From positions 227,680 to 291,679 of the forward strand of contig JBBHKE010000209.1 of assembly GCA_037447655.1 (NCBI GenBank): 64,000 nt of DNA, given 5' to 3'. Source of the stretch: Zygnema cylindricum (Eukaryota; Streptophyta; Zygnematophyceae; Zygnematales; Zygnemataceae). Below the pieces are notes generated by a model. That model was given only the letters and a program-made list of their open reading frames with translations. It had not been told where the DNA came from and made no database searches. Made by a program: the position numbers and the translations under genes. Shown here in pieces: positions 1 through 64,000 of the stretch (its first letter is position 1; each line of letters opens with the position of its first letter).

Positions 1-344
1 GTGGAGGAGAGGGTTACCTCACTGGGTATTTTGGAGGAGTCTCACCTATAACAGTCTCATGTATCATTCCATTAAGAAACTCCTATGTGTTTAGAGGCGA
101 GGCAATGGGGGCTAATTCCTCGAGAACTTCTGACTCTTCCTCGTGTGCCACTGCTTCTTGCATCTCCCGCTATTCCGTCTTGACACCTCAAAGATCCCTA
201 TCCTTAACTTCTCCTCCTCCCATAACAAAGTGGAACCAAGAAGCTAAATCTCTTTATAAAAGTACTCCATTCTAAGAACCTATCCTCTTCACCCAAAGGG
301 GACGGGTAGCTTTTTCAGTACTGTGCTAATCCACCGAAAGCCGA

Positions 345-3160
345 ATAAATGCTACACCGCTGAGCACCCTCCAAAGAATAGAAAAGGGAATGCGAATCGT
401 CAAATCTGGCCCACAAGAACTCCGGACAGAAACCAAGAACGACCACAATAGTGCGCAAATAACTCCCATGCATAAATATAGAAACAATAAAAATCGGCCG
501 TTTCAGATTAAACAATATCACCTTGCCCTAGATAATAGAAATAAAGATAGAAATCAATGATAATGGTGAAGCAAGCTCACATACCCCGGACTGCAACGAT
601 GACAAAACTCAGAAGAGGAAACCTCTCCAAATTGCCCCGAAGACAATTATAATTCTTCCTCACCCGTCAGTTCCGCGGTACGGATCTGACCAGACTCTTC
701 TCAATTTCAAATAGCAAAAGTCCAAACCGCCCAAAGAGAGGATAGTGCCAACCACCCACCCGAGCTACGATTTCCACAAAAGACAACCCAAAACAAAGAT
801 GGCAACAGAGTCCACGACACAATGCAATAGTTCTCCAACAGAAAGATTGATTGGATTCTTTCGGAGTTTTCTCGAAAGAAGTACTGAAAAAGTAACCTGT
901 CTCCTTCAGCCTCAAGTGCCTTATACAACCAAGGTTTGTCCTACTACAGGTGCCAAAGTCAAAGTAATGCAAGAAGCTGATCAGCGGCCAACAATTGTTA
1001 TCGTACTGACATAAGACAAAATAGGTTGTACTACATTCAGGGCAAAAAGTAAGGCAACTGGCTCCGGCTGGATTTGCAGCCAAAGGTCTTCCTAAGGTAC
1101 ACTAATGGGCAACAAATTCTTGAATTGACGTGAAACCTCCTAGCTTTGACCCAACGTAATAAATTCTTTTCATGTCTGTTGGGCCTGAACCAACATTCTA
1201 TTGACGGCTAACAACAAAATCTACAAGACGATCCCAAAGGTTACATGCCTTTCCACAATGTACCCCTCCGCTAGAGCTACATAGATTAGATGCAATGTCA
1301 TGGTGACACCACCGTTGCAATGAACTAACTCTGTCATCTGACCTCCGTTTGAGGTGAACTGTAACAAAGACAACAATACACCACAACACGTCACAATGCA
1401 CAGCGGAAACACCAAGGACCTTCTCGTAGCAACAGTAGGAGCACACAGTACTAACAGACAAGGTTGCCCTTTATTGTTAGAAAGAGAGTACAAGGTTGCG
1501 CTCGCTGTATAGGTCTACTCAGGTCCCTATTCGCAAGGTCTACTCGACTATTTAAACTAACTAACTGCTAGTCATCCTAGTACTGTACAGCTGTACACGT
1601 GGACCTTCACGATCAACCGAGAACTATCCAAAACTTCCTTTTAGAACTATACAGCTCAATCTACATTTTGTGGCGTTGCTATGCTGCATTGCTACGCTGC
1701 TGCTTTACTAAGTTGCTACGCCGCTAAGTTGTTACGCTGCTATGCTGCTATGCTGCGATGGTCTGGAATCGCTGCTGCGCTGCTCTGGAATCGCAACTAT
1801 AGTAGCCTTGCCCTAGCCACTAAGTACCCAGCTGTGTAACCCTGTTACAGTGCCTCCCACTAAGGATTCTGAAACTCTGAGACCTCCATTGGCCCTCAGA
1901 GTATGCAGATCTAAAAGAAGCTAATCTAGATAGTGCCGACTCCAAGTTAATATAAACTCAAATGACTGACTGTCAAGCGCGTGTGCATCTTCGGCACATT
2001 TGCACTCCTAGGAGTTCCGGGGCTTCATTCAACTTTGTACAAACTCAAGCGTACGGAAAAGGAAGAGAACAATCAGCCAGATCAGATCTTTCTATTTTCA
2101 TCCTAGAACACTACACACTTTAGTTCACCTTAAACGGAGGTCGAAATGAGGAGTTAGTCCGGTGCAAAGTGTCTGATCCATTATAGTGTGTGTTCTATGT
2201 AGCTCTAGTAGAGGGATACCTTAGAGAACAACACGTCACATTTGGATTATCCCGTAGATCTTACTGTAGCTGTCAGTATGATGTTAGTTCAGGCCCAACC
2301 ACCGGACAAAGCATTTATGACGTAGGGACAAAGTTAGGCGGTTTCACGTCGAGTCAGAACTTTGTTTCCATTTTGTGTATTATAGAAGGACCTTCGGCCG
2401 CCAATTCAGCCAAAACCAGTCGTCTATATTTTAGCCCTGAGTGAGGTACAGTCTGTTTTGTCTTATGTCAAGACGATAACAATTGCTGGCCGCTGATTGG
2501 CTTGTCACATTGCTTTGACTTTGGAACTTGCAGTAGGACAAACTCTGGTTGTATAAGGCACTTGGGGCCGAAGGAGACAGGTTGCTTTTTCAGTACTGTC
2601 TCCTGAGAAAACCCCCAGAGAATTAAATCAATCTTTCTGTTGGAGAACGGTTGCATTTTGTCGTTGACTCTATTGCCATCTTTGTTTTGGATTGTCTTTT
2701 TTTTGGAGACCGTAACACGGGTGGGTAGTTGGCACTATCTCCTCTTTGGGCGGTCTGGATTTTCGCTGTTTGGAACTAAGAAGAGTCTTGTCGGATCCTT
2801 GCGGTGGAACCGGGAGGGGTGAGGGAGACTCATACCGGTCTTCGGGGCCATTGGGAGAGGTTTCTTCTGCTGAGTTTGGTCATCGTTGCACTCCGGGGTA
2901 TGTGAATTCGCTTCACCATTATCATTCATTTGTATCTTTAATTCCATTCTCTGGGGCAAGGTGATATTGTTTAATCTGAAAAGCCGATATTTATTATTTC
3001 TATATTTCTGCGTGGGAGTTATTTGCACTCTTGTGGTCATCTTTGGGTTTGTCCGGAGTTTTTGCGGAAAGGATCCGACGACTCTCATTTCCTTCCTATT
3101 CTTTGGAGAGTAGCTGGGAGTGTGGCATTTCGGAAATCTAGGGGGGGGTACAAGGCACCT
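345..3160. repeat. Large imperfect palindrome (inverted repeat, arms about 1 kb)
   Basis: The reverse complement of roughly 345-1400 reads along 2100-3160 with many substitutions and small indels. Matching landmarks are the CTATGTAGCTCTAG block (about 1265-1285 on the minus strand, 2192-2210 on the plus strand), the AGTTCACCT-AAACGGAGGTC block (about 1345 and 2125), and the long stretch around 667-1083 that pairs with 2460-2830. The open frames seen on both arms are mirror images of each other and resemble no protein I know. The spacer (about 1400-2100) holds a short GCT-rich repeat. It could be two head-to-head copies of a non-coding element or LTR, or a foldback element. Arm ends are approximate. 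Confidence 0.7.
1676..1790. repeat. GCTACGCTGCTATGCTGC-type microsatellite
   Basis: An irregular run of GCTAC, GCTGC and GCTATGCT triplet-like words lies at the centre of the large palindrome. No gene is apparent. Confidence 0.6.
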
Positions 3161-4054
3161 TTCTTTTCCACTCCATTCCTCCTTACTATCTATGCATATC
3201 CCTGGGGGGGGGGTAATGAACAGAGATGGGCATTATCACGGATATAAAGGAGCATCAGCATTTGGGGTGGATTGCAGGTTTCTCATGCACACCTCCTTGG
3301 ATATATAACCTGGACCTCCCGGTTACCAAGCACGCTCGACAAGTTTCGTACAAAAGTACAAAAAAAGTGTCACATAACGACGTCGACAGTAGAAAGTGAG
3401 TGGCCACGACACATAAAAACGGATGTTTTAATTAATCGTGAGAACCTTTCTCACATGTTTAAACGTCGACCCTATGAACACGGGCTATAGCGCCTACAAT
3501 ACGGGAATGTGTATCCAAATTAGTGTTGGATGTATAAGTTAGCATTAATGTTTTTGTTAGCGTTAGTTCTTTGAACTCGAAGTAGAGCCAATAGATACAG
3601 TTTGATTCTTTATGAAACGATTCACGATGTACCTCACTTTTTGACTGATAAATATTCACCCTTATTGTTGAGCGATAATGATAAGAAAAGGGAAACAATA
3701 AGAAATGCGAAACAATAAGCGCATGTGTCATTTTGGTTGGGCGTAAACGCTTACTTCAACCTGTACAACATAGTACAATCTACGTACACAATAATACAAA
3801 TTTGGTGCGGATGAGTCAAGATTCGGCGGTCAATCCCTTGACGAGCTTTGATTTTCTTTTTTTGAGATAGGAACGGCCGGTGCATTAATTTGGGTGTGTA
3901 TGATATTTTAAAGAGTTCACCACAAAAGACCAAAGTTTTTTGGGTTTTTACTATTAAATTCAAAACAATTTTTTTTTTGCTGTGAAGCATAAGGTTCAAC
4001 GGTTTGAAGGTGTCATGGCGCATCGTGTCGGTTGCCCGCGAGCACGATATAATG
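3161..4054. other. No recognisable gene
   Basis: This is AT-rich sequence with short open frames only. It has two G homopolymer runs (about 3140 and 3210) and a poly-T run near 3970. I see no protein family signature, structured RNA or clear mobile-element terminus here. Confidence 0.5.
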
Positions 4055-4236
4055 CACGCACGCGCGCAGTAATTTGCATGCACGCGCGGTATTTCTCACG
4101 CGCGCGCAGTATTTCTCACGCACGCGCGGTATTTTGCACACACGCGCGGTAACTTGCACGCACGCACGGTATTTCGCACGCACGCGCGGTTTTGAGCATG
4201 CACGCGCGATTTGATGCACGCACGTTTGATTTTTGC
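4055..4236. repeat. 20-bp minisatellite, about nine units
   Basis: Tandem units of 20 bp with consensus CACGCACGCGCGGTATTTCG run from 4055; unit starts can be read at 4077, 4097, 4117, 4137, 4157, 4177, 4197 and 4217, with a few substitutions each. The CpG-rich half alternates purine and pyrimidine. An open frame on the minus strand through the array is only a translation of the repeat, because 20 is not a multiple of three. Confidence 0.9.
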
Positions 4237-4559
4237 GTTCGCACGTGCGAGTTTTCGTCAGTTTATTTGTTTATGATGTGAACACGATTTGCGTTCACAT
4301 ACAATTACATACATACTAATTCTGTGCGCACGTTTTATATGTTTCATTTTGTGCGCAGGTATGCGATTTTTGAATTATGGACGTGAAATATCGTTTGAGC
4401 GACGCATCGCGATTTCCGAAAATATTTCGTGCTCGACCTTTTATTTCATGCGGTATGCTTCGATTCGTGCGTATGCACGCGATTTCGAAGTATGTACGCG
4501 GAGTATTGTTTGGAGGCGCATCGCAATTTTCGGGCGACGCTTCGATACACTATTCATTT

Positions 4560-5250
4560 ATTTAAGTCGCGAACCCATGTAGGTTCGCGCGCACATGTAG
4601 TTAGGGAGGGTTTTTACCCTCGGACAGTGGATTTTGTCAGGCGTACGGCAGACGATGTTGGCCGCCTATTGGCCAACATCTTAAGTAGTTTCATGCATGT
4701 AAAGTAGACTAGACGTAGGCTAATTTTGCTTAGGCCTTGCGTAGCTCTTACTTAGCCTAATTCTCAGACTTAGAGAATTTAGCTTTTGGACAAGAATTTT
4801 CTCTTGGCAGCGGAGATTTTCTCTTGCTCTTTTTCTCACCGATTGCCCACGTGTCTTTCTTCTCCTTGCTTGCTAGCTGGAGAGGCTAGATAGGTTAAGA
4901 ACATTTCCCCTTTTATTTCTGCCCACGTTTTTAATCCACACGGCCTAAGGCCACGTCCGCAAGGTTTCCCTCCAAAGTATGTCTTTTGGTGGAAGTGTGG
5001 AATTGGAGAATGGGGGGAGCACATCTGTACCTTGCTGTGCCTTCCTCGGGCAGCTTGACGGTTTGGTTGTGTGTTTGTGTCTTGTTTGTATTTCGGTTGG
5101 CTTGAAAAGAGTGTATTTTTGATCGAATTTGGATTTTCCCTTGTTCCGGTTGGAATATTTCTTGCTTTGCTATCGTAACGAGATAACTCTTGTAGAGAAT
5201 GTGATAAAGACCAGAGAGCCTAGTGGCTACCTCCTGGCTTACCATAAATT
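4560..5250 (+). repeat. 5' LTR-like block of the gypsy element
   Basis: The block aligns loosely with 15225-16005. Shared landmarks are the GAACC-ATGT-GGTTC inverted word followed by CACATGTAG, then CCTATTGGC, a downstream GGCC-AAG-CC-A-GG-TTTCCCT stretch (4940-4970 versus 15620-15650), and a terminal GCCTAGTGG...GGCTTA block (5218-5242 versus 15990-16010). Its start may lie further left, but sequence before 4560 no longer aligns convincingly. Confidence 0.55.
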
Positions 5251-5667
5251 ATTGGGTTCAGTTCACTCTAGGGGAGTATTCTTCCCCTTCTTTCTTGGGT
5301 CATTTTCACCTATGTTCATTCTCATGGTGTTTATATTTTTTTGACTTTTCATATTTATTTCCGTTGTTGTATATGTTTGTGAGCATGACTTTGCTGGTTG
5401 TGATGCATGTTTGCTTGCTTGCCTCTCATGCACGACAACACTCTTTGAAATATACGCATTATGGCACGCTAATGTACACTGTTTTTGGTTCCGTGCACAA
5501 TTTGTCTCCGTGCACAATTTGTCCAGCTTTTAGTTGGAGACCATCAACCAGAAAAAGAACAAAAAAAAAAAAAAAAAAACAAAAGAACGCAACCGGTTTT
5601 ATCTCAACCGCGGATCAGAAATGTGACAGGCGTGTGTTCGACGACTAAAACAAATTTTTGACCCTAA

Positions 5668-6470
5668 GGGTATGTCCCCATGTATTAAAGTATCGACTTT
5701 AATCTGTCGTTTTCACCCAAAACGTAGTTCCGTACGAGAAATACTTTAGCCGTACAAAGAAATCAATTACAGCAAACTTCAAGTCGATACTTTGAATGTA
5801 CTTCATGTTTGTCGTCATGTGAACGCATTTTGGCGTTTTCCTTTTTTCGACCCCCGGGCAAAAGAATCCAGATCGTCAAAAAACTTCATCAAAAATCACC
5901 TCGCAAGCTGATTTCAGGGAAAGTACCGCCCAAACAACGAATGACAATTGACCCACGCACGCGCCACACGAGTGGGAAAATTTTAGGACGAGGGAGAGTA
6001 CTCGCTATTTTTCTCCCTACCCGTCACGTGCATGTACGGAAAAGACGAGGATGTACGGAAAAAAATGTGCAGGGGTCTCGGACCTCCAATTTCATTCATC
6101 GGTCCTCGGTAGAATTTTGCATCGTCGTCGCCTCTCCCCTCTCCCCTCTCCCTCTCATACTATCACTTTTATCTCACGCTTTTTAGAATGAGGCACGACA
6201 AAACTGGTATGAAATGAAAGATATTTGAAAAATAATTCTTTTGACTACTTTTATGTATATTTTTTATGGCAGGTAAAGCGGAAAAATTAGAGAAAAGAAA
6301 ATCGGGTATCCATGGCTGAAAGTTCTTGTATCTGTGACGTCACAAGTGAGTGTGACGTCACAGTGTTACAAAACCCTAAATATCTGCCATGTCACAAAAT
6401 TACAAAAATGTAGACGTCTATAATTGTCGCTGTATTTGTTGGCGTCACCAATTTCGTTTTCTTTTTATTG
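5668..6470 (+). mobile_element. PIF/Harbinger-like MITE, right end missing
   Basis: The left end reads TAA then GGGTATGTCCCCATGTA at 5665. This is the same terminus as the complete copies at 43047 and 44888. The interior (6120-6460) resembles the interior of the complete element at 33945-34851: a CTCTCCCTCTCCC stretch, then a GGTATC-ATG-CTGAAAG stretch, then a run of GTGACGTCAC words. No matching right terminus was found, so the copy looks truncated. It lies in the leader of the gypsy element. It has no coding capacity. Confidence 0.6.
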
Positions 6471-7312
6471 AAAGAAAAAATAAACAAAAATATTTAAAAA
6501 AAAATATATCAAAGATATATATTTATAGATAATCTATAACTAGCTTTACATTTATAATTACCATTTGCTTGTTAGTTGACATTTTATCTTATTGGCCAAT
6601 TTTCGGCCAACGATATACTACACTAACTTAAGTATTTGGTTTTTGTTTTCCCCATTTTCTTTGTTATATATCTTGAGCATCGTTTGCTCACATTGAGACA
6701 TACTTCACTAAGGAGTGAAGTTAGTGGAGCGGATCCGTTCTTGGGAGCCCTGCAAAACTTCGGTTGTAGCGAACAATCGCAGTTCACCCTTGGCAATCAC
6801 CAGTTTGCTAAGAGTGTTATGTAAGTATCACGATGCCTTGCGGGTACAGGCGCGTGTTAAGGTAGTCGATTGATCGTATAGAGGGATCTTGTTTGGAGTG
6901 GATTAGTGTTAATCCACTTGTATTGAGCATTGCATTTGTCCAGCTTTCCTTGCTTGCTATCTGGCCCTGAGTGGCCTTGGCTGAGTTTGCTTTGCCCGGA
7001 ATGGGATTTCTTCCATAGATCTTGCCGTTGGAGGCATTGGTTAGCACGTTTTTTCATTGTCCCGCTTTAGATCTGCACTTGGGAGTGCTTGGATAGTAAG
7101 TTATTTGCCTTTATAGATCTGGCCCTTCGGCCTTGTCCCCTTGTTTGCAGGGTAGAAGGTTTTGGTAATACAGCTTCTTGATAGATCTGGCCATCGAGGC
7201 CGTGTTATAGATTGATTGGTTGATTGGACAAAAAAATGGGGTGGCCTGGCATTTGAAGCATATCGGATAGATCGGTTTTGTTATCAGGTCATCATTTGGT
7301 ATTATCATTTTT
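6471..7312 (+). other. Gypsy leader; no gene
   Basis: AT-rich sequence (6471-6650) is followed by a leader with a loosely repeated ATAGATCTGGCC-TCG-GGCC motif (about 7118 and 7190). No open frame with a recognisable domain was seen before the gag start at 7313. Confidence 0.5.
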
Positions 7313-7879
7313 ATGCCCACCGATTGGGATAATTTTGATTATCGTATCGGAACAACTCGATCGTCGGCCTCGTTTAGGCCCACGGAATCCGGACCATCAG
7401 ATTTATCTAGTCTTTTGGACCATCATTCCCTAAATATCTCGGGTCAAATTTCCCCTTCGGTTCGATCCACTCTCACCTCAGTATCTTCCTTATCATCAGT
7501 CGCTTCCACATTTTCCGAAGAGGAATCTGACCACGATTCCCTTGACGGGTCGGATTCCGATTCATTATCATTTTGGTTTCCGCTAATTACCAATCCAGTT
7601 TTATCCCCAAGCATTCTATTATTGGAAATGGCTTCCACATCCGAGGGAGGGTGGCGCCTTCATTTATGTTTTTCAGGAATGAAGAACACCATGACTTTAT
7701 CACATTTTCGAATGCTATTCGATACCGAAATGGGTGATCTTGCATTCCGGTACCAAGACCGATTCAACCTACGGGTCGCTTTCTCTCTTTTAGGCCGTTA
7801 CCTTCACGGTTCAGCCCTAACTCTTTATTCTCGCAAGTATGATTCCGTATTTGCGATGACAGAGTTTTCTCCGGCTTAG
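7313..7879 (+). pseudogene. Gypsy gag, N-terminal part
   Basis: This is a 188-codon open frame from the ATG at 7313, ending at a TAG at 7877. It has a serine- and aspartate-rich N-terminal half (about residues 40-85). A helix-rich part follows with the word RFNLRVAFSLLGRYLHGSAL (about residues 150-169), which resembles the capsid-like region of retrotransposon gag proteins, where a hydrophobic helix precedes a Y/F-L-x-G-x-A turn. The frame is interrupted after this. Between 7880 and 8170 several short frames carry gag-like composition but no continuous protein. The assignment rests mainly on its position upstream of the zinc-knuckle region. Confidence 0.55.
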
Positions 7880-8171
7880 GTTGGGAGTCCTGCTATTATA
7901 GGACAACCATAAATTCCATACCATCCGGCTATCCCGGAAGTCCTCGATCTCAACGGCGATGTTATTACAGCAGCAGTTGCAGAAATACCGCAATAGTTTG
8001 CTATAGCCGCACGTGCTGGAATCCCAGCACGACCAGCAATGACGATCCCTATACTGGATCCGCTCTTAGTCATGTTTGAAATGTTGCAAACGTTTACCGT
8101 ATGCAAAACCCTGACCAAGTTTGGGAGTTAATGAACTTCGAACGGGAGTCATGAGAGATCGCCCCTGCCAT

Positions 8172-9195
8172 GCGTGCTCGCATGGAAGCTTTTCGTGAAG
8201 CATTGCCGGACTTAATGTCGGATGTTGAAGCTGTCCAAAAATTTGTAGGACAGTTTCCGAGTCAGTCTTAAAAATTTATTCAGAGTCACTTGACTCAAAC
8301 GTACGGCTTGAAGTTCACTTTCGACCAAGCTGCCCAGCATGCTGTGGAATACAAAATACAAAATTGTTGGTGGGAAGCTCATGACCATCTTAAAGCGGTC
8401 CCGAAAGAACCGATTCTTCCACCATGGAACAATCCTCGTCCTAACAACCAACCCCCTAAAGTCTCGGCCATGGGAACCCCACGTGTTGCTCCCGGAAACC
8501 GATTATGTTTTCGATGCAGGAACACGGGGCATGATGCCCGAATGTGTCCAGACAAAACAGTTACCTGTACACATTGCAAACAAACCAGACACTACGTCCA
8601 ACGTTGTTATATAAAGAACCCGGAATTTTCCTATCAGAACCAAATTAAAAATGGTGGCATTCCCGCTCGATCCGCAAAACCGGTTCAACCGGTTAAAGAA
8701 CCGGAGAAGGACACCACTCCACCTAAGGTATCTCGAAGAGAGAGAGAGCGTTTAGAAATGCAAGAGCAAATGGCTGCTATGATGAAGGAACAATTCGCAG
8801 CCTTCATGACTCAAATGAAACCACAATTTACTGGCATGGCTCGCACGGTTATACACATGCCCATGTTGGCAGGTCGAATCCTGCGAGATTCCACCATCCA
8901 AGAACGAGAGGTTACGATCGACAAAGGTTCAACTGATCACAGCCGTGACGGTAAAACTCCTAACACACGAATTCTTTTGTCATTCACTAAAGAGCTTTCT
9001 CCTCCCTTGCCCGAAACCGCTTCAGCCATCGTAGCTGAAGCTCTCAACATAGTGGATCGAACTATACACGAGGCACACCGCGTAAAAGAACGCTTGTGCA
9101 TTCTATCCACTATGATTTCAGATTCACCAAAAATCTCTCCTATCTCCTTTACGTCTGATAGCTCAGCTGCAGCTGCCACGTTACAAGCACTTTAG
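8172..9195 (+). pseudogene. Gypsy gag, C-terminal part with two CCHC zinc knuckles
   Basis: The frame runs from 8172 with one in-frame TAA near 8268, then stays open to the TAG at 9193. Two CX2CX4HX4C knuckles are visible: CFRCRNTGHDARMC and, after a short spacer, CTHCKQTRHYVQRC (about 8510-8610). In the family these nucleocapsid fingers bind the element's RNA. A proline-rich linker precedes them and a glutamine- and methionine-rich stretch follows (about 8750-8830). The next block, after a small frame interruption, is the protease. Confidence 0.8.
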
Positions 9196-9261
9196 CTGCA
9201 CAGAAATCTGGCTGCTATTCAGCCTATTTCCATAGAGGAGCGAAATTCCCTCGATCCTCAC

Positions 9262-9952
9262 ATGAGCCTTTTGGATAATGGGAAGGGCGCATTGTTGATC
9301 AATAGTAGAGCCCCTTCCCTGCCCCTCATAGATACGGGTGCAAAGCCGATGATATTGGGATTTAGCTTTGCACTCAAGCTTGGTCTGACTCTAGACAAGC
9401 TTCAGTCCACTTCTACTCGGTTGTTAACATCAGCGGGTACAATCGAGCCAGTCCTACGAATCACTAAGGAACCGCTCGTTTTCAAGTTCCAGAACGGAAT
9501 GGCCACAGATTTTGCTGAGATCTCAGTTCACGCTCTTGTCACTAAATGTAGTGACTATGAATGCCTAGTGGGACAGGAGGTTATATTTCGAGTAGGGGGT
9601 GGAGTTGACATGCATGATCAGACATTTTCTTATAGGCCCACTAACTTCGCGGAACGCAAAATCTGCATTCCGCTAATTTCCGCTAGGAAGCCCATGCCTA
9701 TTATGGCAAATTCTGCCACATCCATACCTGCATATTCAGGGAATTTGGTGGGGGCCGAAATATTTCATTCATTGTCAGTTGAATAAATTCTGCCCGATAG
9801 TTCTTCCTTACCAAAAAATTTCAGTGACCCAGGTTTTCTTATAGATACGAGGGAATTTGACAGAATCTATAACCAAACCTTGTCAATTCCACTTTCTCCG
9901 GTCTCTCCCACAATCCCAGTCCCTACAACTCTTCTGGGTTTCTTCCCATTAA
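9262..9952 (+). pseudogene. Gypsy aspartic protease and linker
   Basis: The retroviral-type aspartic protease signature LPLIDTGAKPMILG (around 9319-9360) contains the D-T-G catalytic triad; these enzymes work as dimers and cut the Gag-Pol polyprotein. The frame closes at a TAA (9784-9786), but the same frame continues readably to about 9985 as a linker. It then shifts into the methyltransferase frame. This suggests that protease, linker and methyltransferase were once one polyprotein. Confidence 0.8.
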
Positions 9953-11066
9953 TTGGAATCCGGTCCAATTGTACCCTCATCCAAACGGATTGGTGATTTT
10001 GACCTTTTCACTGGAATAGGCACTTCCCGCCTTGCATGTTTGCAGAATGGATTATTAATCCGATTTTATTATACGGTTAGGATTGATCCGTTACAACGGA
10101 AAGCACAATTACATCATTGTAATATATTGCATTCCCAATACCCGCATTTTTTACCAAAATCTGCATACGAGCATATGCATACTGTCCTCCCACAAGACAT
10201 TCGGATTGTGGGCAACCATCACTTACTGGAGATTGGTCCAATCGATCTAGTTTTTGGCGGATGGGAGTGCGAGGGAATGTCTCGGGCCGGGAAAGGTCTT
10301 GGATTAGCCAATCCCCGCACCAAATTATTTTTTGAGTTGGTTTGCATCCTGCATTTTTTACAAACTTTAGATCATCCTATAGGGTATATCTTGGAAAATG
10401 TCATAGCCTATAATGATCCAAGACCTACAGTCTTGGCTGATTATCAACGGATTGAACAATTAATTAGTCCGCCTCTTATTATTGACGCGGCTCGCCATGG
10501 TTCACTAGCACACCAGGTTCGCTCCAAATGGACGAACCTGGTTGATATTGGTAGACTCCGTGAGGCCAACTTGTTAGTTTGTCCTCCTCTTACAGATATT
10601 CAGGCTGCCCTTCTTCCTTTTCATAGGGTGCAGCCTTGCATCCAAAAGGACTGTCCCCCTAATTTCAGTGTCAATGTCCTTGGTCAACCTCTCAAGGTGC
10701 TTCTTACCTTAGTTTTACCCACATTCACATGCATTCTCTAAAGACGGTCCTGGCATGCTCCGAAACATTCTTACCAGTGAGCTTGAAGAGCCTACCTCTA
10801 CGGAACGAGAACACCTCATGCATTTCATTCCTGGCACTATGGCCGCGACTGGTCTTACAAAACGCCAAAGATGCACTTTATTAGGTCATGTCATGGACCC
10901 TCAGTCTTTGTCTTTTGTTTTAGGTCTTGGGTTTGCAGCTGGTCGCCACTCTCAGGTACATCCGTCTCAACCAGCTGCAGGGGGGAATGCATCAAGAAAA
11001 TCTTCTGTCCCACCCTCCAAGGGACCACATTTCAATTTTTCCTTTTTCCTTCTCCAATTTCACTAG
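9953..11066 (+). pseudogene. Cytosine-5 DNA methyltransferase domain embedded in gypsy pol
   Basis: The C5-methyltransferase motifs appear in canonical order. Motif I is DFDLFTGIG (residues 15-23 of the first segment), the AdoMet-binding loop. Motif IV is FGGWECEGMSRAGKG, with the candidate catalytic cysteine at 10268-10270. Motif VI is GYILENV. A motif VIII-like HQVRSKWTN follows. After a frame change near 10710-10740, the second segment (10743-11066) carries STEREHLMHF and RCTLLGHVM, which fit motifs IX and X. The usual P-C-Q of motif IV reads E-C-E here, and the N of motif X reads H. The domain lies between protease and reverse transcriptase, so it would be released from, or act within, the polyprotein. 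The motif order is not the permuted order of plant DRM enzymes. This copy carries at least one frameshift, plus another at its N-terminal junction. Confidence 0.88.
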
Positions 11067-13015
11067 TCCCGGAGATCTCTATCTACAATTTCCTTAACCC
11101 TAGCCATATGTCTTGGTCTATTCCCGCATATACAGCTGTCCAGTCTACAATTCCTATGCGTATTCCGCCCACTCCTCATTGGAGTGCTGCTTTCCCAACA
11201 CGCAGTTGGAATCATTCGGTTAATTGCCTTAAACAGACACCGGTAGCTTACGAGTTAGGTCAAATGCTTATCGCATATGAGGAGTTGGCCTTTGCACCAG
11301 CCATGGAAGCTATGACAACCGAAAATCCCGATGCTCCTAAATGGAAATTCGGCACCAATCTAACCAAAGTCGAACAAGAGTTACTGAATGACGTAGTTTT
11401 ACGAAATGTCTACGCCTTTGCCTTTTCTATGAATGATTTGGGTCGTCACACCGCTTATAAGATGTCGATAGATCTCGAAGATGATCGCCCGATATTTAAA
11501 CCGAAACATCGTTTGTTAGAAACTTAATGGGAAATGGTAGACAAGCGATGTGCTGAACTAGAGGAAGCTGGCCTAATCTATCGCTCAGACTCCACATTTG
11601 CAGCTCCCACAGCCATGCCTCGGAAAAAGGATTCTGAGGGTAATTTTACTAAACGTCGAATGTGTGGTGATTATCGTGAACTATATGCTAGAACGGTTGA
11701 AGATCGTCATCCCATGCCTCTTGCTGAAGAAATATTTGATCACGTAGGCGGGGCAAAGTATTTTAGTATCCTCGACCTCCGTCAAAGATTGAATCTAATT
11801 GAGATAGAGTAAAAAGACCGGCATAAAACTGCCTTTTGGGGTAGTGACGGCCGATGGGAATGGGCCGTAATGCCGTTCGGACTGAAAAATGCTCCCGCGG
11901 TATTTCAAAAATTCATGGACTCAGTTTTCGGAGGTTGTAAGTTTGCTAGGTGTTACATCGATGACCTCATCATTGCCTCCGCTACTATCAAAGAGTACGC
12001 GGCTCACATCGAATGGGTATTGACTGAATTGAAAAAGGTTGGATTAAAGTGTCATCCCGCAAAATGCACCTTTGGATCCGAAGGAGTGCCTTACCTTGGC
12101 CATTTTATCTCGGCTGAGGGGATCACTCCTCTCGAAGCAAAGGTAGAGGCAATCAGTAAATTGCCGGCTCCCACGGACCTCACAAGTCTGCGAGCGTTCC
12201 TCGGGCTTGCTAATTATTATCGCAGGTTCGTACTTAATTTCAGCACAATCGCATCTCCTTTAAACGACCTTCTCAAGAAGGAAGTGGCGTTTATATGGGG
12301 TCCCGATCAGATTTCTGCATTTCAAAAATTAAAAACCGCCTTATCGAGTGCTCCAATTCCCCTTCCTCCCAATCACAAACTTCCTTTTTGTCCCCAAACA
12401 GATTTTGGAAAACCCGGAATCGCTGCCATCTTGACACAAAGAGAGTTGAGCGGAGAGGAATACCTAGTTGCTTACGCAAATAGAAGCAATAACCGGGCTG
12501 AATCAAATTATAGTAGCTACGAAAGAGAGTGTCTAGCTGCGGTTTGGGGAGTCGTTCACTTTCGCCACTATTTGTACGGAAAACCTTTCACACTCCTAAC
12601 TGACCATCAACCACTGCATTGGCTGATGACTAATGATAAGCTTTCCGCGAAACTAGCCCGATGGGCTTTAATCTTACAAAAATATGACGTTGAAATCATT
12701 CATCGACCCGGTCTGCTTAGTCTAAATGCGGACGGGATTTCCCGAAATCCTTTGCCTCGAACAACGGATAACGGAGTTCGACAGGTGTTCGACGACGATG
12801 AGGTTCCGGCCATGTCAGCGGGTTCTTATCTTACTTACTGTCTGGCCTCTATTCCGAACCCCCGTCCCGCCACAAATCCTTGGCCTGACGGGCCTCTCAT
12901 TCTTTTCCTATCCTCCCAGACCTTCAGGTCCGGAAGACAGAGTGAAAAAGAGGGCCAAAAGTTACCTTTGGATCGGGGGATCTTTAGTTCGGTTGTTGGA
13001 AGACGGAAGCCATAG
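10871..13015 (+). pseudogene. Gypsy reverse transcriptase and RNase H
   Basis: A single frame is interrupted by two TAA codons (about 11525 and 11810). The RT N-terminal block includes the word KMSIDLEDDRPIF. The first catalytic aspartate lies in FSILDLRQ, and the YIDD box in CYIDDLIIAS (about 11955-11980). RNase H follows: QTDFGKPGIAAIL, then NYSSYERECLAAVWG, then LLTDHQPLHWL, with the D-E-D residues in place. The tether to integrase (IHRPGLLSLNADGISR) is intact. The two stops replace residues that are normally sense codons, so this copy is inactive, although the catalytic motifs survive. Confidence 0.9.
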
Positions 13016-14333
13016 GCACGTTCCACGGCCTACCGAGCATCTTTCTCTCATTGAGCAGATTCACACTGAGCTTGGTCACTACGGTACCAAGCGAAGGTTA
13101 AGTTTAGTTCAGGCACGGTATTGGTGGTCAGGAATGCAAGTTGATGTCGCTGCTATTCTACACAGGTGTGCCACCTTTGACCTTCTGCGAACTTCTTTCT
13201 CTAATCGGCAGACTACGCTCTAACCTCTACCCATTAGGGGTTTATTCTATCGATGGTCGGTCGATCTGGCCGGACCTTTTCCCATATCATGTAGGGGGAA
13301 ACAATACATCATGATTATGATCGAAATTTTCAGTAAGTGGGTAGAAGTCGTAGCCTTGCCTCACAAGACAGCTAAGTTAACCACCACAGCTTTTAAAAAA
13401 CATGTCTTTATGAGATACAGTGCTCCAGCCGAGGTCCTAACGGATCAGGGTACAGAATTTCGGGGAGAATTTCAAGAGATGCTTGATGAGGCTCTCATCG
13501 TTTATCGTCGTACTAGCCGGGATCACCCCCAGGCCGATGGCTTGGCTGAACGGGCAATCCAGACATTTAAGCGTGCCTTGCGTAAGCATTGCTTAGAAAA
13601 ACACATTTCGGTTTGGGACGAGTCCCTCGGCTACATTACCATGGGATATCACATGTCAGTTCAGGTTAGTTTGGCTAATTTCAGCCCGTGCTATGTTTTA
13701 TTTGGGCGGCAACCGTTGCTCGATTGCAATATTCAAAAAGCTGCGAGCTTTCCACTTCCACTGATGTGTGACACTATTTTTTTGGAAGAACTCACTCGTC
13801 GTGCTTTGCTTTTTGCCCGTGAAATGCCCATGGCTTTTGATAACCTCCGGATTGCCCAGCATCGGGACACACTTCGGTTTTCCACCACTCGAAGCGGCAG
13901 TTACAGGCCGAAACAGAAGTCCTATCGGGTGGGAGATTATGTTTATCTTCGCTGGCAATCTTTTCACACTTTGGACACGGATGTTTCTGCACACATCCTA
14001 CGTATTATCGAAGTGGATCTGAACAGAATGTTGGGATTACAAGGAGCAGACACACGGACTTTTCGAGAGCACTCCAATAACTGTGCTCCATGTTATCTAC
14101 CAGATTTGTCGCAGGATATAGATCCCATGCGGATGCTGATAACGGAGGCGATAGCATGTACCTTTTGTCATCGATCGGATGGGGAAACTACCATGTTACT
14201 TTGTGATCATTGCAATCAGGGGTTTCACATGGAGTGTTTGGTGCCACCATTGTTGGCAGTTTCGGATGGTCACTGGTTTTGCCACGGATGTCGCGAGCTT
14301 CCGATCGTGTTGGCCAGCTCCTCTGCCGGCTAA
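12940..14333 (+). pseudogene. Gypsy integrase with C-terminal PHD finger
   Basis: The H2C2-like zinc-binding block (HTELGHYGTKRRLSLVQARY, near 13060-13120) is followed by HRCATF, where the expected second cysteine is lost. The RNase H tail and this block are in different frames, and a TAA near 13221 separates it from the catalytic core. The core has D at 13263 (VDLAGP), D at 13443 (LTDQGTEF) and E at 13548 (GLAERAIQTFK): a complete DDE triad. The C-terminus (about 14157-14292) is a PHD finger: CTFCHRSDGETTMLLCDHC, then HMEC, then WFCHGC, in the C4-H-C3 pattern. In known proteins PHD fingers read the histone H3 tail. Here it sits where other gypsy elements carry a chromodomain. Confidence 0.88.
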
Positions 14334-14335
14334 AG

Positions 14336-14350
14336 AGCTGGGGGGGGAAT
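14336..14350 (+). other. Polypurine tract of the gypsy element
   Basis: A GCTGGGGGGGGGAATAA stretch directly follows the pol stop and precedes the 3' LTR block. Position and composition fit the plus-strand primer. Confidence 0.6.
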
Positions 14351-16012
14351 AAACCGACCTAACCATAACCAGCTAAGTCATTGACCTTTCTTTTTCTTCC
14401 ACCTTGCCTATTGTTGTATTTATCCATTGTTGCTTTTATGTTTTATTTCATTTACGATATCTCGCTATCATTTGAGTTTAAGTTGAATATAGCTGATGAT
14501 ATAGCATGCATCTTCATGTTATTTGACACATGCACGACAGCTGTCAGGCCGCATCTCGTTGGCTATTTTAGTTGTTTACATTTAGGTGTTAGGACGGGCA
14601 GCCGCTACACTAATTTGTATTTGGGTGTTATTTGGGTTTCGCAGGACCGTACGACGTGTACTGTACGACCTACATTTTCCGTAATTTCCGGGATTACGAT
14701 TTGAACCGTACCCGCGGTCCTTCCGTACGACGTATATTTTCCGCGATATCTGTCGACGGTGGATTTGATTATTTCGCGTCGACCGTACGACTTACGTTGA
14801 CCGGAATTCTCGCGGCCATAAATTGTACCGTACTTGCGGTCTTGCCGTACCTGTTTTTATTTCCCGGATTTTCCGCCGACGACTCATATTTGAATTCACG
14901 TCAGTGCAAATAATCTTGCCGTACCATATCTATCGCCCGCGATTTCCGTCGACGACTACTTTGTTGATTTCACGTAAATCGTATGACTCACATTTTTCAG
15001 AATTCTCGCGACTACAAATTGGATCGTACCTTCGGTCATACCGTACCTACTTTCATTTCTTGAAATCCTGGCCGACGACAATTTGGAATCATTTCGCGCA
15101 AGGGAGCATCTCGACCGTCGACGCAAAGTATACGATTTTCGTAATATCTCATCTAGACCGTTGACGCGTGTGACAGACAAAGCTACTGTCAGTTTTGACG
15201 AAGTGACGCGATTGGACATTCAAAAGTCGTGAACCATGTGGAGGTTCACGCATTCACATGTAGATAGGAAAGGTTTTCATCCGTAGGTTATAGATTCTGT
15301 AACGTAGGGCATAGGATTTCGGCTTCCTATTGGCTGAATCCAAACTGGACGCAAATGTTTAATAGCACGCTGTACTCTGATTGGCCTGTTTTCGCTAGGC
15401 GTAGTTTTTTGTTACTTAGTTCATTTCGGAACATTTTCTGCACACAATTTTCGAGTGCAGGAATTATTTATTTATTTTTCAGTATTGAGGATTTTCTGCA
15501 GCCATCTTTTTATTTGTAAAATTGTCCGGACAGCTTAGAGGCGATTTTCTGCCTTTGCGTGAAGCGTCTACTTTTCCATTACATCATCAATATCTTGTAA
15601 AACCTTCCATATTAATCTATACGGCTTCGGCCAAGACCTACACGGTTTCCCTTCACTTTTCTCGTCCTTTTGAGTGGATTTCGACCGCGATCTCACAACA
15701 CAAACTTCTTTCCCCGGCTGTGGCTGAATTTTAATTACAGTGGAAGTTGCATGTTGGGATTATTGATTTGTTGTTTTATTTCTTGAGATTGTGTATTTAT
15801 TTCTATTTGGCTTTTGCGCATCTTTTGAGTTTGGTTATCTCAAACCTCATAGGTGTCGGGCATATTGTCATTTCCAGTTTTTATGTATCTTTCTCGGTTG
15901 TTTAGGTTTTGATTCCTTTTATTTAAGTATAAATTCAGATTATTCTCGATAAAGATAACTCCTGCAAGGAATATAAATAGACCGTGGGGCCTAGTGGTCA
16001 TCCATCGGCTTA
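14346..16012 (+). repeat. 3' LTR of the gypsy element (approximate)
   Basis: The block begins with AATAAACCGACCTAACC immediately after the polypurine tract and ends near the GCCTAGTGG...CGGCTTAGTA block that matches the end of the left LTR-like region. It contains CGTAC-rich sequence (14640-15110) and a pyrimidine-rich leader-like part (15500-15730). Exact termini cannot be fixed, because no clear TG...CA pair or target duplication is visible. Confidence 0.55.
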
Positions 16013-16206
16013 GTAATAAACCGACCTAACCATAACCAACTAAGTCGTTGACCTTTCTTTTTCTTCCACCTTGCCTATTGTTGTATTTATCCATTGTTGC
16101 TTTTATGTTTTATTTCATTTACGATATCTCGCTATCATTTGAGTTTAAGTTGAACACAGCTGATGATATTGCATGCATCTTCATGTTATTTGACACATGC
16201 ACGACA
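16013..16206 (+). repeat. Second copy of the first 195 bp of the gypsy 3' LTR
   Basis: Positions 16013-16206 repeat 14346-14540 almost exactly, from AATAAACCGACCTAACC to CATGCACGACA, with only a few substitutions. The repeat starts just where the 3' LTR should end. This gives an LTR followed head-to-tail by the start of another LTR. It is best explained by a tandem or recombined element whose remainder has been lost. Confidence 0.85.
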
Positions 16207-16207
16207 A

Positions 16208-16585
16208 ATTATTCCGCGGTTGATTTACTCGGCCGTAAAAACGTGCTAAGTCCTTGAGCTTCCCCTCACGATCCTTGTTCAATTATGGGCCAAAGTTGAA
16301 CAAGCTTTGTGAGGGGGCATTTGAGGACTTAGGCATTATTCCGCGGCTGATTTACTCGGCCGTAAAAACGCTAAGTCCTTGAGCTTCCCCTCACGATCCT
16401 TGTTCAATTATGGGCCAAAGTTGATCAAGCTTTTGTGAGGGGGGATTTGAGGACTAAGCCATTATTCGGCGACTGATTTACTCGGCCGTAAAAACGCGTT
16501 AAGTCCTTGAGCTTCCCCTCACAATCCTTTCCAAGCTTGGGGCAAACGCTTTCCATGACCTTATTTCTTCCCTTTCTCCCTTCCT
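16208..16585. repeat. Tandem hairpin repeat, about 127-bp unit, two full and one partial copy
   Basis: Units start with ATTATTCCGCGG or a variant at 16208, 16335 and 16461. Each unit is itself an inverted repeat: GTCCTTGAGCTTCCCCTCAC near the left pairs with GTGAGGGGGCATTTGAGGAC near the right, and CTTGTTCAA pairs with TTGAACAAG inside, giving a stem of about 33 bp with a small loop. The third unit diverges after its left arm. There is no coding sequence. Confidence 0.85.
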
Positions 16586-16679
16586 CCCACACCTTATGAA
16601 AAAGGTCTAATGTGCGTCGGACCGCAAATTGACAGGGTAAAATAAAGATAGGACACTTAGCCAAAATTTCACCAATTTT

Positions 16680-18460
16680 TTTCAATACCGGAAATTTTAT
16701 AATGGTGTATTTCGGCCGTCTCTTCCAGGATTTCGGCTCGTTAGGTAGCTATTGACCTGCTCTTGATCACCAAAGTGACCAATCTACCCGCTAAACTTTA
16801 TATCGTTAGCCAGATTACGATAAGACTTAGAAGATTCTTCTAAAATAGCATGATTTTGGGGTAAACTGTTTGGATCCATTTCCAAGCGAAGCTTACCACT
16901 TTGGAGCTGCCTAGTGCTTGGGGCAAACGCCTCCAAGGTTGGGGTGGGGTAAACGCTTTGAAACCGGTCCGAAGCTAAGTTTACCACTTCGGAGTGGCCT
17001 AATGCTTGGGGCAAACGCATTTTTCGCAAAAAAAGATTGACTACTTGGCCAAAATTTTGATTTTTGGCAAGTATACAATTTTCGATACTTAGCCAAATTT
17101 CGAGGCTTTTGAAACAGCGCGTACACGGGTTTCGGTACTTAGCCAAATTTCGAGGTCTTTCAAACGGCGCGTACACGGGTAACACTTAGCCAAAATTTTG
17201 TAATTTTTTTTCAATTCTGAAAATTTTAAAATGGTATATTTCGGCCGTTTTTTCCCCGATTTTGGCCGTGATAGCTCATTGGGTAGGTATTTACCTACTC
17301 TTTATCACCAAATTGACAATAAATGCCTTTGCCTTAGCCTAATGCTTGGGGCAAACGCCTTTGCCTTGGCGTAATTGCGGTCTTACTTGTCCAAAATGAT
17401 CGGCTTGGGGCAAACGCCCTCCCAATATTGAGGGACTCCTCCCCCTACTAAGTAAAAAGGGTCAAATGTGCGTCGGACCGCAAATTGACACCTCAAAAAA
17501 AAGATAGAACACTTGGCCAAAATTTCGATTTTTTGCAAAGTATACAATTTTCGATACTTAGCCAAATTTCGAGGTCTTTGAAACGGCGCGTACACGGGTT
17601 TCCGTACTTAGCCAAATTTCGAGGTCTTTCAAACGGCGCGTACACGGGTTTCAGTACTTAGCCAAAATTTTGTAAATTTTTTTCAATACTGAAAATTTCA
17701 AAATGGTAAATTTCGGCCGTTTTTTCCCTGATTTAGGCCCGTGATAGCTCGTTGGGTAGGTATTGACCTACTATTTATCACCAAATTGACAACAAATGCC
17801 TTTGCCTTGGCGTAATTGGGGTCGTACTTGTCCAAAATGACCGCCTTGGGGCAAACGCCCATCCCAGTATTGAGGGACTCCTCCCCCTACTAAGTAAAAA
17901 AGGTCAAACGTGCCGCCTAAAAGGCTACAAAGGTGGCCTTAGCGCCAATATATGGCTTTTTCTTTGGCATAAAGCCAAAAAAATGCTCCCAAAATGCTTG
18001 GGGCAAACGCCTTTGCCTTGGCGTAACCGCGGTCTTACGTGTCCAAAATGACCGCCTTGGGGCAAACGCCTCTCCCAGTATTGAGGGACTCCTCCCCCTA
18101 CTAGGTAAAAAAGGTCAAACGTGCCGCCTAAAAGGCTACAAAGGTGGCCTTAGCGCCAATATATGGCTTTTTCTATGGCATAAAGCCAAAAAAATGCTCC
18201 CAAAATGCTTGGGACAAACGCCTTTGCCTTGGCGTAACCGCGGTCTTACTTGTCCAAAATGACCACCTTGGGGCAAACGCCCTCCTAGTATTGAGGGACT
18301 CCTCCCCCTCACAGTATTGAGGGACTCCTCCCCCTCCCGGTATTGAGGGACTCCTCCCCCTCCCGGTATTGAGGGACTCCTCCCCCTACTAAGTAAAAAA
18401 GGTCAAATGTGCGTCGGACCGCAAATTGACACCTCAAAAAAAAGATAGAACACTTAGCCA
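16680..18460. repeat. Composite satellite: GGGGCAAACGCC units and GGCGCGTACACGGG sub-repeats
   Basis: Several repeat periods are nested here. A unit of about 210 bp starting at GCTTGGGGCAAACGCC recurs at 17996 and 18206, with an earlier relative near 17790. A 50-55-bp sub-repeat (ACTTAGCCAAATTTCGAGGTC then GGCGCGTACACGGG) occurs in pairs near 17090-17180 and 17555-17650. A short CAGTATTGAGGGACTCC unit is tandem at 18283-18385. Blocks with TATATTTCGGCCG and GGGTAGGT (16695, 17225, 17705) resemble half of the palindromic units that follow. Open frames here are repeat translations. Confidence 0.8.
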
Positions 18461-18477
18461 AATTTTCGAAGATTTTT

Positions 18478-19178
18478 CAATACTGCAAACTGTAAAATGC
18501 TATATCTCGGCCGGTATTTGGTGAAATTTAGGTTATTGATTTTGTCATCTTTCCAAAAAGCTACACTAAGCCGATTTCCACCAAATAACGGCCGAGATAT
18601 AGCATTTTATATTTTGCAGTATTGAAAAATCTTCCATATTTTTCAATACAGCAAAATGTAAAATGCTATATCTCGGCCGGTATTTGATGGATTTTAGCTT
18701 ACTAAATCTTGTTTGGTAGGTTATTTTGTCATCTTTCGAACAAGCTTTATTAAGCTAATTTCCACCAATTACCGGCTGAGATATAGCATTTTACATTTTG
18801 CAGTATTGAAATATTATTCAATTTTTTCAATACAGCAAAATGTAAAATGCTATATCTCAGCCGGTATTTTGTGGAAATTAGCTTATTATAGGTTTTTGGG
18901 TAGGTGATTTTGTCATCTTTTGAACAAGCTATAATAAGCTAAATTCCACCAAATACCGGCTGAGATATAGCATTTTACATTTTGCAGTATTGCAACAAAT
19001 TATTCATATTTTTCAATACAGCAAATTGTAAAATGCTATATCTCAGCCGGTATTTGGTGGAAATTAGCGTATTATAGGTTTTTGGGTAGGTGATTTTGTC
19101 ATCTTTCGAACAAGCTACAATAAGCTAAATTCCACCAAATACCGACTGAGATATAGCATTTTACATTTTGCTGTATTG
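18478..19178. repeat. Palindromic hairpin units P1-P4
   Basis: There are four self-complementary units of about 147-165 bp at 18478-18624, 18644-18808, 18828-18992 and 19014-19178. Each starts CAATACWGC and ends with its complement GCWGTATTG. The arms carry ATGCTATATCTCRGCCGG, then a TATTTGGTGGAA word, then an AGCTT block. They enclose a central GGGTAGGTGATTTTGTCATC loop. Transcripts would fold into near-perfect hairpins with arms of about 70 nt. Confidence 0.92.
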
Positions 19179-19194
19179 AAAAGTCTTAAAGTAA

Positions 19195-20107
19195 AGCCCG
19201 TTTGCGCCCATACCCATTATTCACCCTAGGGCAACTCGAAATTAGACTAATTAAACTCGACTTTGTATGTTCAAGAGTCCACGAATTGATTCTCCTTTGT
19301 CCCTTACCCGCTTGTTGCTCGCGATAGCTCGTTCTTTAGGTTTCAGCGCCTTCCTTATGGATATATAAATTTCTTTCCCTCGTACGCCACCGCGTATAGG
19401 GTATACTTTGTCAACAAATTTGTTTAGGTGTCAATGTAAGCCAAGGTTTTACTTATTTTTTGATCGCGCATCGGCGATCTGTCCTTTCTTCGTGCGCAAA
19501 TGATTTTTGCGATAACGACCGCTCGAATACCTACCGAACGAGCCAATCAAGGGTTCAAATCCTCAAAAGGATGGTCGACATACAAAACTCTTGAAAAGTT
19601 TATCCAAAAAATGTCGCGTAGGCCGCGATTCGACGGGTTGGGTACCTTTGTAGCGCAACTCGGAAAATCGCATGCGTCCGCACCGCCTATATATCATTTA
19701 TTTCCGTTTGACGCTTCGAACTGACCAAAACGTAAAGCGCGTTTGCGCCCATACACCTTTTCGCCCTAGGATGACTCGATATTAGACTAATTAAGCTCGA
19801 CTTTGTATGTACGAGAGTCCACGAATTGTTTCTCCGTTGTCCCTTACCCTGTTGTGGCTTGCGATAGCTCGTCCTTTAGTTTTCAGCGCCTTACGTATTG
19901 AAATATAAACCCTTTTCACTCGTACGCGATCGGTTATAAGGTATACTTGGTCAAAACATTTGTTTAGGCGTCTATGTATGCCAAGGTTTTACTTGTTTTT
20001 TGACCGCGCATCGGCGATTTGTCCTTTCTCCTGTGCGCAAATGATTTTTGCAAGAACGACCGCTCGAATACCTACCGAACGAGCCATCAAGGGTTCAAAT
20101 CCTTTTT
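19195..20107. repeat. Long satellite units R1 and R2 (about 535 bp)
   Basis: R1 (from about 19190) and R2 (from about 19731) both begin AAAGC-CGTTTGCGCCCATAC and run through GACTTTGTATGT, AGAGTCCACGAATTG, GCGATAGCTCG, TGATTTTTGC and GGGTTCAAATCC. R2 breaks off after that last word near 20103. The same unit recurs at 26637-27870. The GGGTTCAAATCC word resembles a pol III B box, but no convincing tRNA fold or A box was seen. Confidence 0.85.
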
Positions 20108-20313
20108 TTAAATATTTTTTTATTACTTTTTGTTTAAGACGGTTTTCCAACTTCCATGTTTTGTGATTTTCCTTTTCCTATTTGACCTCTTTTTGAAAGA
20201 GGTAACCTCCACATTTCGGGTGTTACTTTTGGTGTAGGCGGTTTTATAGCCTTCTATTATTTGTCGTTTTTTCTTTACGACCTCAGAATGAACTTTTGTG
20301 TTTTCAAGTTCTT

Positions 20314-20850
20314 CAATACAGCAAAATGTAAAATCCTATATCTCAGCCGGTATTTGGTGGAATTTAGCTTATTATAGCTTGTTGGGTAGGTGATTTTGTC
20401 ATCTTTCCAACAAGCTATAATTAGCCAGTTTCTACCAAATACCGGCCGAGATAAAGAATTTCACATTTTGCAGTATTGCAACAAATTATTCAAATTCTTC
20501 AATACAGCAAAATGTAAAATGCTATATCTCAGCCGGTATTTGGTGGAATTGAGCTTATAATAGTTTTTTGGGTAGGTGATTTTGTTATCTTTCTAAAAAG
20601 CTATAATAAGCTAAATTCCGCCAATTACCGGCTGAGATAAATAATTTCACATTTTGCAGTATTGTAACAAATTATTCAATTTTTTCAATATAGCAAAATG
20701 TAAAATGCTGTATCTCAGCCGGTATTTGGTGGAATTTAACTTATATTAGCTTGTTGGGTAGGTGATTTTGTCATCTTTTAAACAAGCTATAATAAGCTGA
20801 TTTTCACCAAACACCGGCCGAGATATAGAATTTTACAGTTTGCAGTATTG
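20314..20850. repeat. Palindromic hairpin units P5-P7
   Basis: There are three more units of the family at 20314-20478, 20500-20664 and 20686-20850, with the same ends and centre as P1-P4. The spacer 20108-20313, with its TTTTTGTTTAAGACGG and TTATTTGTCGTTTTTTC words, is repeated at 26085-26273 directly before units P12-P13. Confidence 0.92.
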
Positions 20851-21044
20851 AAAAATCGTAAAGTATTTCCACAAAACATCAATAGGGTTAACAACATCAA
20901 CCATCACAATTTTATTTCAAAATTTTAATCACGATTTACAAGTTTTTTTTGTACAAATCATATTGTTTCCTTTTCCTATCTACCACATCCAACAAAAACA
21001 TGTTCTATACACCGACCGCTAACCTTTATCCTATCTTCTTCCCC

Positions 21045-23438
21045 CTAATCCGTTGACTTTTGTTCGAACGCGCTTGCTTTTTTTAACCTTTTGACGTTTT
21101 CTTTCTCTTTCTTTCGTCCAGCTTCATGGTGTTTCTCGAAACACGCCATGCAACATAAGGGCAATTCACATTGTTTGCACCCGTATCGCGTCCGATGTCT
21201 TCCGGACATAATTTTATTTTTCTCTTTCCTCTCGATTGCGGCGCATAGCTTGTTCAAACACACGAGATCGTGACGGTGCGCAAAGGCACACTCGACGCAA
21301 TCCGCGCGTAAATCTGACCCCGGTTCCGCTTTACGTTTGGCGTATTTCGAAATGTCGCGCAACGGCACCGACTCGTGCCTTCCTCTCACCTCTGAAGGAC
21401 CCGCGTACACCATCTTGTACCCGTATTCTCCCACCGCTTTACGTACTAAGATTTCTTTTTGGAGACCATCCAAAAAATCTTCCCTTGTGATATGCCCCTC
21501 CGTCTCTTCGTGCAACAGGTTGTATAAAATCCAAGAGTTCGTCATCGCACCGTCGAGCAGCGCCATAAACAGCTTCAACCACCATCGACGATGCACAACC
21601 GTCCTTGGAGCGTAGCCCCTTCTAAGCAAGCGCGATTAAACTTGTCCACCCCGCTTTTGTACTTGTTGTACATCGTCACGCACTCCAGTGTGTCGATTCG
21701 GCCGCTTTTTCGCCGTTCCACCACTTTGTTGCTAACGCCGAAACTAGTAGACAACAACCACACCGAGGGCACGACGTTCACTTTGTCGACCCATGCGCAC
21801 GCCACCATAGGTTATTGATTACACAACTCAAAACTTGAATCTCCCAACTTCGGAACCCTATTTGTCTTGCCGTCCTTCATTTTTTTCAACCCGTTCATCA
21901 ACTTTTCGTCCAGAAATCCTAATCAGCTAGCACTTTTCCTCTTCTCGTTCCATTTTCGCACAAGCATCGTTCCCAATGCTCCCCATCTCTTTACGGTTCT
22001 CAACCAGCGGAATATAGGCACCTCGTGTACATCCTATCCATCACGACCACCCTACTTTCGGCCTCGATTGGAACACACAACGCTCGTACAATACGCGGTC
22101 GTGCTCCAGTTTGACTGAATTGCCCACTTTTGGTGTCTATCTCGAAAGTCAATTGGTATGACGTTTTCGCGTCGTTCAAAGAAAATTGTTGAATTCCGTG
22201 TTTCGATTTGGGCTTGTTGAAAGAATACCGCTTGATCAGATTAAACTTGTTGTTGTCTGGGATCCATCTCTCGTCCAAACTTAGATACGTTCCTGGTCGG
22301 TAGTACTTCAAAAAAGTCACTTTGTGCTCCGAAATTAACTGCTGAACCTGTCCGCCACAAAAGGGTCAACTCTTTGTTGGAGGTTAGAACACAAAGCCAT
22401 TGAAGACAAAAATTAAACAACACAAAGTTTCCCATCATTTAAAAAAAAAAATAGTAACTCTCACCTGCCAAAGCGCCAGGTCTCCGGATCCTGTATCTTC
22501 GACGGTCTAAATTTGTTGGGTCGCTCGTAAAGGTTTCTCTCTATTTTGAAAAATCGTTCCTCGGTCATGATTTTACCGCGGTTTTCGTACTCGAGGCCGC
22601 CACTAGTGTCTTTCAAAAATGTTTTCAAGTCGGAAGAGGATCGGTCGATTGCGTAACAAATTAAGATGCGCAAAAACGCAAAAAATTCACCCATTGAAAT
22701 ATTTTTCCACGGACGAGGTTTTGTGTCTCTCAGTTTCGTCTCGTAAGCCGTCACCTTACGTGCGTATTTACCTTCACCGTACAAGTTGCATTCTTCCACC
22801 ATATTCTCCCAAAATTGCATCCGCGTCAACGCAAAAAATATTCCCGCTGGCGTTTGCGCGCTACGTCTCCATCTATCCATTTCCAAAATCTGCCCCTCCT
22901 CCTCCGTTTCGGGTCGCATGTCCAACCGACGTTCGACATCTTCACAACGCTCTTTTCGATCGAACCCTTTCAAGCTGTTCCATGTGATTTTCCTACTTAA
23001 ATAATGGTAGGGCAACAACCAAGGGTCGATGTTTTTCAGTTCCCGTGCGTTGCTCGGCGTCTCCGTTTCGTTTTCCACCTCCTCGGTTTCTTCCCACGGT
23101 TCTTCGTCTTCTTCACTCTCACTCTCGCTCACTGATTCGATATCGTCCCATCCTTCGAAATCGTCGTCCGTATTCGACAACTCCGACTCCTCATCATCGA
23201 CTGGAAAAGACGGCGCGGGCCGTGGTTTTCTTCCTTTTCGAGCCTTCTTTGGCCGTCCTTTTCCTCTTTTTTTACGAAGACTTGGTGAAGAATCTGAATC
23301 TTCTTCCCTCTTTTCTTCCTCTTCTTCCAATCCCCTATCTTTACGGACATCGTCAAACTCTTCGTCGACAACCTCATCTTCTACGTTTTCTCCATTTTTT
23401 TTTCCCCTTTGGTTCAATTTCCTTTTTCTTTTCGCCAT
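21045..23438 (-). pseudogene. piggyBac-family transposase (DDE_Tnp_1_7 type), frame-broken
   Basis: The gene reads right to left. It starts at an ATG at 23436-23438 (MAKRKRKLNQRGKK), with a basic then acidic, low-complexity N-terminal region (about 120 residues). The transposase core follows to about 22464, where an AG/GTGAG donor is visible. Downstream pieces hold the three family aspartates: LSLDERW (D at 22273-22275), VVMDRMYTR (D at 22036-22038) and YNKYKSGVDKF (D at 21644-21646). Next comes WWLKLFMALLDGAMTNSWILYN, in two segments shifted against each other near 21625. It ends in a cysteine-rich finger (CKQCELPLCCMACFEKHHE) typical of these proteins. In-frame stops near 21930 and 21810, plus at least two frame changes, show decay unless further introns exist. 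The family performs cut-and-paste at TTAA sites. Confidence 0.85.
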
Positions 23439-23520
23439 GGTTTGCGTACGAGCTTCGTCCTCCTTTGCGGTCAACCATGACTGCACCGGCGCCCACGCAC
23501 CAAACTGACATCAGTATTTC

Positions 23521-24403
23521 CACGCAACAAGTAGAATAACATGCAAACAATAATAACTTTGAGCCAAATTTTCGAAGATTTTTCAATACTGCAAACTGTA
23601 AAATGCTATATCTCGGCCGGTATTTGGTGGAATTTAGCTTATTATAGCTTGTTGGGTAGGTAATTCTGTCATCTTTCCAAAAAGTCATACTTAGCCAATT
23701 TTGACCAAATACCGGCGGAGATATTGCATTTTATATTTTGCTGTATTGAAATATTTTCCAAATTTTTCAATACAGCAAAATATAAAATGCTATATCTCCG
23801 CCGGTATTTGGTCAAAATTGGCTTGCTACAGCTTTTTGGAAAGATGACAAAATTACCTACCCAGAAAGCTAAAATAAACTAAATTCTACCAAATAACGGC
23901 CGAGATATTGCATTTTATATTTTGCTGTATTGAAAACTTTGCAAAACTTTTCAATACTGCACAATATAAAATGATATATCTCGGCCGGTATTTGGTCGAA
24001 ATTAGCGTGCTATAGCGTTTTGGAAAGATTACAAAATCACCTACCCAAAAAGGTATAATAATCTAAATTCCACCAAATACCGGCGGAGATATTGCATTTT
24101 ATATTGTCCAGTTTTAAAAAGTTTTCCAAATTTATCAATACAACAAAATATAAAATGCAATATCTCGGCCGGTATTTAGTAGAAATTGGCGTGCTATGGC
24201 GTTTTGGAAAGTCGACAAAATTATCTACCCAACAAGCTATAACAAGCTAAAATCCGCCAAATACCGGCAGAGATATATTATTTTAAAGTTTGCATTATTG
24301 AAAAATCTCAAAGTAAAGCCCGTTTGCGCCCATACCCATTATTCGCCCATACCCATTATCCACGCAACAAGTACAATAACATGCAAACAATTATAACTTC
24401 GAG
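23521..24403. repeat. 43-bp direct repeat bracketing palindromes P8-P11
   Basis: CACGCAACAAGTAGAATAAC and the following 23 bases (23521-23563) recur at 24361-24403 with about three mismatches. The right copy lies in the 3' end of the OTU gene; the left copy lies just upstream of the piggyBac start. Everything between is palindrome units and a short CCCATACCCATTATTCGCC repeat. Confidence 0.8.
23584..24300. repeat. Palindromic hairpin units P8-P11
   Basis: There are four units at 23584-23748, 23768-23932, 23952-24115 and 24136-24300, lying between the piggyBac 5' end and the OTU 3' end. They have the same self-complementary arms as P1-P7. In several units the core word reads GGCGGAGATAT instead of GGCTGAGATAT. 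Confidence 0.92.
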
Positions 24404-25818
24404 TTTTTAGAAACGACTCTACCTCAGCGTGGCGTGCAATCGAAGGCATTCCGGTGTTGTCTGTGATTCTTGGTCCGCGATATGGGAACCAACCTCCATC
24501 GTACTCCAATATGGCGATAGGTTGAATAGCTTCCAACTCTTTTCCTTGGACGACGGGTGTTATTTGTGCAAAGTCGTGGTTCCCGTATACTCGAACAAAT
24601 TCCGGGAACCGTTTTTTATCGTCAAATTTTAGTAGGAAGATTGCGCTACCTAGCTTGTGCGCCATCACTCTTAAATCGATATCGTCGAACTGAACCTCCG
24701 AATTTCGTTTTCTCAAAATTTCCATTTTTTCTTTCAATGCGTCTTCGTTTGGGACTTTCAACAACATAGCGCTCACCTCGCTGTCTTGTTTTTTTTTTTC
24801 TGTTTTCATCAACTGTTTGTACCCGTTTTTTAGAGCGTCCAAAGTCGACGTTTTTCTGGTGCTAGGCCCCTTGTTAGTGGCGTAACCTCCTTCCGGCTTG
24901 CGAGGTTTATACGGCCAAAGAGCCGCTATCGCCTCCACGTTGGTCGCTTTCGTTTGGGCCGATGCGTACTTATGAACGAAATCAGCCAAACGAAAACTAG
25001 ACGGAGTTGCGCCGGCTACGACATTCTCTTCAGGTTCTCCGATAATGTGGTTGGTTACCATATCAGCGTGCGCATAGTCAAATATTTCGCGATTGAATTC
25101 GTACACTAGTGTCCATAATCGCTGTTCAGGGCGATAAAATGACGCAAATCTTCGGCCGCCGTCGGTACGACAAGCCCTAACTTTTCCTTTTTGACCACCG
25201 ACGTAAGCGTAATAATGGTTGGCATGCCACACGATTCCTAACTCGTTTTGCTGCGGATTTCCCCTCCAATCATGGTAATCATGATTTTCTATCCTCGTCT
25301 TCACATATCTATATGTCCAAACCGTCCTTTTCAATACAACTGCCGCCGCAGCGGCCACCTCAATAGCCACATGTTCTTTGTCAACACCTAACTTTGATAT
25401 GTCTACATCGGAAGGCATTTGTTTCTCCGCTAGCATTTTATGAGCTACTTCGTTTACTTCCTTCCTCAATCTTTGCGCTTCCCGCAACATGTCTAATTTT
25501 TTGCACCCATGAAATGCGTCGTGAGTACCGTCGGCAAAATGCATTGCTTCGATTAATGCGTAAAAAAAGCAATTTCCATCGCCGGGCGGGTCGATGCACA
25601 CTTCCGTAATTCTGCGCCAACATAAAACCACAATATCAGTTTGAGGAATGTAACGAAAAAAAATGTAAGGTTTGCAATCATGAAAATAATAGCGGATAAC
25701 ACAAATTTGTTACATATTTGCAAAAGACAAGGTAAACAAAATGTAATAAAGTTTACCTCACTTGGGGAAGTGGAAGTCTTTCGTTCACGTCGACAATGTA
25801 TTTGTCATAAACGGCCAT
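24339..25818 (-). CDS. OTU-family cysteine protease, two exons, apparently intact
   Basis: Exon 1 is 25818-25757, starting at ATG and coding MAVYDKYIVDVNERLPLPQV plus two bases. The intron is 25756-25612 (145 bp, GTAAAC...GCGCAG). Exon 2 is 25611-24339. The joined frame is open for 444 codons. The OTU catalytic signature PPGDGNCFFYAL has its cysteine at 25569-25571; the C-terminal histidine lies in WHANHYYAYV (25215-25217). OTU proteases cut ubiquitin or related linkages. The rest is a charged region of about 250 residues that I do not recognise. The last residues fall in the 43-bp repeat and the CCCATACCC repeat, so the natural C-terminus may have been altered. The gene lies on the same strand as, and directly upstream of, the piggyBac remains, so it may be a passenger gene of that transposon. 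Confidence 0.85.
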
Positions 25819-26273
25819 GATGGTATATTTTACTCCGCTCTCTCTTTCCCTCTTATCTGGTGTCTTTCACCACAAATCTCCTTTCCTCCTCCAAGGCAAC
25901 ATCCGAAAATGAGTTGTTTATTTCTATTTATAAAGAGGACGGCTTTTCGACTTCTCTTTAAAACTCAACCTTTTGTTTTTGTACTTTGTATGAGGCGGTT
26001 GCTAGCTTTTCTTCTTTGTCATTTTCTTTTTGTACTTTTTGGAGCGGTTGCAAACCTTTCTTTTTTTGTATTATATTTTTGTCACTTTTTGTTTAAGACG
26101 GTTTTCCAACTTCCATGTTTTGTGACCTTCCATTTCCTATTTGACCTCTTTTTGAAAGAGGTTTTAAACCTCCACATTTCGGGTAATTTTGGTGTAGGCG
26201 GTTTTATAACCTTCTATTATTTGTCGTTTTTTCCTTACGACCTCTGAATGAACTTTGTTGTTTTCAAATTCTT
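25819..26273. other. Upstream region of the OTU gene; promoter side
   Basis: The sequence contains TTTATAAAG on the plus strand (25928) and pyrimidine-rich tracts. The part from about 26085 repeats 20115-20313. An open frame on the plus strand (25762-26247) is phenylalanine-rich low complexity and partly overlaps the OTU first exon, so I do not call it. Confidence 0.4.
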
Positions 26274-26625
26274 CAATACAGAAATATTTAAAATGCTATA
26301 TCTCAGCCGGTATTTGGTGAAATTTAGCGTGTTATAGCTTGTTGGGTAGGTGACGTTTCTATCTTTCCAACAAGCTATAATAAGCTAAATTCCATCAAAT
26401 ACCGGCGGAGATATAGAATTTTACATGTTTGCAGTATTGCAACAACTTATTCAAATTTTTCAATACAGCAAAATGCAAAATGCCATATCTCAGCCGGAAT
26501 TTGGTGGAATTTAGCTTATTATAGCTTGTTGGGTAGGTGATTTTTTCATCTTTCCAACAAGCTATAATAATCTAATTTCCACCAAATACCGGCCGAGATA
26601 TAGCATTTGACACTTTGTAGTATTG
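26274..26625. repeat. Palindromic hairpin units P12-P13
   Basis: The units are at 26274-26439 and 26461-26625, with arms and loop as in the other eleven units. They lie on the promoter side of the OTU gene. Confidence 0.92.
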
Positions 26626-26636
26626 AAAATCTTAAA

Positions 26637-27870
26637 GTAAAGCCCGTTTAAGCCCATACCCATTATTCGCCCTAGGGCAACTCGGAATTAGACTAATTAA
26701 ACTCGACTTTGTATGTTCAAGAGTCCACGAATTGTTTTTCCGTTGTCCCTTACCCGGTTGTAGCTCGCGATAGCTCGTTCTTTAGGTTTCAGCGCCTTAC
26801 GTATGGAAATATAAACCTCTTTCACTCGTACGCGGTCGCGAATAAGGTATACTTGGTCAAAACATTTGTTTAGGCGTCAATGTAAGTCAAGGTTTTACTT
26901 CTTTGTTGACCGCGCATCGGCGATCTGCTGTGCGCAAATGATTTTTGCGATAACGACCGCTGGAATACCTACCGAACGAGCTATCAAGGGTTCAAATCCT
27001 CAAAAGGACGGTCGACATACAAATACTTATAAAGTTTACTCGAAAAATGTCGCGAAGACCGCGATTCGACGGGTTGGGTACCTTTGTAGCGCAACTCGGA
27101 TAATTCCATGCGTCCGCACCACCCAAATATCATTTATTTTCGTAGGACATTTCAAACCGACCGAAACGTGAAGCCCGTTTGCGCCCACACCCATTGTTCG
27201 CCCTAGGACGACTCGAAATTAGAATAATTAAACTCGACTTTGTATGCTCGAGAGTCCACGAATTGTTGCTCCATCGTCGCTTACCCGGTTGTGTCTCGCG
27301 ATAGCTCGTTATATAGGTTTCAGCGCCTTACGTATGGAAATATAAACTTCTTTTGCTTGTACGCGTATAAGGTATACTTGGTCAAAACATTTGTTTAGGC
27401 GTCAATGTAAACTAAGGTTTTATTTGCTTTTTGATCGCGCATCGGCGACCTGTCTTTTCTCCGGTGCGCTAATGATATTTGCGTTAACGACGGGTCGAAT
27501 ACCTACTGAACGAACCATCAAGGGTTCAAATCCTCAAAAGGACGGTCGAAAAACACATACTTAAAATGAATACTCGAAAAATGTTGCGTAGACCACGATT
27601 CGTCGGGTTGGGTAACTTTGTAGCGGAACTCGAAAAATCGCATGCGTCTGCACCTTTTATATATCATTTGTTTTTGTAAGACCGTTCAAACCGACCGAAA
27701 CGTAAAGCCCGTTTGCGCCCATACCCATTAATCGCCCTAAGACGACTCGAAGTTAGAATAATTAAACTCGACCTTGTATGTTCGAGAGTCTACTAATTGT
27801 TTTTCCGCCGTGGCTTACCCGGTTGTGGCATGTGATAGCTCGTTTTCAAGTTTCAACTCGTTACGTATGG
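26637..27870. repeat. Long satellite units R3, R4 and partial R5
   Basis: Units start at AAAGCCCGTTT near 26637, 27170 and 27705, at a period of about 535 bp, and match R1-R2 in the same orientation. R5 stops near 27870, after the GTTACGTATGGAAATATAAAC word. Confidence 0.85.
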
Positions 27871-27884
27871 AAATATAAACCTCT

Positions 27885-28400
27885 AATATAATTTTGGTGA
27901 AGGCGGTTTTATAACATTCTATTATTTGTCGTTTTTTCTTTACGCCCTCAAAATATACTTTTTTGTTTTTCCCCCCAATGTACCTTGTACTTTCATCAAC
28001 CTTCACGTTGTTTGTACCTTTTTTGAAAGTTTTAAACATCCACATTTTGGGTTTTGATTTCGGTGTGGGCGATTTTATAACCTTCTAGTATATGTCGTTT
28101 TTTCTCTACGCCCTCAGAATGAACTTTTTTGTTTTTTCCCCCAATGAACCTTGCACTTTCATCAACCCTCACGCTTTTTGTACCTTTTTTGAAAGCGGTT
28201 TTAAACCTCCATATTTCGGGTTTATTTTTGGTGTAGGCTTATCTTGTAGGCGGTTTATAACCTTTTATTATTTGTCGTTTTTTCTTCACGATTGCAAAAT
28301 TTATTATTTTGTTTTTTCCCCCAAAATACCTTGTACTTTCATCAACCTTCAAGTTCTTTTTACGTTTTTAAAAACCGGTTTTGAACCTCCATTTTACCAT
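27885..28400. repeat. About 180-bp tandem repeat, three units
   Basis: Three copies of a unit holding GGCGGTTTTATAACCTTCTA, TATTTGTCGTTTTTTC, a TTTTTTCCCCCAA word and CTTTCATCAACC. Parts of the same unit precede palindromes P5 and P12. Confidence 0.8.
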
Positions 28401-28460
28401 TTTGTAAAGGAAAATTACCAACTCAAGAATGTCAAATTTCAAAAACTAAGTATGTTATAG

Positions 28461-29912
28461 AGTATTCGAATTCAAAAGAAAGAGTGAAACTTTACAACAT
28501 GCGGCTCCTTTCATTTAATTCGCCTATCCACTTCTAGTACACAAAGTACTAAAATCCAAATTCGTGTGTTGCAATGTCTGTTCGAGGGATGAAACCTCGC
28601 ATCGTTATCGGGGTGTTAATCCAACAAACCACGCACAAACAAAAATAAATCTCTTCCTTAGGGAAAAGAGAGAAGAGAAAGAAAATATTATGTTCGAGGG
28701 AATAAACTCGCCACTTTACCCAGTTGTTAATCAGATAAGATGGTACCTCACACAAACAGATATACGTCTCAATCATTCACGTTAATCAACAAATTTATTA
28801 GATAGAATTTGCACTAATCGCAACTCAAAATACGCGACAAAATATTGGTTGTTTGTTTTGAGCAAGCTCGCATCTAACGATATCAGCAAGCAACATTCTT
28901 ATGATTTGAGTCATAAAACGATTAGCAACTCCCACAGTGTACAAAAGTACGCTTGTTACTTTCCCTGTTACATGGTTTTTTTTTTAGCGATGGTTTCTTG
29001 ACACTAAGTTTAATATAAAGTTCCAATAGCCGTTTAAAAGTCGTCCAAATTACATTTTGATAATTTTATCGATATTTAGACTAGTTTATAAGAGTTTTGT
29101 ATTTGAGAGTTCAAAGTTAAATTTCATTCCTATTGATCGCAACAATTTTTTTTTGGATCATTGAAAATTAGTCCATTTTTGGATCATTTTTGCTTTATAA
29201 CTAGACAATTTTTTTGGAAAATTGACCAAGTATTTAATGAAAAACAAAAATATGCAAAATCGACTTTTGTTATTTTTTGCGGGTAAAGGGTAGAATTTTA
29301 AAGCTTTTCTCTTTAACGAGCAAGCATTGATTCTTCACCGATTGCTCGCAGTAATTCACCAAAGGAAGAGCCAAATTTGTTCCGTTTTTGGCACATTTTT
29401 TGTTCCTTTCCACGGATAAAAAACAGTTTCGTCACTGAATTTGTCCCTTGTGACATGATTTGCCTCGTCAGCTCCATCTAAGCGGATAAAGATTCTCTGA
29501 CCGACGCGCAGTTACAAACCGACAAATATCATGAACGGGTTCAACAGTGCCACGTCAATAAAATACCTGAAATCGGACGACCATAAATGTGTCGTTCAAA
29601 AGCCGGCAAACGCCTCCCGCAATCATACACCTAAAATGCTTGTACGTCACACATATAGCTGTACGACAAGCATTTTGTACTTTTACACGTGGACAGTTCT
29701 TGTAGCACGGGCGGTTGCTTGTACATTTACTGTCACGCCGTAAAAACTGTTGACAAAGATTCGTTCAATCGCATGATTGTATGATTGTACGAACGGGTTG
29801 CCGGCTGTCATATAATGGGCGGGAATTGGCGTCTCCGACCGCTGGTCAACAGGCCGGCCGCCACTGTACGGTAGCTCGCTGCCAGAAAGCGGCCCTTAAC
29901 AAGTGTGTCTAT
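28461..29912. other. No recognisable gene
   Basis: This is AT-rich DNA with short open frames only. I see no domain, repeat array or transposon terminus in this stretch. Confidence 0.5.
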
Positions 29913-30421
29913 TACACCGTGAATCGCTATTAGCGTGTTGGACGCTAATTGAGGTACCCTGTTTTTTTAGGCAAATTCTCAAATAGAATTAAACATTCTA
30001 AATGTTTCTACACGTTATTTGAGGTTCCATTATAAATTCCATTAAAGTGCCATTATAAATAGTGTGGTGGGGTATGTCAGAGACGTACTTTTTTGTACTT
30101 TTTCAAGTAGAAAAGTACAGAAAATATATTCACGCTGTCCCGTAGTCGCGCTAACATGTAATTGCGTAAATAATTTCCGGCATTCACGGATGTCAAAAAA
30201 ACGCGACGGCGTACGATTTGAACAATTTCGTACATGCACATATTTTAGTGTGGAGATATTCTGCACCGAAATTTTTTACAAAGCAGTTTACAAATTAGAA
30301 TGTACGAAAAATTAGAATAAAAATTATTTCGAAAAAAAACGACATTCCCAGTTAGCGTAAATAACGCTAATTGTTTCATTACGCTATCTATTTCATTACG
30401 CTAATAGCGATTCACGGTGTA
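29913..30421. mobile_element. TA-target MITE with 23-bp terminal inverted repeats
   Basis: The left end TACACCGTGAATCGCTATTA and the right end TAATAGCGATTCACGGTGTA are exact complements, extending to GCG on the inside. The element is 509 bp, non-coding and flanked by TA. Sub-terminal AGCGT/ACGCTAA words are repeated near both ends. TA targets point to the Tc1/mariner superfamily (Stowaway-like), though no transposase is present. Confidence 0.88.
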
Positions 30422-32577
30422 GCTTCGGGTCAAACAAAGATATGATCACAGCAATGATTGGTCGTTGGTTCTGAGTCAGTAAGAATCTCAAGCCGACAAA
30501 ACAGCGCGGCATCATTTCAGTAGCAAATTAGCAATAGTGTCCGTCAAGATGGGATAGGAATCTGACGGCCAGGAATCAGGAATTTACTATACGTGGCCAG
30601 CCAAGTGTTACGTAGGACTCTGTTCAACCGTCTATGGACATGTCCGTAGAGAAGGTACGGAAGGGCGTGTTATGTTAGGTTTTTAACTTTTTGCGGTTTT
30701 ACTGTACGAATCTACGGTTGAACAGTGTTATTAGTTTGATTATTCGACCCAAAAACGCCGCAGCTCACGTCATGTCGGCGGCAGTACCTATCCGTCTAAT
30801 TCTCACGAATCGGACGGCTGAAAATTGTGATATAAATCAAACGTGGCCTATCGTTTGCCACGTAAGACTTTGGTTAACCGCCTATTGGCATCACAGTACA
30901 AAGGTTACAAAAAACTGGAAAAGTACGCGTGATGCTAGGTTTTCATTTCTGCGGTTTTTACGGAACGGCTTTACGGTTTTCTATGCTCTACCTCGACGCG
31001 TCAAATATAACTCTTCGAGTATGCGCGATGTCAGGTTTTCAACTATCTACGGTTTTACAGAAGGCATCGACGGTTTTAAATGCTCTACCTCGATGCGCAT
31101 TATTTCTGGTATGAAGACGAAAAAGCGGTCCGGCAATCCCGGTTTTGACGGCCGTTCTGCTTTTCCTTGTGCAGTTGTCCCGTACTTCCCGAGGAGCAAA
31201 GTGTACAAACAGTTCTATAACGGTACTCTGTCATATATCAATGTAATGTACAACTGTACAGTCCCACCTTATAGCAATGTAATCATTTAATTTTTATTTC
31301 GTATGTACTCGATTTAGTACTATATCGAAATACCATAGTTAAGGAAAAATTAACATGTATCCTATTTGAGGCAATAAATCAAAATTTTAAGAACCCAAAT
31401 TAGTGTCGTTGACACTAATAACGATGCGCGTAGTGTCCTACTGTCTAGTCTCGTGACCTAACTCTTCTGTACGGCGAGACATCCGTAAAACGGAAGGTCA
31501 CCCAACTAATCAGATTTACTGCATGCTGACGAGGGTTGGCGCGCTGGTGACGGCCCTAAAAAGTACGCTACGAGTCGCTAACTCAGAAATGATTACGCGG
31601 GACCAAAGGAAAAAAAAGGCTCACGTGGTCCAATCATAGACCGGGTGGAAAAAGTACGCGCACATAGCGACCAAGGCGATTTGTACGGATTATGCCAAAT
31701 AGTATGCGTCGTGACTCATCTCAAGATTTGGACGTACGGATGTGGGCCACTGAAAAAATCCTCGAAACAGTATGATCGCGATATTATTTATTTTATTTTT
31801 GTCGGTATTGAAATCACCGCGCTGGAGATTCTCTATCATGAACCAACTTGTCGGTGGAGATATTGACGCGGAAGTACAAACGTCAACGATAATTGCTGTT
31901 ACGTGACTTCATTGGGAATGACATGCTTCTCATGTGTCGCATTATTTTTAAATCGGACGACCGGCCCATAAATCACTCGTGTGGCTAATAAAAAAAAAAA
32001 AAAAAAAAGGCACCAAAAAGCAGGCTAGGCGGTCGAGAAGAGAACATTCCCGAATTTGAAAAGTCAAAACTCAAAAGGTAATCGATAATCTTTGGCTCTT
32101 TGTACCATATCTGTACAGTTTTGTACGGATGAGGTACTCATACGCCACGTACAGATCGCTTCAAATCGCAAAAGTGCCTCCCGTAAAAAAATGATGACGT
32201 GTGCATAGTGACGGAGAGCTCTTCGGTACTGTAGTCCAAAAAATTGACGAATCCACGAGCACTTTTCCTCTAAAAAATAGCATGGACCAATAGGATTTGA
32301 GTAGCTTGAACCATTATTAATCATTACATACGACGAACTCAACAAAGGGCTCTCCGTGAAAATAGACATTTTGTCATTTTCTCTAGAGGGAATTTCAATT
32401 AAAGGATTTTTCATGTTTTGTATCAGAGGTGCAGAGCCTCTTGCCAGTAATCGATATATCGGTCTTGTGTACCAATATGGATAATATTGGGATGCAATTG
32501 CGATCGGTTACTGGGTCGATACTCGATAACAATCGCGATATATTCGTACGATGGTAAAGAGTGGGTTGGCAAAAAAC
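30422..32577. other. Intergenic, diverged duplicated blocks, no gene
   Basis: The block 30555-30720 and the block 30770-31000 look like diverged duplicates (CGTGGCC-GCCA...GT-ACGTA-GACT, then GTTAGGTTTT-AACTTTTTGCGGTTTTAC). A GTCAGGTTTTCAAC...ACGGTTTT motif repeats again near 31040. A fragment like a MITE right terminus (GACACTAATAACGATGCG) lies at about 31410. The 199-codon frame through 30691-31290 follows the repeats and has no domain. Confidence 0.45.
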
Positions 32578-32825
32578 ATTCAAGCCAGAGGTCGCAAAAG
32601 TAAAAAAAAATCATACCCGAAACCGACCGTTTTTTTTTTTTCAAAATCTGAGTAACCGACGCCCGACCGAGTTTTGTCACGCTCCCAAATTGTTAACCGT
32701 TAACCGACCGTCGTTTACGAAAAAAAAAATTAACCGAATCTTGATTTTTCGCGACTAACCGTGACCGCCCGTAACCGAAAAAGTACAAAATTAATCAATG
32801 TACGACGGAATAAGCCAATAATTAA

Positions 32826-33425
32826 GATTTGTCGCGTTCCTAAAAATTTGCGAAATGAATAGTGTTACTACCGTGTCAGATTTGCGACGCTTTGTCGCGT
32901 TCCCTAAGATTTGCGAAATGAATAGTGTACTACACCGCCAATCGTTATTAGCGTTGTGTACGCTAATTCCGTCCCGCTTTTTTTTTTATTATTCTCAAAT
33001 AGAATTATCCACACTAATTGAAAAAAACCCTAATTCCTAATTAGAATAGACGATTACTTCGAAAATTTTCAAATTCCCAATTAGCGTAAACCACGCTAAT
33101 TATTCGTATACGCTAAAAAAATTTACACGCTAATAACGATAGGCGGTGTACTGTGTCAGATTTGCGACGCTTTGTCGCGTTCCCTAAGATTTGCGAAATA
33201 AATATTGTACTACCGTGTCAGATTTGAGACGCTTTGTCGCTTTCCCTAAGATTTTCGAAATGAATAGTGTACTATCGTCTCAGATTTGCGACGCTTTGTC
33301 GATTTCCCTAAGATGTTCGAAATGAATAGTGTACTATCGTGTCAGATTTGCGACGCTTTGTCGCGTTCCCTTTGATTTGCGAATTAAATAGCTTACTACA
33401 GTACCGTGTCAGATTTGCGACGCTA
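32826..33425. repeat. 62-bp tandem repeat inside the hAT-like element
   Basis: Units read CAGATTTGCGACGCTTTGTC and then GCGTTCCCTAAGATTTGCGA followed by AATGAATAGTGTACTACCGT GT. About six to seven copies are present. The array is interrupted at 32931-33150 by the TA-target MITE and decays at both ends. Confidence 0.88.
32931..33150. mobile_element. TA-target MITE inserted in the 62-bp array
   Basis: The 220-bp element has ends TACACCGCCAATCGTTATTA and TAATAACGATAGGCGGTGTA. It is the same family as 29913-30421 but shorter. Removing the element with one TA restores AATAGTGTACTACTGTGTCAG, which matches the uninterrupted unit with a single difference. The insertion site and the TA duplication are therefore directly readable. 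Confidence 0.92.
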
Positions 33426-33944
33426 ATCATGATGCCACGTACTTCCACGATACCAAAAGTACAAAGAACAATAATGTTGGAAAAAAAAAGTACAAAATTT
33501 TCATTTTTTATGGTTTTTTGTTTGACCGACCGTAACTGACCGTTTTTTTTTTCCCTGGTGAGTCAACCGACCGTAACTGCCCGACCCCCAAAATTTGGCA
33601 ACCGAATCCGTTCCGGATCCGGCGCGGGCGGTCGGTTAACGGTCGGTCACGGTTTCGGTTGACCGTTTGCGACCTCTGATTCAAGCGGCCCCCACCCCCG
33701 AGATACCTCCGTACTTCTTCCATTTGCTTATGTACAGACACTCCCCCTCATCTAATATATTGCGATGGTTTTTGTTGTTCCCAGCGCGATATTTGAGCCT
33801 CCTCGCCGTCCAAAATTACGATATATCGGCATGATCCAGCGCGATATGAAATTACTCGATACACATCCTTTCTATTGCTACGCAATGTAAAAAATTGTAG
33901 GAATGCAAAACAACAAACTATTAATCTTTTTGACGATACTCTTA

Positions 33945-34851
33945 GGGCACTTTCCCATGTGACAAAGTAAGGGTTTTTCCTTGTCTTTTTCCTCCAAAAC
34001 ATAGCCAACAGCGAGTAAATTTGCAGCCATACCAAAAAAAAACCAATTAACATATTACAGTTTGCGTCACTTTAAAACATAATATGTATTGCAGTTTGTT
34101 GTCTAGCAAGTTTCGACCACCTTTCACGTCCCCCTAGCTCATCTTCGGATTACCACGGGAATCACCTCACGAGGCGATATTAATCAAAGTTTGAAGATCT
34201 TAACGAATTGGCAAACGTTGTCGCACGCATTAGAGGTTTTTGAAGAAAGAAATTACAGTACGCAGAGTACTAGAGGAAAAACCCCCTCCCAGATTCTAGC
34301 TTGTACGGACTTTTTCCCGTCAAAGGGGAGGAGCGTTCTCGAGGAACGGACGCCAATTCACAAAAGCAAAGTCTGTGAGGGCGCCTCTTTCTCTCTCCCT
34401 CTCCCACTATTTTGTCTACCTCACAATTCTTGCAATGAAAAACAAAAATAATGGTATCAATGAAATCTCTAAAAAATATTACTTTCGACTATCTTTGGGC
34501 GTATTTTGATGCCAAATAAAGTGAGAAAGGACGAAAAAACAAAATTGGGAAACCATGGCAAAAGTTTTAGGAATTAGTGACGTTGACGCTATCATAAGTG
34601 AGCGCCCTTAACATTTGTAATGTCACAAGAAATTATACGCCTAAAACCATCGTTAATTTGTAAACACCATCAATTGTCGCAAGTTTTGTCGTCGTCTACA
34701 ACCGTCACAAATTATACCCACGTCTACATATGTCACATTTTAAAGAAACGATATGCTTGCGTGAGAGCTGAACACTTTGAAGGTAATACAAAAAATCTTT
34801 GCTAAAAAACAAAGTAACAATACTAAGTTTCAGTTTCATGGGAAAGTGACC
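33945..34851. mobile_element. PIF/Harbinger-like MITE with TTA target duplication
   Basis: The left terminus is GGGCACTTTCCCATG and the right terminus is CATGGGAAAGTGACC, complementary at 14 of 15 positions. TTA flanks both sides (33942-33944 and 34852-34854). A 3-bp TTA/TWA target with G-rich ends fits PIF/Harbinger. The interior (CTCTCCCTCTCCC, then CATGGCAAAAG, then GTGACGTTGACG) matches the truncated element at 5668. It is non-coding. Confidence 0.82.
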
Positions 34852-34854
34852 TTA

Positions 34855-35752
34855 ACTTTTAGCGCCACGACGTCGTAAGATAATGAATGAGGCGAATGTT
34901 GTATCCACCCACTTGCTACCTCGGACAACAACCTAGTGAACTTGTTGATAAACTACGCAACAAAAATATTTATAACAATATTGTAAGCCTATTTAATGTA
35001 TGCGCGAAGATTTCTCAAGTTGGTTTGTGCTCAAAAAAAGGTTTATCCCGAAAAAAAACAATGATAACGGACAAAATGAGAAAAAAACACTTTGAAACAA
35101 AGAAAGCGACAAACTTCCAATAAATTTCAAAGCCAATATTTATCAGCGATAACTGTGCGGTTTAGACAGTACAGTTGGAAAATTTTGTACGAAAGTACGG
35201 AGCATGCCACACTATACTGTATAAAATATAATACGATGTAATGTAAAGTACTATGTAATAATAAACTACATTTTTTACACTTATATGCGATCCCTTCACC
35301 TTTCGAAAACCGATAACCATCTTTACGTTTTTATCACGATAAGTTTTGACCCAATACACAACACTACACCGTTAATTGCTATTACTGTTAAGAAAAAATT
35401 AGTCTAAAGGAACAATTGGTCTTATTAATTATATTTTGGGTTCGAGGGCTTAAAGCCAACAAAACATTAACGCTAATTTATGCATCTAACACTAATTTGG
35501 TTCCACATTCCCATATTGTAGCCTCTATAGCATGTGTTCACACAGTTGACGTTTGAACATGTGAGAACAAGCTAACTAAATTTTCTCCCGTCTTTATTAC
35601 TATAACCAAAATCGGAGGGCGCTTTTTTGTGGCACCACCACACACTTTCCTGTCTCGACGCCGTTTTTTGACACGTTTTATATAAAATTGTACGCTTTAA
35701 CAAGCAATTTTAGTACCGACTTGCATGATTCGGAAAAATCGCCCAAATTAGA
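34855..35752. other. Intergenic; possible MITE remnant at 35365
   Basis: TACACCGTTAATTGCTATTA at 35365 resembles the left end of the TA-target MITE family. A following TTATTTTGGGTTCGAGGGCT-like word recurs at about 42130, near a right-end-like CACTAATAGGGATTGGCGTT that stops at 42211. No complete element can be drawn. No gene was seen. Confidence 0.4.
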
Positions 35753-35831
35753 GTCAATGACCGTCCGGATTCTACTTAGTCTCGCGGCAGCGGAAGAAAA
35801 GGAAGTGCACCAGATGAACATCAAAACTGCT
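35753..35831 (+). pseudogene. About 80-bp fragment of copia reverse transcriptase abutting the LTR
   Basis: The sequence matches the internal RT segment of copia A near 39848-39925 (same codons for LLSLAAAE and VHQM-IK), with several substitutions. It ends exactly where the 5' LTR of copia A begins. Sequence further left is unrelated. It is a relic, not a gene. Confidence 0.85.
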
Positions 35832-36773
35832 TGTTGAAAAAGGTATTTTGTAGTCTCTCTTGTGATTTTACTACAGCCCTCATACTTCTCGTAGTCACTG
35901 AGGACCTGCAAGCAGCCATGGCTGCCTCTAGAAACTAAAGAGACAGACATATCAGTAATATTGTTTTTACAAAACATAGTCTGCGAGTTGTGGGAATTAA
36001 TCCCCTCTAGATGACCGCGGTGAAAAGTTGCCATGCGCCTTATCCAATAGGTCTTAGAAGAGCGATGCACGTATATGACGCAATTGGTATTTAACAATAT
36101 ACGGCACCGGATATTCCCTTTAAAAACAAATTACGCGACATACCGGTTCGCACGAAATCGGACCGCACGAAATATCCGAATCTACATGCAATTTCGACGG
36201 ACGAAATCAAATGTTCGGATTTGATCAAACGGCTCACAGTGGAGCCGGATTGAAGAAATAGAAGTTTGTCGGTTTGCGGACCAGATGTCGGCGGATGACA
36301 CGTGGCAACTTATGGTTGGACAGCGGATATTACGCGAGGAGCAACTACGGCTCCGGAACTGACACGCGTCAACGGACTGGCCATGCCGTACTATGGCCGT
36401 ACAAGAAGTACACCGGTACTTGTACCTTCTTGTACTTTACAGTCATATGATTGGTTGAGTATCTTAGTTATAGGTTTAGAGAGGTAGCTTAGGACTTAGA
36501 ATATTTTTGGGTTTTCAGCCTCTCTCCCAGAGTGCACCTGTATTTATGGACCAACTTTGGTCAGCCATAACTTACAGCTCAAGTGAGCAAATCCAGTGAT
36601 TCTTTTTGCTGCGGACTCACGGGAGTCCACGCTACACAGGAATGTAGTTGGTCAGAGATTTTGCGTCCCAGGGTGGGACTTATTCTTTTTTCAAAGTCAA
36701 AAGTGCATATACTATCCTACAGGCTTCACATAAGCTAGACATTTTGTGTACCAATGGAGGTCACAGAATTACA
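35832..36773 (+). repeat. Copia A 5' LTR
   Basis: The LTR runs from TGTTGAAAAAGGTATTTTG to GAATTACA and closely matches 41166-42109. The gag ATG (36754) lies inside the LTR, 20 nt before its end. Confidence 0.93.
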
Positions 36774-37740
36774 AGTTATGGGCCCACCCTCTAGGGTGCC
36801 CATTTTTAATGGAACAGGGTTCATTTATTGGGAAACCATGATAAGGGGTGCACTAGTTGAAAAACGGTTATGGGGCATTGTGAGTGGTCGTGTGCGTCAG
36901 CCATCCGCAAAATTGGGAGTTCCACCAGGGTTTGGAGGATCTCCGTTCACAGAAGGATCTGCGGGGGCAGAGGCGGAGGAGGATGTTGGAAAGGGCATCG
37001 TGTCGGACATAGGGAAGGAGAAGGGGAAGGAAAAACTTACACCGATGCCTACTGGATCAGTTTTGGGAGCAGGTGTTCAGAAAACCGAGGCTAATGATAG
37101 TGAAATATGGGATTTCAACAATACCGTGGCGACTCATTTTATTCTCGGGCGTCTCACCCAAGCAGTGGCTACACCTCATCTTCATGTGGACAGGGCGGAC
37201 GAGTTGTCGGAGGCACTTGTCAACATTTACAAGAGTGGTACAATTCAGAAGCAGAAGCTGGCAGATCAGAAGGTACAGGCTTATGGGTACAAAGGGGGAA
37301 AGATGTTAGATTTTTGTAATGACTTGGCCGGGTTATTTATGGAGTTAGAGAGTGCAGGGAAAAGGGAGACTGAGAAAGAGAAGGTGAATACTTTGTTGAT
37401 GAAACTCCCAGATGATTATGAAAATATTGTTAACAGGGTTCAGGACTTGCCAGATCATCGATGGATCTGGAATTCCGTTGTGGGAATGATTTTGGTTCGG
37501 GAAAACACAATTGAGATTCGTAGAGGAGGAAAGAGTGTTCAGGCATTGGTTGCTGGAACTAATTGGGGTGATAAGGATTCCAAGAAACCTTATGGAAACT
37601 TTGGTGGAGGGGGAAGAGGAAATCAATCGGAAGGATCTGGATCGAGGCCTCCGAAGGGGCTTTGTCACTTTTGTAAGAAGCCGGGACATTACATGGCGGA
37701 GTGTACTAAACTGTTTGAGTTGAGATTGAAGGAGGAATAG
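36754..37740 (+). CDS. Copia A gag
   Basis: 328 codons run from the ATG in the LTR to a TAG at 37738-37740. The N-terminal part starts MEVTELQVMGPPSRVP and contains the conserved YWETMIRGAL segment of plant copia gag. A capsid-like helical region follows (residues about 115-260, with VATHFILGRLTQ and LLMKLPDDYENIV). The end holds one CCHC knuckle, CHFCKKPGHYMAEC (about 37662-37703). It packages the element RNA into virus-like particles. Pol continues in the same frame after the TAG, so this stop either separates gag from pol or is a mutation. Confidence 0.9.
   Translation: MEVTELQVMGPPSRVPIFNGTGFIYWETMIRGALVEKRLWGIVSGRVRQPSAKLGVPPGFGGSPFTEGSAGAEAEEDVGKGIVSDIGKEKGKEKLTPMPTGSVLGAGVQKTEANDSEIWDFNNTVATHFILGRLTQAVATPHLHVDRADELSEALVNIYKSGTIQKQKLADQKVQAYGYKGGKMLDFCNDLAGLFMELESAGKRETEKEKVNTLLMKLPDDYENIVNRVQDLPDHRWIWNSVVGMILVRENTIEIRRGGKSVQALVAGTNWGDKDSKKPYGNFGGGGRGNQSEGSGSRPPKGLCHFCKKPGHYMAECTKLFELRLKEE
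36775..36788 (+). other. Primer-binding site matching the anticodon half of initiator tRNA-Met
   Basis: Just after the LTR, GTTATGGGCCCACC is the complement of the anticodon stem-loop strand GGTGGGCCCATAAC that plant initiator tRNA-Met is known to carry. Drosophila copia primes in the same way, from a tRNA cut in the anticodon loop. The matching sites in copia B (49424-49437, one mismatch) and copia C (59600-59613, minus strand) support the assignment. The site lies inside the gag reading frame. Confidence 0.8.
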
Positions 37741-40700
37741 GTCGGAAAACCAACCGCAAAGAAAAAAAAGGCATTTGTGGCAACACAAGTCATCGGAGAG
37801 GACTCCGATGAGGACGATGGAGAACTTCTCCTCATCGAGGAGCTGGAGGTGAAAGGTGAGTCAGAGATTCCAAGGAGGCGAAAGTGTGCTTTCTGTGGAG
37901 TAAGAGAAGCTCCTGAAGAAGGATGGATTATTGATTCAGAAGCCTCTATGCATATGTGTGGAGAAAAACCATTGTTTACCAAAATGAGAAAGATCCCTAC
38001 TGTAGAGATAGAGTATGGGGATTGGAGAATAGTCACCACTAATTTAGTGGGATCTGTGGATCTGAGAGTCTTAGTTGATGGAAAGGCATCTATAGTCACT
38101 CTCTCTGATGTTCTTTTTATCCCAGAGTTGAACAAGAATCTTATCTCTACGTCGGTGTTAGATGATAAGGGTTTTGAGACTAGTACTAAGAAAGGAGTCT
38201 TTGTTGCTAGGTATGACAATGAAGTTTACTTCACAACTGAAAAGGGTAGCCAAAGAATGTTTAGGCTGAATTTGAGTAATGGAAAGACGGGAGTTTACTA
38301 TGCTGGTGTAAGTGATTTGATGACGTGGCATAAAATATTGGGACATATGCATCGAGATAGATTAAAAGATATGAAGAAAATGGGTGTAGTTGAGGGCATA
38401 CATTTTAGAGATGATGAGACTTTGGATGATTGTAGTGGGTGTGCTCAAGGAAAAGCTCACAGGTTGCCTTTTCCAAAAGCCGCAACATATAAGGGTGAAA
38501 AGGTTTTAGATTTGGTTCACACTGACATATGGGGACCGGCTAAAGTGCCATCAGTTGGCGGGAAAAGATTTATGCTTACTATCACTGATGATTGGTCTCG
38601 ATACTCTAGAGTATATTTCTTGAAAAACAAATCTGAGGCTTCGGCTTATTTTAAGGAATATAAATCATGGAGTGAAAAGCTTCATGAGACACCTATAAAG
38701 AGAGTAAGAAGTGATAATGGGGGGGAATTAACTTCTAATAAGTTTGAGGATTACTTGAAAGAGGAAGGGGTTCAACACCAAAAGACTGTCCCAGAGAACC
38801 CGGAACAAAATGGTGTAGCCGAGACTAAATCGGACATTAAGTGATAGTGCCTGTAGTATGTTGACGGATAAAAAGATAAGGAAAAGTTTTTGGGCAGAAG
38901 CTATGAGTTGTGCTAACTATCTCAAAAATAGAGTCCTTACCTCAGCTGTAAAAGGTCAAACACCTTATGAAAGATGGACCGGGAGAAAACCTAACATATC
39001 TCACTTAAAGGTGTTTGGAAGTCAAATGTTTAGTTTAAACACAGAAAAATCTGATTGGAAGTTAGATGCTAGAGGAAAGCCAGGATACTTACTTGGGTAT
39101 GATGAGAACGTAAAAGGGTATAGATTTTATGATCTCGGTAGAGAAGACATAATTCTAGTAAAACACTTGGTAGTTATGGATGAAGGAAAATCCATAGATC
39201 CCTTTAAGTATACTAAACCAGTCAGAATTAGAATTGAATCCGAAAGTGAGTTAGATGCAGATTCTACTAACCAAACTCCGGTTCAGCCTGACCGTGCAGA
39301 GGAAGAGAAAAATCTGACCGAGAGTGACCCTCTTTTGGAGTCACATCTTTCGATTCAAACCGAGGAAGAAAACGAGGAAATACGGGAAATGGACGATGAA
39401 CGACCGGAGAAGGACTCCACGGATAGGGGAGAAGGTGAAATTGTTCAGAGGAACCCGAGATTACCCTCGATTCCCGCGTCAGAATATGAAGGAGGAAGAA
39501 GAAGCAGCAAGAGACTTCAAGAGAGACAAGTGAACAACAAGGTAATTAAGCTATCACATTTGAGCGAACCCCAGACTTACTCAGAAGCGGCTAATAGTGC
39601 GGAAGGTGGTAGATGTGTGACAGCTATTAATGATGAGATGGCTTCCATTATTGAAGCAAACACTTGGGAGTTGGTGGATTGTCCTCCGGATAGAAAACTA
39701 ATAGGGTGCAAGTGGGTGTTTAAGTTGAAGCTCAATCCAGATAACACTATCGAGCGATACAAAGCCAAATTAGTGGCAAAGGGATTCACACAGAAGGAGG
39801 GAATCGATTATGAGGAGACTTTTGCTCCAGTTGTTAGATTCCCCTCCGTCCGGATACTACTTAGTCTCGCGGCAGCAGAAGATATGGAAGTGCACCAGAT
39901 GGACATCAAAACCGCTTTCTCACACAGAGAATTGGAAGAAGAGATCTTCATGCGACAACCGGAAGGATTTGTGGAGAAAGGAGAAGAAAGCAAGGTGTGC
40001 AGATTGATAAAGTCCCTTTATGGACTAAAGCAAGCTCCACGCCAATGGAACAAAAAGTTGGACGAGTTTTTGACAAGTTTGGGATATATCTGAATCAGTT
40101 CAGATCATTCCATCTACTTATTTGAGGATGAGGAAGGTATAATTTTCATTGCCATATATGTTGATGATTTGCTTGTTTTGAGTAAATCAATGGTGAAAAT
40201 TAATAGATTGAAAAAAGATCTAAAGAGTAGTTTTGAAATGAAAGATTTGGGGGAGGCAAAGTACATATTGGGAATTCAAATGGAGAGGGATAGAGAAAAG
40301 AAGATAATTAGACTAACTCAAAAGGAAGCAATTGGGAATATGCTGGAAAAATTTTAAATGGATAAAGCAAATAGTTGTACGACTCCAATGGACTTAAAGA
40401 AGGGAAGTGAGGGGAGCTCAGAAGAAGGAATCTTGATCTTAGATAATGAGTTAGGACCTGAGGAAAGTAAGTTCATGCAAACTATTCCGTACAGACAGGT
40501 TGTCGGTAGTTTGATCTATTTTATGAATTGTACTCTTCCTGATATAGCAGCAGCTGTGGGAGTATTAAGTAGGAGTCTGAATGATCCTAGGAAGAAAGAT
40601 TGGGAAGCGGCCAAAAAGGTCATGCGGTATTTGGTAGGAACAAGAGATTTGTGGTTGCATCTGGGTGGGGATAACACTGACATCACTACTTGGAGTGATG

Positions 40701-41152
40701 CCAGTTATGGGGATGCTCCGATGAGGAGGTGTACTACTGGATATGTGTTGTATGTTGGGAATGGGGCTTGTTGTGGGAGCAGTAAGCAACAAAAGGTGAT
40801 TGCTCAGTCCACCATGGAGGCTGAGTATATGGCCTCTTGTTCTGCTGTGAAAGAATAAATGTGGGTGAAATCTTTGCTTCAAGAATTTGGATATATGGAC
40901 AACGGAGTGCAAAAAGTATTTTGTGACAATCAAGTAGCGATTGCAATTGCAGCACACCCTAAGCATCACTTTAAAGCAAATCATATGGATATTCGTTTGA
41001 GCTTTGTTAGAGAGAAGGTTGAGAATAAAATAATTAGTTTGGAATATAGACCGGATGGAGAGATGGTAGCAGATATGATGACTAAGCCGGTTCCTTCTCC
41101 AAAATTAAAATTTTGTAGGGAGAAGTGTGGACTAAAAGAAAAGATAGACTAG
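37741..41152 (+). pseudogene. Copia A pol (protease, integrase, RT, RNase H), broken
   Basis: The protease site reads IIDSEASMHMC, with E where DSGAS is usual. The pre-integrase HHCC block (WHKILGHMH ... CSGCAQGKAH) and the integrase core follow, with D in HTDIWGP, D in RSDNGGE and E in PEQNGVAE. A one-base loss near 38830 shifts the frame. The RT part (38858 on) carries GCKWVFKLKLNPDN, MDIKTAFSHRELEE and the YVDD box (near 40160). RNase H has WSDASYGDAP, QSTMEAEYMAS and FCDNQVAIA. In-frame stops occur at about 40091 (TGA), 40355 (TAA) and 40856 (TAA). All catalytic residues except the protease glycine remain visible. Confidence 0.9.
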
Positions 41153-41165
41153 AAAATAAGGGGAG

Positions 41166-42109
41166 TGTTGAAAAAGGTATTTTGTAGTCTCTCTTGTGAT
41201 CTTACTGCTGCCCTCATACTTGTCGTAGTCACTGAGGACCTGCAAGCAGCCATGGCTGCCTCTAGCAGCTAAAGAGACAGGCAGATCACTATCATTGTTT
41301 TTACAAAACAGTCTGCTAGTTTTGGGAATTGATCCTAGGACCTCTGGATGACCGCCGTACAGAATTGCCATGCGCCTTATCTTATAGGTCTTAGAAGAGC
41401 GATGCACGTATATGACGGAATTGGTATTTAACAATATACGGCACCGGATATTCCCTTTAAAAACAAATTACGCGACATACCGGTTCGCACGAAATCGGAC
41501 CGCACGAAATATCCGAATCTACATGCAATTTTGACGGATGAAATCAAATGTTCGGATCTGATCGAACGGCTCACAGTGGAGCCGGATTGCCGAAATAGAA
41601 GTTTGGCGGTTTGCGGACCAGATGTCGGCGGATGACACGTGGCAACATATGGTTGGACAGCGGATATTACGGGAGGAGCAACTACGGCTCCGGAACTGAC
41701 ACGCGTCAGCGGACCAGCCATGCCGTACTATGGCCGTACAAGAAGTACACCGGTACTTGTACCTTCTTGTACTTTACAGTCATATGATTGGTTGAGTATC
41801 TTAGTAATAGGTTTAGAGAGGTAGCTTAGGACTTAGAATATTTTTGGGTTTTCAGCCTCTCTCCCAGAGTGCACCTGTATTTATGGACCAACTTTGGTCC
41901 GCCATAACTTAATGCTCAGGTGAGCAAATTCAGTGATTCTTTTTGTTGCGGACTCAGGGGAGTCCAGGCTACACAGGGGTGTAGTCGATCAGAGATTTTG
42001 CGTCCCAGGGTGGGACTTATTCATTTTCAAAGTCAAAAGTGCATATACTATCCAAGAGGCTTCACATAAGCTGGACATTCTGTGTACCAATGGAGGTCAC
42101 AGAATTACA
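41166..42109 (+). repeat. Copia A 3' LTR
   Basis: It starts TGTTGAAAAAGG after the AAAATAAGGGGAG polypurine tract and ends GAATTACA. It is near-identical to the 5' LTR over its length, with scattered substitutions. Confidence 0.93.
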
Positions 42110-43043
42110 GTTATCAAAAAATATAATTATTAATTTTATTTTAGGTTCGAGGGCTCAAAATTTTGGGTTGCCGAGATAGTGTTATTTACACTAATAGGGA
42201 TTGGCGTTGTAGTTTTCACTTTTATGCATTTAAACTTTAATAAACCGTGTACGGAGAATATTTGCTACAATACAAACCATAGTTCAAAAGTAGGCGTTTC
42301 TATTGTAGGCCTTTTGTAGGCGCCTTCATCGTAAGTCGTGTTATGGCCTTTTCATGTGTTCTTTCTTAAATCGCTACTTTGATCAGCGACCGTCCGATCG
42401 TCCAAATTTGACGATAGTCCTATCGTAAATTGTGTTATGGGCTTTTCATGTGATCTTCTTAGATTGCTATTTTGATCAAATACTGTCCGATCGTCCAAAT
42501 CTGACGGTTTAAATAAAAAATACCTCGAAACTCGCAGAAAAATAATTTTTTGTCCGAGTGTTTTTCAAAATTTATACATGACGTTTAATTCTCTATCGAT
42601 CGATGTGCAACTTAACACTGTTACTATTTTTTTTCATTTTACGACCAATACAATATGGGTCTTAAGGTCATATTGTATGTTTTGCGTACAATAGGCATAT
42701 TGTATGGGCCTACTTTCACCTATATTTGAACTATGATACAAATGAACTTCGCAAAATTACAATTATAATGGGAACGGCCTAAGAGTTATCACGCTTTTAT
42801 TTGAAGTTTTTGACTAATCCCAGGGGGCATCGGTGTTGTACTTACGGATTGGTGCCGTACTTTACGCTCCGTAATTTTAGGTCCTCTGATTTCGCAAACC
42901 TGGATAGGTCAAAAAATACAATTACGAGGAAATTCGCATGTTCGAGATAAGCCGAACAAGCCCATAACGCCAGAAATATCAACAATTTTTTTTTGTAAAT
43001 TTGTCGCTTTTGTTGGTTGTGGATAATCATTAAGGCGTGAAAC
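42110..43043. other. Intergenic; one diverged tandem duplication
   Basis: Two blocks of about 100 bp (42320-42415 and 42420-42512) share ATCGTAA-T-GTGTTATGG-CTTTTCATGTG and CGTCCAAAT-TGACG. A CATATTGTATG...CATATTGTATGG inverted or direct word follows near 42670. There is no gene. Confidence 0.5.
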
Positions 43044-43046
43044 TTA

Positions 43047-43823
43047 GGGTGTGTCCCCATGTGCATAAGTAAAGGTTTTTTTTTGTCGTTTTCCTGTAAA
43101 ACTTAGCGTCGTACTGCCTAAGTTCCAACCGTACGAAAGAATCGCAAATTTGTAGAGTACAATTTGTGTCACCCTCGAACTTAGGATGTACGAAAAATTG
43201 TGGTCTTGTGTTTTTTGACCCATTTGGACGACAAAAAACGTCATCTTCAACTCTATCTTTAAAACACATGCACGATGTGTTTTAACACTAGGGATTTTAT
43301 GTAAACAAACAGGAACACATATTCGCATATGCCGTAATTTTCGAAGTATTTCACACGATTTTCAAAGACAAAGGAAAGTACGGAAGTCGCTGTGTTTTGT
43401 CCGTTTGCATTTAATACGACAAAGAAAATTACGCAATTTCTTTAGTTTCGTCCATTTTGTCCAGTACCGATTTTTTTTTGCAGGGGTCTTGAAATTTTGA
43501 TGCCATTTCACGTCGACCGGACAGGAGACGCGAAGGCAAAGCGCAACTTCTTCAACCGTGAAACGGTACAGGGTGGAAGGCGGTACGTCTACAATGTCAC
43601 GGTAAGACATGCGACGTCACATAAGCAGTTCCTAAATATAACATCCGACAACACAGATTGTAGACGTTGACAACCGTCACAGGTATTGTCGACGTATACA
43701 ATCGTCACAAACGTAACTTACGATACGTTCTTACACATAGGGACATTTGAAAAGCGGGTCTGCCAGATCCGCGCTAAAATACAAAGTAAGTTCGCTAAGT
43801 TACAAGTACATGGGGACATACCC
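43047..43823. mobile_element. PIF/Harbinger-like MITE E1, complete
   Basis: The termini GGGTGTGTCCCCATGT and ACATGGGGACATACCC are flanked by TTA on both sides (43044-43046, 43824-43826). The 777-bp interior is non-coding. It contains AAAACACATGCACGATGTGT and a CGTCACA-rich right part. The same length (776 bp) is recovered for copy E3 once copia C is removed. Confidence 0.88.
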
Positions 43824-44193
43824 TTAGAGTACGTACGTAAAGTACAATTTAAAGAAAATATAAAAAATAGCCGGAAAAGTTTTGTCGTTTTGTAGCGCAT
43901 GAAGAATGATTGAAAACCACCTTTGAATCCGATGAGGAATTAAATAAATAACGTACGACAACTTTTTGTACTAATTTTTTATATAAATCAATTTCTTGGA
44001 ATTCACTTCGCGCCAACAGTAATCTGACCTTCTTAAAATGCTTTTTTGAAAACGGCAATACAAAAAATGGAGGCGGAATTTAGCTCCCCTCTAAAGTCAA
44101 ATGTCAATGCATACAGACAAAATGTGTTGCGTATCTTTTCCCCAAGTCGATTTCTGTACGATAATGTTTAAATATTTCAGCTGCAAAGACTTA

Positions 44194-44884
44194 GGGTATG
44201 TCCCCATGTGCATAAGTAAGGGTATTTTTCTGTCGTTTTCCTGTAAAACTTAGCACCGTACTGCCTAAGTTGCAACCGTACGAATGAATTGCAAATTTGT
44301 AGAGTACAATTTGCATCATCCTCGAATTTAAGATGTATGAAAATTTGTCGTCTTGTGTTTTTTGACCCACTTCCACGACAAAAAACGTCATCTTCAGCCT
44401 TACGTTTAAAACACATGCGCGATGTGTTTTAAAACTAAGTATTTTCCATAAAAAAATAGGAACGTTTATTAGCACGTGCCGTAATTTTCAAAAAAAATCA
44501 TACGATTTCCAAGGACAAAGAAAAGTACAGAATTCGCTATGTTTTGTCCATTTCCGTTGAATACGACGAAGAAAAGTACACAATTTGTTTGGTTTTGTCC
44601 GTTTTTGTCCAGTACGGATTTTTATTTTGCAGGGGTCTTCAAATTTCGATGCCATTTCACGTCCACCGGATAGGAGACGGAAAGGCAAAGCGCCTCGTCT
44701 TGAACCGTGAAACAGCACAGGTTGGAAGGCGGTATGTCTACAATGTCACGGTAAGACATGCAACGTCACAAGCAGTTCCAAAAAATAACATGCGACCACA
44801 GATTGTAGATGTTGACAACCGTCACACGTATTGTAGACGTATACAATCGTCACAAGCGTAAGTTACGATTTCGTCTTTACAAAC
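44194..44884. mobile_element. PIF/Harbinger-like MITE E2, right end missing
   Basis: The left terminus TTA + GGGTATGTCCCCATGTG at 44191 and the interior match E1 up to about 44880 (the CGTAAGTTACGATTTCGTC word). The last 100 bp of the element are absent, and copy E3 begins immediately in the opposite orientation. Confidence 0.82.
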
Positions 44885-45010
44885 TTAGGGTATGTCCCCA
44901 TGTACTTATAACTTAGCGAAATTACTTTGTATTTTAGCGCGGATCCGCCAGACCCGGTTTTCAAGTGTCCCTATGTTTGTAAGGACGAAATCGTAACTTA
45001 CGCTTGTGAC

Positions 45011-46050
45011 TGCAATTTTGTGTCCTCCATTGGACCACAGAATACATGAAGCCTCTAGATAGTATTTAACTAACCCACTTCAAGCCAAATCCACTACTGT
45101 CCATGTAGGCAAAATGACAATTTGACTGCCCTTTTATGCAGCTTACACTCCTGTGAGTCCGTAGCAAAAAAATTCACTGAAAACGGCCAACCAACCGATA
45201 AGTATGAGGTAGTAAAAATGCCAATTTGTACAAACTCTCAAAGGGAGAGGTGACTACCAACCAAAATTTTGTAAGTCCAGATTCCCTCTAATATTTTCTA
45301 TCTATTCAAGTACGGACCAATCAGATTACTGTATTGTACCAAAAAGTACTACTGCCAGTGTACCTTTTGTATGTCCTATGTACGACAAGGCTATTAAGCG
45401 GACGCGTGTCTACTTTCACTCGTCCGTACATTCCTCGAAATTCCCATGACCGAATGTCATCTCTCCACGTGGCTCCAAGTCATGCCACGTCACAAAACGC
45501 CAAAGTGACCACTCCGGGATTTCGTCGATGATGTGCGCCGTTGGATTTGCAGCGAGACGCAATCTTAGCCGTTATAAATACTTGCGCGACATTTGTTTCA
45601 CTATCGAAACAAAATGCGTGGAATCCGTTTCGAAATAGAATCGTACTTTGTACTTTCATAAAACTGTATCTATGCATGCCGTACACAGTTTTAGTTAAAT
45701 GGATTTGTTCCTCCCTAAATATATATATATATCTATCACATTCTATATCACTTAGCATTGGTCTTAGTCTTATAGGATAAAGCTGACCGCTATCGGCCAA
45801 CTTGACGAACCGCAGGTATGGGGATCAAATCCTCGATCTATCAGGTATATTTTTAGTAACCTACTAAAAATAACTGCCTGTTGAACTAAGGCAGCCATGG
45901 ATCAACCACCCTCTCTATCCTTCAATGACTACAACAAGTATGGGGGCTAGAGAGAGGAGAGGTGGAGGCAGGTTGCCAGTCTTTTTTCTTTTCTTTTATA
46001 CTAACATATTTAAACCTAGAAAATACTCTAGAAATCTATTAATTTCAACA
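45011..46050 (-). repeat. Copia C 3' LTR
   Basis: On the minus strand it starts TGTTGAAATTAATAG after an AAAATAAGAGGAG polypurine tract (46051-46063) and ends AAAATTGCA. The gag-start-like ATG near its end is followed by the sense codon AAA, whereas the 5' LTR copy has TAA. Confidence 0.9.
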
Positions 46051-46063
46051 CTCCTCTTATTTT

Positions 46064-48373
46064 CTAGTCTAATTTTAATTTTTCTTTCAACTCGCATTTT
46101 TCTCGACAATATTTTAATTTAGGAGAGGGCACAGGTTTGGTCATCATGTCAGCCACCATTTCTTCATCAGGTCTATACACAAGATTTTATATTTTACTTT
46201 CAACTTTTTCTCTTACGAAGCTTAATCTTATGTCCATATGTTTTGCTTTGAGAAGGTGTTTTGGATTGGCTGCAATTGCGATTCCAGCTTGATTATCGCA
46301 AAAGATTTCATCCACTCCCTCCTTCATATATCCTAGTTCTTGCAACAATGACTTCACCCACATAAGTTCTTTTACAGCAGAAGAAGACGCCATATATTCA
46401 ACCTCCATAGTAGACTGAGCAACCACCTTTTGTTGCTTACTGCTCCAACAACAAGCACCTTCCCCCACATACAAAACATATCCAGAAGTGCATCTTTCTC
46501 ATGAGTGCATCCCCATAACATGCATCACTCGAAGTGGTGATATCACTGTGCTCCCCTCCCAAATGCAACCATAATTCTTTGGTTCCAACCAGATATCTCA
46601 TGACTCTCTTGGCTGCCTCCCATCTCTCTTCTTAGGATCATTAAGACTCCTAGTGAGTACTCCAACTGCTGCCGCTATGTCCGGCCTGGTACAGTTCATA
46701 AAATAGATTAAACTTCCTACGGCCTGTCTAAAAAGGATAGACTTTATAAACTCTCTCTCCTCTAGACTCATCTGATCGTCTAAGATCATCACTCCTCCTT
46801 TTACACTCCTATCACTTACTTTTTTCAAGTCCATGGGAGTGGTACAACTGTTAACATTTTCCATCTGGAATTTCTCAAGCATATTTCCTATTGCTTCTTT
46901 CTGCGTAAGTCTGATAATCTTCTTCCCCCTATCTCTCTCCATTTGGATCCCCAAAATATATTTTGCCTCCCCTAAATCCTTCATATCAAATCTGCTCTTC
47001 CTTTAGCCTATTGATCTTTTCCAAAGATTTACTCAACACAAGCAAATCATCCACATATATTGCAATAAAATAGACACCATTCTCATCTTGAAACATATAG
47101 ATAGAATGGTCAGAGATGATACGGATATATCCCGGACTGGTAACAAACTCATCTAGTTTCTTATTCCACTGTCGGGGAGCCTGCTTCAGTCTTTATAAGG
47201 ACTTTATGAGCCTGCTGACTTTGCTCTCTTCTCCTTCTTCCACGAACCCCTCGTGTTGTCTCATGAAAATTTCTTCCTCTAACTCACCATTAAGAAAAGC
47301 AATCTTAATGTCCATCTGGTGGATTTCCATGTCTTCCGCTGCAGCCAGACTGAGGAGAATCCTTACTGATGGGAACCGAACAACTGAAGCAAAGGTCTCC
47401 TCATAGTCAATCCCCTCCTTTTGGGTGAACCCTTTCGCTACTAATTGAGCCTTATATCTCTCAATAGTATTATTCTGGTTCAGTTTTAGTTACAATACCC
47501 ATTTATACCCAATAGGTTTTCTGTCTGGAGGACAATCTGCTAGTTCCCAAGTATTTGCTTGCATGATAGAAGCCATCTCATCATTTATGGCTCTTATCCA
47601 TCTTTTTTTCTCTAAGCTATTCACTGCCTCCGAGTAAGACTGAGGTTCATCTGGGTGAGATAGCTTAGTTACCTTATGAGCGACCTGTTTTTCTTGTATC
47701 CTTTTGCTGCTCCTCCTTCCTCCCTCAAACTTCGAAGCTGGAATGGATGGAAGTCTTTGGTTTCTTCTCACTATCTCATCGGCTCCCTTGTCCATGGAAG
47801 CCGGTTCTGGTCCCGCTTTTTCTATCTCCTCGAGGTCCATAAGAGTATGTGAGGTTTTCGGTGAGTCTTCTGTATCTCAGATCTCCTCTGAATTTGCAAT
47901 CACGGTTTCACTCATGTCTCTTTCGGGAACGACGGAGTTCTCCTCACTTTCAGAATCGAATCTGATTTTTATCTTCTTTGTATATTTGAAGGGATCAAAT
48001 GACTTTCCTTCATCCATGACAACTAGGTGTTTGACCAGGATGAGATCCTTCTTTGCTAAGTCATAGACTCTATACCCCTTAACATCCTCATCATATAACA
48101 CAAAGTATCTAGGTTTTCCCTTAGCATCTAGTTTCCTGTTTTTCTTATCCGTGTCAAGACTATAAACTTGGCTACCGAACACTTTAAGGTGTGAAATATC
48201 TGGTTTCCTTCCAACCCATCTCTCATAAGGTGTCACTCCCTTTACAGCTGTGGTAAGGACTCTATTCTTAATGTACTTGGCACAGTTCATTGCCTTTGCC
48301 CAAAATCTCTTTCCTATTTTCTTATCGGCCAACATACTGCATGCACAATCTCCTAGTGTTCGATTCAACCTCT
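46064..48373 (-). pseudogene. Copia C pol, C-terminal part (integrase end, RT, RNase H)
   Basis: On the minus strand, the integrase C-terminal part (KKIGKRFWAKAMNCAKYIKN, from 48368) is followed by PYERWVGRKPDISHLKVFGS and an acidic linker. RT fragments then follow, with MDIKIAFLNGELEEEIFMRQ and a YVDD box (antisense of about 47050-47070). RNase H is at 46187-46474 with QSTMEVEYMAS and FCDNQAGIAIAAN. Several stops break it (for example near 47490 and 47180). At 48369-48373 the sequence is cut by copia B. Confidence 0.85.
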
Positions 48374-49422
48374 TGTAGAAACTAATGGTTTTATTAGTAT
48401 TTTATAGGTCTGAAAAGAAATATAGAAGTCGAAGCAGTCTATCTCTAACTACTCTCTCCAACTCTCAAACTTGTCGCAGTCACTGAGAAAATGGAGATGA
48501 AGCTAGAGCCATGGCTACCTTGGCTATCCTGAGGTTTACGCGAATTTTATATTAGGGTTTATTTATTTAATTAAAAGATATGTGCCGGCGGCAGGATTTG
48601 ATCCTTGTACCTACCGGCCGGCAGACAGGAAATAGCCGGTAGCCTTAGCCGTTAAGTCTAGCGGTAGTGTTACATAACATATAGTTTGATATTTATTTAA
48701 ATATCTATACGTGCGATAAACCATTTAACTGAAATGAATTACGGGATACATAGATCCAATAATATATAAATGTACGACTTACGGTACGGACACAAATCAG
48801 TACTGCGCATTTGTTTTGTAAATGAAACAAATACCGCGCATGTATTTATTACGGCTACGATTAAAGCCGAATTTAATCGGACGGCCGGGATTAGCGCCGA
48901 GATCGCGGAGGAAGATTTCGGCGGTTTGTGGCCATCGCCACATCGGATGACGCGTGGCGAAATTCCGCTGGATTGTGGAATCTCCGGAGATTATGGCACC
49001 GAATCCGGATTTGACATGTGTCGACATTTTGGCCATGTCGTACAATGTCCGTACATAAAGTACACCGGCAGCTGTACTTTTGGGTACGGAACTCAATTCT
49101 GATTGGTTCCGTACATCAGTAGATAGAGTCTGTGAGAGAGATAGGACTTAGAAAAATTAGAAGATAGGACCCCCTCTCCCAAAGAGCTTCTGTACAAAAG
49201 GTCAACTTTGACCCTCCATAACTTACTGCTCAGGGGAGCAAATTCAGAGATTCTTTTTGCTACCGACTCAGGGGAGTCTTGCCTTTACAAGGGTGGAGGT
49301 GGTCAGGGTTTTTGTCCGCCAGGGTGGCAGTAATTTTTGCTGGAACACAAAGGGGTCAGGATTATCCTAGAGGCTTTTGGAAGCTGTCTACTCTGAGGAC
49401 TTATGGAGGTCTCAGAGTTTCA
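48374..49422 (+). repeat. Copia B 5' LTR
   Basis: The LTR is 1049 bp; an internal GCCGGCGGCAGG...CTACCGGCCGGC inverted motif lies at about 48583-48632. The gag ATG at 49403-49405 lies within its last 20 nt. A primer-binding site follows at 49424-49437. Confidence 0.93.
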
Positions 49423-50364
49423 CGTTATGGGCCTACCCTCTAGGGTACCAATATTTAATGGAACTGGCTTCATATACTGGGAAAGTATGATGATAGGAGC
49501 TCTATGCGAAAAAAGGTTTTGGGGATAGTGAGTGGACGGTTGGGGCGTCCATCAAGTCTTCGAATTCCTTTAGTGTTTCGAGGAACCAGATTCACCAGGA
49601 AAGAGGATCCACCTTCAACGTAGGAAACAAAAAAATGAGAGGTGGTGGACAAAGGAAAGGAGAAGGAGACGATCACACCAATAGCAACTGGTTCGACATT
49701 TATGTCACCTATTCCGAGGAATGAGGAGAATGATACTAAAACCTGGGACTTTAACAATATGGCGGCAAAACACTTCATCCTACGCCATCTCACTCAAGGA
49801 CTTGCATGTCCTCATTTGCAGGTAGAAAGGGCATCCGATCTTTGGATGGCTCTCATAGAGATGTACCGAAGTGGTACGATTCAGCAACAACAGTTGGCTG
49901 ATCAGAAAGTTAAGGAGTATGTATACAAAGGGGGAAATATGTTGGATTTTTGCAATGAGCTTGCTACACTCTTCATGGAGCTAGAGAGTGCGGGAAAAGA
50001 TTTTAGTGAAAAAGAAAAGGTTAACTGTTTACTGATGAAGTTACCTGATGAGTTCGTGAACATAGTTTACCGTGTGCAGGACTTGCCTGACTCAAGGTGG
50101 ATATGGAACTCAGTGGTAGGGATGATTCTCGTTCAAGAGAATACAATTGAGATCCGAAGGGGAGGAAAGAGTGGCCAAGCCTTGGCAATAGCAACTGATT
50201 AGAGGAACAGAGATTCCCGAAAACCGGTCAGAAACTATGGGGGTAGGGAGCAGAAAAAACAGGCCGACGAGTTCGAACAAAGGGCTCCCAAAGGTTTATG
50301 TCATTTTTGTAAGAAACCAAGGCACTATATGGCAGAGTGCACTAAGCTAACCGAGCTTCGGTAA
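49403..50364 (+). pseudogene. Copia B gag
   Basis: The start is MEVSEFHVMG, then YWESMMIGALCEKRFWG, where a one-base loss creates a stop (near 49526). From 49642 the capsid-like part is open (AAKHFILRHLTQ, LLMKLPDEF, WIWNSVVGMILVQENTIEIR) to a TAG at about 50200. The knuckle CHFCKKPRHYMAEC survives near 50299-50340. The frame ends with TAA at 50362-50364, directly followed by a run of A, and pol resumes in another frame. Confidence 0.85.
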
Positions 50365-53300
50365 AAAAAAAGGGCAGACCGGTGGTACCCCGAGAGGAAA
50401 GAAAAAGGCCCTTGTCACACAGGTACTTGAGGCGGAATCCGAGGACGAGGACGATGAGCGCCTTTTGGATGAGGAGTTGGAGGCGAAAAACGAGGTCAAA
50501 ATTCCACGAAGGCAGAAATGTGTTTACGGTGGATTGAAAAGTGAAGCAGGCTGGATTGTAGATTCAGGTGCCTCCATGCACATGTGTAAGGATAAATACC
50601 TGTTCACTAAGATAAGAAAGATTCCCACCGTAGAGATAGAGTACGGGGATGGGAGGATAGTCACCACTACTCTTGTAGGATCGGTAGATCTAAAAGTGTT
50701 AGTAGGAGGAAAGACATCCATATTAACATTCTCCGATGTATTGTTTATTCCGGAGCTGAACAAAAATCTTATCTCTACATCAGTATTAGATGATAAGGGT
50801 TTTTTTACTAGCACTAGGGAAGGAGTCTTTACTGCTAGTTTTGAGGATGATGTCTATTTCATTGCTGAGAAAGGTAGCCATGGGATGTTTAGGCTGATCT
50901 TAAGTAATGAAAAGAAGAAACTTTATTATGCTGGTGTTCATGATATTATGATGTGGCATAAGAGGCTTGGGCATGTGAATCTAGATAAGTTAAGAGAGAT
51001 GAAAAAGATGGGAGTGGTGGAAGGGATTCAGTTCAGTGAGAGTGATGATATAAGTGATTGTAGTGGATGTGCTCAAGGTAAAGCACACAGATTACCCTTC
51101 CTAAAACAGCCACCTATAAGGGAGAAAAAATTCTAGATCTAGTACACACAGATATTTGGGGACCGGCTAAAGTGCCCTCACCGGGTGGGAAGAGATTTAT
51201 GATGACTATCACTGATGATTGGTCTCGGTATTCCCGAGTGTATTTTTTGAAAAACAAGTCCGAAGCTCAAGATTGTTTTAGACAATATAAAGCATGGAGC
51301 GAAAAACTCCATGAAACTCCAATCAAGAGAATAAGGAGTGACAATGGTGGAGAGTATACTTCTAACCAGTTTGAGGATTTTTTGAGGGAAGATGGGGTCC
51401 AACACCAAAAGACAGTTCCAGAAAACCCGGAACAGAATGGGGTAGCTGAAAGGTTAAATAGAACACTAAGTGATAGTGCTAGAAGTATGTTGTCAGATAA
51501 GAAGATAGGAAAAAGATTTTGGGCAGAAGCAATGAACTGTGCTAATTACCTCAAAAATATAGTTCTTACTTCAGCTATAAAAGATCAAACACCTTATGAG
51601 AGATGGACAGGCCGGAAACCAGACATATCTCACTTAAAGGTTTTCGGCAGTCAAGTATTCAGTCTAGATACAGATCGGTCTAATAGGAAGCTAGATCCTA
51701 AAGGAAAACCGGGATACTTATTAGGATATGATGAGGATGTTAAAGGATATAGAGTTTATGATCTAAAAAGTGAAGATATAATCTTAGTAAAGCATCTAGT
51801 AGTAATGGATGAAGGAAAGTTTGTGGATCCCTTCAAATATACAAAGTTAGTAAAAATCAGATTTGAGTCATAAAATTCCGATGACTTTGAGCTTCCTAGC
51901 TATCCATGTTTTAGAGAAGATGACATTCTTGCAGGTACAAATCAGACCGAAAAGGACTCGGCAGTGGAAACTCCAGTGACAACTCTATCCGAAGCGGAAG
52001 ACGTGGTGGAAATTGATTCGGAATCAAGGGATTGGGGAAAAGCCGAGTTTGTTCGAAAGAATCCACGAGAACCATCTATTCCGGCATCAGATTTTGAGGG
52101 GGGAAGGAGAAGTAGCAAAAGACTGCAAGAAAAACAGGTTAATAACAAGGTAACAAAACTATCTCATCAAGATGAACCTCAGACTTATGGAGAGGCGATG
52201 ACGTGTCCAGAAAGAAACCGGTGGAAGACAGCCATCAATGAGGAGATGGCTTCAATCATGGCAGCCGATACTTGGGAGCTGGTGGATTGTCCACCTAACC
52301 GAAAACCAATCGGTTGTAAGTGGGTTTTCAAACTAAAACTCAACCCAGATAACACAATCGAGCGCTACAAGGCCAGATTAGTGGCAAAGGGATTTACACA
52401 AAAGGAAGGAATTGACTACGAGGAAACCTTTGCCCCGGTGGTCAGATTTCCCTCCGTCCGCATACTTCTCAGTTTAGCAGCGGCGGAAGACATGGAAGTT
52501 CACCAGATGGACATCAAAACAGCCTTTTTGCATGGAGAATTAGAAGAGGAGATCTTCATGCGACAACCCGAAGGGTTTGTGGAAGAAGGAGAGGAGAGTA
52601 AGGTATGCCGGCTGATTAAATCTCTTTATGGTTTGAAACAGGCGCCCCGACAGTGGAATAAGAAGCTTGATGAGTTTCTTACCGGTCTAGGATATATTCG
52701 GATCAGCTCAGATCACTCAATCTATGTTTTCGAAGATGAGGAAGGTTTTATATTTATTGCAATTTATGTTGATGATTTGCTTGTTTTAAGTAAATCAATG
52801 GAAAAAATTAATAAACTGAAAACCGATCTTAAGGGGAGATTTGAAATGAAGGATATGGGGGAAGCAAAATATATTTTGGGAATTCAAGTAGAGAGAGACC
52901 GAAAAAGAAAAATTATAAGATTGACTCAAAAAGAAGCAATAGGGAACATGCTTGAAAAATTTCAAATGGATAAAGCTAATAGTTGTACAACTCCAATAGA
53001 ATTGAAGAAGGGAAGTGAGGGGAGTGAGGAAGAAGGAGTCATAGTCTTAGACGAGGAATTATCTCCTGATGAACAGAAGTTCATGCAGACTATTCCTTAC
53101 AGGCAAGTAGTGGGAAGTCTAATATATTTTATGAATTGTACCCGGCCGGATTTAGCTGCAGCTGTAGGAGTGCTGAGTAGAAGTCTAAATGCTCCCACTA
53201 AGAAGGATTGGGAGGCAGCTAAGAGAGTCCTTAGATACTTGGTAGGAACTAGAGATCTATGGTTGCATTTGGGTGGGGAGAATACTGACATCACTACTTG

Positions 53301-53760
53301 GAGTGATGCCAGTTATGGTGATGCTCCGATGAGGAGATGTACTTCTGGATATGTATTATATGTGGGTGATGGAGCTTGCTGTTGGAGTAGCAAACAGCAA
53401 AAGGTTATTGCTCAGCCCACCATGGAGGCTGAGTATATGGCCTCTTGCTGTGCTGTAAAAGAATTGATGTGGGTCAAGTCTTTGCTTGGTGAGCTTGGTC
53501 ACCTTAAGAGTGGTGTGCAGAAAATATTTTGTGATAATCAGGCAGCAATCGCTATTTCTGCCAATCCTAAACACCTTTTTAAAGCCAAACACATGGACAT
53601 CAGACTCAGCTTTGTTAGAGAGAAAGTAGAAAACAAAATAATCAGTTTAGAGTACAGACTAGATAGTGAGATGGTAGCAGATATGATGACCAAACCTGTG
53701 CCTTCCCCTAAGCTAATTTTTTGCAGGGAGAAGTGTGGTCTGAAATTAAAGATTGACTAG
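50365..53760 (+). pseudogene. Copia B pol, with long intact RT-RNase H part
   Basis: The protease site IVDSGASMHMC is intact. The HHCC block (WHKRLGHVN ... CSGCAQGKAH) and the integrase core (HTDIWGP, RSDNGGE, PEQNGVAERLN) follow, with a one-base loss near 51120. A TAA at 51871-51873 interrupts the linker in frame. From 51964 a 598-codon frame runs to the TAG at 53758. It contains GCKWVFKLKLNPDN, MDIKTAFLHGELEEEIFMRQ, YGLKQAPRQWNKKL, YVDDLLVLSKS, WSDASYGDAP, METEA-like EAEYMAS and FCDNQAAIA. This RT-RNase H could still be functional as protein. The polypurine tract is 53761-53773. Confidence 0.9.
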
Positions 53761-53773
53761 AAAATAAGGGGAG

Positions 53774-54820
53774 TGTAGAAACTAATGGTTTTATTAGTAT
53801 TTTCTAGGTCTGAAAAGAAATATAGAAGTCGAGGCAGTCTATCTCTAACTTCTCTCTCCAACTCTCAAACTTGTCGCAGTCACTGAGAAAATGGAGATGA
53901 AGCTAGAGCCATGGCTACCTTGGCTATCCTGAGGTTTACGCGAATTTTATATTAGGGTTTATTTGTTTAATTAAAAGATATGTGCCGGCGGCAGGATTGA
54001 TCCTTGTACCTACCGGCCGGCAGGCAGGAAATAGCCGGTAGCCTTAGCCGTTTAGTCTAGCGGTAGTGTTACGTATCATATAGTTTGATATTTATTTAAA
54101 TATGTATACGTGCGATAAACCATTTAACTGAAATGAATTACGGGATACATAGATCCAGTAATATATAATGTACGACTTACGGTACGGACAAAAATCAGTA
54201 CCGCGCATTTGTTTCGTAAATGAAACAAATACCGCGCATGTATTTATTACGGCTACGATTAAAGCCGAATTTAATCGGACGGCCGGGATTAGCGCCGAGA
54301 TCGCGGAGGAAGATTTCGGCGGTTTGTGGCCATCGCCACATCGGATGACGCGTGGCGAAATTCCGTTGGATTGTGGAATCTCCGGAGATTATGGCACCGA
54401 ATCCGGATTTGACATGTGTCGACATTTTGGTCATGTCGTACAATGTCCGTACATAAAGTACACCGACAGCTGTACTTTTGCGTACGGAACTCAATTCTGA
54501 TTGGTTCCGTACATCAGTAGATAGAGTCTGTGAGAGAGATAGGACTTAGAAAAATTAGAAGATAGGACCCCCTCTCCCACAGAGCTTCTGTACAAAAGGT
54601 CAACTTTGACCCTCCATAACTTACTGCTCAGGGGAGCAAATTCAGAGATTCTTTTTGCTACCGACTCAGGGGAGTCTTGCCTTTACAATGGTGGAGGTGG
54701 TCAGGGTTTTTGTCTGTCAGGGTGGCAGTTATTTTTGCTGGAACACAAAGGGGTCAGGATTATCCTAGAGGCTTTTGGAAGCTGTCTACTCTGAGGACTT
54801 ATGGAGGTCTCAGAGTTTCA
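53774..54820 (+). repeat. Copia B 3' LTR
   Basis: The LTR is 1047 bp, differing from the 5' LTR by a small number of substitutions and short indels visible on reading. It is followed by the CCTCT target duplication. Confidence 0.93.
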
Positions 54821-55872
54821 CCTCTTAGCTACCCCATTTTGTTCCGGGTTGTATGGTAGAGTTTTATGGTGCTGTACTCCCTCATCCCTCAAATATTCCT
54901 CAAACTGGTTAGAGGTATACCCCCCCCCCCCATTATCACTCCTTATCCTCATAATGGGGGTTTCATGCAACTTCTCACTCCATGCTTTATATTCTTTGAA
55001 GTAAGTTGATGCTTCACACTTTGTTTTTAGAAAGTATACTCTGGAGTATCTAGACCAGTCATTGGTTATTGTCATCATAAACCTTTTTCCTCCAATCGAA
55101 GGTACTTTTGCAGGTCCCCAAATATCTGTGTGGACCAAATCTAATACTTTCTCACCTTTATATGTGGGGGCTTTGGGAAAGGGAAGTCTGTGAGCCTTAC
55201 CTTGAGCACAGGCACTACAATCATCCATCATTTCATTATCCCCAAACCGAATACCTTCTACTACCCCAAGCTTTTTCATTTCCCTTAACCAATCAAAATG
55301 TACATGCCCGAACCGCTTATGCCAAATCATCAACTTAGGAACACCAACATAGTAAGCATTCTTCTTTTCATTACTCACGTTAAGCCTAAACATTCCTTGG
55401 CTACCCTTATCTACCGTGAAGTAAACTTCATCCCCATACTTAGCTGTAAAGACTCCCTTTCTAGTGAAGGTATCAAACTCTTTGTCATCTACCACAGACG
55501 TAGAGACAAGATTTTTACTCAGCTGAGGAATGTAGAGTACATTTTAGAATGTAAGTATAGAAGTCTTACCCTCCATTAAGACTTTCAGATCTACAGATCC
55601 CACTAGATCTTTAGTAACCACTCTCCCATTCCCATACTCTATCTCTATAGTAGGGATCTTTCTTAGCTTATTGAAGAGTTCTTTATCACGACACATATGC
55701 ATGGATGCACCTGAGTCGATGATCCATCCTCCTTGTGGAGCCTCCCGAATTGCTTCAAGGGCACATTTCTGTCTGCGAGGGATCTCCTTCTCCTCCAGAT
55801 TCTCATCAAGAAGAAGCTCCCCAGCCTCCTCAAAAGACTTATCCTCGGTTTCTCTTGTCACTTTTGTAACCA
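54821..55872 (-). pseudogene. Copia C pol, middle part (duplicated protease, HHCC, integrase core)
   Basis: On the minus strand from 55872: the acidic linker, then IIDSGASMHMC, EIEYGNGRVVTKD, a TAA (55541-55543), then DDKEFDTFTRKGVFTAKYGD, WHKRFGHVHFDW, CSACAQGKAH, HTDIWGPAKVPS, RSDNGG and NPEQNGVAKR. The last word runs straight into the copia B target site. The 605 bp 55268-55872 duplicate 58044-58648. Confidence 0.88.
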
Positions 55873-55873
55873 T

Positions 55874-56935
55874 TGTTGTTCATAGCCCTTTTCAGCCATG
55901 AATGTACCCTCGGAAGCACCACAGACTACCCCAAAACAGCCTCTTTTGATTCCACTCAGAATTCTACAGAATAACCAAACCAAACTGAAACTACTCAACC
56001 AGATAGTTCCTAGTCCACTTAGTATTCCCACAAAATTTCATATAATAATACCAATCCGAATAATCACAACACTCAGTCAAAGTTGCAGAAAAACAGCCTG
56101 CTAGAACTTTGATAAATATGACCAACTTCACAATGAAGCCCCAAGAAAACCAGAATTACAATAGGTCTGCAAATTCTCCACAATATTGCCAATACAAAGA
56201 GGAACACACATGCAAAATTTCAGATAATTCTGCCAATAAAACTGAGAGCAATTCTCAGATGAAAATCCCAAAAAGGAGCAGAAACAGTTTCTGTCCAAAA
56301 AAAAGTTCCTAAGTCTAGAAATGACTAAGTCCTACAAATATACACTACAGCTTACTACTAACTGTACGGAGGCATACCAGCCGTACGTAATCAATCAACT
56401 ACCTCTATTAATGTGAGTGTACCTAAGATCTACACTAATAATTAAATACACAGGACAAAACATAAAATATTTACACGTCGTACGAATTCCGTCAAACGAA
56501 TCAGGACCGTCCAAAATAAATATCATGTGATGGAAGCGATTTCGCGTCCCTCACCAAACTGACGGCGTTGCCGTCCGTAGCTCCGGTGGCGTCCAATTCA
56601 TCACATGTTGACCACCGCATTATGTTTCGTACGGCCGACGTACAATTTAAATCATTTCGAATGTTAATCATCGGATCGCTTCGCGATGCGCCGTCCATTT
56701 CTCCAACACATTCAACACTTTCGTCTATGTTTCTTCGCGTCACTCGAAGTCCAATTCGGTACATTCAATACTCTTAGTACTTAGTACGCAAGCTGCTATG
56801 GCTGCGATGTGACCAGCGCAGCATGGCAGCACAATATCTTTTTCATACATGCTGCTGTGTCTGCGGTGTGACCAGCGCAGCATGGCAGCATAGCAATGTG
56901 ATATAGAGAGGACTAAAGGTTTCCAAAAACCAACA
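55874..56935 (-). repeat. LTR of a further copia-like element inside copia C
   Basis: Both ends are TGTTG/CAACA. On the minus strand it begins TGTTGGTTTTTGG directly after a GGTTTGGGGGAG polypurine-like tract (56936-56947) and ends GAACAACA at 55874. A gag-like ATG (ATGGCTGAAAAGGGC) lies about 27 nt before its end, as in copia A and B. A direct repeat of about 63 bp (GTGACCAGCGCAGCATGGCA, at about 56810 and 56873) lies within it. No second LTR was found. Confidence 0.7.
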
Positions 56936-58043
56936 CTCCCCCAAACCTTTAGACTCTCTCAGCCACTAAGTCCACATTCTTCCCTTCTCCCCTTTTGTTC
57001 AACCGGTACCATTGCTTCCGCTAACGTTACCACTGCCTCAACTAATTTCATACATCTCAAGCAATTAGTACCATTACTCCCCCAATTTGCTGATCCATTC
57101 GAATCTCCACGGTAAATCAAGATAGCATTAGAATCTTATAATGTACCCACGAAACATTTTGTACGCACGAAACGACACGCCTTCATGAAACTCACTTTTC
57201 AAAACAGCACTCCCCTTAAAATTTAGTTTCGTGCATTCGGAATGAAATATGCCGCGTGTTAAAAATAACTGTACCTTTCCGTACCTGCAAATTTCCTCCC
57301 TTTTCCCCTTTTGTTCAAACGTCACCACTGCTTTCGCTGCGCTGCGTTGCTGCGTTGCGACGCGAACTGCTTTTGCCGATTCACCACTACTCCAGCTGCG
57401 TTACTGCTCCAGCTTCCTTCTGCCATTTCTTCCAAAAATGCGTCCTCTCCAAATACCATTGCTACCATTGCCTCTTCTTGAGTCTTCAAAAAATTAAACT
57501 TTCTTTTCAACTAATTTAAAGAAAAACAAAATGCAAAATTCGAAATTTTACATATATTATTGAATTTTAATGGTAGTCACCTCCGTAAACTTACTTTTCA
57601 CGCCGTCTTCTTTTAACCACTTTCAGAACATGTTTTCTTCTACTAGTGATCTTTTCAGTCGTGCCTGTTTTCTTTGTTTTCTTAATGAATTTTTGTGTTT
57701 TTTGTAAGTTTACATCTTTGTCACCGTTTTCTACCCTTTTAATGTCATGAATTCTAATTCCTGCCTTTTTCTTCACTAATCTTTTCTTCCGGGTTTCTTT
57801 TCCTATTTTTCCAATTTTTGCAGTTTTATTTCGTTTTCCAAAATTACAAACTCCCTCTCTTACCCCAATAATCTGAACATTTTTCCTCTCATCTTCTCTA
57901 AGGTCATTAAATTCCACATCCACATTATTTTTTTGTTCCACTATCACTTCCTCATCTTTTCCTCCCACTCCTTTTACTTCACTTAACTCTCCCTCTTGTA
58001 AGCATTTTTCACTCACCAATCTGTCACCAGAAAAAGTTTCAAA
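56936..58043 (-). other. Interior of the foreign insert with a lysine-rich open frame
   Basis: On the minus strand an open frame (58034 to the TAA ending at 57591) is fused in frame to the copia C pre-integrase block at MKKL. About 145 residues follow that match no family I know: acidic at first (VGGKDEEVIVEQ, DLREDERKNV), then strongly basic (KIGKETRKKRLVKKKAG, SRRKHVLKVVKRRRREK). The remainder, 56948-57590, is CT-rich and holds no domain. It may be the 3' part of the element whose LTR lies next to it, or a captured host exon. Confidence 0.5.
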
Positions 58044-58670
58044 AAGCTTTTTCATTTCCCTTAACCTATCAATATGTACATGCCCCAACCGCTTATGCCA
58101 AATCATCAACTTAAGAACACCAACATAGTAAGCATTATTCTTTTCATTACTCATGTTAAGCCTAAACATTCCTTCGCTACCCTTATCTACCGTGAAGTAG
58201 ACTTCATCCCCATACTTAGCTGTAAAGACTCCCTTTCTAGTGAAGGTATCAAACTCTTTGTCATCTAGCACAGACGTAGAGACAAGATTTTTACTCAGCT
58301 GAGGAATGTAGAGTACATTTTAGAATGTAAGTATAGAAGTCTTACCCTCCATTAAGACTTTCAGATCTACAGATCCCACTAGATCTTTAGTAACCACTCT
58401 CCCATCCCCATACTCTATCTCTACAGTAGGGATCTTTCTTAGCTTGGTGAAGAGTTCTTTATCACGACACATATGCATGGATGCACCTGAGTCGATGATC
58501 CATCCTCCTTGTGGATCCTCCCGAATTGCTTCAAGGGCACATTTCTGTGTGCGAGGGATCTCCTTCTCCTCCAGATTCTCATCAAGAAGAAGCTCCCCAT
58601 CCTCCTCAAAAGACTCATCCTTGGTTTCTCCTGTCACTTTTGTAACCACTAGTGCCCTTTTCTTCCCATC
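58044..58670 (-). pseudogene. Copia C pol, first copy of the protease segment
   Basis: On the minus strand: GKKRALVVTKV, an acidic ELLLDENLEEKEIP stretch, IIDSGASMHMC, then the shared TAA at 58317-58319, then DDKEFDTFTRKG and WHKRLGHVHIDRLREMKK. The foreign insert begins after that point. The frame is shifted relative to gag. Confidence 0.85.
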
Positions 58671-59634
58671 GGAAGAAGCCCTTCCACGCGTTCTTAGAGC
58701 CTCAGCTCTGACAGCTTGACACAGTCTGCGATGAAGTGTCCCGACTTTTTGCAAAAATGACAAAGATCCTTTGGGGGCCTCGGTCCTCCAGAATGATCTC
58801 TTTCCCGTTTGTATGGTTTTTTCGGGTCCTTCCCCCATCGGTCCCCTCCTGCTGCCAGAGCTTGAATGCTCTTTGCTCCTCTCCTAATCTCCATTGTGTT
58901 TTCATGCATAAGTATCATCCTGACCACTGTGTTCCATTTTCCTAAACTATTAGGCATTTCCTGTACTCGGTACACTATGTTCTCGTACTCATCTGGTAAC
59001 TTCATGATAAGGGTGTTAACTTTCATTTTCATTGTACCTGTCCATCCGGCACTTTCCATCTTCATATCCAAACAAGAAAGATCATTACAATAATCCAACA
59101 TCTTTCCTCCTTTGTAAGTGTAACTCACTAGCTTTTGCTTAGCCAACTTGAGCTCTTGAATAGTTCTAGCTCTATAAATCTCCACCAATCTCACCCACAA
59201 CTCCTCGGCCTTGTAAATGTGAAGATGAGGAGTGGCCAAAGCTTGAGTGAGGTGCCTCAAAATGAAGTTCTTGGCAGCATAATTACATCCTCCCACATTT
59301 GAGTATCGCTCTCCGCGGTCTTCACGGTTGCCACTCCCGATACTGTGGAAATTGGAGTGAGGGGTGTCTCCTTCCCTTTCCCCTTTTCGGACACACTGCT
59401 GTCCCCATCATCTGCCTCCTCTGCTGAGGTAGCCATTGCTGTAGGAAACCTTACTCCTCCAAATCCTGGTGGAGTTCTTGAAGGTGGATGTTTCACTTGT
59501 CCACTGACTATACCCCAGTATCGTTTTTCGCACAAAGCTCTCATCATCATGGCTTCCCAAAAGATGAACCCAAATCCATTGAAGGTGGGCACCCTAGAGG
59601 GTGGGCCCATAACCTGCAATTATGTGTCCTCCAT
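58671..59634 (-). pseudogene. Copia C gag
   Basis: The ATG at 59632-59634 lies in the LTR; its fifth codon is TAA, whereas the 3' LTR has AAA there. MGPPSRVPTFNGFGF and FWEAMMMRALCEKRYWG follow. A frame change near 59270 separates this from the capsid-like part (AAKNFILRHLTQALATPHLH, LIMKLPDEYENIVYRVQ). The knuckle CHFCKKSGHFIADC (about 58720-58760) precedes a TAA. Confidence 0.85.
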
Positions 59635-60658
59635 TAGACCACAGAATACAAGAAGCCTCTAGATACTATTTAACTAACCCACCTCAAGCCAGAACCACTA
59701 CTGTCCAAGAAGGCAAATTGATAGTTTGACTGCACCCCTATGCAGCGTGGACTCCCTTGAGTCTGTAGCAAAAAGAATCACTGAAAACGGCCAACCTGCC
59801 GATAAGTTATGAGGCAATAAAAATGACAATTTGTTCAAACTCTTAAAGGGAGAGGTGACTACCAACCAAAATTTCCTGATTCCCTCTAATATTTTTTATC
59901 TACTGAAGTACGGACCAATCACATTACTGTACCGTACCAAAAAGTACTACTGCCGGTGTACCTTTTGTACGTCCTATGTACGACAAGGCTATTAAGCGGA
60001 CCCGTGTATGCTTTTCACTCGTCTGTACATTCCTCGGAATTCCCATGACCAAATGTCATCTCTCCACGTGGCTCCAGGTCATGCCACGTCACAAAATGCC
60101 AAAGTGACCACTCTGGGATTTCGGCGATGATGTGCGCCGTTGGATTTGCAGCGAGACACAATCTTAGCCGTTATAAATACTTGCGCGACATTTGTTTCAC
60201 TGTCGAAACAAAATGCGTGGTATCTGTTTCGAAATAGAATTGTACTTTGTACTTTTATAAAACTGTATGTATGCATGCCGTATGCAGGTTTAATTAAATG
60301 GATTTGTTCCTCCCTAAATATATATATATATATATATATATCTATCACATTCTATATCACTTAGCATTGGTCTTAGTCTTATAGGATAAAGGTGACCGCT
60401 ATAGGTCAACTTGACGAACCGCAGGTATGGGGATCAAATCCTCGATCTGTCAGGTATATTTTTAGTAACCTACTAAAAATAACTGCCTGTTGAACTAAGG
60501 CAGCCATGGATCAACAACCCTCTCTATCCTTCAGTGACTACAACATGTATGGGGGCTAGAGAGAGGAGAGGTAGAGGCAGGCTGCCAGTCTTTTTCTTTT
60601 CCTTTATACTAACATATTTAAACCTAGAAAATACTCTAGAAATCTATTAATTTCAATA
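59615..60658 (-). repeat. Copia C 5' LTR
   Basis: It matches 45011-46050 over its full length; the main visible difference is a longer TA run (60318-60341). Its outer terminus reads TA instead of TG on the minus strand. The primer-binding site is at 59600-59613. Confidence 0.9.
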
Positions 60659-61319
60659 GTGAGGATTGTATACGTCGACAATACCTGTGACGGTTGTCAA
60701 CGTCTACAATCTGTGGTTGCAGGTTATTTTTTGGAACTTCTTGTGACGTCGCATGTCTTACTGTGACATTGTAGACGTACTGCATTCTAGCCTGTGCAGT
60801 TTCATGATTGAAGACGAGGCGCTTTGCCATTACGTCTCCTATCCGGTCGACGTGAAATGGCGTTGGAATTTGAAGACCATTGCAAAAAAATATCCGTACT
60901 GGACGAAACTGACAAAACCAAACAAATTCTGCACTTTTCTTCGTTGTATTCGAATTCAAACGGACAAAACATATCGAATTTTGTACTTTTCTTTGTCCTT
61001 TGAAATCGTATGAATATTTTCGAAAATTTAGGCACGTGCGAATATATGTTCCTATTTGTTTATTGAAAATACCTAGTTTTAAAACACATTGCGCATGTGT
61101 TTTAAACCTAAGGTTGAAGATGACGTTTTTTGTCGTGGAAGTGGGTCGAAAAACACAAGACTACAAATTTTCATACATCCTAAATTTGAGGATGACGCAA
61201 ACTGTATTTGAGTTTTTGCCCATTTTTCGTACGGCGTAATATTTTCAAGTAGGAAGTCCCATTTTCTGTGTAAACGACGGAAAAAAACCCTTACTTGAAC
61301 ACATGGGGACACGCCCTTA

Positions 61320-61487
61320 GTCGCGAAAAATCAAGATTCGGTTAATTTTTTTTTTCGTAAACGACGGTCGGTTAACGGTTAACAAATTTGGAGCGTGACA
61401 AAACTCGGTCGGGCGTCGGTTACTCAGATTTTGAAAAAAAAAACGGTCGGTTTCGGGTATGATTTTTTTTGACTTTTGCGACCTCTG
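61320..61487 (-). mobile_element. End fragment of the hAT-like family
   Basis: The reverse complement matches 32586-32753, from CAGAGGTCGCAAAAGT through CGAAACCGACCG and CGTTTACGAAAAAA to TTTTTCGCGAC. There copy E3 (Harbinger-like) cuts in at its TTA target. In the 32586 copy the same point continues as CTAACCGTGACCG. Confidence 0.88.
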
Positions 61488-61770
61488 GTACACATCACCG
61501 TACGTTCCTATGTTTTCCAGTACGGCTGCCTTAGATTTTACGTACTATTATGTTTTTTAGGGTACACTTTCCGTATAATTTGATAATTTTGAACGTTTCT
61601 GTTAATTTGGTGTACTTTTAAGATTTTTTGAGTATTTTTAGGATTACGCTTTCCGTGCGTTTTAGTACATTTTCGTACATACTTCTCAATGCATCCACGC
61701 ACATTTTTCGAAGTTGCTCGAATGATCACATCTCACCGAGCCGAAACCTGTACGGACTGTGACGTGGCAG

Positions 61771-61893
61771 ATCAGCCGTGGACAATTTTGCGACCGTGAG
61801 AGTCGTACGGTCGCCATCTCGCACGTGCGGTACGGAGCTAGCTGGGCGCGGATCGCGCGGGAGCTGCCGGGCAGAACGGACAACGCAGTCAGG
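61771..61893 (+). pseudogene. MYB gene: exon coding an R3-type MYB repeat
   Basis: From the AG acceptor at 61769-61770 the frame reads ISRGQFCDRESRTVAISHVR then YGASWARIARELPGRTDNAV, ending with AGG at 61891-61893. This is the third MYB helix-turn-helix of R2R3-type plant transcription factors: F replaces the first tryptophan, the middle W is present, and the LPGRTDN recognition turn is intact. No R2 exon was found upstream in the window; the DNA immediately to the left is unrelated or transposon-derived. The exon may be the remains of a gene whose 5' part has been displaced, or its R2 exon may lie left of the transposon stack. The resemblance to the FLP/MYB88 subgroup is only a suspicion. 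Confidence 0.75.
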
Positions 61894-62011
61894 GTTTTTT
61901 AGGGTTTTTAAGGGTTTTCTAGGGTTTTTTAGGGTTTTTTAGGGTTTTTTAGGGTTTTTTAGGGTTTTTTAGGGTTTTAAGGGTTTTTTAGGGTTTTTTA
62001 GGGTTTTTCAG
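61894..62011 (+). repeat. AGGGTTTTTT repeat filling a MYB intron
   Basis: About twelve tandem units of AGGGTTTTTT with a few variants fill the space between GTTTTTT (donor side, 61894) and TTTTTCAG (acceptor side, ending 62011). The unit equals TTTTTTAGGG, the sequence reported for telomeres of the plant genus Cestrum, and is close to the TTTAGGG and TTTTAGGG plant types. Confidence 0.88.
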
Positions 62012-63192
62012 AAAACCGCTCGCTCGGAGTACACGACGAAATGTTAAAACCAGCAGTTTTACAAACGGGTACAATTAGGGTTAGACGAATGTGCCGATGG
62101 GCGCTAGATCTCACCGACAGCGTAGGGAAGAGTAGTGATGTGAAGGAGGAAGGAAATGGGGGAGGAGAGGTGACTAATATACATTTTGAAGAAGGGATAA
62201 GTGGGTATTCTGGAGATCAGTCATATTCCCATTCTGGAGAAGAGACAAATGGGTGTTTTGGAGGAGGGACAAATGGGCTATTATTTGATGAAGAGAGCAA
62301 TGACTATTCTGGAGAAGAAATAAGTGGGTATTATGAGGAACCAAAAAGGGAGGTTTGTGAAACAGAGGGAGATTTGTCTGACATGGTAAACTGTTGGGGC
62401 ACTACAGACAAAGTTAAGGAATCGACAGCTGTACTAATGGATGGTAACGGAAAAAATCTTCAATACATGGCGAAAAACTGTGAAATTCTTGATAATGGAG
62501 TTTGTGAGATTATTGAAAATGGGTTTTCAGAAATTCCGGGTATTCCGGAAAATAGAATTAGGGAGACCTCTGGAGCTGTAAATTGCGAAAGATTTGGGTC
62601 CGAGGTTGTCCACTTAGAACCTTTTTTTGAAAACATGGGAGCGACAGCTGTCACAACGGACGAAAACGACAAAAAAATTCATCTCAGGTCAGGAATTTTT
62701 GGAATTCCTGAAAATCCGTTTTTTAACAGTCCTGGGATTCCTGGGAATAGTATTATGGGGGGAACTATTTCTGGAAATGTAAATAGCGAAAGTCGAGGGA
62801 AGGAAACTGCCCTTTTATAAGCTTTTTTTCAAAACACGCGAATGAAGGCAAACGCGGAAATTTCCATGCTTCAAAACGCGTTACTTTGGAGTATGCAAAA
62901 CAACCGGAAACTCCAAATCAGCAGCGAATCAAATTTGAGAATGGAAAATGTGGCAGAACAACCAAAAATGCAAATGATGAATGGCGGAGAAAAGACAAAT
63001 TCTGGCATGAATTTGAGTCAGGCATCCCTTGCTGACATCACCAGATTTTTGGGCTTGGATGAAAGTGACACGTGTCTTTCCATTCCAAATAGTGATGATT
63101 GTCGTACACCATCTGATAACAACCTTTTTTTGCCACTCCTTGATATGGATTTGAGGGAATTCGGTCCTTCTCCCCCATCGTACATCCCATAA
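62012..63192 (+). pseudogene. MYB gene: C-terminal exon(s), one in-frame stop
   Basis: The frame that begins with AAC CGC at 62014 would continue the MYB repeat as NR after NAVR. It reads on through IRVRRMCRWALDLTDS, acidic glycine- and serine-rich stretches with repeated SGEE-type words (62190-62340), and asparagine-rich parts. It meets a TAA at 62818-62820. The same frame resumes to 63192, ending in FLGLDESDTCLSIPNSDDC and LPLLDMDLREFGPSPP. With the visible GT donor and AG acceptor the frame would be off by two bases (phase 0 into phase 1), so either the splice is unusual or an indel has occurred. The single TAA suggests recent loss, an unseen intron or a base error. A role as a transcription factor is inferred only from the R3 repeat. 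Confidence 0.6.
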
Positions 63193-64000
63193 TTAAATTA
63201 TAACAGAAATGCGCTTTAATTTTTTTTTGGGATCTCTAATGAGATTTTTGTTTCCTTACTCTAGCGAGTCAGATGTATACTTAAGAATCTTTCAATTATT
63301 TTGGCTAATTTTGAAAGCCTCCATAATTGTACGGTTTAGGAAAAGCATAACTGTAAAGCAGTTTCCTTCATTATTTTACTTTTGAGCTTTTACATTTTTT
63401 TTTTGTCATGTATTGAAGCTATATTGGTTTCCTTAGATGAACAATTATTCAGTTTTGCTTGATATTTTTTGAACTATTAATCCAAGTCTTTTGACGTCTC
63501 AGGAAAATGTGGCAAGATTTGACCATCCCATTTATGTGAATCACTGTTTGCAATATTTTCTAGAGGATTTGCTATATTCAGCAGAATTTTGACTTGCAGG
63601 CTTAATAATTATTGGAAAAAAGTTTTTATAATTGTTGCAATTCCTTGGGACACTTTGGGTACCGCTATTTTCTCTTTTTCCGAAACATGTATATTCGAAG
63701 TTGTTATCAATTCTAGGAAAAAATATTCATGAAAATTTTTGTTATGTTGTGGAACACAATGTGGTTATTCTTATTTTTTCTTTTCGGTACTCCTCATCTT
63801 TATGATCCATATTTTAATTGAGAATTTTCACAAAAGCATGATTGCTGAATTATGAGCTGAAAATAGTGATAAAACGAAATGTTGACTCTTTTGCATTTAC
63901 CTCTTTTTGCATAATTGGTGGCCATGGTAATAATGTCGATAGAATATTAAAGTTTTCAGGAAATTCAAGGATTTTTTGTTGATTTCTGAGCTAGAAGATT
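63193..64000. other. AT-rich downstream sequence, no gene seen
   Basis: This is T-rich DNA following the MYB-like frame, probably 3' untranslated or intergenic sequence. No open frame of note, repeat or element end was found. Confidence 0.5.

Follow-up and report, generated by a model that had tools for sequence, protein, structure and literature searches.

A decayed Ty3/gypsy retrotransposon of Zygnema cylindricum in which a DNMT3-type DNA methyltransferase separates protease and reverse transcriptase

A 64,000-nucleotide stretch of Zygnema cylindricum DNA (hereafter, the window) contains the decayed remains of a Ty3/gypsy retrotransposon. The element belongs to a clade characterized by a PHD finger, and its polyprotein includes a cytosine-5 methyltransferase (C5-MTase) of the DNMT3 type, located between the protease and the reverse transcriptase (RT). 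This reading of the element as a whole is in our judgement probable. It is built on the domains and their order, the affinity of the MTase to DNMT3, relatives with open frames, the agreement of the MTase and RT trees, and constraint on the MTase at the codon level, all of which were observed. The presence of the MTase motifs, and their position between protease and RT, are beyond chance. A gypsy retrotransposon carrying an MTase is a rare combination that has already been described. DNA methylation is usually regarded as a weapon of the host against retrotransposons, and elements that keep a DNMT3-type enzyme reverse that relation.

The element lies on the plus strand of the window, and its pol follows the Ty3/gypsy order of protease, RT, RNase H and integrase, as seen from Pfam matches and, for the protease, from the Marchantia protein P0059. 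At its 5' side is a putative gag-like N-terminal ORF (7271..7879, first ATG at ~7316), assigned by its position upstream of the zinc-knuckle ORF; it had no Pfam match and no match in 120 relatives (the best 120 of 2380). The gag C-terminal ORF (8272..9195) contains a CCHC zinc knuckle (CFRCRNTGHDARMC, read directly; PF00098 E 0.014, under the curated cut-off) and was likewise matched by none of the best 120 of 2380 relatives. Next comes an aspartic protease-like ORF with a DTGA motif and a stop at its end (9196..9786), which matched PF13650 at E 0.0046, under the cut-off, and the protease part of P0059 by blastp (E 5e-12). Downstream of the MTase, a spacer and pre-RT region (10941..11524), where the frame 11063-11521 aligns with the region preceding the RT in P0005, P0002, P0001 and P0003, leads to the N-terminal part of the RT, which is flanked by two stops (11525..11812; 69% identity to P0005, E 9e-43). 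The remainder of the RT, with a CYIDD motif, and the RNase H occupy 11813..13015 (PF00078 E 4e-19, PF17917 E 3e-32, PF17919 E 5e-27), followed by the H2C2 zinc-binding part of the integrase in a frame that differs from that of RNase H (12726..13223; PF17921 E 3e-11) and by the integrase core with its C-terminal PHD finger (13224..14333; PF00665 E 3e-11, PF00628 E 2.8e-10; PHD at ~14157-14291).

The MTase is divided between two overlapping ORFs. Motifs I, IV, VI and VIII stand in linear order in the first (9953..10741; PF00145 E 5.5e-8, DNMT3A E 4.4e-10), where similarity begins at ~9983, and blastp with this N-terminal piece matched P0012 (E 6e-48), P0059 (E 1e-40) and P0008 (E 1e-38). Motifs IX and X lie in another frame in the second (10713..11066), of which 10716-10940 shows similarity and the remainder is spacer; the region 10713-10940 aligned to positions 249-323 of a profile made from six relatives and the window's own N-terminal piece (E 5.8e-20), and to P0001 (E 1.7e-16). 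The two pieces adjoin each other on P0001, the N-terminal one corresponding to residues 4-96 and the C-terminal one to residues 98-171. The preliminary description had rightly placed these motifs between the protease-like ORF (9196-9786) and the RT-RNase H (from 11525), and the span it gave to the MTase, 9953..11066, is slightly too long, as similarity stops near 10940. The PHD finger, the G run and the repeats at the 3' side are additions to that description.

The catalytic cysteine of motif IV is present in the window within a WEC sequence (~10259-10276). A proline before this cysteine is usual in C5-MTases, and we did not use it here as a defining feature. The proline was found in P0012, P0048, P0053, P0059, P0078 and the metagenomic contig L008 (see below), and glutamate replaces it in the window, P0008, P0071 and P0077; the Glu-Cys form, seen in four of ten readable sequences and on both sides of the MTase tree, could mean altered activity. 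By sequence scores, using the profile of relatives and the window pieces, the MTase is nearest to DNMT3, ahead of DNMT1, DNMT2, DRM and bacterial enzymes. The fold, taken from a model of the P0008 domain and not of the window copy, is also nearer to DNMT3 in a structure-comparison list from which the absence of a family carries no information. Plant DRM, a circularly permuted DNMT3, was rejected from the unpermuted motif order in the window and its relatives, and an unrelated Rossmann-fold protein from the DNMT3A match, the profile scores closest to DNMT3 and the model of the P0008 domain. Such a fold, or intact family members without the domain, had been named beforehand as counter-evidence, and in the relatives found neither point came out as a refutation.

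The same residues bear on the alternative that the domain acts on RNA, or is mainly a nucleic-acid-binding part of the particle and not a DNA methylase. The Glu-Cys form of motif IV would suit it, as would the MTase of L008, which lies in a Gag-side ORF before a UAG and so may be made at the level of Gag; in the portions of PMC5890265 consulted here, to which all our statements on that paper refer, RNA methylation is raised for LINE elements, and the Klebsormidium domain gave no DNA methylation. Against this, the sequence is nearer to DNMT3 than to the tRNA enzyme DNMT2, and the motif IV cysteine was kept in all eight alignment rows that reach its column and the motif VI glutamate in seven of seven, so that we consider this alternative unlikely.

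The copy in the window is a decayed pseudo-element. It had been described as coding continuously on both sides of the MTase, which proved not to be the case: a stop at 9784 terminates the protease ORF, and the MTase begins in a different frame. Three-frame translation revealed a frame change near motif IX (~10715), after which the first MTase frame is resumed before the RT, and there are further stops at 11522, 11810 and 13221 as well as a frame change between RNase H and integrase. With these stops and frame changes, the copy does not have the open reading frames expected of an active retrotransposon. Within the MTase, the window has R in place of the motif II acid, which is D or E in each of the seven relatives covering that column, and Q in place of the initial motif VIII arginine, which is R in all eight readable relatives. 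Given the disrupted frame and these two substitutions at positions conserved in the relatives, activity of the window copy today is very unlikely.

These lesions would also be expected if the MTase were a passenger or remnant, once captured and now neutral, without a role in transposition, and the EKV in motif VI of P0053 and the many related gypsy elements without a visible MTase (among the best 120 of 2380) point the same way. We nevertheless judge this quite improbable, as P0012, P0048, P0008 and L008 keep the MTase open in long ORFs at ~34-46% mutual identity, third codon positions differ far more than second ones (see below), and Ka/Ks is < 0.2 for the Klebsormidium copies (PMC5890265). 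The relatives with open frames suggest that the MTase is a lasting part of the element family.

Relatives were collected by a search with the RT, which returned 2380 proteins, the best 120 being listed. In a rapidly built RT tree of 117 of 121 rows (four were removed by a length filter), for which SH-aLRT was the sole measure of support and in which rows having the MTase after RNase H show long branches, including P0071 and P0078, the window fell in a seven-row set with P0001, P0002, P0003, P0005, P0006 and P0007 (SH-aLRT 100). This set sits in a 69-row clade whose members with an organism name come from Klebsormidium nitens, Closterium, Calypogeia fissa and Marchantia polymorpha, a composition that would by itself suggest a streptophyte alga or a bryophyte as host. 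The MTase profile matched nine of the listed relatives (best 120 of 2380), in two placements as follows: First, the domain precedes the RT in P0001 (C-terminal half), P0008, P0012, P0048, P0053 and P0059, and in P0012 and P0048 a single ORF of ~1500 aa runs from the MTase through the integrase. Second, a homologous MTase follows RNase H in the sister group, at residues 572-893 of P0078, 826-973 of P0071 and 928-1045 of P0077. The placements form separate groups with a support of 99 in the RT tree and 97/98 in the MTase tree, in which the window pairs with P0001 (94/90); the MTase tree has nine rows, from which P0053 and the window's C-terminal piece are excluded and in which P0071 and P0077 are partial, and one of its six inner branches is starred. 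P0070 lies inside the group with the MTase after RNase H in the RT tree and has no detected MTase, and the N-terminal residues of P0003 resemble the MTase end by eye.

In nine clade members the protein continues for over 350 aa before the RT match; of these, six have the MTase in that part, two have it downstream (P0071 and P0077) and one, the Klebsormidium protein P0116, has none; 58 of the 59 clade proteins without an MTase extend no more than 350 aa upstream, a comparison biased by the MTase itself, which lengthens the ORF. No Klebsormidium protein with an MTase was found among the best 120 of 2380 RT matches, and a protein search with the MTase ORF, alone or length-padded, gave no protein at E <= 0.001 (574 and 1423 candidates). 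The view that this is another retrotransposon-borne MTase was borne out, the domain being DNMT3-type, co-inherited with the RT and kept upstream of it in the relatives with long ORFs. A host MTase pseudogene, or an assembly join, beside an unrelated gypsy element could have been imagined from the broken copy and the frame changes around its MTase, yet independent records of other organisms link MTase and RT in the same ORF or contig, with long ORFs spanning the border among them; we therefore rejected chance or assembly joining, the probability of which is practically nil. A bacterial or phage origin was also rejected, as viral contigs yielded no relative when searched with the MTases of the window and of P0012, with the window RT and with one DNA pattern. 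A viral contig search with the alignment as query gave seven short matches (26-50% identity), and a scan of genome contigs gave one short Streptomyces match and one full-length relative, L008.

L008 is a contig of 9285 bp filed under a cyanobacterial soil-crust metagenome bin; it gave a match across the full MTase (46%, E 4e-87). Its ends are identical across 127 bases, as expected from a circular assembly, and from its ORF for RT, RNase H, integrase and PHD we infer a misbinned eukaryotic contig. The first ORF contains a zinc-knuckle-like sequence (by eye), a protease (PF13650 E 8e-4, under the cut-off) and an MTase with motifs IV, VI and VIII intact (PF00145 E 6.8e-12), and stops at a UAG (3489-3491); the RT-RNase H-integrase-PHD ORF follows immediately in the same frame (3492-6635) and has no ATG near its start. 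The alignment of P0018, a protein that represents 226 sequences and is 93% identical to this second ORF, begins at the fifth codon past the UAG. Within 3481-3500, the UAG is followed by CAA UCA, which we take to fit the UAG-CAR-YYA readthrough context of tobacco mosaic virus. From this sequence context, the UAG would be a readthrough-type stop and would place the MTase on the Gag side. Between the window and L008, differences at codon positions 1, 2 and 3 were 0.53, 0.43 and 0.79 in the MTase, 0.36, 0.28 and 0.74 in RT-RNase H, and 0.46, 0.32 and 0.69 in integrase-PHD, a pattern that points to long-term constraint on the MTase, weaker than that on the RT.

A C-terminal PHD finger on the integrase characterizes the clade. 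A PHD finger, or one with His as the last ligand, was present in 35 of the 37 clade members reaching the integrase end (28 by a strict pattern and seven by eye); that of P0012 is deviant, and P0085 has none. Outside the clade, the strict pattern found it in one of 48. The nearest solved domains are ordinary PHD fingers, those of PHF12, WSTF and KDM5. Chromoviruses are gypsy elements with a chromodomain at the integrase end; they and the window element both have a histone-reader-type domain at the integrase C-terminus, which in the window is a PHD finger and not a chromodomain.

We propose that in working copies the MTase would be made with Gag-Pro-Pol, enter the particle alongside the RT and methylate cytosines in the double-stranded cDNA of the element itself, either ahead of integration or during it, and that the PHD finger would steer the integrase to marked nucleosomes. 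Lying inside the particle polyprotein beside the RT, the MTase is in the most favourable position to act on the DNA copy of the element, as is the PHD finger, being on the integrase, to read target histones; we put this division of labour forward tentatively. The methyl mark might make a new insert resemble ordinary methylated host DNA, or might cause it to be quickly quieted. Working elements of this kind may methylate themselves or their host, as the preliminary description had supposed. A different use of the enzyme, shielding of the host cell from DNA viruses or rival elements, has been proposed in print for retrotransposon-borne DNA methylases as an accessory-domain defence (PMC6338049, portions consulted), and would be most improbable here, as nothing in the sequence points to it and the MTase lies inside a particle polyprotein and is not a free host gene.

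A bolder form of the cDNA proposal, which we regard as speculative and rather doubtful, would be a reader-writer retrotransposon: a streptophyte gypsy clade with a DNMT3-type writer and a PHD reader in one polyprotein, whose copies would be inserted into chosen chromatin and methylated on arrival. In at least part of the clade, the methylase would lie on the Gag side of a leaky UAG, would be made at the level of Gag and would contribute a large share of the particle, RT and integrase arising by readthrough only; its capture would have been followed by movement of the domain (before the RT or after RNase H) and by repeated change between Pro-Cys and Glu-Cys. Such a pairing of reader and writer resembles the pairing of modules in animal DNMT3.

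Among known systems, KnitGypsy-Dnmt3 of Klebsormidium nitens is like the window element a Ty3/gypsy element of a streptophyte host with a non-permuted DNMT3-type domain in Pol, and DIRS-like repeats and Ka/Ks < 0.2 were reported for it (de Mendoza et al. 2018, PMC5890265). Its repeats are arranged as A-coding-B-A-B; the window has B-A-B at the 3' side, and the window copy differs in being decayed and in having a left repeat that is missing or strongly diverged. The term PHD is absent from the main text on KnitGypsy-Dnmt3, figure aside (PMC5890265), and the Klebsormidium gypsy proteins P0024 and P0116, without an MTase, belong to the same RT clade as the window. SymbioDIRS-Dnmt3 of dinoflagellates shares with the window a DNMT3-type domain in a retrotransposon Pol and occurs in two domain orders, but has a tyrosine recombinase and not a DDE integrase, is treated as an independent capture and methylates CG in yeast (PMC5890265). 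De novo CG methylation, which had been taken as shown for both dinoflagellates and charophyte algae, has been shown for the former, SymbioDIRS-Dnmt3 being active in yeast, but not for the latter, as the Klebsormidium Gypsy domain, the nearest enzyme with an activity test, was inactive there; its authors call this result inconclusive, since human DNMT3B was inactive too, and hold cDNA methylation likely in discussing DIRS elements (PMC5890265). A 2025 survey, in the portions consulted, restates the cases from streptophytes and dinoflagellates and names LTR Copia and DIRS (PMC12344493).

According to a 2019 opinion (PMC6338049), MTase-bearing transposons are absent from land plants such as tracheophytes. 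Marchantia polymorpha Mp_2g26090 (P0053) and MARPO_0091s0058 (P0059) show that the domain is present in a liverwort. Both have the order protease-MTase-RT-RNase H, belong to the same RT clade as the window with an RT identity of 50-51% to it, and look imperfect, P0053 having EKV in motif VI and P0059 lacking part of the RT. These findings extend the Klebsormidium example to a clade with Marchantia among its members, a land plant amenable to laboratory genetics, and tie the methylase to a PHD finger on the integrase; what a transposon gains from methylating DNA becomes a question that can be tested in a model plant. For gypsy elements, neither the PHD finger nor the UAG nor the second domain order is mentioned in the text of the open-access papers searched.

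At the 3' side of the window element, a polypurine-tract-like G run (14340..14347, read directly) follows the pol stop, as a G7 run follows the pol ORF of L008 (6941-6947). Next are repeat B1 (14348..14539), the terminal-repeat body A2, which starts GC-TGTCA (14540..16014), and B2, a tandemly repeated copy of B1 ending in GACA (16015..16206; 97.4% identity); a different sequence begins at 16208, and the end of B2 is likely the 3' end of the element. The 14-mer CACGACAGCTGTCA spans the B1/A2 border (14533-14546) and recurs in L008 at 7048-7061, 100 bases after the G7 run. Taken alone, this match lacks significance (E 0.74), and apart from the 14-mer no significant similarity was seen between the non-coding stretch of L008 and the 3' repeat of the window (E 0.28-0.74); the placement of the 14-mer after a G run and at a repeat border suggests a split repeat layout shared by the two. 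Upstream, 3826..5437 on the plus strand is a diverged copy of 14540-16206 with the same terminal CATGCACGACA. The two align locally in collinear order, the best block reaching z 12 over shuffles, with 65-80% identity per 150-base block over aligned columns and 88% in the last block of 17 columns; the upstream copy may be the old 5' terminal repeat or a separate older copy. No near-identical left repeat (left A) was found in the window, and B-A-B was seen at the 3' side only. The low divergence of B1 and B2 (2.6%) fits a fairly recent insertion, and their similarity, taken together with the strong divergence of 3826-5437, is at odds with one simple insertion.

The CpG observed/expected ratio was 0.97 over 7271-16206, 0.97 over the whole window and 1.42 in the B-A-B repeat, and was low in the protease (0.63) and MTase (0.65) as well as in two Copia elements (0.69 and 0.74). 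A CpG-loss footprint of self-methylation, sought with this ratio across the element, its repeats and the window, was not clearly visible.

The rest of the window contains other repeats. Several tandem satellite-like families, spaced at ~184-187 and 531-540 bases and some of them inverted, occupy 16655-28374, and within this region a minus-strand transposase ORF (22461-23510; DDE_Tnp_1_7 E 9e-8) is presumably piggyBac-like. A minus-strand ORF of 456 aa (24339-25709), without a significant Pfam match, starts with GDGNCFFYALIEA, which we take to be an OTU-protease-like motif. A Copia patch extends over 36004-61206, in which the Copia RT ORF (51874-53760) is flanked by young repeat pairs of 98% identity (48374-48598/53774-53998 and 48769-49068/54167-54466).
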